From contig NC_134507.1 of NCBI RefSeq assembly GCF_027942865.1, positions 36,571,711-36,635,710 of the forward strand: DNA of 64,000 nucleotides, read 5' to 3'. The notes under the pieces were generated by a model. That model had not been told where the DNA came from, did no database searches, and saw only the letters and a program-made list of their open reading frames with translations. Both the position numbers and the translations under genes were made by a program. The first letter of the stretch is position 1; every line of letters starts with the position of its first letter. Source of the stretch: Odontesthes bonariensis (taxonomy: Eukaryota > Chordata > Actinopteri > Atheriniformes > Atherinopsidae). Shown here piece after piece: positions 1-64,000 of this stretch.

Positions 1-661
1 AAGATTTGTGCTGTAACTCATCTGAGGCTGCAGCTGACTTTATATTGGTGCTCTACCTGCTCTAATTACACTCATAAACCTCACCTGGGACCCAGTCAGA
101 TCGTGCTGCATTCAATTCAGCTCAGAAAATGAACACTTCTGACATCCCATTTAAAAAGGTTTGTTGCAACATGTGAGGAATGAACATGGGATGTTTTAAA
201 GAAGGTGAATTCCGCTTGGTCAGATACGGTGTTAAACATCTGGACCAAAGTCCTGCAGATCACTGTGGGCCCCTAATCTCTGGCTGGGGAGTGTGAGGGG
301 AGTGACAGAGATTTGGTCTGAAGGACTCCAGGTTATAACCTCGGTTCTAATACGTCACAAAGTCGTCACAGTCATGAAATTGGGGTCCAACACATCACAT
401 GTCCATTTCACTAGTGGGAGCTGCTAGTTGGGTTTCAAAGGGAAAAAAGTGAGCTCAGCATGACATAAGACTGGAGTCTTAGTAAGTTAACCTGCTGAGT
501 TCTGGAAATAACTCTAAAATAATGTTGACTCCTTGGCAGGAATAAGGAGCTCTGCAGCTCTCTCATCCAGAGGATCTAGAAGCATGGATGTGGTTTGGAA
601 CATAGCAGAGGGTGGATTCTTACTAAAGTCACGCTAACTGCCTTATGCGCACTCTGAGATG
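1..661. other. No recognised feature
   Basis: I see no long open frame, splice-phased exon pair, RNA gene or repeat end that I can name here. Confidence 0.5.
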
Positions 662-1338
662 TTTAAAGGTGCCATGGCATGAAAATAAATGGAGGTTTTT
701 ATATATTTTTAAAGGCTTTAGTGGTCCCCTTATACTGTATCTGAGTTTTTTTCCCAAAAATTCTGCCTTGGTGCAGAATTACAGCCAGTCCCGAAAATGA
801 GCTTTCCTAAGGCTCCTCAGAATGAGCTGTTTAGGGTCTGCAGCTTTAAATGCAAATTAGGGGGAGAAAGGCGGGGCAAAGTGGCGGGTGGTGGAAACAT
901 TCGTTGGTGAAATGTTTGGCGCACACATACACAAATCTCTTCGGTTCTGTCGTCACTTTCCCAGAGAAAAGTAAATCTGTCCACTGGCTCTTTAGAGGTT
1001 CTGATGCAGGAGCTCTAAACAGATTTTTCACATCCATATACAGAGCAATGAGCTGGCCAAAGAGCTGTGGGCGGGGAAAGGAAGTTTTGGCATAGCCATA
1101 TATGGGCTCTGGGTGGAAATAACCTCGACATCATATGAGGCTCCACGTCATAAGAGGCAGCTTTCCCGATCAGGCCATCTGCATGGTCACATTACCAAAG
1201 GCGGAAAATAATTTCCATTGCATAGTTTAGGTCTATCGTCATTTTTAGCCACTGGGGGGCCGCAGGCAGGCTAGAGGAACTCATATTAATGTTAAACAAC
1301 CTTAAAAAGTGAAAATTTCATGCCATGGCTCCTTTAAA
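662..1338. mobile_element. MITE with 20+ bp inverted ends
   Basis: The two ends are inverted copies of each other: TTTAAAGGTGCCATGGCATG on the left and its near-complement on the right, ending CCTTTAAA. The 677 bp between carry no transposase frame, so this is a non-autonomous DNA transposon. TTTAAA is present at both edges, and a TTAA target duplication is possible. The superfamily is not resolved. Confidence 0.7.
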
Positions 1339-2744
1339 GCTCAGATTAATATCTGAGCTGAGATGTAGAAACGTGAGACAACATGATGCAGAGCTGCTCT
1401 TTTATTAAGTGATATGAAGGAGATCTTAGATTTATTTCAGATGAACTTGATTAAACAGGACATAACGGAGGTTAAATGTTTAAAGCACCTTGTGCCATCA
1501 TTTTGTTCATATCTGGAAGTGTTTCTCAAATTTGTCTTGACGATTTCTGTGGATTTCCATCATTCCTCCTGAAAACTTGTTGCCTTGTGAGAACAACCAC
1601 AGACTCCCACAGACTCCCTGTGACACAGCAAACTTCCAACATGGGAAATGTGACATTTGAGCACTTTATAGTCTGTAGGCGACTGTTTTCTGTTCTTTGT
1701 ACTGTGGAGGCTTTAGCAGCCATCAGTGAGGTGGAACTGTACTGAAAATACAATGAAGTTAAAGTTACATTTTTAACTCATTTAAAAGGGAAAATGCATC
1801 TATTTGAATCATGCTCCTTTTTAATATGGGTCTAAGTTTCTGAGAAATTCTTTTTTACTGTAAAATGTTGACTGTCACACCTGAACTTCATATTTATTTA
1901 TGAAAATGAGAATATTTACATGCCCAGATTGTTTTAATTCTGAAAACTAACATTTGTTACAGTAGTTCACATCATCTGTCCTCAGAATTACTTTCATAAA
2001 ATCCAACAAAGACCAAACTTTATCATGTTTATATTTAAATTGCAACCTGCAGGTTTACAATGTGAGTGACTTAAAGTGTGGAAACAAGTCCACAGAAGTT
2101 TTTCTTTTAATTATTAGTCAATATATGTCGACTATCTGCAAGTAGTCCCCACAGGCAGTGTCCTTGCTGCAGGGACGACCAGGTAAGACATCTGATTCTC
2201 ACATATAGATGGAACATTTGATGTTGCATAATGCCCAGTATTAATCAGACATGTTTGTTCATGTTCCAGACAGGATAGTGAATGTTTTTGTGCACAGTCC
2301 ACTGTGTGGTTGTACAGCTCACGACTTAACTGAATATATTCCAACACCTGGCTCGCCTTCTTGCTTCCAATTGTAGAACAAAATAGATGTTTGATCTGTA
2401 AAATCTGATGTAATGGACAGAATCAATGAGAGTTGTTGGATTTATTAATTTATTTAACACATTTATTCTAACCCTCCCTGGGTACTGGGGAGGATTCGTC
2501 CCTCCATCAGACCTGATTTTCAGTCCACTTCTTGTGCCATTTTTCATAGCTTAGCCTTTTCTCCCTGTTTCCCCTCCTTAAGAACGGCTTCTTGACAGCC
2601 ACCCTTCCATGGAGCCCATTTCTGATGAGGCTTCATTGAACAGCTGAAGGTACAGATGCATCTCTCAGGGAATTACCTGGTTTCTGCAAAAATGCCATTT
2701 CATGCATGTCAAACTGTTATTTTATAGATACAAAGAAATGGGAA
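1339..2744. other. No recognised feature, AT-rich
   Basis: The stretch is AT-rich and holds only short frames with no family resemblance. I see no splice-consistent exons. Confidence 0.45.
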
Positions 2745-3290
2745 CAGATAATAATAAAATTTAATAAATTTATTTGTATAGCACCGTTCAGAAAATAAAA
2801 TTCACAAAGTGCTTCACAATACGATGCAAGTCAACATTTCATATACACATCATATGCACACATAAGAAAACACAGTAATAGCAGAAAAGCATGAGGCTAC
2901 AGAGCAGATGGGCACTTTAAGAACAGATAAAAGCTATTTTAAATAGGTGGGTCTTCAGATTCTTTTTGAAAATGTCTAAAGAAGTTGCAGACCGTAGACA
3001 TAGGGGAAGAGAGTTCCAAAGAGTTGGAGCCAATACCTCAAAGGCACGATCACCCTTTGTCTTTAGACCAGAGCGGGGGACAGTCAATAAGCTCTGGTCT
3101 GAGGACCTGGTTGTGTAATAGGGGTGCATCAGGTCACAGATGTAACCAGGTGCCTGATGATTAAAGGCTTTGTATGTGATAAGAATTTTAAACTGGATCC
3201 TGAACCTTATAGGCAGCCAGATGAGAAATTCTTCCCATCCCTGAATTTTAGCTTGAGCAGCTACTGATGATGCAGCCCTTTTGGCCACTT
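2745..3290 (-). mobile_element. L2/CR1-type LINE, 3' end fragment
   Basis: On the minus strand a 123-residue frame matches the end of the reverse-transcriptase protein of fish L2/CR1 LINEs, with landmarks LPIRFRIQFKILITYKAFN, GDRAFEVLAPTLWNSLPL and LKTHLF. It is followed by the usual 3' tail (GGTGCTATACAAATAAA) and an ATT-rich end at about 2,745. The 5' part of the element, including endonuclease and polymerase, is missing. This is typical 5' truncation. Confidence 0.75.
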
Positions 3291-4179
3291 GGTACCCGCT
3301 TCAGGTCAACCTCCTGAACAACCCAACACAAAAGGCCTTTTTCTACAGTTTGAATTTTTCCCTACATGCTAATATTCACAAGCAGGTCCTATGCTACTGT
3401 CCTGATAGGCAATGATGACCTTCTGGCCACACCTCTGCAATTGAGGCTGAGAGGCTCCTTTCAGTTTCCATGACCCAACCTCAATGGTAATGTACATTTA
3501 ATAAAAATACTCAGCTTTGTGTTTAAGATGTCATGAACAGGGTCCTCCACTAGATGTTTGCCCCCACCACCTGATCCAACTTACTTCCAGGTAGTGAGTA
3601 AGTGACAACATTGAGCCTATAAATTTTGTTTCCAAGCCACTTCACTAAAAGTAGCTGCCACATCTTTTGATTTGTGTAGCACAAGCTTCATTACAAGTAT
3701 TCAGAGTACAAGACCTTTGCAACCACAGAAGATGTTATGAAGCCATCCTTGGTCATGGACTTGCAGAAACTACTGTCCAGGTTTCACATGGCCCCAGCAT
3801 CTGATGGGTCTGCCCTTACCCAGAGCTGTAGGGTGAGGACTGCTACAGAGTGGAAAGGTTTCCCCCTCGGCACAATATGCAGCAGTGGAATCTTCTGATA
3901 GAGCTCAAGGCCACACCTTTACCCACTGCTGTCAGAGAGCTGCAGTTGGCTTTTCAGCCATTTTTAGTTGGGAATGCATTCCAAGCTGAAGCCGTCAAGA
4001 CCTTCACAAGCTCACCTTTGAGCAGATACTGTCCTTAAGTTAATGCCAACACCTTATTTATAGGATTAAGTCATGTCAACCTGTCAGGCCCTCAACCATC
4101 CCCTCCAACCCACAACTGGATGACCCAGAGACAGCTAGGAGCCATTTGATGGAGCAACAAGGTATTCAAGTTAAAGCCA
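3291..4179. other. No recognised feature
   Basis: There are short frames on both strands but none resembles a known family. This region lies downstream of the minus-strand gene ending near 4.2 kb. Confidence 0.4.
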
Positions 4180-4185
4180 TTTATT
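4180..4185 (-). other. Poly(A) signal AATAAA (minus strand)
   Basis: TTTATT on the + strand reads AATAAA on the minus strand, about 125 bp past the stop codon of the secreted-protein gene. It is well placed to end that transcript. Confidence 0.5.
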
Positions 4186-4308
4186 CAAGCGGTAGCAGCA
4201 GCGATGCCTCTAGAATATGCAGATCTGCAAGACAAAGAAAGTCAGTCACCTACCAGCAGCTACAGAGAGCACACATGCAGAGTAAAATGAGCCTCACCAG
4301 AAAGATCC

Positions 4309-5042
4309 TCAGAAGCCGCTCTGAACTTGAACCTTGTGCTGAGATGTTTTGCCGTGGTCTGGCTCAGATTCTGTTGGGCTGTAGCGGAACTGGCTGAACA
4401 GCACACGCTTCGTGTTGTAGCGGGACCGAGATTTGTAAGCGTAGACTTGATCCTCGTCGGCCACAGGAGTGAAGACTGGCTCGTCCTCGCCGCTGGTGTC
4501 AGATGAAAGGCTCCAGCTCCCATCTTCAAACTGGTAATTGCTGCCAGGAGCTCCAGACTGACCTCCCTGAGCACCATGCTGCTGTGCTCCAGAACCACTG
4601 GTTCCAGTTTGTTTCTGATATCTTGGCTTAGATAGATCTTGTCCATAAACTGAATACATGGGTGAGGAAACAGAGAATTAAGATCAGCCTTCCATTTACA
4701 CCCCGAGTCAATTTAAACTGTTTTTAGTTGCTGAGCTTTGATTGGGATCAGCTTACCGCTTTGTGCAGGAATGCAGGCGATGCTTCCAATCAGCACACAA
4801 GAAATCCACAAAACCCTGCAGAAACAGGGACATCTCATATGAAGTTCTGAGTACATTTAGAGACCAGTGGGGTCCAACCACCACCTCCCCTTAACATGCC
4901 CAGTCCTGTTGAGCTTAACTGCATATTCATAGTGTAATGCTGCGACCAAATGAGGTTCTGCTTGCCTCAGACATTTAAGGCAGCAGAGGTTCAGTGCCAC
5001 CACTTAGAAGCACTGGGATAGACTAGAAGTTACTCACCTCAT
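4309..5042 (-). CDS. Small secreted protein, three exons, unrecognised
   Basis: Three minus-strand exons join in phase: 5038-5042 (ATG AG, donor GTGAGT), 4757-4815 (acceptor TTTCTGCAG, donor GTAAGC) and 4309-4649 (acceptor GTATTCAG, stop TGA). They encode 134 residues. Residues 1-20 (MRVLWISCVLIGSIACIPAQ) look like a cleavable signal peptide, so the product is probably secreted. The mature part is rich in Gly, Ser, Gln and Tyr, then acidic (around residues 70-90), then basic and aromatic (KSRSRYNTKRVLFSQFRY), with no cysteine after the signal region. An AATAAA follows at 4180-4185. I do not recognise the family. The in-phase joints and signal peptide argue that it is real. RNA data would settle it. 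Confidence 0.65.
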
Positions 5043-5906
5043 TCTGGTGCAATATAATTAAAGCTTGCCTGGGACCTGCTGCTGCCAAACTGCACTAACA
5101 CAAAGTTCAGAGCCCTGTGACACTAACCTGAAGCTGCAGGAGCTGCTTTCATATGATCCTCAGTGCAGAGGGAACTGATTGCTCAGCGGTAACAGCTGCT
5201 GCTGAAAGGTGCAAGGCTGCAGTTAACTGGCAACAATGGACTCACATGTGGAGCATCTCAGTGATATGTCAATAAATAGATAATAATCAGGAACTCTTGT
5301 GAGTATTATGTATTTTATTTACATGTATAAATATTAAATTATAAATATAAATGATCAAATATTCTGAACTGCTGATATACGTGATAATAATAACAATAAC
5401 AATGGAAGTCGCTCTCAACACGTGAAATGCCTCTCATAGTTCATTATTAGTAGGCTAATTGATGAATAAACATCCTGCTGCTGAATATGTGTTTAAAAAT
5501 AAATAAATCAGAAGGAAACCTGCAGAAGAAAGTCTTCTAGCAGCTGTCTCTCTGTGTTTATTGGCATACAGCACGGTTAGTGAGATCCAGATCCATGTGG
5601 GCACTCAGGACGGATTTAAATAGCGACTCTGAATGGACGGTAAACCCGCACTGAAGGCCCAGTGAGCCAAAGCACGGCCGCCACTGAAAAATACATTTGA
5701 AACTTGTCAATATGTTAACTTTGCGTGTTACCTCTATAACTGGTGTTATATGTAAAACAGAGCACATGGTCAATTAGCTTTTTAAAAATGTTTATTTTAA
5801 AGAAAACGATCAAAACAAGAGTTTTTCTGGAAGAGATTTAAATAAGTTCTGAATATGCACAGAAGAGAGGTTACATTTGAGTCTATTTTCTTTGTATGTA
5901 ATGTAC
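5043..5906. other. Upstream region of secreted-protein gene; otherwise nothing recognised
   Basis: The first few hundred bases are presumably the 5' UTR and promoter of the minus-strand gene. No clear TATA or other element was placed. The rest is AT-rich. Confidence 0.35.
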
Positions 5907-6706
5907 ATAGATAATCCATGAGCCTAGTCAAGCGGTGAAGTTGTAAAGCAATGAGATGAAAAAAGTGATCAGAGCTTCATCCTCTGTGGCTGGTTGACTG
6001 TTAGAGCTTCCAGCTGCCTCTAACTCCCACACCTCAAAAAACAAATGTCCCTCACAGGGTAGACATCTCAGGTGATGTTCTGACTGGGATGGTTTATATA
6101 ATCAATATGTAGAAGTGTTTGTGTCCTACACTGTGTACCTGGAAAATACAATTATTGATCCATCACCTATTAACACTCTCATGCACTCTCCTTCACAGTG
6201 ACGGTGCTGCTGTCAACACAACTCATGATTAACTTCCGTCACAGAAATGGATGTTAATGACATGATCTTTATCCACAAGGACAATTCTTTCCAATTCTTA
6301 AAAAAATACAGTTATATTTACTTCTGCGCCCTGCATTTCTTTTGTTGAAACATCTGACGATCACCCTGTGACACACACACACACACACACAGACACGAGG
6401 AAGTTAACCAGCTTGGGCTGCTGCTGATTGGTTGGCAGACACCTCTGTTTCTATTGGCTCTCAGTCTCCATGTTGCTGATCCTGGACCTGCTGAGATGTC
6501 CCAGGCCATTGTTGGCTTTGATCCTCATACATTTAACTTTGTCCTGAGAAAGGACAAGTTCCAAAAAGTCAAACAGGGACTGCTTTTGCATTTGACGTAG
6601 TCAAACTGCATGCACCTGGAGAAGCCAAAAGGTTTACAGCACCTGGTATTCCCAGGCAGTCTCCCATCCAAGTATTAACCAGGCCCGACTCTGCTCAGCT
6701 TCTGAG
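5907..6706. repeat. Diverged duplicate of the U5-U2-5S array flank and of part of the array unit
   Basis: From 5907 the sequence matches 37281-37945 nearly base for base over about 640 bp, including the motif GATAATCCATGAGCCTAG and a CA microsatellite near 6370. From about 6333 to 6706 it also matches part of each 1,697-bp array unit (for example 39378-39657), ending with an inverted 5S fragment. It is therefore a relative of the array sequence about 31 kb away from it, lacking U5, U2 and complete 5S genes. Confidence 0.8.
6632..6706 (-). pseudogene. Orphan 5S rRNA fragment (3' two-thirds), inverted
   Basis: Read on the minus strand this is 5S rRNA from about nucleotide 44 to the 3' end. Landmarks are CTTGGATGGGAGACTGCC, GGGAATACCAGGTGCTGTAA and GCCTGGTTAATACTTGG. 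The first third of the gene is absent, so it cannot give a full 5S rRNA. It is homologous to the inverted 5S fragment carried by each array unit. Confidence 0.8.
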
Positions 6707-7460
6707 AAATATTCAAAGTTTGCTTTGTTAGAAGATACAGAGAGCAAAGATATCAGAATATTTGATGTAGCTATACGCACTTAACTAACAGGAATGTTTC
6801 ACTATGACACTGGGACCTTACTGCAGCATTTTTCAGAGTGTGGTTGAAGATGTGAGGACCTACAGACTCAGTTGGACCATCTCTGAATTCTTCAGACTTT
6901 AATTGGAGTTTGGGTTGAAAAACTGCTGGAACTGGGATGGAGAGCCATCTGTCCTTGTTCACAAACTGCTGCAAAGTCTGTTGATCAGTTCACAGTCATC
7001 GTCTTAATAATAATCTCGCAGTGCAGAGTCTCTGTATGTTTCAGATTCCTTCCAGGTCACCCAGATAAAGGAAGAAATAAAGTCAGAGTTTCAGCTTGTG
7101 CTGCCTCTCAGGTGGAGTTTAGGTGTGAGGACAGAGCACAAAGAGGCTTGAAGTCAGAGAGCTTCTCAGTTTGGGACAGGAGGAGGAGATGCTGGTGAAC
7201 ATGGAGGATGAAGAAGCATCTCTGAGCTCCCGCTGAAATCAATTCCCTCGCTGAGCTGATCGATCAGCAAGTCTGTGAAGTCAGAGAAAACCTCAGAAGG
7301 AAACAAAGGAAGTGCTATGCTAAAATACCATCAGTTAAAGTTCTGTTTCAAATGATCCTCCTGCAGTCAGAAGCAGGATTATTCATATTCAAATCAACAC
7401 CAAAATGTGAAAAATCAGAGGTCTTTCCACTCATTCGCATATTTTAATATAATCTGAGAT
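6707..7460. other. No recognised feature
   Basis: No gene, RNA or repeat end is identified between the orphan 5S fragment and the hAT MITE. Confidence 0.4.
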
Positions 7461-7468
7461 ATTCTGAT

Positions 7469-7939
7469 TAGGGCTGTGACTCGATTAAAATTTTTAATCG
7501 AGTTAACTACAGGCTTTGAAATTAATTAATCGAAATTAATCGCATTTTAATCGCATATACTTTATCCTTTAGAAAATTAACATTTTCAACAATATTTCAA
7601 CAAACACAGAACATATCCCTATTTGAAATCTGAATGTAGCATGCATGAAAACACAGTATATAGAATCTTGGATGTTAAGCTGCGTTGGGCCCCCATTAGC
7701 TTCCACGCTAGCTGCTACATGTTTAGCGTTGAGGTGATATTTGAGGCTTGATACGCTGCGGTGATACGCAAATTCCTTGTTGCATAATCTGCAACGCTTC
7801 CATCCGTCTGTATTTAAAAAAAAAATTAAATAAAAAAAAAAAAAATGATAGTGTGCGATTAAAATGCGTTATTTTTTTTAACGCGATAATATGTGTGTAG
7901 TTAATTAATCGAAATTAACGCGCTAAAGTCCCAGCCCTA
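7469..7939. mobile_element. hAT-type MITE with 8-bp target duplication
   Basis: The element starts TAGGGCTGTGACT and ends AGTCCCAGCCCTA (inverted ends). It is flanked on both sides by ATTCTGAT (7461-7468 and 7940-7947), an exact 8-bp target duplication as expected of the hAT superfamily. The interior is AT-rich with many ATTAATCGAAATTAA-like inverted motifs and no transposase. Confidence 0.85.
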
Positions 7940-7947
7940 ATTCTGAT

Positions 7948-8547
7948 ATATAACAGCACTGCTCAGAGCACTAAAAACTGTCAAAATCATCTAAAATTAT
8001 TAACAATAATTCAACTCCACCAGTCTGGTCGCTTGTTTCTCTCTTCTGATTTTGCTGAAGACGGACACAGGATTTAGAGGATGTTTAAGGAATGTTTGAA
8101 TCTAATCATTCCTTTTGTTTAAACATATGAATTTGAGCAAAACTGAGAAACTTATAAAATGAATACAAAGTATGTAGTTGTGGTTAGGTATGATCACTGA
8201 TGAGCTGAAAGAAGAAGACAGGAAACTGTGGGAATTTGGTCAAATAGTTAAGTGTCCTTTACTTTCCCTTAAATATGTTTGGGCATGTGGAAACACATGG
8301 CACCCCATTAAACTCATTGGTAAGTGTCCTCTGGAGCAGCTTCTTTGAATGAGTCTGTGAAGCTGCAGTGAGTGATGGTCATTGGTCGTGTTGTCCAGGT
8401 GGAGGCGCTGCAGGAGCAAGAAACAGCTGTGCTTTGTAAGGGAAAGAGAAGCCAGAGAAGCAGCGAGGAAGCTGCTAAAAGATGCCAAAGAGTGTTGTTG
8501 TAGCGCGCGTGCAGTGTGTTGTGTGTGTGGAAGAGCAGAAAGAGTGT
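7948..8547. other. No recognised feature
   Basis: Nothing nameable. It forms the 3' flank of the minus-strand 7SL gene. Confidence 0.4.
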
Positions 8548-8847
8548 AAAAAGACTGAGTCCCGCTGTATTACTCAGGCTGCACTACAGCATCTATTCAC
8601 AGGTGCGATCCCACTACTGAGCAGCACGGGGGCTTTGCCCTGCTCCGTTTCCCACCTGGGCCGTTGCCCCCCTCCTTAGACAACCTGGTGTTCCTGGGCT
8701 AACCCAGGCGCACCATATTGATACCCAACTTAGTGCGGACACCCGATGGACATAGTCCTCTGCAGCTCAGAACTCCTGAGTTCAAGCGATCCACCAGCCT
8801 CAGCCTCCCGGTAGCTTGGATTACAGGCGCGCGCCCCCGCTCCCGGC
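8548..8847 (-). ncRNA. rn7sl: 7SL (SRP) RNA gene, full length
   Basis: On the minus strand 300 nt match vertebrate 7SL end to end. The 5' Alu domain begins GCCGGGAGCGGGGGCGCG and contains GGGAGGCTGAGGCTGG and GGATCGCTTGAA. The S domain has GGGTGTCCGCACTAAGTT, TCAATATGGTG and the helix-8 motif GGAAACGGAGCAGG. The 3' part has AGTAGTGGGATCGC and CCTGTGAATAG, and the gene ends in a T run that serves as pol III terminator. 7SL is the RNA scaffold of the signal recognition particle, which targets nascent secretory proteins to the ER. The length equals the usual ~300 nt. It is preceded by a CRE at -43 to -50, as in known 7SL promoters, which argues for an active gene rather than a retrocopy. Confidence 0.92.
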
Positions 8848-8889
8848 GACAGGTGCTCTCATTCAAGCAGGTTTTGGGCTTTTTGATCC

Positions 8890-8897
8890 TGACGTCA
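8890..8897 (-). promoter_or_regulatory. CRE/ATF site of the 7SL gene
   Basis: TGACGTCA, a perfect palindromic CRE, lies 43-50 bp upstream of the 7SL start. Vertebrate 7SL genes are known to use an upstream ATF/CRE site at about this distance together with internal pol III elements. Confidence 0.8.
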
Positions 8898-8996
8898 TCA
8901 GCGAGCTAATTTGCTGTCGAGGAACGAAATAAAGCATCTTTTAAACGTTAAAGGCTGATCAGTGATGAAACATTTTGACAAAATGTGACTGACTGG

Positions 8997-9533
8997 TTAA
9001 AGGTAGGGTAGGAGATCCTGGATTTTGAGTCCAGCGAAGCTGCTTTTTGAAAATACACAGGTCAAAAGTCCCAACCCATTTCTTCAGACTTCCCCCCGAA
9101 GCCACGCCTCTAGAGTACATGAACGCGCAATGCTTGTTCAGGAGCGTTCACACGTTGCCGTATTTAGTATTTAGTATATGCTAACTATACGTTTAATAAT
9201 GCTAGGTGCTAGCCAAGCCGGCTCTAGTTTAGCTTCCTGCCAAGCTTCTGGACGCGTAATTCGTTCACGGAGCAGGGTAAGCGCACAGGGCGAAGGAGGG
9301 GGAGGGAGGAGCAGATTGCAGTTTGATAGACGCATCAGAATCCAATCATCGTTAACAGTCCGTTCAGTATGATTGGATAGTGTTTTTCCTGGATTGTTCG
9401 TTCTAGAGGCCACTTAAACTTTTCATTCTTGTGTCAAAACTTTTAATTAATTGGTTGCAATGGGGGTGTGAAGAGTATTTCAAGCAATATGTAAAAAAAT
9501 GCTCCAGAAAAAGATCCCCTACCCCACCTTTAA
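8997..9533. mobile_element. MITE with TTAA at both ends
   Basis: The inverted ends read TTAAAGGTAGGGTAGGAGATC on the left and, as the complement of the right end, CTTAAAGGTGGGGTAGGGGATC, that is, about 20 bp with few mismatches. TTAA occurs at each edge (8997-9000, 9530-9533), compatible with a piggyBac-like TTAA duplication. There is no transposase inside. Confidence 0.7.
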
Positions 9534-9550
9534 GTTTGACGTTTGATATT

Positions 9551-9925
9551 CCATCCATCCATCCATTATCTATACCGCTGAATCCGTCGATCGGGTCGCG
9601 GGTGGGCTGGAGCCTATCCCAGCAGTCAATGGGCGAGAGGCGGGGTACACCCTGGACAGGTCGCCAGTCCATCGCAGGGCCACATAGAGACATACGAGAC
9701 AAACAACCATGCACGCTCACTCCTAAGGACAATTTAGAGATGCCAATCAACCTAACATGCATGATTTTTTTGGACAGTGGGAGGAAGCCGGAGTACCCGG
9801 AGAGAACCCACGCATACACGGGGAGAACATGCAAACTCCACACAGAAAAGCCCCAGCTGGGTGTTGAACCTGGAACCTTCTTGCTGTGAGGCGACGGTGC
9901 TAACCACCAGACCACCGTGCAGCCC
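9551..9925 (-). mobile_element. tRNA-headed SINE with 12-bp target duplication
   Basis: Read on the minus strand from 9925, the head holds a pol III A-box-like TGGTGGTTAGCACCG and a B-box-like GGTTCAACACC, as in tRNA-derived SINEs. The body is the common fish repeat with GGAGAACATGCAAACTCC (+ strand), and the tail is (ATGG)n at 9551. ACGTTTGATATT flanks both sides (9539-9550 and 9926-9937), so the insertion is intact. It lies 6 bp past the end of the preceding MITE. Confidence 0.85.
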
Positions 9926-10214
9926 ACGTTTGATATTGATTAAACATTTTTCTTTGGTACTCCGTAAAACCTCAATTTCTGATCAACTTCAGAGGAGTTT
10001 CTCATTTCTGCCTCTTTAACACTGACAGATCAGCTCACCAAACTCCTCCCGTCGATGCTTTCCACTTCCGTTCTGGCGGGCTCCGGTTTGTTTTGCTAGC
10101 TAGCTCCGATATCGACGCAGTGAGAAAAAGGATGGAAAACCTTAAGAGGAAAAGTGGTTCGGGAACGACGTGCAGTAGTTGGCTGCACTTGAACGAGTGG
10201 TTAGATAGAGAGTG

Positions 10215-10400
10215 CTTTGACAAATGTCCGCATACATGTGGAAAGAGCAATCCAGAGACTGAAGATCTTTAAGATTTTATCCCAGACTGTTCCCATCATG
10301 GCACGTAAACTGGACAACATCTTGACCATCTGTGCTGGCCAAGTTAACCTGAGAAGTGATGATCACTTCTCACTGATCAGAATGCCTCATGAGGTTTAGA
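10215..10400 (+). pseudogene. Harbinger/ISL2EU-type transposase, C-terminal relic
   Basis: A 60-residue frame contains RIHVERAIQRLKIFKILSQT and ILTICAGQVNL, the C-terminal signature of DDE_Tnp_4 (Harbinger/ISL2EU) transposases. The catalytic core upstream is not readable and only scattered short frames precede it. It is a decayed fragment. Confidence 0.6.
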
Positions 10401-10998
10401 ATCTCACCTGTGTCCCTGTTAGTATATGTTTAACAGTTAATATTGTAAATTATTATAGTGATGTAATTGTGTGGGGTCGTTTTGTATTTCACTTTTTAAT
10501 ACCTGTTAGGATTAAATACATGATCTTTCTAGTTGAAGCCATTTGTTTCATTTCCTCAAAACAATGAATTAATCCAGTGTTATTAATGTAAAGTACGAGT
10601 TTACTATGAATGAACTGTGTTAAAAGAAATTGTAGCACTCTAAGGGAGATAGGGCACTCATGATCGTAGTTCAGTTTAATAATGAAATGAAATTACATCA
10701 ACCTTCAATGCTGGTTTGGCAACGGTATTATCCGGGACCTATCCCGGCCCAAACCATCGACCTGGGCTGCTTGGCCCATGGGGAAAATAGTTGTAACTAA
10801 TTTTTGTCACTTATCTTATTCTTGTATTAATATCAATTCAACTGTAGTCTGCATAAATTCACCATTGCAGCGCAGCCGCCTGCTGCATCACAGCAGATTA
10901 AATAGGTTCTACCATGTAAGGGAATTCTCTCCTCCCAAATGTTTCAGATGGTTTGGCCCATGGCTCGTCTTTTATGGCGCGAAACAGAGCGCGTCAGT
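10401..10998. other. No recognised feature
   Basis: AT-rich, apart from a short GC-rich patch near 10,740 (CCGGGACCTATCCCGGCCC). Confidence 0.35.
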
Positions 10999-11110
10999 GA
11001 TGGAGGGTAGAAAGAGGCCAGGTGGAACAGAGAGGGCTAAGCTCAAAAAAAGACAGGAGGTGGCACCCAAATGTGCCAAATTGACAGATATCTTCTCAAG
11101 ACAAGCTGGT
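10999..11110 (+). pseudogene. Possible N-terminus of a hAT/ZMYM-type transposase
   Basis: The frame beginning MEGRKRPGGTERAKLKKRQE and leading to a LTDIFSRQ motif resembles the start of TTF/ZMYM-type hAT-derived proteins. Nothing follows in frame. The fragment is short and the assignment is weak. Confidence 0.3.
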
Positions 11111-11280
11111 AGGTTACTGAGCGATATGGATAATAGGCCGGGTTGTGTATTTGATCAAATAGGCTATAACGTGGCGAACGTTTGCAATGTCAACTCAACT
11201 GTCATCTGACAGCTTTTGTTGTTAAAGATGTAAAATCTCACAATTTATATGATTTAGAAGTGTATTCCTATATTCAAAGA

Positions 11281-12035
11281 AGAACCGAACACTTTCTTTA
11301 CATTCCAGATCTGATGAATAATTGCTTAACGCTTTATCACGCTTTATCTCCTTATCAACTGTAGCCTGCATTCCCACAGGCGCGCACATGTGGTTACTAA
11401 CGCAATATTAAATAGGAGTGATCACATTTGTTGTTTGATATTTGTTATTAAATGCATCTCAAACATGCAATTATAATAAATATAATTATTTAGAAGGGCT
11501 GTGCAAATATTGTACATGGTTCGCGTGTGCAGGGACAGGGGCAGCGCGAGCACGTTGGGGTGTTTAGTTGCCTTTTTTAATTACCGGAGAGTCTGCACGC
11601 GCGTTCTATCCGCGGGAATCAGCATCATGTTTCATGTTCAAGCCTTCCCCTCCTATTTATTATAATGTGAGCTGAGCCCGCTCACGCCCGTGCAGGGAAT
11701 AGACTGTTTTATTTTCAAGTTGCAATGAGCACTTATCCGGACACCGCGCGGGCACGACGCTTTGATGTGAAAGGAAGAATCTGTTTTCTTGTTGATTTCT
11801 ATCCATTTCGGACTGAACACGAATGCAGATACAGACACGTTCACGCCCCGTGCTTGCTGTGTGTAAACGAACCGAACACTTGCTTTACATTCCAGTTTTC
11901 CATTTTTTGACAAACAGTTTCAAATGTGATTTCACGCTTATCTCCACTGCAACTGTAACCTATTTCGTCTCGCCGTCATATCGTGCATTTCCACAGAGGC
12001 GCGCACACTGTGGTTATCAACTCACTATTAAATAT
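11281..12035 (+). repeat. Two diverged direct copies, ~590 bp apart
   Basis: GAACCGAACACTTTCTTTAC at 11283 recurs in diverged form near 11868 (CGAACCGAACACTTGCTTTA). The following CACAGGCGCGCACATGTGGT (near 11375) recurs near 11992 as CACAGAGGCGCGCACACTGT. Both copies end in ATTAAATA. This is an old local duplication inside transposon-derived DNA. It contains no gene that I can see. Confidence 0.5.
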
Positions 12036-12271
12036 TTTTTTTTATTGTTATCGATTGTTTTTTGGTTGTTTTATCTTTTTTCATGGACTCAAATTCCTCC
12101 TCCATATCAGAGTGGCCTGAATTTGAATTAAATTCCCGGACTGAGAAAATGGCCCACCCCGGCCCTGTCAACCTTTATTTTCAATTTTGTACAACAATAT
12201 ATTCCACATTATATCACATTATGTAAACAACAGACATCTGTTGGCACCTTTGGGAACCTACATAGGGCAGT

Positions 12272-12565
12272 TTATTTTGGTTTTAAAATGCTGAGATATT
12301 TACTGCAGAACTGTAATCTTCCCTCAACAAAATCATCAACGATTTTCGGGAGCATGTGGGAAAAGTAAAATGTACGCAGTCTTGTGATATGCTCCTGAAC
12401 AAAGCCTTGGTCGTAGGGTACTTCTATTTCTAGGTGCTCAGTTTTGTTTGTTATGTTGGGCCACGTCGTCACGTTATCCTCCCAGTCCTGCACCGAATTC
12501 GGGTGGGGGATAGTAACTCCATCTCCAGTTAACGTATTTAAACTCTGTTCCCATTGTAAGGACAT
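12272..12565 (-). pseudogene. YqaJ-like recombinase-domain fragment (ISL2EU-associated?)
   Basis: The minus-strand frame contains EHLEIEVPYDQGFVQEHITR and FYFSHMLPKIV, which resemble the end of the YqaJ-like exonuclease/recombinase domain (a partner protein encoded by ISL2EU transposons). The N-terminal catalytic part is absent. With the Harbinger/ISL2EU transposase end about 1.9 kb away, it may be the other half of one decayed element. Confidence 0.4.
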
Positions 12566-12849
12566 TATTAGCTATATGATCTGCGAGTGGGCTGTCAAAG
12601 CTAGCATCATCTGTTTACATTGGCAAACGCTGCGCAAACTACTTCCGGCGGAAATGAAGTGCATTTGTGGAGGATAATGGCGCCGCCCAGGGTTTGTCGC
12701 GTAAAGCCGGAGTTATAGTTGACGCGTCTGTCACGGCGGTGGCGGACCGTGACGTCAAAATGACGTTTCAGGCCTGGCGCTTGCCTTGAAAAGACGGCTC
12801 TGCGCGTTGTCGTGCACCAGTCGATTTTTGTAACTTGGCTGCGCCGAGA

Positions 12850-13111
12850 ATGACAAATCGGATGGACCGATGTGAGTCCGGCTCAGTGAGGAGGTTTGTA
12901 CAGGCAGCTGTACGAAACTGCAGTGAAACAGCACAGGGAGCACGTAAACTCCCAAAACTGGTGCACAGAGATTGGCAGAACTTTGGGGAAAGAGGGAGAG
13001 TTCTGTAAGAATGTGTGGAAGAAGCTACGGGGCAGATCCGTGAAGGCAAAGAAGAGGGCAGAGACTCGGAGTGGTGATGCCGGGGACTTCAGACCTTCAC
13101 CTTTTAACTGA
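12850..13111 (+). pseudogene. MADF/Myb-like DNA-binding fragment (Harbinger partner protein?)
   Basis: The frame holds LYETAVKQHREHVN, WCTEIGRTLGKEGEFCKNVW and KKLRGRSVKAKKR, which match the pattern of MADF domains (W-x-I-A-x-x-L-G ... C-K-x-x-W-K-x-L-R). The N-terminus lies in another frame. PIF/Harbinger transposons encode a Myb/MADF-like partner protein, and that is the most likely source. Confidence 0.4.
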
Positions 13112-14889
13112 ATTAAAAAATTAAAATGATCCGAATACTGCAGCAGCATAATTAATGTCAGTGTTCCTGCTCTTCATTGTTTTCTTCTCCACTTTCGTGG
13201 TTGTAGAGTAGCGGTTACATTCACGTAGCAGCGCCTCCTCTGTGACGGAGAAAATTGCAACTACTGGCGCATCGACTTGCGCCACTATATATAGCCGGCA
13301 CGAACTCGTGACGTCATCAACACCGCTCGCGCGAGCAGACGCAGCAACCATGCTAGAGCCTTAAAGTTGCCTATAGAGTAATACAGAGTTGCGACACGCT
13401 TTGATGTCGCCGCAAGGGCTGTCAGGTGGTCCATGTGAGCCTCCGTAGTTCCAAACGTCACAGCGCTGTCAGTCAGTTTGAACGGGTCTAAGCGGGACGG
13501 AGCACAAAAACTACAACTTTAACTTTTACCATGCAATTTTCAGTAAATATTGACCAATAATGTGCATTGATCACTTCACTGAGGATGTGTTTTATCAACC
13601 TTTTTCTTTTTTGAAGCGGCAGAGACACATTTATCAGCGTTTTAAATGGTAGAGGGTGCCCCTACCTCGTCCTCCTTCATACTGAATCATGCCAGTGGTC
13701 CAGCTTACCTTCAGATCTACATCCTCCAACAGAGCATGATGTCACTGTCTGTTCCTCCTGTTGTCCCAAACACTCCATCTGTAGAAGATGTCCTTCAGTC
13801 TGTCTGTTCTCTCTGGTGTCAGATGGACAATGAGCTGAATGGCAAAGCTGGGCTGAATAAATCATTTTAAAGAAGCTTTAAATGACTTGGAGGGAAATAT
13901 GTGGCTGTAGATGCTTTGACTGATGAGCCGGGATCAATTCTTCTTTTCTGTAGAAGACCTAATTATTCTGTATATCTCATGTGAACTGAATACATGTGAA
14001 ACAAACATCGGTAACCCTGTTTATTGGGCTTCCAGCAAGAAAACTATTGTAAAATATGAATTAATTGATTAAAATATGAATTTGATCACTTTTTTCTGGT
14101 TAAAACCAAAGTAAATTACAAAATAAATGTGTCAGATGTGCAAAAACAAACAAACAAAAAAAAAACAGATCTAAACCAAACATTTCATTATAAAATGTCA
14201 TCATGGAAAATGTAAAACAAGCCTTAATAAAGAAGTTCTTTTACTGCTACTTATACTGTTGGGTAGATCAATCTGCAGCACTGAACTGTATTTGATTAAA
14301 TTTAAGGGTTTGGACATTGTAGAAAAGTTCTGAAGTCCTAATGAAGGTTGATCCATGGCAGCAGCGACCACCACATCTGCTGACCTCCCTGACAACAACA
14401 GAGAAATTCCTACATTCAGTTTGATGAACTTGATGAAGCGTCCCCAGCTTCTCAGGCCAGTGGGGGTTGTGTCCATGTTCTGGGTCGCAGTTGGGTGACC
14501 AATAAGCCACTAACTAAAGATCGACTGACTTTTACAGCATCTTTCAGGAAGTTTTCTGTGTTCAGAGCTTCTAACTAAGGTCATTCATCTGGACCAGCTT
14601 GGCTTTATGACTTTACTGCAGTAACTCACCCAAGTAAGAAGCTAAAGCTGAAGTGGCCTTGCTTGGCCGTTAATCCCACTTTGTGGTACATCCGGCTCAG
14701 ATCAGCAGAACTCTCATGAAGGCGTGATGGAATGAATAAAGTGGGCTGCTTCAGTGCATGGAACACAGGAGAACTCCTCACTCCTCCTGCTGTAGCTACA
14801 GAAAAAGCAGCAATTAGACATGAACAGTGACTTCCTGCATGATCTGATCTCTTTAACCTCTCTGCTCTGTGTTGTTTCCTCTCCTGCAG
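13112..14889. other. No recognised feature
   Basis: Short frames only. The portion to about 13,520 is GC-rich and may be more Harbinger-derived sequence. The rest is AT-rich. Confidence 0.35.
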
Positions 14890-15225
14890 AACACAGAACC
14901 ATCACAGCTGAACCTGGACAGGATGGGATTCTGCCATGTCGGGTTCCACATTTCAGCATCTCTCAGGAGGTCACACACTGCTTTAGAACGGATGCAGACA
15001 TATTCTTTGTGTCCGGATATGAAACTTCTGCTCCATGAGAGCCATTAAAGCATCATCCGGGTTTAAAGAAGCGGGTGGATCTGCAGGACAGACAGATGAA
15101 GGATGGAGACCTGTCGCTGATTCTGAGAAATGTGACGACTGATGACAGAGGAACATATGAGTGTCCAGTCGTCCAGGAAGGAATAAACCAGGAGAGTGGA
15201 GACGTTGGGCCTCATGCAACAACCG
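14890..15225 (+). pseudogene. Immunoglobulin V-set exon relic (butyrophilin-like receptor)
   Basis: After a good acceptor (TTTCCTCTCCTGCAG) the exon reads EHRTITAEPGQDGILPCRVP. Then, after loss of the middle of the domain and a frame change, it reads VDLQDRQMKDGDLSLILRNV and TTDDRGTYECPVVQEG. These are the B-strand cysteine region and the D-E-F strands with the D-x-G-x-Y-x-C motif of a V-set domain, as in fish butyrophilin-like receptors. A stop follows SGYETSAP, and the tryptophan-bearing C strand is missing. Beyond 15,225 the sequence turns into an unrelated repeat. It is one exon of a dead immune-receptor gene. Confidence 0.7.
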
Positions 15226-15390
15226 CTCCTACGCACACATTTGTTCTTAACTCGTGCGTGCCAGGGATTTAAGAGAATGTGCGCATTCACCAATCTTTTG
15301 GTATTTTACGTTTTCTTTCAGGTACGAACAGAATTTACGAGTGATCCAGACCTGTCGTAGGAGTTTCCTAAAGTAGTCCGCTGTTATTCA

Positions 15391-16692
15391 GAATCAGAAT
15401 CAGAATCAGAATAACTTTATTAATCCCTTGCGGGAAATTCTTTTGTTGCAGTGCTCTTATTTACAGGAAAATAAAGATTAATAAGAATAAGATAGGGAAT
15501 AAAATAAAAATAAAATAAGAATAAAAATATCGATATGTACAAAAATAGAGTAAACAATAAACAGTATTTACAATGCTACTCAGTAGCTAATTATTATTGT
15601 TATGACCGGGTTATTGCACATGGTGAAGTGATGTCAGAGACTGGAATTATACAGTTTGATGGCCACAGGCAGGAATGACTTCCTGTGGCGCTCTGTGGTG
15701 CAGCGTGGTGCAATCAGTCTCTGGCTGAAGGTGCTTCTGTGGCTGCCCAACACATTATGAAGAGGATGTGCAGGATTGTCCAGCATGGATTTGATCCTGG
15801 ACAGCATCCTTCTGTCTGACACTGCTGTCAAAGAGTCCAGCTCCTCTCCGACAACGTGGCTGGCTTTGCGGATGAGTTTGTTCAGTCTGTTGGCGTCCTT
15901 CACCTTCAGTCTGCTGCCCCAGCATGCAACAGCGTAGAGGATGGCGCTGGCCACCACAGACTCCTAGAACATCCGCAGCATTGTCCGACAGATGTTGAAG
16001 GACCTAAGCCGCCTCAGAAAATAGAGATGGCTCTGGCCCTTCCTGTAAAGGGCGTTTGTGTTTTTTGTCCAGTCCAGTTTATGGTCCAAGTGCACCCCTA
16101 AGTATTTGTAGTCCTCCACCATGTCCACGTTGACCCCACAGATGGAGACAGGGGTCACTGGGGCCTTACTCCTTCTTAAGTCCACCACCAGTTTCTTGGT
16201 CTTTGCCACGTTGAGCTGCAGATGGTTCTGCTCACACCAAGTGGCAAAGTTGTCCACCACACCCCTGTACTCCGTCTCATCACCATTACTGATGCATCCA
16301 ACTACTGCAGAGTCGTCAGAAAACTTCTGAAGGTGGCAGGTCTCTGTGCCGTAGCTGAAGTCTGTGGTGTACAGGGTGAAGAGGAAGGGAGAGAGGACGG
16401 TCCCCTGCGGGGCACCGGTGCTGCAGATCACCTTGTCTGACCCGCAGTGCTGCAGGCGCACGTACTGTGGTCTGCCAGTCAGGAAATCCACAATCCAGGA
16501 CACTATGGGGGCATCCACCTGCATCGTCGTCAGTTTCTCACCCAGCAGAGCCGGCCTGATGGTGTTGAATGCACTGGAGAAATCAACGAACGTGATTCTC
16601 ACAGTGCTCGCTGGCTTGTCCAGGTGAGCGTAGACACGGTTGAGCAGGTAGATGATAGCATCCTCAACTCCTAGTCGGGGCTGGTATGCGAA
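15391..16692 (-). mobile_element. Rex1-type LINE (CR1 group), 5'-truncated
   Basis: The minus strand encodes reverse transcriptase: FVDFSSAFNTI (motif A), GAPQGTVLSPFLFTLY (motif B), KFSDDSAVVG (the Rex1 form of the YxDD motif) and YKYLGVHLD. It continues to LYAVACWGSRLK and the end of the protein. One in-frame TAG near 15,964 interrupts it at the MF-x-ESVV junction, where a Tyr codon is usual. The 3' end carries GGGATTAATAAAGTTATTCTG and an ATTCTG microsatellite, the standard Rex1 tail. The endonuclease is absent (5' truncation near 16,692). Confidence 0.85.
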
Positions 16693-17391
16693 ATTCCAAT
16701 CAAGTTTGCTTGACTAATGGAGTTTATATTTAATTACTTTGAAGATATCATAAATAAATATATACATGATACCCCATAGTGATGCTGACATGATTCTGTT
16801 GGACTTAAATGATGCACTAACTGAAGGTTAATCTGACTGATGAAAGTATCTTGGGAACAAAGACGGAACAGGATGAGACCAAGAGGCTTCAGTTGAAGAT
16901 GGTGTCATAAGTCTCCCACTAAGAATCTCTGGGGAAAACAGTGAGAACAATAAATATGTAGTTCCACCATCCTGTCCTCACACCACACTGCTAAGATCCA
17001 CATAAATGCCAGTCTGCTGTAGTTCCCCTACAATCCAGCAGAGGGTGCTGTGACTAAGAGGAGCTGAATAAGTGGAATCTGTGAGGTGCAGTTTTGTCTA
17101 AGAAGCAGATGATGTTCTGGTAGAAGAGACATTTCCATCTTACTAACATGGCTGCGAGTGATAAAGTCAGAGGGTGGGACATGGTGGAAGATGGTTGTTC
17201 TGGGAACTACCAAGAAGCTGAAGATGTAAAAATCTACTTTTATGGAGGAGACTAAGAATGACAAAGTTGTGTTCCTGAAACTGAGATTTCAGTGACTCAG
17301 ACCTGATCCCACTCACTGGTGATTGATGGAAATTATCAACATGACCATCTAACCCAACTCCAGCAGAGTCTGGGTCCTCTATGACAGTGGT
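16693..17391. other. No recognised feature
   Basis: No gene or repeat end is identified. Confidence 0.4.
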
Positions 17392-17740
17392 TCTCAAATG
17401 GGGGTGCGTGTACCCCTTGGGGTACTTGGAGGCACTCCAGGGGGTACTTGAGGTTTTGAAAAATATATTTAAAAAATAGCATCAATTCAAAAGTCATTAT
17501 AAATATCAATTAATATAAGTTCATGTATGTTCAGTTATGTTTACAAACACAGCTGGCAGCGGGCAGGTACCCAAATGGGGCGTTCTACTGGCTACTAGAG
17601 CGCACTACGTAACAGTGACGCCACTGATAACCATGAATCGTGGCATTTGCCTTTTACATGATAGACGAAATAAATCACTGTCGCCTTGACAACACAAACA
17701 ATGGAGTCCTGGTTAAAGTGCTGCTGAGAACACAGAGGGA
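17392..17740 (+). mobile_element. hAT (Charlie-like) element, left end
   Basis: The stretch begins CAGTGGTTCTCAAATGGGGG, the terminal inverted repeat widely found on Charlie-like hAT elements. It continues with the paired GGGGTACTTGGAGG motif of that family. An ATG reading MESWLK at 17,702 resembles the start of their transposases, but a stop follows soon. The right end was not found. Confidence 0.5.
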
Positions 17741-17853
17741 CAGGTGACAAAGAAGGTAAAGGAACACAGGCTCCCCCAAAATTTTTTATATATTTTCATT
17801 TGCAAACAGTTGAGGAGATTATGTTTCACCATCAACACAATTTTGGAAGTGGT

Positions 17854-17958
17854 AAGATGGCGGCCATCTGCGGACGTTCCACTCCGTTGCCCAGCAACGC
17901 GGAGGAGACATCTAGCCATTCTATACCTATGAACATAGCAACAGAAAGCTACAAGCAG
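17854..17958 (+). promoter_or_regulatory. Candidate promoter and first exon of the zinc-finger gene
   Basis: AAGATGGCGGC (17854-17864) matches the YY1 site often found at vertebrate start sites. CGTTGCCCAGCAACG (17885-17899) is a palindromic X-box, the RFX binding site. A splice donor AAGCAG|GTGAGT lies at 17958/17959. Together they look like a TATA-less promoter with a short 5' exon that could splice to 19237, upstream of the zinc-finger coding exon. A short upstream ATG at 17929 would read out of frame there. Confidence 0.45.
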
Positions 17959-19236
17959 GTGAGTCCAGAAAAAGAATGAATTTAGCGGTCAGACGTTAGC
18001 AGAAATGTCTTCAAAGTGCTCTGTGTCATTGGTTTGATTCCTGCTCCTGGACACGGGCAGTCAGAACATGCAGCAGAGAGTAAAAAGTTCAAATACGGTA
18101 ACCTAGCTGCTATTCACAGTTAGCACGTCCCGCTAATGCTAATGCTAACGATCGTTAACAGTTAACCGCCAAATAAGATGGAGCTTTATCCTTTTAGCTG
18201 TGTGTGAAACATACTTCTGGGCCCTTTTCTTCCTCTTTTTTAACCTTTTGGGGCAGTTTTTGACCATCCTGTCACATTTTCCACTAAAGCTGCAGTTTTC
18301 TTGACTTCTTTCTGTAGTTTTGCTGAAATCTTTTGTGATTTCAAAAGTTTGATGATCAATGTAAAATGTAGAATGGTTCTTTCCAGACTTATCTGAGTAT
18401 CATTTGGCTTTTTGATAGAAGTGTGCAGCGATGTGTTTGATGTGTTTAACGTACTCAATATGCCATATTTCATGATTAGATCTTAAAATAGGACTTAATT
18501 ATGGTCAATATAAATACTTTAATTACATTAAGAGTTTAAGTTGTGTGAAGAGGAGTCATAGCATTATTATAAAGACTTGTGGGTGATCCAGGAAAGTATC
18601 ACAGGAGCAGTAGAAATCCAATTCTCCTCAGTATCAGTGTGTGATTTCTCAGATTTACACTCAGAAGCCCATTAAAAGACAGTCTGACTGTCCTCTTCAG
18701 AAGTGTCTCATGAAAGCTTCATTATTCACTTTCCTTTACATATCCAATATTTTCTTTTATCCACGAATCAACAAGGACTGAGCACATGATAAAAAGGTTC
18801 TGGAAATGAGAACAGGTTTAGAAACGGAGAGAATCTGAACCTCAGTCTTTGGGATGATATTGGGACCCTTTCCTCAAACAGGATCATTGTCTTAATGTAG
18901 TAAAATGTTTTAAGTTGATGGTGTTCCACTGACTCAGATTAGATTTATGGGATATTGCACACAGTGGGTGTCAGTTTACAGAGTATATTATTACATTTTT
19001 TTCTGAATTTGATCAAAAAGCTACAAATATTTTGAACTGTGACCTTAGTGGGTCTTTAAAGAAGCATTTTACAGTTCACAGGGATTTAAATAAAAAGCAC
19101 AGTAATGAGTTTAATGGAATGTGACTGGATGGTTAAAAACTGTGCAGAAAGGTTATCAAGAGAAGAAGAAAAGTGGGTGTGGTTTAACACGCTGCACGCC
19201 ACAGCTGGATCTTATCGTATGTGCTGACTGTTGCAG
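17959..19236. other. Probable first intron of the zinc-finger gene; nothing else recognised
   Basis: AT-rich. A segment near 18,247-18,275 is an inverted, diverged copy of 19,123-19,153. No gene is visible. Confidence 0.35.
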
Positions 19237-19253
19237 AGTCCATCAGAACCAGA

Positions 19254-22200
19254 ATGGAGCACCAGGAGCTGAACCAGGAGCTGAACCAGGCGCTGAACCA
19301 GGAGCTGAACCAGGAGCTGAACCAGGAGCAGAACCAGGCGCTGAACCAGGAGCTGAACCAGGAGCTGAACCAGGAGCAGAACCAGGCGCTGAACCAGGAG
19401 CAGAACCAGGAGCTGAACCAGGAGCAGAACCAGGCGCTGAACCAGGAGCTGAACCAGGAGCTGAACCAGGTGCAGAACCAGGAGCAGTACCAGGAGCTGA
19501 AGCAGGAGCTGAAGCAGGAGCAGAACCAGGAGCAGAACCAGGAGCAGAACCAGGAGCTGAACCAGGAGCAGTACCAGGAGCTGAAGCAGGAGCTGAAGCA
19601 GGAGCAGAACCAGGAGCAGAACCAGGAGCAGAAACAGGAGCAGAACCAGGAGCTGAAGCAGGAGCTGAAGCAGGAGCAGAACCAGGAGCAGAACCAGGAG
19701 CAGAACCCCTCCACCAGGAAACGAGCCCGCTCATCCTCTGGGTCCACCGGGCCACAGGTCAGTGTGGAGGACGTTTTTATTTTATTTCTTATTTATTTGG
19801 TTAGGACACTCAGTGTTTCCCACAGATGTGAAGGCAATGTGTGGTGGTGGGCCACGGGGGGGTTTAGAAATAAAAATTCTTCAAAATAATTCCTTTGTTA
19901 ATAATTGGTCACACAGAACTTTATTGTATTAATATTCACATCTTCATTGTAAACAAATGAATAACATAGCTAATTACACTGGTCGGACTGTTCAGCTGTT
20001 TCAGACTGATACCTCCGGTTCAGGCTGGGCCTCATCCTCAACACGCACGTCTCTTTTTCAATCGCGGAAAATATTTTTCAATACTCATCTGGATTGAAGC
20101 AGCAAACATTCAGTGTAAGAGTTTAAAAAACCTACTTTATTTGATTCACAGCTGCTAGTGTTTTGACCTCGACAACCCAACTACTTTTTTTATTTTTTTA
20201 CGGCAAACTTGCGACTAGTTAACTTTATAAAGAAGGCGTAATCGCTTGTTTGCTATGGGTCGGGTCGGGACATCCCAACATTGTATTAAAAATATAAAAT
20301 ATTTTTATAGGACTTTTTAATGTGTGATTTTATAAAGGACGGTGCACGTAATACCAACCTTTCGTGAATTTCGCCAGCCGTCTTCTTTCGGTCGAGCTAA
20401 TCTAACGCGACGCTGAAGCTAGCGATGCTTCCAGGGATGATCTCGCTGATGGAGACACACGCGGTGTGCACGGAGGGGAGGGGCTGTGTGTGTGTGTAGG
20501 CTATGTGAGAGAGACGCATGACTGACAGAGACGGAGGGAGAGCAGGGAAAGGAAATGCAGCTTAACGAATACGAGTATTTTTTAAATAGCATTAAAAAAA
20601 ATAATAATAACGAAACGCAATATGTGGCGGCCGGTGTTGAATCTGTGGCGCACCGCCACGAATTAGTCTATGTGTGGGAAACACTGACACTGCACATTAA
20701 TCAACATATCAGCAAGGCATGTAAATATGCCGGAGTTAGCACAGTTGCTAAATTTCATCCGTTGTCCTCAGGCAGGTATCATAAAAACATACAGACAATA
20801 CACCATGACAAAAACTAAAAAACAAACAAACAGAAAATATTTAGAAAGATTCACATCAAAGTTAAGAGTCCGTACACAAAAGAGAAAAGACGGAGAGGTG
20901 ACCCATGAGAGCACCTCTGGCTGTTTTCAACCACTGTTTAAGGGTCTTTTTAAAGGTGGTGGAATTGTCCCAGTTTCTAACACGAGTTGGCAGTGTGTTC
21001 CAGCACTGTTCCTCTGATGGACTCCACCACTTGGCCAAACTTAGTCCTGCATCATTGCACATCAGTCTCCTCTAGTGCTCTGGTGTTTACTCTAGAGGAT
21101 TCTGTCTTTATGAAATCCTGTAATAGTGGAGGGGCTAATCCTTTGGAAACCTGAAAGATGAGACAGACATCCAAAAACAGCTGATAGCTATCAAAGTCCA
21201 AGATTTTGCACTGATGTATGTGACCATGTTGTATAACAGTAGGAAATACGAGGAAGTATCACTGCATGCGTAGAAGTCTTTGCTGACTCCATAGTCAGGA
21301 AGGGTCTCGCATGTTTGAAATTTGACAAGTTAAACCTCTACATGGTGTTTAAGTGAACAACTTGGACAAGACTCTGGTTCCTTCCATCATTTAGAAATAT
21401 TGTAGCTCAAGTTCCTTTTCAGAGTTTCATCATGACAAAAAGAATTAGTGAAAGAGCAAAAAGCAAGAGTTTACTGCTTAAAAAGCTGAACGTGTGCAGA
21501 ACACATCAGAGCACAGTGCTGATAGCTGAGGGCACTTATAAACGCACCCTCAGCGTTCACGTTTGATCTGAGATATTGAGACCTGTGTGGCTCGGTCTGT
21601 CCCGGTCCAGTTAGAATATGTTGGTTAGCGTAGGTTAGCTTAGATAAATCTTTTGTGTGAACTTCAAAAGGATCCAAGTCTTCCTCTCTGTCATTGCAGA
21701 AACATGGAGCCCAAGAGGGATCCAGATGGCACTGCTGTAAGGACTGTGGGAAAGTTATCAAACGATCAAATCTGAGGTATCATCGGAGGCTTCATACTGG
21801 AGAGAAGCCATACAGCTGTGACCAGTGTGGGGCAGCTTTCACTGCATTAGCTAATCTAAAGAGACACCAACGTATTCACTCAGGAGAGAAGCCTTTCAGC
21901 TGTGGTCAGTGTGGGGCAGCTTTCACTGCATTAGCTAATCTAAAGAGACACCAACGTATTCACACAGGAGAGAAGCCTTTCAGCTGTGACCAGTGTGGGG
22001 CAGCTTTCACTACATTAGGTAATCTAAAGAGACACCAACGTATACACACAGGAGAGAAGCCTTTCAGCTGTGGTCAGTGTGGGGCAGCTTTCACTACATT
22101 AGGTAGTCTAAAGACGCACCAACTTATTCACACAGGAGAGAAGCCGTTCAGCTGTGGTCAGTGTGGGGCAGCTTTCACTCAATTAGGTAATCTAAAGACA

Positions 22201-22398
22201 CACCAACGTATACACACAGGAGAGAAGCCGTTCAGCTGTGGTCAGTGTGGGGCAGCTTTCACTCAATTAGGTAGTCTAACGACACACCAACATATTCACA
22301 CAGGAGAGAAACCTTTCATCTGTGGTCAGTGTGGGGCAGCTTTCACTGGATTAGGTAATCTAAAGAGACACCAACGTAGTCACACTGCAGAGAAATGA
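19254..22398 (+). CDS. C2H2 zinc-finger protein, two coding exons, repeat-rich N-terminus
   Basis: Exon 1 (19237-19757, ATG at 19254, donor CACAG|GTCAGT) and exon 2 (21700-22398, acceptor TCATTGCAG, stop TGA) join in phase 0 and give 400 residues. Residues 1-150 are about 37 four-residue repeats of the type E-L-N-Q, then a basic patch RKRARS likely to be a nuclear signal. Exon 2 carries eight fingers in tandem linked by TGEKP. Finger 1 is CCKDCGKVIKR-type and fingers 2-8 are nearly identical outside the DNA-contact positions. It is probably a nuclear DNA-binding regulator of unknown target. It has no KRAB or BTB domain. Start choice: the first ATG after the acceptor. The intron holds a hAT MITE and a LINE scrap. 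Confidence 0.8.
19258..19711 (+). repeat. 12-bp coding minisatellite, about 37 units
   Basis: Tandem GAGCTGAACCAG units with variants GAGCAGAACCAG, GCGCTGAACCAG, GAGCTGAAGCAG and GAGCAGTACCAG. In the gene frame it encodes (E/A)(L/Q)NQ. The other frames are also free of stops: GAEP on the + strand, and SAPG and CSWF series on the minus strand. Variant units recur in blocks, showing growth by duplication of groups of units. Confidence 0.95.
19811..20686. mobile_element. hAT-type MITE in the zinc-finger gene intron
   Basis: It starts CAGTGTTTCCCACA and ends with the inverted form TGTGTGGGAAACACTG. ACACT is found next to both ends, but a clean 8-bp duplication is not visible. There is no transposase in the 876 bp. 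Confidence 0.65.
20730..21070 (-). mobile_element. LINE 3' coding fragment
   Basis: The minus-strand frame has WWSPSEEQCWNTLPTRVRNW and FKKTLKQWLK, the pattern found at the end of non-LTR reverse-transcriptase proteins (WN-x-LP ... F-K-x-x-L-K-x-W-L). It is short and decayed. The clade is not resolved. Confidence 0.5.
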
Positions 22399-22540
22399 TT
22401 GGCTTAAATCAACAATAATTTTTACGGCAGATAAGCAAACATTCACCTGAGAGCAGCAAGAGGAACTACCAATCAGAAGCCTTGCATTTGTTCAGATTAA
22501 AAATCTTATGTATCCTCTGTATTTTATTGTTTTGCAGTTC

Positions 22541-22546
22541 ATTAAA
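22541..22546 (+). other. Poly(A) signal ATTAAA
   Basis: ATTAAA 143 bp past the zinc-finger stop codon. It is the second most common poly(A) signal and the best candidate for this gene. Confidence 0.4.
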
Positions 22547-24696
22547 GGTCAGATGTTAACTTTTCTCATGCTTTTCCTGTTCTTGCTACACAGATATTTT
22601 TGAAGAAAATGTGTGTTTGGTTACGAGGGAAAGTTATCATCTTCCCCAAAGACCCAGAAATCTTTAACGCAGTCTGAAAAAGGTTTGGAGTTGTTCCCTG
22701 TACTTCCCAGACAGCTGTATGATGCTCATGACTGAAGCTGAAAGTTAAGGCTGTTCCAACACTAAAAGGGCACGAGGCTCAACTTCAAGCTGTGAAACTC
22801 TTTCAAATGTCTTTTGTGTTGGACTCAGATGTGTGAACGGATTTTAGTCCAAACGTCATGGCTGCAGAGGGAAAAGGCAGCTAAGCAGGCTAACGGTACT
22901 TTGAATTGAACCGTTTAACACGAGAAAACTGAACTGATCTGTTTGTTGCTTCTACAACTGCTCAGTTACTCACACAATCAGGCACTGAGTAGATTAACCA
23001 AACAGACATTCTTCTGTAATCTCAGATGCTCTCAGTCGCGCTGCTCACATTGTTTTAGTCCACAACTCTTCTTCTTCTTCTTCTTCTTCTGCCCCGACGG
23101 CTACACAACTTACCCAGAACACCCGGTGGCAGAGTGTGCACACGACACCCTTATACTTTATTGGATTGTATCTACAAACTCAAACGCTGATGATTTAAAC
23201 CTGCTTCAGGCTGTTTTTGTTCCCTTTAGTTTTAAGCTGACTGTGTTTGGCGTACCCTGAGCATTTCAGTGGAAAATGTTCAGCACAGACTTGGAGTTGT
23301 ATTGTGTTCTTGTGGTAACTACGTCCCCACAGCTATTATGTCCTTAAGAGTTTCTTAGAAAACGCTTTCTGCGGCTCACAGTGGGAGAATCTCACCGACA
23401 AATCCCACTTTGGCCTGAAGATGTGATCAGCGGTGACTTTTGTGTGTTAGCGACTGGCGCTACGGTCCTGGCTGAACAGGAAGTAGCCACCAGAAATGCA
23501 AGACAGTCGCTGTAGCGACTGAATGTTACGCAGGACTGTCTTCCTGTATGCAGATGGTCATCAGTGAAGTCACCTCCCCCGAATGAACCCCGTCATGTTG
23601 TGTATATGTGGCAAAACATGGCGAGCCAGCTGGGGGGCTGTTAGCGTGACAGAGACAGTCCCTCAGTCAGAGACGAACCTCAGAAGTTAAACCCAGTTTG
23701 TAACTGAGCTGACTCACAGTGGAAGTCACACGTTAGATCTGGTTCTCAGTGAGTGTTTCCTGTTGAGATCCAGCCGTGTCTGATCAGTGCTGCAGTTTCT
23801 TGTTTTGCATTATTCTCTCCTCTTACTCAGACTACACCTGAAACTAATCAAAATCAGGAAGCAGCAAGAAGAATTGTCTCATCAGCCAATTCAAAGAAGT
23901 AATAACAAGTGCTTGAAAAAGGCAAATGAATGAAGGGACGTAAAAATGAGGAAAATACCCTCAGTCCCCAGAAGTCTTTCTGGGGTTCCTGCTCCCAAAG
24001 CACACTGAGCGCTGCTTCTGTGCTTCAGTGTTTTTCAGTAGTTTGTGTTCACTTTTTCCACCTCCGTAATGATCTGTAAAACTGAAGGTTGTTGAAGAAC
24101 ACAGTGCTGGATCCAAACAACAGTGTAATGTTCCAATATGACCTCCTGGTGGCAGTGTCGTTTCACTGGTGGGGATTTCTCATTGATTCTTGAAGCAGGA
24201 ATCAACGTCAGATATCTGAAGGGGATGAACTCCTGTGCTTCTGCAGAATACCTGAGTTTCCTCCAGTGCGACCATGAAGTTAGTGTTTTTCGCCATATAT
24301 ATTTATATTTACACTAACTTATAGATTTAATCTGCTGTAACTCCTGGTTAAATGGAGGTTTTCCTCTTTAGTTAAAAAAATAAAATAATAAACTCATATG
24401 TCAGCTTTAGTTATTTATAAATGTAGATTGATGATACAAATTGGATGGAAGCTTTTGGCTCCGGATGAAATGTTTTGGGTTCAGGTGGAACCGAACCAGG
24501 TCAGCACCATTATTCCAGAATTCTTTGCATCTTCTTCAGATTTTCTCTGTGAAAACAGAAACTTCTAAAACATGTTTCTGAGCTGGTGTGGATGCTGCTG
24601 GAAGGACTTCTGCTGGTCACTCTGGTAGTTTTTCACATCTGTTATGATGCGTAACCGTAGCAACGAGAAAGTTGTTCACCTGTTGGTGCAGGTAAC
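22547..24696. other. No recognised feature
   Basis: Only a CTT microsatellite (about 23,066-23,090) and short frames. No gene or element end is identified. Confidence 0.4.
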
Positions 24697-24699
24697 TGA

Positions 24700-25312
24700 G
24701 GCCGTTTCTCAATACCAAGAATGCAAAGAACAGACTTATGTTCTTGAGGAGAATGTTCTTGTTAGTCAACCTCGGAAGAATGAACTCGGGAGATCACAAG
24801 TACACATGCTCCGTTTTCAGTTTTGAGACAATGCGTTCTTCGTGCCCGAGGCAGCCTGCTCTGATTAAACAGCTGGGCTTTTTCATCCAAGCGCTGACAA
24901 GTTTGAGGTGCAGAATTCTTCCGAACAAAATTGTAAATAGCTGGTATTAAGACAAATTAACGATAAAATCGGGATCTAAAGGGCTACTTTCTCGCCTCAA
25001 AATGTTTTAAACGTGGATAAAGTGATATATTTAAAGAGTTTAGAGCTAAAATGAAATCAGCTTCAGCCTGTTGATTTCGGCTCGGGTAGGAGCGCAGTGC
25101 ATTGTGGGATATTTGCGCTGACAAGTTAGCACAAGTTAGCTACCGATGCATCCTCGGTAAAATGGGCGTGTCGAGAACACATCTGGGAACTTTCACCGTT
25201 CTCGGCGAAATGCGAACTTGTGTATTGGGACAGTACTTGGGCTGCGACTGATGACGTTTCACAAGAACACAAGAACACAAGTACGGACAAGAACGTATAT
25301 TGAGAAACGGCC
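24700..25312. mobile_element. MITE, Harbinger-like (3-bp target duplication)
   Basis: The inverted ends are GGCCGTTTCTCAATAC and, at the right, ATTGAGAAACGGCC. TGA flanks both sides (24697-24699, 25313-25315), a 3-bp duplication as in PIF/Harbinger. There is no transposase inside. Confidence 0.7.
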
Positions 25313-25318
25313 TGAGCT

Positions 25319-25520
25319 TCACAAAAGCCCAAGAAATGGCTGGAAAAATACCCCAAATCTGGATGAGCTGAAGAGGAGACGTCTAGGATGCAGAGCAGGA
25401 ACAACATGGAGGAAAAGGAGGAGGAAGTTTAAAGCATTTCTTACCTCGATCATCAGGGGAAATGTGAGGTCACTGGTGGATAAGACAACTACATGGATCA
25501 ACTACACACTGAAAGGTTGA
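25319..25520 (+). mobile_element. LINE endonuclease N-terminal fragment
   Basis: The frame contains LGCRAGTTWRKRRRKFKAF and LTSIIRGNVRSLVDK. The second part matches the N-x-R-S-L start of the apurinic-type endonuclease of fish non-LTR elements, and the basic stretch before it is also typical. Only this beginning is present. Confidence 0.55.
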
Positions 25521-27289
25521 ATCCTAAACTTTCTATTTTCATTTTCTTTTCATAGGGACTGAGTTCAAGCCTTTTCCAGGTTCCACTCAATTTTTCTCAG
25601 TCTTCAAAGTTTGAAACCAACAAGTCGGAGACTTTATTGGGATACAGAGCATGAGACAGAACACCAAGCAGCTGAACAAACCAGAGACAGTTGATGAGCA
25701 AAGCTGCTTCACAAGAAACATGTTGGAAGACTAAAAGAGAGTGTCTGTGGTCATCAGTCTCAGGTAAAAAGTGCCAAGAAAGCAGCACAAAGCAGCAGAG
25801 GCATCGCTCAGAGGGGCAATAAACTGCTTTGGGACTCGGAGATCATATGTTCAAGTCCTGTGAGAGCTGCTTAAAGAGTTTAAATGTCTCCAGGTTTTAG
25901 AGGCCTAAGCAAAGAGTGAAAAGCTTTAAGGTGGAAAGTTTCATCCTCTGATTTAATGGCTCAAACTGGTACTGAGCAGCTTTTAGTTTGTCAGGATGAG
26001 GGATGAAAGCTCCTAAAGAAATAAAGTCTGCAGTTCAGCATCCCAACAGAAGAATGGAAGCAGCTCAGAAAGGAGGCTGAAGCTGTGATTGGGCGGTTCA
26101 GGCAGATGCAGAGCAGCTTCTGGAAGCAGAGGGAGGGGCTTCAGCTCCTGTGGATGCTGATGGCTGTTAGGAAAGGAAGGGCAGGTTGTTCAGCTCAGAG
26201 CAGGCTGGGATTTATCAAGCCAAAATGAAAAGAGAAACTTTAGGATCCAACAGCTCAGGCTGTCGGCTGAAAGCTTTGAGCCTCAGAGAACGTGGAAACT
26301 ACGACCAGACGACTTTTAAAGTTCAACAACGCTGCTCACAAGGAGCAGCTCAGGATGATGGGACGCTGCCTGGGGTTGGACTCATCATGGGTTCAGTTCC
26401 CTCAGATGCTCTGAGTCACAGCTGTCTTTCAGCTCGCAGCCCAAGCCGTGCGTCCAGATGCTCAGTCATACATCAGTTAAAGGTAGATGATTTATCTGAT
26501 CTGATTATTTACAACATGTTCATTCAGCTTTGGACATATTTCTGGAATTAATGGTGTATTGCTTGTATCTTTAAAAACTTCGTCCCCTGGTGTATGAAGA
26601 GAAGAAGAAACCACAGGGACCCACTCAGGAAGAGGGCGGGCTTTATTTGGGGCTTCAACAACCAGCTCAAACTGGCCAAATGAGTGAGAGACACAACGCT
26701 GGAAACAAGTGTTCAGCAGCTGCTCTGTAAGTAGAGAAGCTGTGTTTTTCTGCTTCAGCTGAAATCCTTTAACTGTTCCTGCTCTGTGGAGAACTTCTGA
26801 TAGTGGAGGGGACATTAAAACAGGTCAGGCTGAGGTCGGATGGAAAACACATGATGATGAGCTGCTTCAGGAGGAACTTTACACAACTCAGAGCGGACAG
26901 AAACTAAGTGAAAAGAATTCAAAATAAATGCTCAGTTTGATCCAAACTCCTGCAGCTGAGCGTGTAAAGAATAAACGGTGTGAGTGGTCTGTGGGGGGGG
27001 CAGCAGGGCTTTACCACTGCTCGCCCCACCTTGTTTCAGCTCAGGTGTTTTCTGCTAAAGTCGACAGCAGGAAATGTTTGAGGAACTCTAAGAGACGGTG
27101 GTGTCAGATAGAGATGGGCTTTAGGCCACGCCCACACAGAACCTTATCAGAAAGTAGAAATGGACTGTTCCTGTACAGCACTTTTCTGATCTTAATGAGC
27201 ACTCAGAGCTTCAACACTACATGCCACATTCAGCCACACTCACACAGCACGTCTTAGTCTGTAAATCATGCTTTCTACTCGCCCTCATG
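25521..27289. other. No recognised feature
   Basis: Unique-looking sequence with short frames and no splice-consistent exons that I can support. Confidence 0.4.
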
Positions 27290-27390
27290 ACGTCACACTC
27301 AGCACCTCTCACAGGATCCCTCGGGGGACGTGGTTATACGCCTTCTCTAAGTCAACAAAAACATGTGGACTGTGTGTTCAAACTCCCACG
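27290..27390 (-). mobile_element. RTE/Rex3-type LINE fragment
   Basis: Read on the minus strand the sequence encodes HVFVDLEKAYNHVPRGIL, the motif-A block of RTE/Rex3 reverse transcriptase. Flanking motifs are not readable, so only a scrap survives. Confidence 0.6.
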
Positions 27391-27789
27391 ACCCCTTCAG
27401 TAACTGCGTTGATGAATATCTGGTCCGTTGTTCCTCTGAACCGCAGGATCAACAGTGGGCTGGAGGCTCCTGGAGTAAACCTTCCTGGGAGGTGAGCTCC
27501 TTCTCTAGGCCTGACCTGATTATCCCCCAAAGTGCTGCAACACTTCATTTCAGTCATTTCAGAGGGGGAACATGTCAAGGTTGGCCCGTTCCAGGTGTTG
27601 TTTCCAGAGGTGCATCTTTGGGCAGAATCCATTGTCGTGCTTGTGAGCGGGTTTTCATGTCAGTGTTCAGTTCATTCAGATGCTCTAAAACTCCGTCTGA
27701 AACTGTGTTCTCTGACGGAGGAACTTTAGCTGCTTGTTAAGCAGCGTTAGGCCCGAGCATCTCATTACAAAGGCTCTGCAGGCAGGTAG
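27391..27789. other. Possible continuation of decayed RTE LINE
   Basis: No clear protein match. The spacing and position fit decayed LINE sequence, but I cannot prove it. Confidence 0.25.
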
Positions 27790-28075
27790 TATTCACGCCT
27801 CTGCTCCTGTGTGGCTGCTTTTATTTGCTTTGAGTTCAGCTTCCACGTAGCAAACATTCAGAGAAACCTCAGAGGTTTTTCTCATGAAAGTTGCCTGTTC
27901 CTCAGTGTGTTGATGCAGGCAAACCAAATACTTGGTGTTCTTGTTCTGAAGTGACGGATGTTTAGTTTGGAGATGAAGTTTGAGCTGGTTTGGGACCATG
28001 TTAGACGGTTTATTTCCACACAACAAGCAAATGTTACTGTATTGCCTAAAGTTGTATTCTGACCTTTGCCAGAAT
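27790..28075 (-). pseudogene. hAT transposase fragment (ZBED5/SCAND3-like)
   Basis: The minus-strand frame has a BED-type start ([20 protein letters not shown] then QTKHPSL) followed by [17 protein letters not shown], matching the zinc-binding start of Charlie-like hAT transposases such as those behind ZBED5. The catalytic part is missing. Confidence 0.6.
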
Positions 28076-29934
28076 AGTCCTGTGGAGTTAGAAAGTGTGC
28101 ATGTGAAAGCACAGCTGCAGCTTCCTCCTGCAGATGCCTGTCTGTTCTCTGATGCTGAGACTTCTCTCTGCACAGAGCTCTGCTGTGGTTGCTGATAGTG
28201 TGACAGCAGATCTGTTTTCCACCCTGTGCTCAAAGCTGTTCTCTTGTAGAAACAGAAGCTGCAGCTTCGTGGTCGTCCACTCTCCGCTTTCAGGCTGATT
28301 CTCACCATCTATATTTGGTTATTTACTGCTCTCAGCAGAGGTGTTAAGAAGAGGAGCAAACTGTGCAAAAGTGTTGCTGTTTGTCCCGTCTTCTTCATCC
28401 TGCTGCAGGAGGAAAATCTAATGTTTTCCCCAGCAGCAGTGACGTTAAAGTTTTACCTGCAGGGATATAATCTGGATGTATTTCATGTTGCAGAAAGCCA
28501 TCCAGCTGCAGTCTACTCTGCAGTCAGGACAGACCACCTCACTTCTGGACAAACAGTCATCAGATCCAACAGGACCAGAGGTACAGCTGCTCTTTATTCC
28601 CAACTCTGCACAGAAGCAGCTCAGCTGTTCACCCTGCTTCCAGCCTCTATGCTCAGATAACCCAACCGGACTCCAGCTCTGCTGCAGCTCCACTGCTGGA
28701 CGTGTCCCACTGCTTTATCCACCATCAGTGCATCATTTTCACACTCACCAGGTTCCCAGGACTTGGGATGGGAATTGTTAGAAATTGACCAATTCCGGTT
28801 CCATTATCGATGTCGCTTATCGATTATCATCCAGTTATATAAAGTGCAAATATAGTACAAATGTCTTTGGCTGCAGAAACACTTTCATTTCAAGTATGCA
28901 GCAACATCTGATGTGTTTTGGCCTCAGTCCTTTGACTTTTCCTGCCTGGATGAAAGGGGGAGCTGCAGGTATGCGGGAGCCTCTGATCCTGAACGTCCCA
29001 GAGATAATCAGCTTCAATCCTTTCTCCTGGAGTTGTGTTTCCTGCAGCTGGAACTGTGTGTGTTTGTTTTCAGAGTCTCCAGCAGAGCCAGATGTCCTCT
29101 ACTCTTCACGGAGGTAGTCCACCAGTCCAACCACTGATGTCCAGCTGCTGGGACCAGTTTGCTGCACCAAACCACCAGTTTAGCTTCATGAATGGATCAG
29201 AATCTGACAACAAGCCAAAGCTGTTTAATGTCCTCAGAGACTTTCCTGTTATTCATGTTGTATTAATGAGTTCTGGACTCAGCTGCTGTTATCTCAGCAG
29301 CACTCGGCTTTCTTTGTTGTTTCTCTTGTGCAGAAGCAGAAGGCAGAGAGAATATTTGACTTGTTCCGCTTTAGCTATATCCCAGACCATAATTATCCCT
29401 ACTCAATAATTCCACTTTGCATTCCATATTTTGAAAATACTGGCACCTAAAGATTTCAAATTTGGGCTAAAAAGTTCAAATTGGCATCTAAAGGGTTCAT
29501 TTTCTTTAAATAATTGAAAACTTGGTAGTTATGATTAGAACTGAAGTGGAATAAAAGATTTATGAAAAATAAAGTGGAAAAAATATTAACATATGATGTT
29601 TTTAGGTGGTTTTAAAAGGGGACAAAAATGTCCCTTTTCAGAAATTAAGTTGTGTTTTAAATCAGGTATGAGGGTTATATTATAAGTATTATATTAGCTG
29701 TCAATAATATTTTATGAGGAGAAACGTCCGATATTGAGAAAAAATACAGTATTTGGAAAAAAGTCATTATCCGATTCAGTTAAATATCAATAGCATATTT
29801 CAGCTCTTCAGATTTTGTGATAAAACTTTTCTTATACTTTTCTGAAGAAAACATTATTATCTCTTCACCAAAACTACGAACTTCAGGCAGTAATTGTTTA
29901 CATTTGTCATGATTTTTAAGACTCAGCGACCTCT
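28076..29934. other. No recognised gene; possible decayed MITE end near 28,757
   Basis: Near 28,757-28,850 the motif CGATGTCGCTTATCGATTAT looks like the interior of a hAT MITE, but no matching far end was found. The rest is unrecognised and turns AT-rich after 29,400. Confidence 0.3.
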
Positions 29935-32470
29935 TCATGGTTCCCTGGTGGACAGGACACAGAACACTGGGTTGTGATAGCTGTAATACGTTCTCATGAC
30001 ACCTGAGTGGAGACATCGCTGTGGCTGGGAAATGAAAATAAGGTCAAGCAGCGTGTTCCTGTCTGTGGTGGCAGAGGTGATCAGCTGTACATATCCCTTA
30101 GACTGAAACAGATCTAGAACTGGCTTTGTTGACCTGAGTACCTGATTCTCATTGAAGTCTCCACACACAATAACAGGGTGACAGTCCATCCAAAAGGCTT
30201 CCCAGGTTCTCCAGGAACGGTCTCAGACTGTAGTCAGGAGGTCTGTACACAGCTGCAATCACTGCACAGACTGGAGCCTCAACCTTCAAAGCCACAAACT
30301 CCAGATCAGTCACATTATGCAAATACTGTCTCTCACGCACCTGAATGTGCTTTCTCACATAGACAGCAACCCCGCCACCTGCTCTGCTGGCCATCTGAGG
30401 ATACTGAGTGTAGGACGTGTGTCTGTTGCGCTTGAACATGTTGTAGCCGTCCAGATGCAGCCTGTCTGCAACAAAGGAGCCCTGCAGGTGAGTTTCTGTC
30501 AGACACAGGACATCTGCCAGGCACAGCTCATGATGTCTCCTGATGTCACCGATGTGAGATGGCAGTCCCTCTGTGTTGTGCTGAACAAGGCTCAGAGTGT
30601 CGGGCCTGTGTACTGTTTCTCTCACCTGAAGAAGACGCATCATGTGATCCACATCGGCTTGTCTCATGGTCTGGAGCGCTGCGCTCACTTCAGCATTGGC
30701 GTATATTTTCTTTTCATCCAAATCCAGTAAATCCAGCCCACTGAGAGACGTCCCCCTGCTGAGAGCTACATAAGCCATACCTGCTTCAGAGACTTTCTGC
30801 AGGGACACCACGGCTGCATGTGTTGTGAGGCCCTGGGTTTTATGGACAGTGCAGGAGAACGCCAGCCTCACAGGAAACTGTCTACGCAGCACTCCGTTCT
30901 GTTTCAGCTTCTCCTCTGCTCTCTCCATGTAAACCAGATTGGCAGATTCTGGAGCTCCACTCTGGATTCTTGCTACACCTGTCTGATTATCCATCCTCAG
31001 GCCCAGCTTAGTGATGTGTTGATCATCCTCAGAAGTCACTATGCACATCAGTGTGGCAGAAGCACCGTTAACCAGACCGTTCTGAATGTCAAAGTTTCTG
31101 GTGAGCATGACACGAGCACCTTCAGCAGCTTTCAGAGTGTGGGCGAAATCATTTCGGCCTCCCTTACATGGTGTGTCTTTACGGGCCATTCTGCCTGTTC
31201 GGGATCTTTCTGGAAGTCATCTGCATCCATCGTGATAATGTTGGAATGGAACAAAGCCAGTGTTGCTGAGTTGTGTTCATCAACCAACTTATTGGTGGGG
31301 AAAATGTGCAGAAGCTCAGTGGGACAAAGAGCTGGTTCAGTGATGGCCTGTGACAACAAATCTCTGTCAGCCTGAGACAGCTCGTCTGCCTTTGGTTTCA
31401 CCCCAATCCTGTTCAGCACGTCTGCAAAGGCAACATCATCCTTCTGTCTCATGATCTCAGTCAGAGTGATCATCTGAAAATGTTCCTGCCACAGGTCAGT
31501 ATCTGCTGGGTCGTGTACACACAGAGGTTTAGACTGGCGCACAGGCGGCAGCTGATAGAAATCTCCAACAGCTAAAACTGACATTCCACCAAACGCTCTC
31601 TGATTGCCTTTGATCTGTTTCAGTCCTGCGTCCACATAAGCAAAAAGAGGCTTTGAAACCATGGAGATCTCATCGATAATGATGATTTGAGCATTAAAAG
31701 GTTCAGATGTGAGTTCATCCAGTTGGTTAGCGAGTCCTTGGATTGGTGCTTTCAGACTGCGTGGAAGCTTCAGCAGAGAGTGCAGTGTTGTGCCACAGAT
31801 GCTGAAAGCTGCAGTTCCAGTGAAAGAAGAGAGTAAAACAGTTGGCTTTGACACTTGGTATTTCATACTCGGATCGGTGAGGAAGGTACAGTCTCAGTAA
31901 TCTGGCATAAAACTGCTCGGGGTGTTTCTCCTTGGAACATTGGTAATATCTGATGACAGAGGGCTTATCATTTTTCCGCCTTTGGACAAATCCCAGCTCA
32001 TTCAGAAGTGGTGAAACACCATCACGCTTTGAGTGGTCTGCACTGACAAACCTGCAGCCAGCAGCAAAATCAGCCGAGCACATCTCCTCATACTCTGGGG
32101 TCTCGGGTCTGGCTTTGTATTTGTCACTCAAACTCGTCATCCAGACATTACAAGACTCTGACGGGGTGTCCTCCAAGAATGACATGGGGCGACTCATTTT
32201 CACTGGACTGTCATCAGTAGGAATGAACACAACACTGCGTGAGCACTTCTTCATCTTTATTCCACATGCACGAGTCACACACTCCTGAGCACTGATCTCT
32301 CTCTTTCTGGAGTAAGCCTGCATGACAGCTCTCATCTCATCACACTCATTAACTCTGTCCATGTTGGAATTCTCCATGACAGTTTGCAGGTACTCTGACA
32401 GACCACTTTCCTTCTTTGTGATGTATTTAGTCAGATACTGTACACACGAGTAAGCAGCTGCCCTGCAGTG
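29935..32470 (-). mobile_element. Helentron-type Helitron, truncated: Rep tail, PIF1 helicase, endonuclease
   Basis: Reading from 32,470 down: the Rep end with YLTKYITK (the two-tyrosine rolling-circle motif), then LLRLYLPHRSEYEIP. Next comes a PIF1-type helicase: PTVLLSSFTGTAAFSICG, IIIIDEISMVSK (Walker B), AVGDFYQLPPV, LTEIMRQ, ARVMLTRNFDIQNGLVNGA, VHKTQGLTTHAAVVSL and YVALSRGTSLSGLDLLD. Finally an apurinic-type endonuclease: LSLVQHNTEGLPSHI, DVLCLTETHLQG, GGGVAVYVRKHIQVRER, VYRPPDYSL and VIVCGDFNE. That order is typical of Helentrons in fish. The HUH part of Rep is absent and the helicase Walker A segment is deleted with a frame change near 31,860, so it is dead. Confidence 0.85.
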
Positions 32471-33094
32471 AACATCATGTGCTGATTGGCTGCTTTATCT
32501 GTCAATCACTGACACTGCCCACAGGAACAGGACAGTATATTCAGCAATAAGGTAATACTTTCTGCTGACATGGCAGACTCGCTTTAACTGGAAACACTTG
32601 AGATATTTATATTACATTTACATTATATTACAACAACAGATATTTAGATATAAATATAAATGTATGTTTATCCGTCAAGTTAAGCAGTTATAGAAGTTTG
32701 TTGAAATTTTGTTAATAGTACAAAACAAATTTGTGACTTACAATGAAATCAAGTGACAGGTTTAGGATTATTACAACTTCCATCTTTCAAAGTGTTTTTC
32801 AGCTGAAATCCTGTCAATTTTAGCCCTGTTATATGTGTAACCTGGACGTCTTGTAGCTGTTGTACTGTTATTTAAGAGTCGTAACCTTTAATTTTATCAC
32901 AATAACATGGTGTGTTAGACTTAAATGTTATAAAATGTAATGTCAGCAAGAGACATTATTAAAACTTTAATCAGAGTTCCCCAAAATGACTAATACGGTG
33001 CATGATTCTATCATAAGTTCAATGGATACAGTCAAATTTGCATGAGCTATATACTGACCGAGGGATCGGACCTGTCCTGCATAATGTTAATCTC
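32471..33094. other. No recognised feature, AT-rich
   Basis: Low-complexity AT-rich sequence. A GATTGGCTG/CAATCA stretch near 32,490 is the only CCAAT-like feature. Confidence 0.35.
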
Positions 33095-33640
33095 AGCCTT
33101 TTGTGTAAATGGCAGAGCAGAGCCTTCCGTTATCAGGCCCCTCTCTGTGGAACCAGCTGCCAGTTTGGCTTCAGGAAGCAGACACCCTCTCTACTTTTAA
33201 GATCAGGCTTAAAACTTTCCTTTCTGATGAAGCTTATAGTTAGGGATGGCTCAGCTGAGCCTGAAACATCCCATAGTTCTGCTGCTATAGGCCCAGCCTG
33301 CTGGGGGAGCTCCCATGATGCACCTCTCCTCTCCATGTACATATGACATCATTGTTGTCATTAACTTGTTCCTCTCTCAGCAGGTGTCCCTGGCCTGGTG
33401 TTCCGCTGCTTGTTGTCCCCTCTTTTCTGTCCTCTCAGCCCCAGCTGCTCCAGGCAGATGGCCGCCCTTCCTGGTTCTGGTTCTGATGGAGGTTTCTTCC
33501 TGTTAAAACTCAGTTTTTTCTTCCCACAGTTCTGTGCGTGCTCGGGATTGAACAGAAGTTACGGTGCATTTTGTAGGATTCCTTAGCTAAGCTACTTCTT
33601 TTAATTGTGTCTGTGTTAATAAAACTGAACTGAAATGACA
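33095..33640 (+). mobile_element. L2-type LINE 3' end
   Basis: The + strand encodes the decayed end of an L2-like reverse-transcriptase protein (LWNQLPVWLQEADTLSTF, then LKTFLSDEAYS). It is followed by the common fish L2 3' untranslated sequence with CCTGGTTCTGGTTCTGATGG and GGTTTCTTCCTGTTAAAA, ending AATAAAACTGAACTGAAA. It is truncated at the 5' side. Confidence 0.65.
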
Positions 33641-33914
33641 AATAAATGAACATGTACATCTGTACTGTTATATGTTACGTTAAAACAGAGTACTGAAATA
33701 TATCTTTATTGAATAGATGAATAAATCTGAAGTCTGATTGTGTCCAGGGTTTCTTCCAGGTGTCCTCCCTCTGTCACCATCTCACATCTGAAATTCCTGT
33801 CAGTAGTATTTCAGAGCTGAGCCTCGGTTGGGAGAGTTTTTATCTTCACTTCATCTTCACAGACTATATTACCACAGCAATACAACTGAGCCAAATGCTG
33901 GATTTAAATTCATT

Positions 33915-33920
33915 TTTATT
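33915..33920 (-). other. Poly(A) signal AATAAA for the OB-fold gene
   Basis: TTTATT on the + strand, AATAAA on the minus strand, about 155 bp past the stop codon at 34075-34077. Confidence 0.5.
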
Positions 33921-34074
33921 ATATTTTCAAAGAAACGTCATTAATAAAAATAGAACATAAAACAATATTAACTATGTGTAAACTATATACATATATATGA
34001 AATGTATTCTGCCAGAGGGCAGGGTCTTTCCACTGCCTCAATGTTAATGATTTTTGTCCCAATATATTTTATAT

Positions 34075-35686
34075 TTAGAAAGACTTTACCCTTTTCAAGG
34101 GCTCCCACAAGTCCTGGGAAATATAAAACACTTCGGTGCTGGACATGATGAGCTCCAGCTCTCCCCTTGTGCTGCTCTCCATCACGCCCATCACCTCCAC
34201 TCCAGCTGCCTCATCAGTCACAATCAGCACCTGCCAAAACAAACAGCACTTATGTCCCATAATACCTTGCAGCTAGATATTAAACCCCTTTCTTACTCCT
34301 TGTTTATTTCTTTAATCTCTTTCTCAATTGTGTCAGATCATTTGCCATTTTATGTCTGTATAATATACACTAGATTGCCAAAAGTATTCACTCACTCATC
34401 CAAATAATTAAATTCAGGTGTTCCCATCACTTCCATGGCCACAGGTGTAGAAATGCAAGCCCCTCGGCATGCAGACTGCTTCTACAAACATCTGTGAAAG
34501 AATGGCTCGCTCTCAGGAGCTCAGTGGATTCCAGCGTGGTGCCATGATAGGATGCCACCTGTGCAACAAGTCCAGTGGAGACATTTCCTCGCTCCTAAAT
34601 ATCCCACAGTCAGCTGTCAGTGGTGTTAGAACAAAGTGGAAGCGACTGGGAACGCCAGCAGCTCAGCCACCAAGTGGTCGGCCACGTAAAATGACAGAGC
34701 GGGTTTGGAGGTCTGTAGCAATGGACTCTGCAGAAGGTTGGCGACCTTTCTGCAGAGTCAATTGCTGCAGACCTCCAAACTTCATGTGGCCTTTTACATG
34801 TTTAAACCAGAGAAAACAACTCCTTGTATGTGCCTACCGACTTGGCAAATAAAGCTCATTCTGATTCTGATTAGAATGTGTTTTTAGATTAGATGAATTA
34901 GAATGCTTTTTACTTCTACATTGCTGTAGGGTGTTGTGTGCAGGAAGTCCCCTCCTGCATCCATGTTGGACTTTAAGTGGGTAATCCTGCACTGGCTGCC
35001 GAGGTCCAGCTCCTGGACTGCAGCTTCCCGCCACAGCGTGAGGGAGGCAGAAGCTTTATCCTGTACAGAACACAGTATGAGATGTCAGAACTATAAAGGC
35101 ACCAGAGATTACTCTGTAATGTGCAGCCTACAAGTGACCACAGTGAACATATAAACAACCAGCGCCACAGAAAGAGACAGTTAGCACACTCCCATAGACT
35201 ACTAAGGTACTCACAGAATATGAAAGTTATCTTATTTTATCTTCCCTTATCTAGAAACTACAGAGGTTGTCCCTCCTCTCCAATCCTCCCGTTCTCTGGT
35301 CTTACCTGCTGCAGCTTCACCTCACGCAGCGGGACCTCCTCTCTCCCACTGCGGACCTTTTTCACAGCTGAGAGCTAAATAAGAACAAGTTCAATCACTT
35401 AGTGATCTAATTAGACCTAAACATGTCATTGCAACAGCTTTTCCGTAATAAAACATTTCAAATACTGGTCATTAGACAATAAAGCTGCAGAAAGTCTGTT
35501 GTTTACAAGAAAATCACAGATTTTTACTGCATTACTTTGTCTACCTAAAATGTTTGTATCTCTGAATTACAGTTAAGCACGGTAATTTATCTGAGTGTAT
35601 TAGTGTGTTCTTCTGATGAAGACAAATCAACATACCTGAACAACTTTGCCCTCCAGTGTGAGGAGGCCCTTTGTCCCCTTCACATT
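34075..35686 (-). CDS. OB-fold-like protein, last four exons (5' part missing)
   Basis: Four minus-strand exons, all joined in phase 0: 35636-35686 (17 codons, NVKGTKGLLTLEGKVVQ, donor GTATG), 35306-35374 (23 codons, acceptor TTATTTAG, donor GTAAG), 34914-35060 (49 codons, acceptor TCTGTACAG, donor GTAAAA) and 34075-34230 (51 codons and TAA, acceptor TTTGGCAG). The 140 residues look like an OB fold, as in RPA-type single-strand DNA-binding proteins: a LEGKVVQLSAV strand, LREVKLQQDKASASLTLWRE, then LGSQCRITHLK, then TTPYSNVEVLIVTDE. Function is inferred only. A hAT relic starts right behind the first exon, so upstream exons were lost or lie elsewhere. The intron 34231-34913 carries Tc1 and LINE scraps. 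It could be live or a 5'-truncated pseudogene. Confidence 0.6.
34366..34795 (+). mobile_element. Tc1-like transposon, 5' part
   Basis: It opens with the Tc1-type terminal repeat CACTAGATTGCCAAAAGTAT and contains a transposase start (MARSQELSGFQRGAMIGCHL, then SAVSGVRTKWKRLGTPAAQP and SGRPRKMTERVW). This is the paired helix-turn-helix region and GRPR hook. The DDE catalytic domain is missing. It sits in an intron of the OB-fold gene. Confidence 0.75.
34800..34880 (+). mobile_element. LINE 3' tail
   Basis: CTTGTATGTGCCTACCGACT followed by GGCAAATAAAGCTC and an ATTCTG-type tail is a common fish LINE 3' end. Only the tail is present. Confidence 0.5.
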
Positions 35687-35689
35687 CTT

Positions 35690-35960
35690 TATAGTTGTAT
35701 GCAGGGACGGGGGAAAGAGGAGGGCTTTCCTGCAAAGGGGTCCATCCTGCAAACCTTGCAGCACCAACCCCGCTCCATGCTGTCAGAGGTGGAGAAGATC
35801 ATTAGGCTTTCCCTGGCCCTGCCCATATCTGTCACGGCATCTGAGCGCTCTTTCTCAGTCTGAAAACCTGGCTGCGCAGCACCATGACGCAGGAGAGACT
35901 CACACATTTGGCCATTATGAACACTCACAGTGACCTTACGGATAAATTGGCTTAAACAAT
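35690..35960 (+). pseudogene. hAT transposase C-terminal relic
   Basis: Two overlapping frames give LSEVEKIIRLSLALPISVTA with SERSFSV, then LKTWLRSTMTQERLTHLAI, the dimerisation region of hAT-Ac transposases. A frame change lies between them. The rest of the transposase is absent. It abuts the first visible exon of the OB-fold gene on the opposite strand. Confidence 0.65.
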
Positions 35961-36200
35961 TTATCAAGAACACATCTTCAATTTGGAACTTCATACCGAA
36001 TTTAATTTTCTCTAAATTAGGAGGCCTAAATTTCTTTTTACTTTGTAATTATAATGTTGAAAAAATCCCCTCAAAACTATCCTACTTTCATAAACAGATG
36101 CTTCTTTCTTGGTCATTGATCTACAAACATAATTTTCCCCCACATAGATACTACATATGGAACAATATTGGTATGAAGTTCAAAATTTAAAATGGGTTCT
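35961..36200 (+). mobile_element. L1-type LINE ORF2 fragment
   Basis: The frame contains WNFIPNLIFSKLGGLNFFL, KLSYFHKQMLLSWSLIYKHN and FPPHRYYIWNN, the region downstream of the polymerase in fish L1-group elements. It is a short internal fragment. Confidence 0.65.
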
Positions 36201-37280
36201 TGATAAATTGTTGCCAATTGCCAATTTATTTTGAAAATAGTAATACCACCTCAAACCAACTGGGTTATGTGTCGCACACGGAGCAAGACACCTGAGCTCA
36301 GCCACTCTGCTGGGAAATAATATGGGCACGGAGCGCAAAAAGAGCGAGATGAGGAGGTAACTGGGCTATATAGTCCATCCCACCTGCAGTAAATGGCTAT
36401 TTACCCTTATTGCGGTGTGCAATTAGGGCCGTCATGACTCATAGGATGCGAAAGCATCTATGCTACTACACCAGCCTTCACCATTTCCCCAAGGAAAGAC
36501 AGCGCCAGTGCATTATGAACCTCATTTATCCTCCTCTCTGCATCAAACACATTCATGCTGCCTTAACTGAAAACTGTCATTTCCACCTTGCAAATTTGAA
36601 AGTCAGGCCAAAATGCCATCGCTGTCAATTTGGGGAAAACGGAAAACTCATGCTACAACATTTCAAATGTGAGACTTTCAAAGTAATTAGGCTTTGGAAC
36701 TTTTCGAAGGTTTTAAGATAATCACAGGACTGGGAAACCTCCCAAACTCGCCTTAACCATGGCCTGAACAGGCTAACGTTATGCCTGTTTGGTTCGTTAG
36801 CTAGCTAACTAATGCTAACGTTAGCTAGTGAACGCTAACAGTCAGAGCAGTAATGAAAACATATTAACAAACATACTTGCTTGATAACTTACCTTATTTA
36901 TTCTTCTTCAAAAGAATTTAAAAAAGTGGACTCAGCAGGCTGCCCTCAGTGCCCCGGCCTGTGTGCTGGACTGCTGCGTTGCTGACATAGACCTAATATA
37001 CTTTGCTGAGCGGGAGAGACTGAATGTCGCATGCATGCACACTTCTTCTTCTTTGAATGCGCAGTGGGAGTGAGACTGTGTTGCTACTTATTGTTGAATG
37101 AGCTTCACTCTAAATAAAGTCATCTTCCCTCTAAACACTAAGTTTTTTGCATTTTTCACCATGCAACTAACTTTTACTTCATAAAAATCAGTCATAAGTG
37201 CATATGGTAATTAACCTAATAAAGTTAAGGAATGTATGTATGTCAGGACAGCTATTGGACTTTACAGTGAAGATGTATTG
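36201..37280. other. Mostly unrecognised; possible THAP-like scrap
   Basis: A frame at 36410-36721 includes SLHHFPKERQRQCIM, faintly like a THAP zinc-binding domain, but the required Cys and His pattern is not convincing. Near 36,780-36,840 several GCTAACGTTAGC-like palindromes occur. Nothing else is named. Confidence 0.3.
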
Positions 37281-37945
37281 TATATAGATAATCCATGAGC
37301 CTAGTCAAGCGGTGAAGTTGTAAAGCAATGAGATTGCTGAGATTTTCTCATGAGAATGAGAAAAAAGTGATCAGAGCTTCATCCTCTGTGGCTGGTTGAC
37401 TGTTAGAGCTTCCAGCTGCCTCTAACTCCCACACCTCAAAAAACAAATGTCCCTCAAAGGGTAGACATCTCAGGTGATGTTCAGACTGGGGTGGTTTATA
37501 TAATCTATGTGTATAACTGTTTGTGTTCTACCACCCAGGTATAGAAAATAGTGATCCATCAGCTACTAACACTCTCATGCTCTCTCCTTCACAGTGACGG
37601 TGCTGCTGTCAACACATTAACAAATTAACTTCCGTCACAGAAATGGATGTTAATGACATGATTTTTATCCACAAGGACAATTCTTTCCAATTCTTCAAAA
37701 AAATACAGTTACATTTACTTCTGCGTCCTGCATGTCTTGTGTTGAAAAATTTGCCGATCACCCTGTGACACACACACACAGACACACAGACACGAGGAAG
37801 TTAACCAGTTTCGGCTGCTGCTGATTGGTTGGCAGACACCTCTGTTTCTATTGGCCCTCAGTCTCCATGTTTCTGATCCTGGACCTGCTGAGATGTCCCA
37901 GGCCATTGTTGGTTTTGATCCTCATACATTTAACTTTGTCCTGAG
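37281..37945. repeat. Left flank of the array, duplicate of 5907-6545
   Basis: About 640 bp matching 5907-6545 closely, with a short extra segment (GAGATTTTCTCATGAGAATG region) and a different CA repeat. It breaks off at CTTTGTCCTGAG and joins directly to U2 upstream sequence, which marks the array edge. Confidence 0.85.
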
Positions 37946-38106
37946 CGGGCGGGAGTGCAAAGTTGTACCATCTGAAACGGCTGAAGAGTGCTCACTGCAG
38001 CGGGTGGGCGGAGGTGCAAAGTGACGCTTTGTAGGCAAAAAAAGAGCACCGCCACAAGTGCGCATTGTGCCAGGAAGGGCTCTCGGACGTGAAAGAGTGG
38101 AGGGTT

Positions 38107-38158
38107 ATCGCTTCTCGGCCTTTTGGCTAAGATCAAGTGTAGTATCTGTTCTTATCAG
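38107..38158 (+). pseudogene. U2 snRNA, first 52 nt only
   Basis: Starts ATCGCTTCTCGGCCTTTTGG exactly as U2 and stops after CTTATCAG, where it joins GGTCGGCCGAGGAGCC of the U5 promoter spacer. The rest of U2, the 5S and the inverted 5S of that unit are deleted. Its promoter is intact, so a chimeric transcript running into the U5 promoter is conceivable. Confidence 0.9.
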
Positions 38159-38260
38159 CGGTCGGCCGAGGAGCCAGCGTCTCAACCAAGCAAAGCTCAC
38201 CGTGGGGAAGGTGGCTATGCCAACTAGCCTGATGCACTGCTCCCGCAGTGTCAAATACTC

Positions 38261-38379
38261 GTACTCTGGTTTCTCTTCATAACGTACAAGTCTTTCGCCT
38301 TTTACTAAAGACTTCCGTGGAGAGCAGCATTAATGAGTTGTTTCTATTTTTGGAAGGCTTTACCTTTGCGGGTGAAGCC
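38261..38379 (+). ncRNA. U5 snRNA, copy 1
   Basis: 119 nt starting GTACTCTGGTTTCTCTTCA. The invariant loop GCCTTTTAC, which contacts exon ends at the spliceosome core, is present and closed by AAGTCTTTC/TAAAGACTT. The Sm site is TATTTTTGG, followed by a 3' stem GGCTTTACC-TTTGC-GGGTGAAGCC. Length agrees with vertebrate U5 (about 116). A PSE-like TCACCGTGGGGAAGGTGG lies 47-64 bp upstream, as expected for pol II snRNA genes. Confidence 0.92.
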
Positions 38380-38678
38380 CATTCTGTCTGTGCAAAGGAA
38401 ATCTTCTTGCTGTGCCAAGTGACTTCTCGGAGTAGAGTCACCTTATTTCTTGAGACCGTGCCCATGTTCAAAGCCTGGAGCGCTAAATTGTTGTTGTTTG
38501 AATGGTGCTCAGTGGAGCGGGCGGGAGTGCAAAGTTGTACCATCTGAAACGGCTGAAGAGTGCTCACTGCAGCGGGTGGGCGGAGGTGCAAAGTCACGCT
38601 TTGTAGGCAAAAAAAGAGCACCGCCACAAGTGCGCATTGTGCCAGGAAGGGCTCTCGGACGTGAAAGAGTGGAGGGTT

Positions 38679-38865
38679 ATCGCTTCTCGGCCTTTTGGCT
38701 AAGATCAAGTGTAGTATCTGTTCTTATCAGTTTAATATCTGATACGTCCTCTATATGAGGACTACATATTAAATGAATTTTTAGGCACAAGGGTTGAAAA
38801 AGGGGCTTGCTCCGTTCACTCCACGCATCGACCCGGTACTGCAGTGCCGCCGGGAACGGTGCACT
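38679..38865 (+). ncRNA. U2 snRNA, copy 1
   Basis: 187 nt matching vertebrate U2 (188). The 5' end is ATCGCTTCTCGGCC. The branch-point pairing segment GTAGTA lies within AAGTGTAGTATCTG. Stem IIa is GTCCTC-TATAT-GAGGAC. Stem IV, CCCGGTACTGCAGTGCCGCC, shows paired changes relative to human that keep base pairing. This copy differs from the others near the Sm site (AAATGAATTTTTAGGCACAA). It carries its own GC boxes and PSE-like element upstream. Confidence 0.92.
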
Positions 38866-39233
38866 CTTCCCAACTCTTGTGAAATAACAAAACCAGCGGT
38901 ACATGGTGGTAGTTTCAGGGAGCCATTGTATTCTGACTTCTAAAATGGAACTATAATCTTTAGAAAAGACGCAGTTTATGAGCACGTCGTGGGATTGAGC
39001 TTCCCTGGTTTCTCTGTATGACCATGAACACCAAACTACACACAGAGAACAGAGGAGCTTGACAGACACACACTAAGTTATCTGAGAGTCCCATTTTCAG
39101 CTGCAGAGAACAATCACATCAGGGAAGTCGACGTGCAGGCTCAACATCAGCCTCTCAAGCCAACTCTCTGGTAAAATAGGGGCAACGTATGGTTCCAGCA
39201 CCTATGTAACACATATTTGTCACGGGGACTGTG

Positions 39234-39352
39234 GCTTACGGCCACACCGCCCTGAACACGCCCGATCTCGTCCGATCTCGGAAGCCAAGCAGGGTCGGGC
39301 CTGGTTAGTACTTGGATGGGAGACCGCTTGGGAATACCAGGTGCTGTAAGCA
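39234..39352 (+). rRNA. 5S rRNA, copy 1
   Basis: 119 nt, from GCTTACGGCCACACCGCC to GGTGCTGTAAGC. The internal control region is recognisable: box A AGCCAAGCAGGGTCG and box C CTTGGATGGGAGACCGC. A T run directly after the gene can terminate pol III. It has several changes from the common fish 5S, for example GCCAAGC for GCTAAGC. Confidence 0.92.
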
Positions 39353-39579
39353 TTTTTCTCTCTTCTCTTCTCTCTGCATGTCTTTTGTTGAAACATCTGT
39401 TGATCACCCTGTGATCCATCTTGCTGATCCTGGATCTGCTAAGGTGTCCCAGGTCATGGTTGCCTTTGATCCTCATACATTTAACTTTGTCCTGACAAAG
39501 GAGCAGTTCCAAAAAGTCAAACAGGGACTGCCTTTGCATTTGACGCAGTCAAACTGCATGCGCCTGGAGAAGCCAAAAG

Positions 39580-39657
39580 GCTTACAGCACCTGGTATTCC
39601 CAGGCGGTCTCCCCATCCAAGTACTAACCAGGCCCAACTCTGCTTAGCTTCTGAGAT
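39580..39657 (-). pseudogene. Inverted 5S fragment, copy 1
   Basis: On the minus strand it runs from about nt 44 to the 3' end of 5S. It has an extra base within box C. At the positions GCTAAGC and CCGCCTGGG it has the usual vertebrate bases where the sense copies of the array differ. The 5' third is missing. Confidence 0.85.
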
Positions 39658-39897
39658 AAAACTCTGGCTTTTAGTCTGCGAAAAGAGAGTGAAAGTGAAC
39701 TCCACTTTGAGATGGCTCTGGGATTGGGCCGACTGGGAGAATTGCTTGAAAAAAACCTCTACACCCAATGAGCGGTCAGAACAAAGCCTCAACACCCCTA
39801 GTCTTTTGCACAGAGTAAAAGACAAAGCAGCCATTGAATAGGGCCCGATTGTTCCTACCTGGTCGGCCGAGGAGCCAGCGTCTCAACCAAGCAAAGC

Positions 39898-39915
39898 TCA
39901 CCGTGGGGAAGGTGG
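39898..39915 (+). promoter_or_regulatory. PSE-like element of U5 (copy 2, representative)
   Basis: TCACCGTGGGGAAGGTGG fits the vertebrate snRNA proximal sequence element pattern (TCACC-N-T ... AAAGTG) and lies 47-64 bp upstream of U5. It is repeated at the same place in every unit. Confidence 0.65.
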
Positions 39916-39961
39916 CTATGCCAACTAGCCTGATGCACTGCTCCCGCAGTTTCAAATACTC

Positions 39962-40080
39962 GTACTCTGGTTTCTCTTCATAACGTACAAGTCTTTCGCC
40001 TTTTACTAAAGACTTCCGTGGAGAGCAACATTAATGAGTTGTTTCTATTTTTGGAAGGCTTTACCTTTGCGGGTGAAGCC
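39962..40080 (+). ncRNA. U5 snRNA, copy 2
   Basis: Same 119-nt structure as copy 1, differing at GAGCAACATT (copy 1 GAGCAGCATT). Loop GCCTTTTAC and Sm site TATTTTTGG are intact. Confidence 0.92.
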
Positions 40081-40314
40081 CATTCTGTCGGTGCAAAGGA
40101 AATCTTCTTGCTGTGCCAAGTAATTTCTCGGAGTAGAGTCACCTTATTTGTTGAGACCGTGCCCATGTTCAAAGCTGGAGCGCTAAATTGTTGTTTGAAT
40201 GGTGCTCAGTGGAGCGGGCGGGAGTGCAAAGTTGTACCATCTGAAACGGCTGAAGAGTGCTCACTGCAGCGGGTGGGCGGAGGTGCAAAGTCACGCTTTG
40301 TAGGCAAAAAAAGA

Positions 40315-40338
40315 GCACCGCCACAAGTGCGCATTGTG
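40315..40338 (+). promoter_or_regulatory. PSE-like element of U2 (copy 2, representative)
   Basis: GCACCGCCACAAGTGCGCAT, at -61 to about -38 of U2, resembles the vertebrate U2 PSE (CACCGC-x-AC core). Two GC boxes (40216-40222 GGGCGGG, 40273-40280 GTGGGCGG), each followed by GTGCAAAG, a degenerate octamer, lie upstream and may act as the distal element. Confidence 0.6.
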
Positions 40339-40375
40339 CCAGGAAGGGCGCTCGGACGTGAAACAGTGGAGGGTT

Positions 40376-40562
40376 ATCGCTTCTCGGCCTTTTGGCTAAG
40401 ATCAAGTGTAGTATCTGTTCTTATCAGTTTAATATCTGATACGTCCTCTATATGAGGACTACATATTAAATGGATTTTTAGGCACAGGGGTTGAAAAAGG
40501 GGCTTGCTCCGTTCACTCCACGCATCGACCCGGTACTGCAGTGCCGCCGGGAACGGTGCACT
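40376..40562 (+). ncRNA. U2 snRNA, copy 2
   Basis: Full-length U2 identical in architecture to copy 1, with AAATGGATTTTTAGGCACAG in the Sm region. The trailing spacer has the ATACAACTATAA variant. Confidence 0.92.
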
Positions 40563-40930
40563 CTTCCCAACTCTTGTGAAATAACAAAACCAGCGGTACA
40601 TGGTGGTAGTTTCAGGGAGCCGTTGTATTCTGACTTCTAAAATACAACTATAATCTTTAGAAAAGACGCAGTTTATGAGCACGTCGTGGGATTGAGCTTC
40701 CCTGGTTTCTCTGTATGACCATGAACACCAAACTACACACAGAGAACAGAGGAGCTTGACAGACACACACTAAGTTATCTGAGAGTCCCATTTTCAGCTG
40801 CAGAGAAAAAACACATCAGGGAAGTCGACGTGCAGGCTCAACATCAGCCTCTCAAGCCAACTCTCTGGTAAAATAGGGGAAACGTATGGTTCCAGCACCT
40901 ATGTAACACATATTTGTCACGAGGACTGTG

Positions 40931-41049
40931 GCTTACGGCCACACCGCCCTGAACACGCCCGATCTCGTCCGATCTCGGAAGCCAAGCAGGGTCGGGCCTG
41001 GTTAGTACTTGGATGGGAGACCGCTTGGGAATACCAGGTGCTGTAAGCA
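40931..41049 (+). rRNA. 5S rRNA, copy 2
   Basis: Same 119-nt sequence as copy 1 (CACACCGCC variant), exactly 1,697 bp downstream, with a T run after it. Confidence 0.92.
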
Positions 41050-41276
41050 TTTTTCTCTCTTCTCTTCTCTCTGCATGTCTTTTGTTGAAACATCTGTTGA
41101 TCACCCTGTGATCCATCTTGCTGATCCTGGATCTGCTAAGGTGTCCCAGGTCATGGTTGCCTTTGATCCTCATACATTTAACTTTGTCCTGACAAAGGAG
41201 CAGTTCCAAAAAGTCAAACAGGGACTGCCTTTGCATTTGACGCAGTCAAACTGCATGCGCCTGGAGAAGCCAAAAG

Positions 41277-41354
41277 GCTTACAGCACCTGGTATTCCCAG
41301 GCGGTCTCCCCATCCAAGTACTAACCAGGCCCAACTCTGCTTAGCTTCTGAGAT
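41277..41354 (-). pseudogene. Inverted 5S fragment, copy 2
   Basis: Same as copy 1, 346 bp after the start of the sense 5S. Confidence 0.85.
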
Positions 41355-41658
41355 AAAACTCTGGCTTTTAGTCTGCGAAAAGAGAGTGAAAGTGAACTCC
41401 ACTTTGAGATGGCTCTGGGATTGGGCCGACTGGGAGAATTGCTTGAAAAAAAGCTCTACACCCAATGAGCGGTCAGAACAAAGCCTCAACACCCCTAGTC
41501 TTTTGCACAGAGTAAAAGACAAAGCAGCCATTGAATAGGGCCCGATTGTTCCTACCTGGTCGGCCGAGGAGCCAGCGTCTCAACCAAGCAAAGCTCACCG
41601 TGGGGAAGGTGGCTATACCAACTAGCCTGATGCACTGCTCCCGCAGTGTCAAATACTC

Positions 41659-41777
41659 GTACTCTGGTTTCTCTTCATAACGTACAAGTCTTTCGCCTTT
41701 TACTAAAGACTTCCGTGGAGAGCAGCATTAATGAGTTGTTTCTATTTTTGGAAGGCTTTACCTTTGCGGGTGAAGCC
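41659..41777 (+). ncRNA. U5 snRNA, copy 3
   Basis: Full-length U5 with GAGCAGCATT. It is preceded by CCCGCAGTGTC, as in copy 1. Confidence 0.92.
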
Positions 41778-42072
41778 CATTCTGTCGGTGCAAAGGAAAT
41801 CTTCTTGCTGTGCCAAGTGATTTCTCGGAGTAGAGTCACCTTATTTGTTGAGACCGTGCCCATGTTCAAAGCTGGAGCGCTAAATTGTTGTTTGAATGGT
41901 GCTCAGTGGAGCGGGCGGGAGTGCAAAGTTGTACCATCTGAAACGGCTGAAGAGTGCTCACTGCAGCGGGTGGGCGGAGGTGCAAAGTCACGCTTTGTAG
42001 GCAAAAAAAGAGCACCGCCACAAGTGCGCATTGTGCCAGGAAGGGCGCTCGGACGTGAAACAGTGGAGGGTT

Positions 42073-42259
42073 ATCGCTTCTCGGCCTTTTGGCTAAGATC
42101 AAGTGTAGTATCTGTTCTTATCAGTTTAATATCTGATACGTCCTCTATATGAGGACTACATATTAAATGGATTTTTAGGCACAGGGGTTGAAAAAGGGGC
42201 TTGCTCCGTTCACTCCACGCATCGACCCGGTACTGCAGTGCCGCCGGGAACGGTGCACT
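42073..42259 (+). ncRNA. U2 snRNA, copy 3
   Basis: Full-length U2, same sequence class as copies 2 and 5 (CACTCCACGC in the 3' half). Confidence 0.92.
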
Positions 42260-42627
42260 CTTCCCAACTCTTGTGAAATAACAAAACCAGCGGTACATGG
42301 TGGTAGTTTCAGGGAGCCGTTGTATTCTGACTTCTAAAATACAACTATAATCTTTAGAAAAGACGCAGTTTATGAGCACGTCGTGGGATTGAGCTTCCCT
42401 GGTTTCTCTGTATGACCATGAACACCAAACTACACACAGAGAACAGAGGAGCTTGACAGACACACACTAAGTTATCTGAGAGTCCCATTTTCAGCTGCAG
42501 AGAAAAAACACATCAGGGAAGTCGACGTGCAGGCTCAACATCAGCCTCTCAAGCCAACTCTCTGGTAAAATAGGGGAAACGTATGGTTCCAGCACCTATG
42601 TAACACATATTTGTCACGAGGACTGTG

Positions 42628-42746
42628 GCTTACGGCCACACTGCCCTGAACACGCCCGATCTCGTCCGATCTCGGAAGCCAAGCAGGGTCGGGCCTGGTT
42701 AGTACTTGGATGGGAGACCGCTTGGGAATACCAGGTGCTGTAAGCA
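42628..42746 (+). rRNA. 5S rRNA, copy 3
   Basis: 119 nt with the CACACTGCC variant shared only with copy 5. Confidence 0.92.
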
Positions 42747-42973
42747 TTTTTCTCTCTTCTCTTCTCTCTGCATGTCTTTTGTTGAAACATCTGTTGATCA
42801 CCCTGTGATCCATCTTGCTGATCCTGGATCTGCTAAGGTGTCCCAGGTCATGGTTGCCTTTGATCCTCATACATTTAACTTTGTCCTGACAAAGGAGCAG
42901 TTCCAAAAAGTCAAACAGGGACTGCCTTTGCATTTGACGCAGTCAAACTGCATGCGCCTGGAGAAGCCAAAAG

Positions 42974-43051
42974 GCTTACAGCACCTGGTATTCCCAGGCG
43001 GTCTCCCCATCCAAGTACTAACCAGGCCCAACTCTGCTTAGCTTCTGAGAT
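42974..43051 (-). pseudogene. Inverted 5S fragment, copy 3
   Basis: Same as the other units. Confidence 0.85.
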
Positions 43052-43355
43052 AAAACTCTGGCTTTTAGTCTGCGAAAAGAGAGTGAAAGTGAACTCCACT
43101 TTGAGATGGCTCTGGGATTGGGCCGACTGGGAGAATTGCTTGAAAAAAACCTCTACACCCAATGAGCGGTCAGAACAAAGCCTCAACACCCCTAGTCTTT
43201 TGCACAGAGTAAAAGACAAAGCAGCCATTGAATAGGGCCCGATTGTTCCTACCTGGTCGGCCGAGGAGCCAGCGTCTCAACCAAGCAAAGCTCACCGTGG
43301 GGAAGGTGGCTATACCAACTAGCCTGATGCACTGCTCCCGCAGTTTCAAATACTC

Positions 43356-43474
43356 GTACTCTGGTTTCTCTTCATAACGTACAAGTCTTTTGCCTTTTAC
43401 TAAAGACTTCCGTGGAGAGCAACATTAATGAGTTGTTTCTATTTTTGGAAGGCTTTACCTTTGCGGGTGAAGCC
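43356..43474 (+). ncRNA. U5 snRNA, copy 4
   Basis: Full length, but the base before the loop is T (CTTTTGCCTTTTAC) where the others have C. The nine loop bases are unchanged. Confidence 0.9.
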
Positions 43475-43769
43475 CATTCTGTCGGTGCAAAGGAAATCTT
43501 CTTGCTGTGCCAAGTGATTTCTCGGAGTAGAGTCACCTTATTTGTTGAGACTGTGCCCCTGTTCAAAGCTGGAGCGCTAAATTGTTGTTTGAATGGTGCT
43601 CAGTGGAGCGGGCGGGAGTGCAAAGTTGTACCATCTGAAACGGCTGAAGAGTGCTCACTGCAGCGGGTGGGCGGAGGTGCAAAGTCACGCTTTGTAGGCA
43701 AAAAAAGAGCACCGCCACAAGTGCGCATTGTGCCAGGAAGGGCGCTCGGACGTGAAACAGTGGAGGGTT

Positions 43770-43956
43770 ATCGCTTCTCGGCCTTTTGGCTAAGATCAAG
43801 TGTAGTATCTGTTCTTATCAGTTTAATATCTGATACGTCCTCTATATGAGGACTACATATTAAATGGATTTTTAGGCACAGGGGTTGAAAAAGGGGCTTG
43901 CTCCGTTCACGCCACGCATCGACCCGGTACTGCAGTGCCGCCGGGAACGGTGCACT
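43770..43956 (+). ncRNA. U2 snRNA, copy 4
   Basis: Full length with CACGCCACGC (others CACTCCACGC), a variant shared with copy 6. The trailing spacer has TAGGACTATAA, also shared with copy 6. Confidence 0.92.
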
Positions 43957-44324
43957 CTTCCCAACTCTTGTGAAATAACAAAACCAGCGGTACATGGTGG
44001 TAGTTTCAGGGAGCCGTTGTATTCTGACTTCTAAAATAGGACTATAATCTTTAGAAAAGACGCAGTTTATGAGCATGTCGTGGGACTGAGCTTCCCTGGT
44101 TTCCCTGTATGACCATGAACACCAAACTACACACAGAGAACAGAGGAGCTTGACAGACACACACTAAGTTATCTGAGAGTCCCATTTTCAGCTGCAGAGA
44201 ACAATCACATCAGGGAAGTCGACGTGCAGGCTCAACATCAGCCTCTCAAGCCAACTCTCTGGTAAAATAGGGGAAACGTATGGTTCCAGCACCTATGTAA
44301 CACATATTTGTCACGAGGACTGTG

Positions 44325-44453
44325 GCTTACGGCCACACCGCCCTGAACACGCCCGATCTCGTCCGATCTCGTCCGATCTCGGAAGCCAAGCAGGGTCGGG
44401 CCTGGTTAGTACTTGGATGGGAGACCGCTTGGGAATACCAGGTGCTGTAAGCA
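44325..44453 (+). rRNA. 5S rRNA, copy 4, with 10-bp internal duplication
   Basis: Otherwise identical to copy 2, but CGATCTCGTC is present twice more in tandem before CGATCTCGG, making the gene 129 nt. The extra 10 nt would sit in the loop B/helix III region of the RNA and 5' of the main control boxes, so it may be transcribed but is unlikely to fold normally. Confidence 0.85.
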
Positions 44454-44680
44454 TTTTTCTCTCTTCTCTTCTCTCTGCATGTCTTTTGTTGAAACATCTG
44501 TTGATCACCCTGTGATCCATCTTGCTGATCCTGGATCTGCTAAGGTGTCCCAGGTCATGGTTGCCTTTGATCCTCATACATTTAACTTTGTCCTGACAAA
44601 GGAGCAGTTCCAAAAAGTCAAACAGGGACTGCCTTTGCATTTGACGCAGTCAAACTGCATGCGCCTGGAGAAGCCAAAAG

Positions 44681-44758
44681 GCTTACAGCACCTGGTATTC
44701 CCAGGCGGTCTCCCCATCCAAGTACTAACCAGGCCCAACTCTGCTTAGCTTCTGAGAT
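44681..44758 (-). pseudogene. Inverted 5S fragment, copy 4
   Basis: Same as the other units. Confidence 0.85.
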
Positions 44759-45062
44759 AAAACTCTGGCTTTTAGTCTGCGAAAAGAGAGTGAAAGTGAA
44801 CTCCACTTTGAGATGGCTCTGGGATTGGGCCGACTGGGAGAATTGCTTGAAAAAAAGCTCTACACCCAATGAGCGGTCAGAACAAAGCCTCAACACCCCT
44901 AGTCTTTTGCACAGAGTAAAAGACAAAGCAGCCATTGAATAGGGCCCGATTGTTCCTACCTGGTCGGCCGAGGAGCCAGCGTCTCAACCAAGCAAAGCTC
45001 ACCGTGGGGAAGGTGGCTATACCAACTAGCCTGATGCACTGCTCCCGCAGTTTCAAATACTC

Positions 45063-45181
45063 GTACTCTGGTTTCTCTTCATAACGTACAAGTCTTTCGC
45101 CTTTTACTAAAGACTTCCGTGGAGAGCAGCATTAATGAGTTGTTTCTATTTTTGGAAGGCTTTACCTTTGCGGGTGAAGCC
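45063..45181 (+). ncRNA. U5 snRNA, copy 5
   Basis: Full length, GAGCAGCATT variant. Confidence 0.92.
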
Positions 45182-45476
45182 CATTCTGTCGGTGCAAAGG
45201 AAATCTTCTTGCTGTGCCAAGTGATTTCTCGGAGTAGAGTCACCTTATTTGTTGAGACCGTGCCCATGTTCAAAGCTGGAGCGCTAAATTGTTGTTTGAA
45301 TGGTGCTCAGTGGAGCGGGCGGGAGTGCAAAGTTGTACCATCTGAAACGGCTGAAGAGTGCTCACTGCAGCGGGTGGGCGGAGGTGCAAAGTCACGCTTT
45401 GTAGGCAAAAAAAGAGCACCGCCACAAGTGCGCATTGTGCCAGGAAGGGCGCTCGGACGTGAAACAGTGGAGGGTT

Positions 45477-45663
45477 ATCGCTTCTCGGCCTTTTGGCTAA
45501 GATCAAGTGTAGTATCTGTTCTTATCAGTTTAATATCTGATACGTCCTCTATATGAGGACTACATATTAAATGGATTTTTAGGCACAGGGGTTGAAAAAG
45601 GGGCTTGCTCCGTTCACTCCACGCATCGACCCGGTACTGCAGTGCCGCCGGGAACGGTGCACT
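45477..45663 (+). ncRNA. U2 snRNA, copy 5
   Basis: Full length, same class as copy 3, including the trailing ATACAACTATAA spacer. Confidence 0.92.
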
Positions 45664-46031
45664 CTTCCCAACTCTTGTGAAATAACAAAACCAGCGGTAC
45701 ATGGTGGTAGTTTCAGGGAGCCGTTGTATTCTGACTTCTAAAATACAACTATAATCTTTAGAAAAGACGCAGTTTATGAGCACGTCGTGGGATTGAGCTT
45801 CCCTGGTTTCTCTGTATGACCATGAACACCAAACTACACACAGAGAACAGAGGAGCTTGACAGACACACACTAAGTTATCTGAGAGTCCCATTTTCAGCT
45901 GCAGAGAAAAAACACATCAGGGAAGTCGACGTGCAGGCTCAACATCAGCCTCTCAAGCCAACTCTCTGGTAAAATAGGGGAAACGTATGGTTCCAGCACC
46001 TATGTAACACATATTTGTCACGAGGACTGTG

Positions 46032-46150
46032 GCTTACGGCCACACTGCCCTGAACACGCCCGATCTCGTCCGATCTCGGAAGCCAAGCAGGGTCGGGCCT
46101 GGTTAGTACTTGGATGGGAGACCGCTTGGGAATACCAGGTGCTGTAAGCA
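46032..46150 (+). rRNA. 5S rRNA, copy 5
   Basis: 119 nt with the CACACTGCC variant of copy 3. Confidence 0.92.
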
Positions 46151-46377
46151 TTTTTCTCTCTTCTCTTCTCTCTGCATGTCTTTTGTTGAAACATCTGTTG
46201 ATCACCCTGTGATCCATCTTGCTGATCCTGGATCTGCTAAGGTGTCCCAGGTCATGGTTGCCTTTGATCCTCATACATTTAACTTTGTCCTGACAAAGGA
46301 GCAGTTCCAAAAAGTCAAACAGGGACTGCCTTTGCATTTGACGCAGTCAAACTGCATGCGCCTGGAGAAGCCAAAAG

Positions 46378-46455
46378 GCTTACAGCACCTGGTATTCCCA
46401 GGCGGTCTCCCCATCCAAGTACTAACCAGGCCCAACTCTGCTTAGCTTCTGAGAT
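46378..46455 (-). pseudogene. Inverted 5S fragment, copy 5
   Basis: Same as the other units. Confidence 0.85.
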
Positions 46456-46759
46456 AAAACTCTGGCTTTTAGTCTGCGAAAAGAGAGTGAAAGTGAACTC
46501 CACTTTGAGATGGCTCTGGGATTGGGCCGACTGGGAGAATTGCTTGAAAAAAAGCTCTACACCCAATGAGCGGTCAGAACAAAGCCTCAACACCCCTAGT
46601 CTTTTGCACAGAGTAAAAGACAAAGCAGCCATTGAATAGGGCCCGATTGTTCCTACCTGGTCGGCCGAGGAGCCAGCGTCTCAACCAAGCAAAGCTCACC
46701 GTGGGGAAGGTGGCTATACCAACTAGCCTGATGCACTGCTCCCGCAGTTTCAAATACTC

Positions 46760-46878
46760 GTACTCTGGTTTCTCTTCATAACGTACAAGTCTTTCGCCTT
46801 TTACTAAAGACTTCCGTGGAGAGCAACATTAATGAGTTGTTTCTATTTTTGGAAGGCTTTACCTTTGCGGGTGAAGCC
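46760..46878 (+). ncRNA. U5 snRNA, copy 6
   Basis: Full length, GAGCAACATT variant as in copies 2 and 4. Confidence 0.92.
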
Positions 46879-47173
46879 CATTCTGTCGGTGCAAAGGAAA
46901 TCTTCTTGCTGTGCCAAGTGATTTCTCGGAGTAGAGTCACCTTATTTGTTGAGACCGTGCCCATGTTCAAAGCTGGAGCGCTAAATTGTTGTTTGAATGG
47001 TGCTCAGTGGAGCGGGCGGGAGTGCAAAGTTGTACCATCTGAAACGGCTGAAGAGTGCTCACTGCAGCGGGTGGGCGGAGGTGCAAAGTCACGCTTTGTA
47101 GGCAAAAAAAGAGCACCGCCACAAGTGCGCATTGTGCCAGGAAGGGCGCTCGGACGTGAAACAGTGGAGGGTT

Positions 47174-47360
47174 ATCGCTTCTCGGCCTTTTGGCTAAGAT
47201 CAAGTGTAGTATCTGTTCTTATCAGTTTAATATCTGATACGTCCTCTATATGAGGACTACATATTAAATGGATTTTTAGGCACAGGGGTTGAAAAAGGGG
47301 CTTGCTCCGTTCACGCCACGCATCGACCCGGTACTGCAGTGCCGCCGGGAACGGTGCACT
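47174..47360 (+). ncRNA. U2 snRNA, copy 6
   Basis: Full length, shares CACGCCACGC and the TAGGACTATAA spacer with copy 4. It is the last U2 before the array ends. Confidence 0.92.
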
Positions 47361-47686
47361 CTTCCCAACTCTTGTGAAATAACAAAACCAGCGGTACATG
47401 GTGGTAGTTTCAGGGAGCCGTTGTATTCTGACTTCTAAAATAGGACTATAATCTTTAGAAAAGACGCAGTTTATGAGCATGTCGTGGGACTGAGCTTCCC
47501 TGGTTTCCCTGTATGACCATGAACACCAAACTACACACAGAGAACAGAGGAGCTTGACAGACACACACTAAGTTATCTGAGAGTCCCATTTTCAGCTGCA
47601 GAGAACAATCACATCAGGGAAGTCGACGTGCAGGCTCAACATCAGCCTCTCAAGCCAACTCTCTGGTAAAATAGTGGAAACGTATG

Positions 47687-47706
47687 GGAATATCAGGTGC
47701 TGTAGG
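47687..47706 (+). pseudogene. 5S rRNA stub at the array's right edge
   Basis: Only about 20 bp of the 5S 3' end remain (GGGAATATCAGGTGCTGTAG), joined to the upstream spacer at CGTATGG. The preceding ~100 nt of 5S are deleted. Spacer follows to about 47,760, then unrelated DNA. Confidence 0.8.
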
Positions 47707-48028
47707 TGAGTATTTTTCTCTTCTCTTCTCTCTGCATGTCTTTTGTTGAAACATCTGTTGTGACACAGATTTCTGAATAATATGCATCCTATTCTAATAC
47801 AAAGCTTTTATACTAGTCTCATGCCATTACTACATGGAACAATTTTCTATTACCGGTAATATCCCATAGTTATACAGATTTATAACTACAGTAATGCAAT
47901 CGTGTCAGCCTCTGTGCTTTTTTCCCCTCTATAACTTGTAAACTAAACAACTGGTTATACTATACAGGATGGCTGTGTGTGTGTGTGTTAGTGTGTGTGT
48001 GTCTGTCTGTGTGTGTTTACAGAAGCAA

Positions 48029-50045
48029 ATGGATCCTCTGATGCCTGTGCTGTCCATCCTGGACACAAGCTTCCCTAAGGACAGGCAGCAGTGTGTGCTT
48101 GGGATGACGAAGGAGGCCAAGGACTTCCTTAAGGCACATGCACGGGACCGTGAGACAGTGGACAGTAGGCTGAGAGACTCAGACAAGGCTTACAAAGAAG
48201 GTGAGAAGAGTGCATGCACAACCCTGTGCTTACAACTGCACTACTGTCTAGGCATGATTACTTTAATTTTGTTCCCCCTTATTTATCTGTCTACAGCTTT
48301 GAGGAAATGCCAGATCGTCACACCCTCTCCAACTGAGGCGCAAGTCCTGGGGCAGCTGGTGATGACCTTTGGCCAGTACACCAGCAAGAGCTTCAAGTGG
48401 CTGGTCGAGAATGATGTCGGCTACTGCAAATAGTAAGTGTGGTACACTAAACGTGATCGCCATGTGAATAGTGTTATAACTTAATAGTACTGTATCACTA
48501 TGTTACATTACTATGCCATTTCAGCATCGTCGACCGCCACATGAAGGAGATGAGGCACCCTGAGAAGAGGAAGACCATCAACGACGAGTGGCTGAAGGAG
48601 CAGCTGGTCAAGTACGCGCACCTCTTCACCACCGTCTCGTGCCACCTGGAGGTGAATGTGGACCGGGCCATCTATGGACAGGGGAGGTTCAAGTCGTTCA
48701 CCTACCTGGAGATGTGGCAGTGGTACAGCCTGCACAAGAGGCTCCTGGCGGATCCTCAGGCTGGCAGCGACGCTGAGAGGAAGAGGGCGCAGGAGGCCTA
48801 CACGTCGGTGACGCAGTGGCTCATCATGAAGGAGGATGACATCAATTCAAAGGCCCTGAAGAGGTTCAGAAAGTACATTCTGGACAAGGAGGTATGTGTG
48901 CAGGTGAACATGTGTATAAAGGAATAACATAACAAATGTATTGAGCACAACTGAAATGTAATATTCCTCCTAATACCTCAGCAGGGTGTAGCCACTCCTT
49001 CCACCGCGTCTGCTTCCTCCAGCAAGCCCCCAGCAGCATCTGCAGCAGCAGCAGCAGCACCACCCACCACCAGCAAGGCCCCTCCATCACCTCCTCCTCC
49101 TGCACCTCCCTCCATCACCAGCAAGGCCCCAGCAGCATCTGCAGCAGCAGCAGCAGCAGCACCCACTGCCACCATCAGCAAGGCCCCTCAATCACCTCCT
49201 CCTCCTGCACCTCCCTCCATCACCAGCAAGAATCGTCCATCAGCCACACCTACCTCCACCACAAAGCCCCCTTCAGCACCAGCAGCAGCAGCAGCATCCC
49301 CCACCACCACTGCGAAGCCGAAGAAGAAGGCCTCCTCCAAGTCGGCTGCCCCAACACCATCGCCTGCCACCCCAGCACCCGTGCAGCTGTGCCTACCTCT
49401 TCACCGGTACCCTCCTTCTTTGCGCCCCGTCCATCAGCCACCACTCCCAGCTCAGCAGACCCCAGCTGGGAAGACGACGCTCTGCTTGTGGAGGCTCTGT
49501 CCACCTACGAAACACAAGGTACATATTCATTTAACACAAGTTGTATTAGTTTACTGGCTAATAGCACACAGATCGTGCATGTCACATCCAGTGGGCTGCT
49601 GTAATGAAAAGCCTCATTCGACAGTGTGTATATACTATATTCAATCCTGTTTGAAGGATGGCACAAATCCTGGGAGGCTGAGGACAGCGGGCTGCCCGAG
49701 CAAGACATTAAGTGGCTGAAGGAGGATGAGGAGAGGGGGCTCTTTCTGAAGCCGCGGCCCTTCTCTGACATGTACGGCAGGAAGAGGTGGAGGAAGGTCC
49801 TGAAGAGTGAAAAGATGTGGTTCCACCCTCCCGAGATGCCCGGTGTGGTGGATGGCAGCACGGTCCCCGTGGCAGACAGTTTCTTCCGACACCGCGTCTT
49901 CTTCTGGAGGCCAGTTGGTGTGTGGCGCTACAGCGTCCGCTGCACCGAGCCCGGCTGCCCTGCCAAGGACAACCCGAAGGCTTTCCTGTACCGCTGTGGC
50001 TACGGCAACACGGTGAGGCCCATCTGTGACATCAACGGCTGGTAA
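48029..50045 (+). CDS. DUF6729-like protein, five exons, one apparent frame break
   Basis: Exons: 48023-48200 (ATG 48029, donor GTGAGA), 48297-48432 (donor GTAAGT), 48525-48891 (donor GTATGT), 48985-49518 (donor GTACAT) and 49657-50045 (TAA). The joints of exons 1-4 are in phase. The product would be about 530 residues. It has an N-terminal helical part (residues 1-57), a conserved block with FGQYTSKSFKWLVENDVGYC and IVDRHMKEMRHP, a long Ala/Pro/Ser/Lys linker in exon 4, and in exon 5 FFWRPVGVWRYSVRCTEPGC then FLYRCGY, the start of a DUF6729-type Cys-rich domain. Exon 4 must change frame near 49,375-49,395 to reach its donor, so there is an indel, an unseen mini-intron or decay. The domain stops early (DINGW). 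AATAAA lies at 50634. Function unknown. The 5' side abuts the snRNA array, so a leading exon may be missing. Confidence 0.55.
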
Positions 50046-51419
50046 ATGACTGATACTGAGGCCCAGTGACTGATCTTGACTTGTCTGAACTTTTTTTTTC
50101 TCTTATCTTTGATGTCACTTTATGTTGTTGTTTGTGTATATAGTTTCCTGATTGCACTCCTACATGCACATGTATACAGTTCTCATTTTTATTGTTCACT
50201 TACACTTGATTTCTTGTTTGTTCCCATATCTGCTGTGGCACATACTCCACATGGCTCTTCTGTCTGCCGACTGCTCCTGGTCAGTCAGTCTGTCTGTCTC
50301 TCTCTCTCTCACACACACACACACTTAATTTCAAATATCTTTTCATGACAAATGTGCACTATACATGTCTTCACTTTGTTTACCAAATGAGCATGCAACT
50401 TGTTTGTTCCCATATCTGCTGTTGCACATGGCTCTCTCTCCTGTCTGCCCACTGCTCCTGGTCAGTCAGTCTGTCTCTGTCTCACACACACACACTCTCC
50501 CTCCACCTCCACCTCACCCCCCCCCCCCTTCTCGCTCTCTCTCCCCCTCACACACTTAATTTCAAATGTCTTGTCATGAAAAATGTGCACTATACATGTC
50601 TTAACTTTGTTTACTAAATGAGAATGCACTTGAATAAATGCACTTCAGCCCTTAAAGTGCCTTGAATTGCAGTAGCAGTGTGTTGTGTCATTTCTTATTC
50701 CAAGTCAACACTTTCAATGTTCTCCTTCAATCTATTCATTATAATGTAACCTACCAGTAATTATAATCATTCATGATATACCATCATCTGTAATAATAAA
50801 CACATGAACAGCATACAACTGTGAAGAAATAAAAAAGTTTATTGACTTAATAGACAATGTTGCAGAGGTAACAGTGTGTCATTTCCCCCATAATCAATGT
50901 CTCCATCACCATGTAGGCCTCAAACCAGCGGGTCGACCAATGGGAAGACAAAAATAAGAGCTTTAGAGGTTTTGTTTACATTCACATCCACATGTTTCTA
51001 AAAATAGCCACACCAATTAGTCTCATGTCTTTCTTTAACCACCTTTTTCTTTTTTTCATACAATACCAAGTACCAGCTGGTGGGTGAAAATTAATAAATC
51101 ACTCAAATGAAGTGATCAATAGACAGCAATGCAAGCATTAAAACACGATTCAATGTCCAACACTCCCAATTAGACAAAACACTTGTATAAAACGATCATT
51201 TAAGTCGTATTTTGTACATTTCCCTAGATTCACCCTGAAACAAAACTTCACCACATGGCCTGGCAGCTTTTGACAGCTAATTGACCAATAGTACAGCATG
51301 CCCATGATTTCCCATCCCTCCCTCTCCATGGATTTGATTGACAAATCTTTTACCCAATAATATGCCTTATTTGTCTTACAGTCTACATCCGATTTTGCAC
51401 TTTGTACGCGCTGAGGGCC
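50046..51419. other. 3' UTR and unrecognised sequence
   Basis: To about 50,660 this is the likely 3' UTR of the DUF6729-like gene, with AATAAA at 50634-50639. Beyond it no gene is visible. A minus-strand AATAAA near 50,841 could mark the end of an unseen minus-strand transcript. Confidence 0.35.
50216..50625 (+). repeat. Tandem ~190-bp duplication in the 3' UTR
   Basis: The block from TTGTTTGTTCCCATATCTGC to CTTTGTTTACCAAATGAG occurs twice in a row (about 50,216-50,392 and 50,400-50,625), each with its own CT/CA microsatellite. The second copy is longer because its microsatellite expanded and gained a C run. Confidence 0.8.
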
Positions 51420-51515
51420 ATTCGCAAGAATCAGCACAGCCGGTGTGCAATGGCTGAGCCTCATCCTGGGTGAACCACCTTCTTGATCATGGTATCTCCA
51501 CTGCCAGGTAAGTAT
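51420..51515 (-). pseudogene. U1 snRNA, 5' half only
   Basis: On the minus strand it begins ATACTTACCTGGCAGTGGAG with the intact 5' splice-site pairing segment, and has GATCAAGAAGG (stem I) and CCATTGCACACCGG (stem II, U1A site ATTGCAC). Similarity ends near nt 95. Stem III, the Sm site and stem IV are missing, so it cannot form an snRNP. About 320 bp of its promoter flank is duplicated with the complete copy. Confidence 0.85.
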
Positions 51516-52063
51516 GAGTTAGAACTGTCAGAGGCTGACACCTCTTTTCCAGGTGCCTCACTCGGCCGGACGGTGCAGCAAATTCAACTGTCTGCAGTGC
51601 CATGCCAGCAGCTAACCTGAATCTGAAAAGCTTGCAGATTAAAACACTCCGGCTTTTCTTCATCTTCCTGATCAGTTCTTGTTTCAACAACCAAGGAACT
51701 TGGAGCACAAATTGATTTAGTTTTTCCACTCTCCCCATCTCTAGAGCCACACCCACCCACACTGGGAAAATTCTTAGTTGAGGCAAACCCTCACGGCTTA
51801 ATATCTCCAGTGCAGAAATGCTGCCGTATTCTCATCTCGTTGTTGCCATCACTAAGGCAACGCCCACCTCCCTGGGGTGACTGCACTGTATGACCTCACC
51901 TGACAACTGCGCAGCTGCATATCAGCTGTGCAGACCTGCCGCAGCATTCAGCAAACCTTGCAAAACATGGGTTTTAAAGATGGAAAGGTGTCCTTAAAGC
52001 AGCAACGCCAGGACAAAAACCAAGGTAGAGTTGCCCAGGGATATTCACGTTATACAGTCAAAT
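51516..52063. repeat. Duplicated U1 promoter flank
   Basis: 51516-51832 matches 52228-52543 with few differences (for example AAAGCTTGCAGATTAAAACA in both). It contains the PSE-like element of the U1 half-copy. From 51,833 to 52,063 nothing is named apart from the 3' flank of the complete U1. Confidence 0.8.
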
Positions 52064-52227
52064 CAGGGGAGAGCGCGAACGCAGTCCCCAACTACCAGAA
52101 ATTATGCAGTCGAGATTCCCACATTTGGGGAATTCGGAAGGGTCAGTACAGCCGGTGTGCAATGGCTGAGCCTCGTCCTGGGTGAACCACCTTCTTGATC
52201 ATTGTATCTCCCCTGCCAGGTAAGTAT
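52064..52227 (-). ncRNA. U1 snRNA, full length
   Basis: 164 nt on the minus strand, the usual U1 length. It has the 5' end ATACTTACCTGG (pairs with 5' splice sites), stem I GATCAAGAAGG, stem II loop ATTGCAC (U1A site), and stem III ATTCCC-CAAATGT-GGGAAT, in which both sides changed together relative to human. The Sm site is AATTTCTGG and stem IV is GGGGACTGCGTTCGCGCTCTCCCC-like with intact pairing. One change next to the 70K-binding region (ATACAATG for ATACCATG) may be a variant. A PSE-like element sits 44-61 bp upstream. It recognises 5' splice sites in the spliceosome. Confidence 0.9.
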
Positions 52228-52270
52228 GAGTTGAAAGTGTTAGAGGCTGACTCCTCTTTTCCAGGTGCCT

Positions 52271-52288
52271 CACTCGGCCGGACGGTGC
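52271..52288 (-). promoter_or_regulatory. PSE-like element of U1
   Basis: On the minus strand GCACCGTCCGGCCGAGTG, at -44 to -61 of U1, fits the snRNA PSE pattern (CACCGT ... AGTG). The same element lies upstream of the U1 half-copy. A CACCC-rich patch (near 52,460) further upstream may be part of a distal element. Confidence 0.6.
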
Positions 52289-52617
52289 AGCAAATTCAAC
52301 TGTCTGCTGTGCCATGCCAGCAGCTAACCTGAATCTGAAAAGCTTGCAGATTAAAACACTCCGGCTTTTCTTCATCTTTCTGATCAGTTCTTGTTTCAAC
52401 AACCAAGGAACTTGGAGCACAAATTGATTTAGTTTTTCCACTCTCCCCGTCTCTAGAGCCACACCCACCCACACTGGGAAAATTCTTAGTTGAGGCAAAC
52501 CCTCACGGCTTAATATCTCCAGTGCAGACATGCTGCCGTATTCAGCAAAACTTGCTAAACATCCACTTCATTGTTCACATGTGCTCTTTTTTTTCATCTT
52601 TTTGCTGCCATCTCTAA

Positions 52618-53019
52618 TAGTGATGTGTCGGTCACGAACGATCCGGCTCTAAGAGCCGGCTCTTTGAAGTGAACGACAGGAACCGGCTCCATAATGGGAG
52701 CCATTTTGGGATCCTATTTGGGAGACGTTTTTTTTTCTTTCAGTATCTCGCTGTCTCTCTGCCTCCCTGTCAGTGCCACAGAGCCGACAGTTTTTTTCCC
52801 ACGTCATTTTTTTTGTCCTTCGGACCGGTGCCTCGCTGTCTCTCCCATCTCCCTCCCCCTCACTCTCACTCTCCCTCTCCTTGCGCGTTTTTCTCTGCTT
52901 CTGCCAGTGCTAGACGGGGATATATGGGGAGCCGTTGTGGAGCCGAAAGAGACGGCTCTCCACAGTAAGTCGAGCCATTAGAGCCGCATCTGGAAAAAGA
53001 CCCGAAAATCCCATCACTA
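52618..53019. mobile_element. hAT-type MITE with 8-bp target duplication
   Basis: Ends TAGTGATG and CATCACTA are inverted. ATCTCTAA flanks both sides (52610-52617 and 53020-53027). The interior is full of GGCTCTAAGAGCCGGCTC-like inverted motifs. It lies at the boundary between the U1 duplication and the LINE. Confidence 0.85.
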
Positions 53020-53027
53020 ATCTCTAA

Positions 53028-53685
53028 GATCCCAGAGCAGGTGCCTCACCGACTCGGGCGCGCCACAACCAGGTCGCGGGCAGGTTGAGATCGCTGACAT
53101 GCCCCGGGAGTGCATAACGGACCTGACTGGCAGGATCTCATGAGCCACCATCCATGACAGGTCCCGGAGTTTGTTTGGAAGAGCGGAATGGTTGACGTTG
53201 CACCAAACTGTTTAGTGCTCGCCAAACGCGAGCCCACGCACTGGACTCACTGGTTCCCGCTCCTGCACAACAGAGATCAGAGAGCGGTGGTTTGTTAAAA
53301 CATGCAACTCCTCTGCCTCCAAGTTAAAATGCTTTTAGAACGTCTGGATAAAAGCATAGGATGGTGGCAGGCTAAAAGACACAGGCACTTTTAGGTCGGT
53401 GGGTAAAATCTTCAGTCTTCTGAGGTAAGAACCCATCCAGAATCGTGTCATTGCTTTAGTTTTGGGGTTTCCGGATGGGTCTGTGGCCTGTAGGATGTGC
53501 AGTGTAGTGTATCTGCTTCCTAAAAACAAATAAAAATCAGGCACTCCTTTTCCTCCCTTCTCTTTTTGTTTCTTCATTACATCTCTCCTCAGTCTTTCCC
53601 ACTTGGAGCCCCACAGAAAATAAAAAATGGCTCGGTCCAGGTCTAAAAGCACTTTCCTAGGTGGGATTAAAACAGAACTGATTAG
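53028..53685 (-). mobile_element. Tx1-type LINE, 3' portion (continues from 60,737)
   Basis: The minus strand reads FYFLWGSKWERLRRDVMKKQ, GGKGVPDFYLFLGSRYT and MTRFWMGSYLRRLKILPTDL, then in other frames LRDLSWMVAHEILPVRSVMH and CPRPGCGAPESVRHLLWD. This is the C-terminal region of Tx1-type ORF2 including its late Cys-His motif. Frame changes and at least one stop are present. It is the downstream half of the LINE broken by the LTR element. Confidence 0.85.
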
Positions 53686-54130
53686 TGTCACAGCCCCTGG
53701 GGCTTGTGCTGGGCATGTCTCTCTCCTCCCTCTTTCTTTGTCTCCTCCCTGAGACCAGGAAGCTGATTGGAGTGTGCAGCAGTGATTCCGGCAGCTCGTA
53801 CACCTGGTCGTCTGTGGGAGTGGTTTTAAGCCGCCTTATTTTGTTAATTCTTCCCTTTTGGTTCCTGGCTGGGTTTGTGAGAACAGCATTGTGTTTTGGG
53901 TTTGTTTGGTTTATCCTTTTGTTATGTTTCGCACCATACAACACCTTTGCCGTACATTTATGCTCCATAACACCACTACACTACTGATGACTGATTGCCA
54001 CATCCCATTGTTTTACTTTTGTTGAATTCGTAGCTTAAGTTCGAATTGTTTAAATAAATTTGATTTCCTTATAACTTACTAACCGCGTGCTTCCTCCTTT
54101 TTGATAAGGCTTTTGAGCCAGGTCGTGTCA
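53686..54130 (+). repeat. Left LTR of the Gmr1-like fossil
   Basis: 445 bp, TGTCACAGCC ... GTCGTGTCA. It contains AATAAA-like sequence near 54,054. The primer-binding site follows at 54134 (TGGGGGCTCGTCC), complementary to the 3' end of tRNA-Pro. Confidence 0.9.
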
Positions 54131-57100
54131 AATTGGGGGCTCGTCCTTGTTCTATTTGCTAAAGTTTATTGGGTAGTTTCTGAGCTTGGGGTTGTTGGTG
54201 GTGGGTTGATTGCTGCGCACCTGAGTGCTGATTACCCGCTGCCCTGCTGGGGGAGGGGTTGTTGGAAGTTTGCATGGCTTCAGTGGTTAGGTGAGGAGTT
54301 TCTCCTGGTGGTACTATTGTTGGGGGTAGGTTGAAACTCTGACCTGGTTGTTTTGAGGAAGTGCATGGTTTGGTATTGAAGTTGATTTGGTTCTAGTTTG
54401 AAGGTAGTTTGTGTTGTGGTAATTTAGTTTATGCGCGCTGTTTGTTAATGTTTTGGGCTGGTTGTCAGGGTAAATGTTGGTTGGTGTGTCACATTGGACC
54501 GTGTGTTCCCTCTGTTAGGCTAAGTGCATTTTCCCTTTGGTATCTGCTCATCTGTCCGTAGTGTGGGGTGACGGCGGTTAGAGCAGTTGTCTCGGGGGCA
54601 TGTCCATGGTTTTGGTGGTGTTGCCAGATGACTGGTCGCATCACCACACCAGTGGGTTTCAGTGCATAAATACCCGCTGCCAGATCCCCTGAAGACTAGG
54701 GTTGAGTTGGTTTAGGTTAGTTTTGGTTAGGCAGTTTAGTTAGTGGGGGGACACACACTGAGTAGGGGTCAGTGATGACCTTTGGCACACTGGCTACACT
54801 TGCTTTGTGACGCAGCACAGGTCTGGTTAGAGCGCCTGAGTGTTTTTCCTTTCACTGCTCTTTTTCTTAATTAGTATTGACCTGGCTTGTATGTTGGGAA
54901 CTTTTCTAGCTTAGAGATGGCTAGCATTGCTGAGTTTGTGGAAGCTCCGAGTTTAGAGTTATTGAATAGATTCACCAAAAACCAGTTACTCCGAGTAGCA
55001 GACCACTACAAGATAGGGATTAATGATAAAAAGTCAAATAAGGAGGTACTGAAGTCTGAGATTAAAGCCTTCTTGAGTGATTTAGGAATCCTGACCCTGA
55101 CTGAGGAGGAGCCTCATCCGGATCCAGAGGAGAAGTGGCCTGGTGAATCTGGTGATGGTTTGGGCCAGCATTTTAATAAAGGAACTGGTAATTTAACATT
55201 TGAGCAGCAGAGGGAGCTGTTTTTTTTAAAGTCCCAAGAGAGAATTGAGGTGGAGAGGTTGCGGATTGAGCAGTCCAGACTTGACATTGAGAAAACTAAA
55301 CTGGAACTGATAAAACAGGGGAAACTTGCAGCTGGGGAGGCTGGGGTAACTGGTGGTCGGTCAGGGGTTTCAGGGTCGAATGATCAGGACTTTGACATTT
55401 TTCGCAATCTGCACCTGGTACCAAAGTTCAATGAAAAAGATCCAGAAACATTCTTTTCTCTTTTTGAATGCGTTGCTGAGGTCCGGAATTGGCCGGAGTC
55501 TGTGCGCACATTGATGTTGCAGTGCGTATTTACTGGAAGAGCTCAAGAGGCCTATGCAAGTTTAAATTCAGAGGATAGTAAGCAGTACGCCTTAGTTAAA
55601 AAGGCAGTGTTAAGAGCTTTTGAGTTGGTGCCTGAGGCGTATCACAAACGTTTTCGTACGTGGCGGAAAAACGAGAAGCAAACCCACTTGGAATTGGCGG
55701 GTGATTTGGCGAGGCATTTTGACCGTTGGGTTGCTGCGCTGGAAGTCAGTGATTATGAGGGGTTGTGTGAACTTATAGTTCTCGAGCAATTTAAGAACAC
55801 GTTACCTGAACATATTGCTAATTACATCAGTGACCAGAAAGTGAAAACAGTTGCGAACGCTGCGGCATTAGCAGATGAATATGTGCTCAGGCACAGACGT
55901 GGGTTTAGTGAGCGGCGTCTGTTTAGCCGGCACCCACCTGTCTGGTGGTAATGGTCATGGAAACGGGGCACGTTCCGATTTATATGCAGTGGGTAGCTCA
56001 GTTAAAGTTGTTGCTACAGAGGATCATGGTGTTCGTAGCCGTGAGGAAAGAACCTGTAATTACTGTCATAAAAAGGGCTATTTACAAGCTGACTGTTATG
56101 CTCTTAAGGCTAAGTCAAACTCTAACCAGTCTGTCTCTCAACCTAGGGCTAGAGGGGTGTCTATGGCTGTCTCAGTGCCACCTTCGCTGCCTTTGGTGGT
56201 GAAGGGGGGGTTTCAGGTTGGGACTCATCAAAGTCCGGAACTGGAAAGTTAGACATTTTGTTAGTGATGGTTTTGTGTCTTTGGTGGGGAGTGACAAAAA
56301 AGTACCAGTAAAGATATTGCGTGACACTGCTGCTTATGATACTTTTATCAAAGCATCAGTTTTGCCATTCAGCAGTGAGAGTGATACTGGGTCTTGTATT
56401 CCTGTGTTGGGTATGGGTTTAAATGTACTTCAAGTTCCCGTGCATAACATCATGTTGTACTCCGATCTTTTCCAGGGACAAGCAGTTGTGGGGGTGCGTC
56501 CTGCTTTCCCAGTGGAGGGTGTCAATGTGCTTTTGGGTAATGGCCTGGCTGGTGCCTGTGCGTGGGTTGACGTGCCGCCACAGTTAGAGGTGGACACGGT
56601 GCCAGTGGTAAGACAACAGCCTGATGATAGTCAATCAGCATTCCCTGAAGAGTTCACAGCATGTGCTGTAACGCGTGCTATGACAGGGGATAAGTTTAAT
56701 TCCAGCCTGTGTGAATCAAATAAAAATGTGGGGTCGTTATCTATGTTTTCTTTGTCTGACTATCCCTTGTCAGTTTTGCAGGAAGAGTTGAAGGCGGAGC
56801 AAGAGGCTGATTGTTCCCTGCAAGGTTTGTTTGACCAGGTGGTAACCGGTGCCCAGATAGAGAGCAGTGCTCGGGGCTATTTCCTTAAAGACTACCTGTT
56901 GGTAAGGAAATGGGTCCCGCATGGTCAGAGTTTTGTGGGTGATCCGATTATCCAAATCGTGTTGCCTGAGAGGTTTCGTGAACCTGTTTTAAAACTAGCT
57001 CATGAGGGGTCGGGGCATCTTGGTGTTCGGAAGACATACGACCGGATTCTGAGGCATTTTTTCTGGCCTCGGTGGAAACATGACGTATCGGTACACATAA

Positions 57101-59739
57101 AAACTTGCCACACATAGGTGGTGAGAGCGTTGTCACAATTCATCTCTATATTTGGCATTCCAAAAATCATTCAAAGTGACCAGGGTTCAAATTTCTCCTC
57201 ACACCTTTTCTCTCAAGTGTTGAAGCAGCTTAACATCAAGCATAACAAAGCATCTGTGTATCATGCACAAAGTCAGGGAGCATTAGAACGTTTCCATCAA
57301 ACGTTGAAGTCGTTGCTACGTTCTTATTGCATTCAAATGGAAGGTGACTGGGAGGAGGGTTTGCCCTGGTTAATGCTTGCAGCTAGGGAAGTAGTTCAAG
57401 AGAGTACAGGGTTTAGCCCAAATGACTTGGTGTTCGGCCATACTGTACGAGGTCCGTTAGCCATTTTGAGGGACCAGTGGATGGGGGAGGACCCTCCCCG
57501 GAACGTGTTAGACTATGTGAATGGTTTTCGGCGTAGACTTTATGCAGCTGGCGAACTGGCCAGGGAGAAAATGGAGCATGTGCAGGGAAAAATGAAAAAG
57601 CTGATAGACGTACGGAACGGTGGGTTTTCAGTCCTGGTGATCGAGTACTGGCGCTGTTGCCCATCATAGGCTCGCCATTTCAAGCCAAATTTACTGGCCC
57701 ATGCACAGTTTTAAGGAAGCTTTCTGATTTAAATTATTTGATTTCGACTCCAGAGCGCAGGAAAACCACCCAATTGTGTCATGTGAACCTGTTAAAACCA
57801 TATTATGAGCGTGCGTCAAAATCACCTGGGTATGGTGCACAGGTTATCGCGGCGATTTTCTCATCCAGCATATTTAGCGACTAGAGCATCAGCGGTCACT
57901 ACACCTTTGTTGGTGAGTGAGGTGGAGGCGGATGGGTTACCAGCTGTTGATCAAGCATTAACACATGGGCGGTTGAAAAACTCTGAGGCTCTCTGTAACC
58001 TTGAGGCATTGTTGCAACATCTGCCAGAGTTAGAAAGGGCAGAGTTGGCAGAGTTGATTAGGTCTTTTCCATGTTTGTTTGGTGATACGCCTACTCAGAC
58101 CCTCCTTATTGAACACGATATTGAGGTGGGAGATGTTCAGCCTATTCGTCAACGTTTTTTTCGTGTCAATGCTGAAAAACGCAGGTATCTGGATGCCGAA
58201 ATCAAGTATGTTGGAGAATGACATAGCTGAGCCATCCTCCTCAAGCTGGGCATCGCCTTGCATCACGGTACCCAAAGCAGACGGCACACCAAGGTTTTGC
58301 ACTGACTTCAGGAAAGTTAATGCTGTCACCAGACCTGACTCGTTCCCACTTCCTCGTATGGAAGATTGTGTAGATGAGGTTGGTCATGCTAAGTTTGTAA
58401 GTAAGTTTGATCTATTGAAAGGGTACTGGCAGGTCCCTTTAACTCAGCGGGCCCATGAAATTTCTGTATTTGTGACACCGAACGGATTGTTTTCTTACAA
58501 GGTTATGCCTTTTGGCTTGAGAAATGCGCCAGCGACATTTCAACGCCTTATGACTCGTGTTCTGGGGGACCTGGAGGGTTGCGCTGTCTATTTGGATGAC
58601 GTGGTGGTGTTTTCTGACTCTTGGCCTCAGCATGTCGAGCGCATCAGGGTGCTGTTCGGTCGCTTGGCTGAGGCCTGTCTCACCGTGAACCTCTCAAAAT
58701 GTGAGTTTGCCAAGGCGACAGTGACTTATCTTGGCCGAGTTGTGGGTCAGGGGTGCGTCCGTCCTGTGGCTGCTAAAGTGAGCCCGGTTAGAAAATTATC
58801 CGGTACCAACCACGAAAAAGGAACTGTTGCGGTTCCTTGCATTAGTGGGTTACTACAGGTGTTTTTGTCGCAATTTTTCCACTGTTGCATCGCCACTCAC
58901 TAACCTTTTGAAGGCAAAGGCAGTGTATATATGGACCCCTGAATGTCAACAGGCTTTTGAGAACATTAAAGCCTTGTTATGTACAGCTCCTGTTCTTGAG
59001 GCACCACGGTTTGACCGCCCTTTTTCACTGCAGGTAGATGCGAGTCACGTGGGTGCAGGTGCTGTTCTATTGCAAGCTGATGATCTGGGTGTTGATAAGC
59101 CAGTGATTTTTTTTTCCCAAAAAGTTTAACTCCTACCAACTAAATTATTCAACCATCGAAAAGGAGGCACTAGCTTTGATATGGGCTTTGAAACATTTTG
59201 ACGTGTATGTAGTTTCAGGCACTACACCCGTGGTGGTCTACACGGATCACAATCCACTAACCTTTTTGAACTCCTTGCAGTGTCCAAACCAGAGACTGAT
59301 ACGATGGTCTCTGATGTTGCAGTCTTATGGGTTGGACATCCGATACATAAAAGGATCAGAGAATGTGGTGGCGGATGCCCTCTCTCGGGCCCTTTAGAAG
59401 TATGGGTTTGGCGAGGGACCTGGTGTGTTAGGACAACTTTGATCGGTTGATGTCCCCTTCCAGTTCCGCTTGCGGTGTCTGTTCCTGCCTCCTGTCTTTC
59501 TCCTCTTAAATGCTCACAGAAATCCTAGGCAAATCTCTGTTGCTGAGGAGCAAGAGTTTGGTGTGCTGGGGGCAGATGGCAGTGGTTGGACTTTAAACTG
59601 CTAATGGGGCAAGTGTTTTTTTTCTGATTTGTTTTTTTTGATAACTTTTCATTGAGCATTTAATAGTGCTGGTTGTGTGTTGTACCTACTAGGTTTTAAA
59701 CATATTTCGGTTCCCTATATTGAACCTCTTTTTAGGGGG

Positions 59740-60736
59740 TGTCACAGCCCCTGGGGCTTGTGCTGGGCATGTCTCTCTCCTCCCTCTTTCTTTGGCTGTG
59801 TTCGAAACCGCCTACTACATACTACATACTTGAAAACGGCATACTCATCGATCTGACAGTATGCAGAGCGTTTACACACAGTGCACTTCACTCCTGCCCG
59901 AGCCGAAATCAGCCGGCCTGAAAAGCTGATTTCGCTTAAGCTATAAACTCTGTAAATATATAACTTTAGCAACATTTGAAACATTTTCAGGCAAGAAAGT
60001 AGTCATTTAGACCCCCAAGGTGTTGAAAATCTGACAAAATACCGGCTATTTACAATTTTGTTCCCACGAATTCGGCGCTACTAAAGCTAGCCGCAGTGAG
60101 TAACGAACTTCCGGTTATGCCGTTTTGACTGCTCTCGTCCCGTTAACGGAATTTGACCGTTCAAATGGCGATGGGCGACGTCACGTTACGTTGCATCTTG
60201 GGTAGTTTGAGTGTGACAAGTAACCTCATGATGAATACTCAACATTTCGGCGAATCTAGTATGTATCTAGTGTACATCCGGGAACTTAAAAAAGTATGAC
60301 TAGTAGGAATAGTAGGAGAAGTAGGCGGTTTCGAACACAGCCTTTGTCTCCTCCCTCAGACCAGGAAGCTGGTTGGAGTGTGCAGCAGTGATTGCGGCAG
60401 CTCGTACAACTGGCCGTCTGTGGGAGTGGATTTAAGCCGCCTTATTTTGTTAATTCTTCCCTTTTGGTTCCTGGCTGGGTTTGTGAGAACAGCATTGTGT
60501 TTTGGGATTGTTTGCTTTATCCTTTTGTTACGTTTAGCACCATACAACACCTTTGCCGCACATTTATGCTCCATAACACCACTACACTACTGATGACTGA
60601 TTGCCACATCCCATTGTTTTACTTTTGTTGAATTCGTAGCTTAAGTTCGAATAGTTTAAATAAATTTGATTTCCTTATAACTTACAAACCGTGTGCTTCC
60701 TCCTTTTTGATACGGCTTTTGAGCCAGGTCGTGTCA
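59740..60736 (+). repeat. Right LTR of the Gmr1-like fossil, split by a MITE
   Basis: 997 bp. Subtracting the 549-bp MITE and a 3-bp duplication leaves 445 bp, the same length as the left LTR. A purine-rich GGGGG precedes it. Confidence 0.9.
59794..60342. mobile_element. MITE inside the right LTR
   Basis: Ends GGCTGTGTTCGAAACCGCC and GGCGGTTTCGAACACAGCC are perfect inverted repeats. TTT is duplicated at the site (or CTTTG, depending on where the end is drawn). Comparison with the left LTR shows the empty site directly. It is probably PIF/Harbinger-like, with no transposase. Confidence 0.9.
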
Positions 60737-63700
60737 TTAGTAAAAGAAAAGGTAAAATCACGGCTTTGATGATTAAAACCTTTCCTTCAATGGTCAGTCC
60801 TCTAAGTCCCCAGTATCCTAGTCTTTGCTTGACTTTCCCTACCACGTCTGGCCAGTTTGATGTCCCTCCTCCTTCCCTGTCAAACATAATCCCCAGTATT
60901 TTCTGATTGGTCTGGGTTATAGTCACGGGGAGTCCTGTTGTCTCGGTCGCTGTCCATGGCCCATAAAATTGGGCTCAGGTCTTGTTTCTGTTTAGTTTTG
61001 CCCAGTGTTCAAACTATTCCGAGATTTTCGGAGGTCACTTTTTCTCTGGCGGGGGGGGGGGGGGGTGTTGCTTGCTTGCTTGCGCTTGACTCCAATTACG
61101 CACACAGGCTCCACACCTCCACACACGCATCGCGTCTGCAATCATAACTCATCAGGGGAAATCACATTTTGCCAATATTTTAGAGACCCCCCAACATTTC
61201 CCAAATCATGTTTTCGGGGGGGTCTCGTGTCAGTTTCAGGGGGTCTCGGATCCCCCGAGTCCCCCCGTAGTTCGAACACTGGTTTTGCCCCAGAGGCCCG
61301 TCCAAACCAGTCAGTCAAGTCCAGAGTCCTATTAATAGATAATAGGTTGGTGCATAAAATGTTCACATCGTCCATATATAAAACACACTTTGTCGATAGT
61401 CCCCCGCTCCCCGGGACTCTCACCCCATTGATTCGGTGGTCCCTTCTCAAGCTCTGTGCCAGTGGTTCCACACAGATGATGTAGAGGAGGGCAGATAACG
61501 GACAACCCTGACGGACACCGCAGTGGATGTTTACTGCTTTTGTCAGATGCCCGTTAACAAGGAATTTGCTGGTAATGTCCCGGTACAGCAGACCCACCCA
61601 AGCTATAAACCTTTCTGGGAACCCCACTTTTGGCAGTACCTGGAAAAGGTACTGGTGCGAGACCCAATCAAAGGCTTTCTCAAAGTCTAAATTTAAGACT
61701 GCTAGCCGAATGTTTCTGTCTCTCGCATAACAGATGGTGTCTCGGATCAGTACGAGGCTGTCGGTTATCTTCCTCCCCGGGATGGCACAGGCTTGATCCG
61801 GGTGAATCAGGTCTTCTAAAAACAAGGACATACGTGACGCTAAAAGTTTACTAAAAAGTTTACAGTCAAAGTTTAAAAGTGTAATCGGTCTCCAATTCTT
61901 CAAGTCAGTCTTGTCTTTTTTTTTGTGAAGAAGAGTCACTATCCCTGCTCTAAAACTGTCAGGAAGTCGCTCAAGTTGCTCAAATTCCATAAAAACAGTA
62001 AACAAGTCAGGTGCTAAAATATCCCAAAAGGTCAAATAAAATTCCAAGGGAAGTCCATCTTGTCCTGGGGACTTCCCTTTCTTAAAATTTGTAAAACATT
62101 TATTTAACTCTGAAATTGTAAAATCTTGGGTTAAAAGCACACTGTCTTTTACTGTTTTTTCTATGAAATTTAAAACTTCTGTCATGGTGTCCATTTCAAC
62201 AGGTTTTTGTTCGTACAGTTCACGATAAAATTGTTCAACAGCTTGTTTAATTTCTTCCATTGTATCAACTGTGCACCCGTTCTCTTTTGTTAGCTTTAAA
62301 ATGGCCCCCCCTTTATTCACAATTTTCTTAAAAAAATACCTTGTGCACTTCTCTCCTTCCTCTATTTCTCGTTCCCTGCTTCTTAAAATGACACCCTTAC
62401 TTTTAATATCTGCTAAAACCGACATCTCTGTTTTCACTTGTTTAATTTCATCATTAAAATCCATCCCTTGTTGGTTTAATTTAAAATAGCGCTGTAGTCG
62501 CTTCTGCAGTCCCATCATGCATCTGTTTTCCCTATTCTTTTTTCTCCTACCTGTCTAAAGAAAGTCTGGGTCTTTTCCTTCACCATTTCCCACCAGTGTG
62601 CACGTGTATCGTAAAAGTCTTGAAGGGTCTGCCACTCGTGGTACTGCTCCCGGTACTGACTAACTATTTCATTTTCTTTTAAAAGGGAGCAGTTTAGTTT
62701 CCACAGACCACTTCCGGAAGTCACACCCGAAGAGAGTGATAGGGTGCAGGAAAGCATCAGGTGATCGGAAAAGAAAACAGGGGTCAATCTAGCATCGGTT
62801 GGTGGGCAGTCCCGTGTAAAAAGGTAGTCTATACGAGAGGCTTTGGTGCCATCACCACTGAACCAGGTGAAGCCCTCCTCTCTGGGATGCATGGTCCTAA
62901 AACAGTCCTGAAGTTTAAAATCCTTGCATATGCCCTGTAATAAAACCGATGTTTTGTCAACTTTAAAAAATTCCCCTGCTCTTTTTCTGTCACTCCTGCT
63001 TAAAATACAGTTAAAATCACCCCCTAAAACTAGTGGTGCCCTACCTAGCATGTGGGACTGCAGGTCTTCTAAAAGGTCATACCGGTCATTTTTTTCGTTA
63101 AAGCCATAAATATTTAAGAGGTTAAAATCTTGTCCCATAAAAGTCAAATGTGCTAAAAGTGCCCGTCCGTCTCTCACCACAGTGCTGCCCTTCACCAGAA
63201 CCTGAGGGTTTTTGATTAAAATGGCCACTCCATCATTTTTGTTTTGGTTGGATCCACTCCACAATGATGTCTGTGGTCACATCTCCTCCCACTGTCTGTA
63301 GTGCTTTAAAAACGGTAGGCCGCATTCCTGTATTAAAAGAACATCTGACTTAAAAGAACTAAGAAAGGATAAAACACTCTGGGCTCTAACTTTCGACTTT
63401 ACACTTCTCACATTAATAGTTGAGAGAGTGAGTGTCATGAGTATGGTTAAAAACAACAGGTATGACATCTTAAAAGACTAAATGAGGGTTAAAACATTTA
63501 AAATGTCTTAAAAGCAGTTATGTAATTTCTTGTGAACGGAGCTCTTCCTTCACTTCTACAGGTGAGAGGCGAGGGTGTTGAGCTCTATTCCCCGGTCGGA
63601 CTCTGGGGGTTGGCCTCTGTTGCAAGGTTTTGTTAAACTTTGAGTCTCTAGGGGTTGATTGCAGAACTACATTTAAAAAAGAGACCTCATTTGGTGAATT

Positions 63701-64000
63701 GGAGGGGAAGACTCTGGGCTCCTCCACAGATGAACTGTCTGAGGTAGTCCCAGCTCTTCCCCTCTTCTCTGAGACTATAGGAGAATCAGAGGACAATTCT
63801 GATGCAAGCCTCTTTGTTTGCTGGGCATCTGGGAGGGAGGCATCCTCGCTATCATCCTGTGATTGGACTTCTTCACATTCTGAACTAGCTCCGCCTTCTG
63901 CCTGCACCACCTCCTCCTCTCCAGAACTCTCCATTGGTGGGGGTGTAGCAGGCCCCTCCCCCTCCTCGGCCTCACCTGACTGCTGTCCACCATTCAGGGA
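60737..64000 (-). mobile_element. Tx1-type LINE, 5' and central portion (runs off the window)
   Basis: Minus strand, from 64,000 down: end of ORF1 (63,518 to the window edge, acidic and Ser-rich, open past the edge). The endonuclease follows (63,468-62,515: LSTINVRSVKSKVRAQSVLS, DVLLIQECGLP, LVLGGDFNCIL, FFSDHLMLSCTLSL) with a frame change near 63,270. Then reverse transcriptase (62,518-61,290: WRPITLLNFDCKLFSKLLA, HPDQACAIPGRKITDSLVLI, LNLDFEKAFDWVSH, GVRQGCPLSALLYI, YMDDVNILC). Then 61,002-60,737 with a stop, ending KVLIIKAVILPFLL at the LTR element. The wording matches the Tx1 149-kDa protein type of L1-group LINE. Confidence 0.88.
61003..61281. mobile_element. hAT-type MITE inside the LINE
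   Basis: 279 bp, CAGTGTTCAAACTA ... TAGTTCGAACACTG, with exact 8-bp duplication GTTTTGCC on both sides (60995-61002, 61282-61289). It interrupts the LINE polymerase right after the SGAK motif. It holds a 14-G run and no transposase. Confidence 0.9.

Follow-up and report, generated by a model that had tools for sequence, protein, structure and literature searches.

Linkage of 5S rRNA to snRNA genes has been described in fish. In the Senegalese sole, Solea senegalensis, 5S is linked to U1, U2 and U5 (Manchado et al. 2006, Genome 49:79-86), according to four citing papers (PMC3464664, PMC3544641, PMC4696792, PMC7824234). The initial annotation of the DNA studied here had pointed to this precedent, and the citing papers show that it is real; the kind of linkage is thus already known. 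In a grunt and a hake, U5 lies within the spacer between U2 genes, in units of about 1 kb: 1005-1052 bp in the grunt (PMC3464664) and, by summing a 786-bp spacer and a 191-nt U2, 977 bp in the hake (PMC4696792). No 5S is reported inside these units in the sections that describe them, and in the grunt 5S and U2-U5 were placed on different chromosomes by FISH (PMC3464664). In zebrafish, a separate isoform class of 5S and snRNA genes is gathered in large numbers in a block of chromosome 4, and the standard copies outside it are few, 5S for example having 12 somatic genes on Chr18 (PMC11075544).

Here we analyse a 64,000-nucleotide stretch of the silverside Odontesthes bonariensis (the window), in which 5S is linked to U2 and U5 as in the sole. 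We describe the anatomy of the array, the counts of its patterns in the genome, the likely source of its 5S block and a divergence that has kept RNA structure. As the citing papers describe it, the sole linkage includes U1; the Odontesthes unit is without U1, which forms 712-bp arrays of its own. Their accounts make no mention of copy number, of separate canonical loci or of the origin of an inverted 5S. Without its 5S block the Odontesthes unit measures 965 bp, close to the grunt and hake units; it differs from these in containing 5S. Our preferred reading, at a probability of about three in four, is an array of composite units under concerted evolution, in which a 5S block was captured by a U5-U2 unit and amplified on one contig, C2, as a second isoform class. 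What is informative beyond the known linkage is its scale, the separate RNA versions and the traceable origin. The fish papers rely on PCR clones and FISH, whereas a genome-scale view gives unit number, place, isoforms and the origin of the mixture.

Anatomy of the array

The initial annotation had claimed a tandem unit of 1,697 bp, with U5 and U2 each present six times and 5S five times, all on one strand. Rfam searches of the window at gathering thresholds confirm this, with six full U2 genes (181-186 bits), six U5 genes (86-88 bits) and five 5S genes (102-111 bits), all on the plus strand. All 17 of these genes score above threshold over the full model. The copies therefore pass the covariance-model check that the annotation had called for, and are not plain pseudogenes. 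The U5 genes (RF00020) lie at 38261..38373 (86.1 bits), 39962..40074 (87.9 bits), 41659..41771 (86.1 bits), 43356..43468 (87.3 bits), 45063..45175 (86.1 bits) and 46760..46872 (87.9 bits). The U2 genes (RF00004) lie at 38679..38869 (181.3 bits), 40376..40566 (185.9 bits), 42073..42263 (185.9 bits), 43770..43960 (183.2 bits), 45477..45667 (185.9 bits) and 47174..47364 (183.2 bits). The second U5 and the second U2 belong to the unit that we use as reference. The fold of this reference copy suggests that the U5 RNA of the first gene probably runs about 9 nt past the Rfam end, into a 3' stem.

The 5S genes (RF00001) lie at 39234..39352 (111.3 bits), 40931..41049 (111.3 bits), 42628..42746 (108.5 bits), 44325..44453 (101.9 bits) and 46032..46150 (108.5 bits). 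The fourth is 129 nt long and hosts a 10-bp duplication (CCGATCTCGT, 2.9 copies at 44353-44381); judged by its sequence, it is probably defective. This duplication explains the longest of the five full unit intervals, three of which are 1697 bp, one 1701 and one 1707. In a self-comparison at offset 1697, 245-250 of 250 bases are identical through much of the array and about 50-80 outside it. An inverted 5S relic had also been claimed. It is present five times on the minus strand, at 39579..39657 and again at 41276, 42973, 44680 and 46377, and scores 37.9 bits (over 39579-39700), just below the RF00001 cut-off of 38. The relic is only the 3' part of a 5S, cut near 5S nucleotide 42.

Both edges of the array are truncated. 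On the left, a U2 promoter and U2 nucleotides 1-52 are joined to the U5 5' flank (37943..38158, plus strand; modules placed by BLAST, junction read directly). The extra U2 fragment occupies 38107-38158, in a region that scores 67.2 bits with Rfam, and U2 breaks off exactly where the target-site duplication left by a Keno-type element (discussed below) has one of its ends. On the right, a sixth 5S has been deleted except for its 3' tail, which is followed by its 3' flank (47688..47760, plus strand; read directly and by BLAST). U1 sits 3.6 kb past the array, outside the unit that U5, U2 and 5S share. Two copies of a 712-bp repeat are found at 51373..52227 on the minus strand (Rfam and spacing), one with a U1 of 147.6 bits (52064-52227) and one with a degenerate U1 of 73.6 bits (51373-51515); this is the kind found in the U1 arrays of the cluster described below.

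Each gene of the unit appears to keep its own signals, which makes separate transcription of the three most likely. U5 and U2 would be read by pol II, each with an snRNA-type upstream element near -60 and a 3' box, and 5S by pol III, with an internal control region and a T-run. Putative PSEs lie at 39897..39918 for U5 (ACC core at -62) and at 40314..40335 for U2 (ACC core at -59), both on the plus strand. Compared by position, six types of snRNA gene share the ACC core at -59 to -62, and their 3' boxes are similar. A human-type PSE was rejected at these upstream elements, since a human consensus scored no better there than on shuffled sequences.

A cluster on contig C2 and the likely source of its 5S block

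The window array samples only a little of a cluster that spans several megabases. A search for the unit's U5-promoter pattern gives 502 sites in the 945-Mb genome, and none for the reversed control; a site is a promoter match, so the count does not imply that each unit is complete. Placement was read from the 100 matches listed for each pattern and, in RNA family searches, from the best 50 or so scored candidates. Among the matches listed, 100 of 100 sites of the pattern and 16 of 16 of a variant pattern lie on contig C2. A U1 pattern has 261 sites, interleaved on C2 with the U5-promoter sites among the matches listed.

Within arrays the units are more alike than between arrays, i.e. these are tandem arrays under concerted evolution. 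BLAST locates 36 copies at exactly 1695-bp spacing at C2:32.71-32.77 Mb, and 35 units there carry a mean of 2.2 differences per 1695-bp unit; the consensuses of different arrays differ at up to 45 positions (the window array and L037). Repeats of such size can mislead assemblers, which might have merged or over-expanded them. An artefact of this sort is nevertheless very improbable here: different arrays carry different unit variants, the edges of the window array have their own flanks, and the 945 Mb are assembled in just 187 contigs.

The 5S gene and the inverted relic form a single block of 732 bp (40623..41354 of the reference unit, plus strand), made of a 5' flank, 5S, a spacer and part of a convergent 5S; the remainder is the U5-U2 unit. 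Positions 763-1250 and 1252-1494 of the unit align in one order, at 89-93% identity, to two sampled loci (L040 and L041) of an 894-bp array class of convergent 5S pairs on C16. The pattern of this class has 814 sites, 96 of the 100 listed being on C16. Composite unit and 894-bp class share the 5S bases C53 and U95, and the relic has its homologue in the inverted 5S of L040, which is full length. It is therefore likely, on sequence grounds, that relic and 5S came in as one piece out of an array of convergent 5S genes. The canonical-type bases of the relic are accounted for by the donor pair, whose inverted 5S carries them. Finding the array of convergent pairs led us to reject an independent insertion or a SINE as the source of the inverted 5S.

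The left flank of the window array (37720..37945, plus strand) is a remnant of a donor-type 5S 3' spacer, with 85% identity over 227 bp to the 894-bp unit of L040, and retains a segment lost from the array units. A solitary fragment of a 5S array lies at 6346..6707 (plus strand, 93% identity to L040), and its inverted 5S shares the cut point of the relics in the array. Another 5S array, at 12.55 Mb of C16, was considered as donor (80% over 431 bp) and was displaced by the 894-bp class with its higher identity and its match at C53 and U95. The unit of that array is also about 1697 bp long; as only some 430 bp align, the agreement in length looks like coincidence. Separation between the two 5S classes is incomplete: among the C2 copies that the donor-type 5S pattern picks out, one (L042) is a composite unit whose 5S begins like that of the donor.

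We infer the direction and order of events as follows. A teleost U5-U2 tandem unit of about 965 bp would have captured the 732-bp block from a convergent-pair 5S array, 56 bp behind U2, and the capture would have cut one member of the pair to leave the inverted relic. The composite would then have been amplified on C2 to some 500 copies over about 8 Mb, with blocks lying in either orientation and the U1 arrays amplified alongside.

Divergence from the canonical loci

Other versions of these genes are found at separate loci: U2-U1 pairs on C14, U5 on C15 and 5S on C16. The canonical matches listed number at least nine for U2 on C14 and at least four for U5 on C15, plus a fifth for U5. The canonical 5S array, too, has many copies, with at least 47 matches. 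High-copy and low-copy isoform classes are thus separate for U2, U5 and U1, whereas for 5S both classes are multicopy. Judged by sequence, C2 thus encodes a second class of isoforms in addition to those of the canonical U1, U2 and U5 loci.

The divergence kept structure. The U2 of C2 differs from that of C14 at 28 of 191 sites, none of them within nucleotides 1-71 (chance 6e-7). None of 45 pairs is newly broken, against 4.67 expected (P=0.001), and non-standard pairs fall from four to two in the C2 class. There are two double compensations, a number that is not unusual under the null (P=0.18). The Sm-like site of the C2 U2 is AUUUUUAGG, which departs from the usual consensus. U5 has one double-sided compensation, at 30-52, and three broken pairs of the Rfam alignment, two of them within the 3' stem, which folds intact in another register. 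U1 genes of C2 and C14 differ at 7-8 positions, counted by eye.

Have most copies ceased to matter to the cell, as in a decaying satellite spread by selfish tandem amplification? Among 35 units of the 36-copy array, 10 of 432 gene sites vary against 10 of 1263 spacer sites (P=0.018). Variability is thus higher in the genes, the opposite of what purifying selection would produce; this array gives no sign that such selection is acting now, and we rejected it inside arrays. Across four array consensuses the genes vary less than the spacers, marginally (7 of 432 against 45 of 1252 sites, P=0.051). The truncated edges of the window array, the 10-bp insertion in one 5S and 62 retrotransposon junctions in U2 would also suit decay. 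On balance we find it unlikely: all 17 window genes score far above the Rfam cut-offs, and the split from the C14 U2 broke no pair and spared its first 71 nucleotides.

A possible egg supply and a resident retrotransposon

A reading that extends our preferred one, rather than opposing it, is a maternal stockpile, in which the C2 units would supply the U1, U2, U5 and 5S of the egg and the canonical loci those of the body. By analogy this role is plausible, although we hold it tentatively. Divergent isoforms in many copies (502 sites for U2/U5, 261 for U1, and 5S also), beside few canonical U2 and U5 genes among the matches listed, are what it would lead us to expect. Region-2 of zebrafish Chr4 carries maternal genes for 5S and for U1/U6 (PMC11075544), and snRNA isoforms switch during development in fly, Xenopus and mouse (PMC4291461), embryonic U1 in Xenopus being a parallel. 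C2 resembles the zebrafish block in its abundance of 5S and snRNA genes that belong to a class of their own, but the composite units of C2 have no counterpart in the block as described (PMC11075544).

Several observations count against the stockpile. The zebrafish block includes U6, whereas none of the 11 U6 matches listed genome-wide is on C2, and a complete spliceosomal set there was rejected on that ground. NLR genes concentrate in the zebrafish block and are few on C2, with 4 of 150 listed FISNA matches at 32-40 Mb against 1.25 expected (P=0.04); the largest share is on C16, which holds 5S arrays, and C2 is a weak candidate for an NLR hub like zebrafish chromosome 4. The abundance of FISNA/NLR genes in the genome as a whole suits a teleost. 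The canonical 5S array, moreover, is multicopy too.

More tentative still is the idea that C2 would be devoted to a second supply of RNA, most probably that of the egg, in which divergent isoforms of U1, U2, U5 and 5S, sound in structure, were co-amplified to hundreds of copies apart from the canonical loci and 5S joined by capture into the U5-U2 array. As one unit ties pol II genes to a pol III gene, their dosages would rise and fall together. Sites that tell the two isoform classes apart are numerous, among them U2 nucleotides 72-80, 107-122 and 156-174, 5S nucleotides 12, 16, 53 and 95, and U5 nucleotides 30 and 52. The cluster is therefore well suited to asking whether zebrafish is alone among fish in having separate splicing and ribosomal RNAs for the egg.

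The multicopy array is also the home of a target-specific retrotransposon. Keno is a U2-specific non-LTR retrotransposon (PMC4640811), and the C2 element resembles it in having an AP-type endonuclease and a reverse transcriptase and in inserting into U2, at a single site. We call the element Keno-type on the basis of its target and its domains (PF03372, PF00078 and PF13966). All of its 62 junctions in U2 are on C2. Pieces with 95-99% identity to the L017 copy of the element also lie outside the U2 genes of the window, at 60736..63781 on the minus strand and at 53030-53686.

A composite array within a larger cluster

The 9.8-kb array of U5-U2-5S units in the window is a small part of a much larger cluster on the same contig (C2). 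Rfam models at gathering thresholds recovered 17 genes in it, all on the + strand, namely six U2 (181-186 bits), six U5 (86-88 bits) and five 5S (102-111 bits), in agreement with the gene counts and single strand of the initial annotation. The inverted 5S relic that it had placed in the unit was also found, in five copies at 37.9 bits, marginally below the cut-off of 38. The reference unit runs U5, 292 bp, U2, 364 bp, 5S, 226 bp, inverted relic, 261 bp and then the next U5. A unit length of 1,697 bp had been proposed; this holds for three of the five intervals and fails for the two others, which measure 1701 bp and, because of a 10-bp duplication inside one 5S gene, 1707 bp. At the left edge of the array a U5 flank is joined directly to U2 nt 1-52, and at the right edge the 5S is gone except for its tail.

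The extent of the cluster was estimated by pattern searches of the genome (945 Mb, 187 contigs), in which the window occupies C2:36571711-36635710. The unit's 21-base U5 promoter pattern has 502 sites with at most two mismatches, against none for a reversed control, and the 100 listed all lie at 32.26-33.76 Mb of C2. A 30-base variant has 16 sites, again all on C2 (32.65-39.43 Mb), four of them inside the window. A single array with 36 copies of most modules, spaced by 1695 bp throughout, lies within C2:32705001-32775000; its uninterrupted U2 genes number 35. The window's U1 promoter pattern has 261 genome sites (none for the reversed control), and C2 carries every one of the 100 listed (32.23-35.30 Mb), mostly at intervals of 712 bp or a multiple of it. 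A distance of 0.6 kb separates the final site of the first U1 block from the first of the listed U5 promoter sites, and the window itself contains two U1 copies of the 712-bp kind, one degenerate.

Likely origin of the 5S block and its inverted relic

The unit's 5S-start pattern (at most three mismatches) has 1135 genome sites, exceeding the 502 units. A variant search led to two loci on contig C16, L040 and L041, with a 5S-only repeat of ~893-900 bp that consists of a 5S gene on the + strand and a full-length convergent 5S on the − strand, about two units per locus. Unit positions 763-1250 and 1252-1494 (window 40623-41354) are 89-93% identical to this repeat in a single order. The similarity begins 56 bp behind U2 and ends inside the convergent 5S. 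Given this single-order match, the inverted relic and the 5S gene belong to a single 732-bp block, and the cut falls within the second 5S. Since the relic is cut, the block would have moved from a 5S array into a U5-U2 unit and not the reverse. Without the block the unit is 965 bp long, which is close to the U2-U5 units described for hake (786-bp spacer plus 191-nt U2, 977 bp by our sum; PMC4696792) and grunt (1005-1052 bp; PMC3464664).

The donor-type 5S class has 814 genome sites (at most one mismatch). Of the 100 listed, C16 carries 96, for the most part in 894-bp arrays at 26.3 Mb; the other four lie on C9 (two), C12 (one) and C2 (one). The listed C2 site (L042) is a composite unit whose 5S start is donor-like, which hints at exchange between the two 5S classes. 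In a solitary 5S-array fragment at window 6346-6707, the inverted 5S breaks off exactly where it does in the array units, and a segment absent from them is retained, which suggests that the cut block was present on C2 earlier than the present unit form. L040 and L041 (28.71 and 31.53 Mb) are 99.97% identical over 3032 bp, as expected if C16 recently underwent segmental duplication or if a piece of the assembly was duplicated.

The initial annotation pointed to 5S-U1-U2-U5 linkage in Senegalese sole, and this is borne out by citations of Manchado 2006 in PMC3464664, PMC3544641 and PMC4696792; the first of these also calls U2-U5 linkage the usual arrangement among the fishes examined. Linkage of 5S to snRNA genes is thus already known. 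In the literature covered, which takes in little of the subscription journals, we found neither a description at genome scale of a U5-U2-5S unit in such number nor an earlier case of an inverted 5S traced to a convergent pair, and these two aspects look new.

A second isoform class

Other versions of the three genes lie apart from C2. Genome-wide, the highest U2 scores (191-195 bits) belong to nine matches on C14, with a U1 gene nearby on the same strand at seven of the nine loci; the stretches at the other two are too short to judge. C15 carries five U5 genes of another type, four of them as two pairs ~815 bp apart, and no U2 lies beside them in the stretches examined. The listed 5S matches (47 scored) fall without exception at 12.55-12.76 Mb of C16, in an array whose ~1697-bp unit has two opposed 5S genes; neither U2 nor U5 was detected in four 3-kb loci scanned there. 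This unit is about as long as the C2 composite, by chance or otherwise.

Compared with C14 U2, the array U2 differs at 28 of 191 positions, all within nt 72-191 (chance 6e-7). The unchanged nt 1-71 are the part of U2 that base-pairs with the branch site and with U6. Of 45 base pairs compared, none that is standard in C14 is broken in the array, and non-standard pairs fall from four to two. When the same substitutions are dealt randomly over nt 67-191, a mean of 4.67 pairs is broken, and zero in just 0.1% of 5000 trials. Two pairs are altered on both sides, by itself not unusual (P=0.18). In the array U5, pair 30-52 of the loop stem is altered on both sides (A-U to G-C), a further stem pair is lost, and the 3′ stem adopts a different register. 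The 5S pair compared has five differences, at 12, 16, 53, 95 and the last base. By eye, six snRNA gene types appear to have 3′ boxes that resemble one another and a common ACC core at −59 to −62; a human PSE consensus scores no higher there than on shuffles. On these comparisons the C2 genes are a second isoform class with structure retained. Across four array consensuses, genes vary less than spacers (7/432 against 45/1252 sites, P=0.051). Set against such a class, however, is the large array itself, where a comparison of 35 units shows higher variability in genes than in spacers (10/432 against 10/1263, P=0.018).

Insertions, possible function and other features

Some U2 copies are interrupted by an element with a long open frame (305-3844 of locus L017) encoding an AP-type endonuclease, a reverse transcriptase and a zf-RVT domain. 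In a second locus, L037, U2 runs to nt 52, followed by the element, an A-rich tail and U2 resuming at nt 38 or 39, so that TCTGTTCTTATCAG is duplicated. L017 and L039 preserve the 3′ junction only. The 3′-junction pattern has 62 sites, exclusively on C2 (61 within 32.2-40.1 Mb, one at 45.34 Mb). Target and domains fit Keno, an AP-endonuclease element specific for U2 that occurs in fish and other animals (PMC4640811). The U2 fragment at the window's left edge also stops at nt 52, as the L037 U2 does before the element, so a failed insertion may lie behind the deletion there. L037 (C2, 36.06 Mb) has the same left-edge architecture as the window at 2435-3435, with Keno-type pieces inside U2, so duplication along C2 seems to have included the edge itself. 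Element pieces also occur in the window away from U2.

In each unit the two snRNA genes have their own putative upstream element and 3′ box, and the 5S has an internal promoter and a T-run. Because each gene has its own signals, U5 and U2 would be transcribed by pol II and 5S separately by pol III. The tandem form would keep copies alike and tie the dosage of the three genes. The strongest functional idea is that the C2 cluster could supply RNA for the egg. Maternal versions of the 5S, U1 and U6 genes lie in Region-2 of zebrafish Chr4 (PMC11075544), and developmental switching of snRNA isoforms is described in several animals (PMC4291461). Two differences speak against the cluster being the direct counterpart of that zebrafish block: the block includes U6, whereas none of the 11 U6 matches listed is on C2, and NLR genes are few on C2 (4 of 150 FISNA matches listed, 1.25 expected). 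The biggest share of these FISNA (fish NLR) matches is on 5S-rich C16, where 5S arrays and NLR genes occur together, as on zebrafish chromosome 4.

The window also holds a full-length metazoan SRP RNA match (8549-8847, − strand, 235.8 bits), which may be a gene or else a copy of recent date, and a 12-bp tandem repeat in 37 copies (19261-19707), open in several frames on both strands. A C2H2 zinc-finger array lies at 21661-22395 (+ strand; seven Pfam-matched fingers in an 84-bp repeat). Helicase-bearing, transposon-like open frames at 30149-32494 (− strand) are Helitron-like by eye, and several further frames are retroelement-like.
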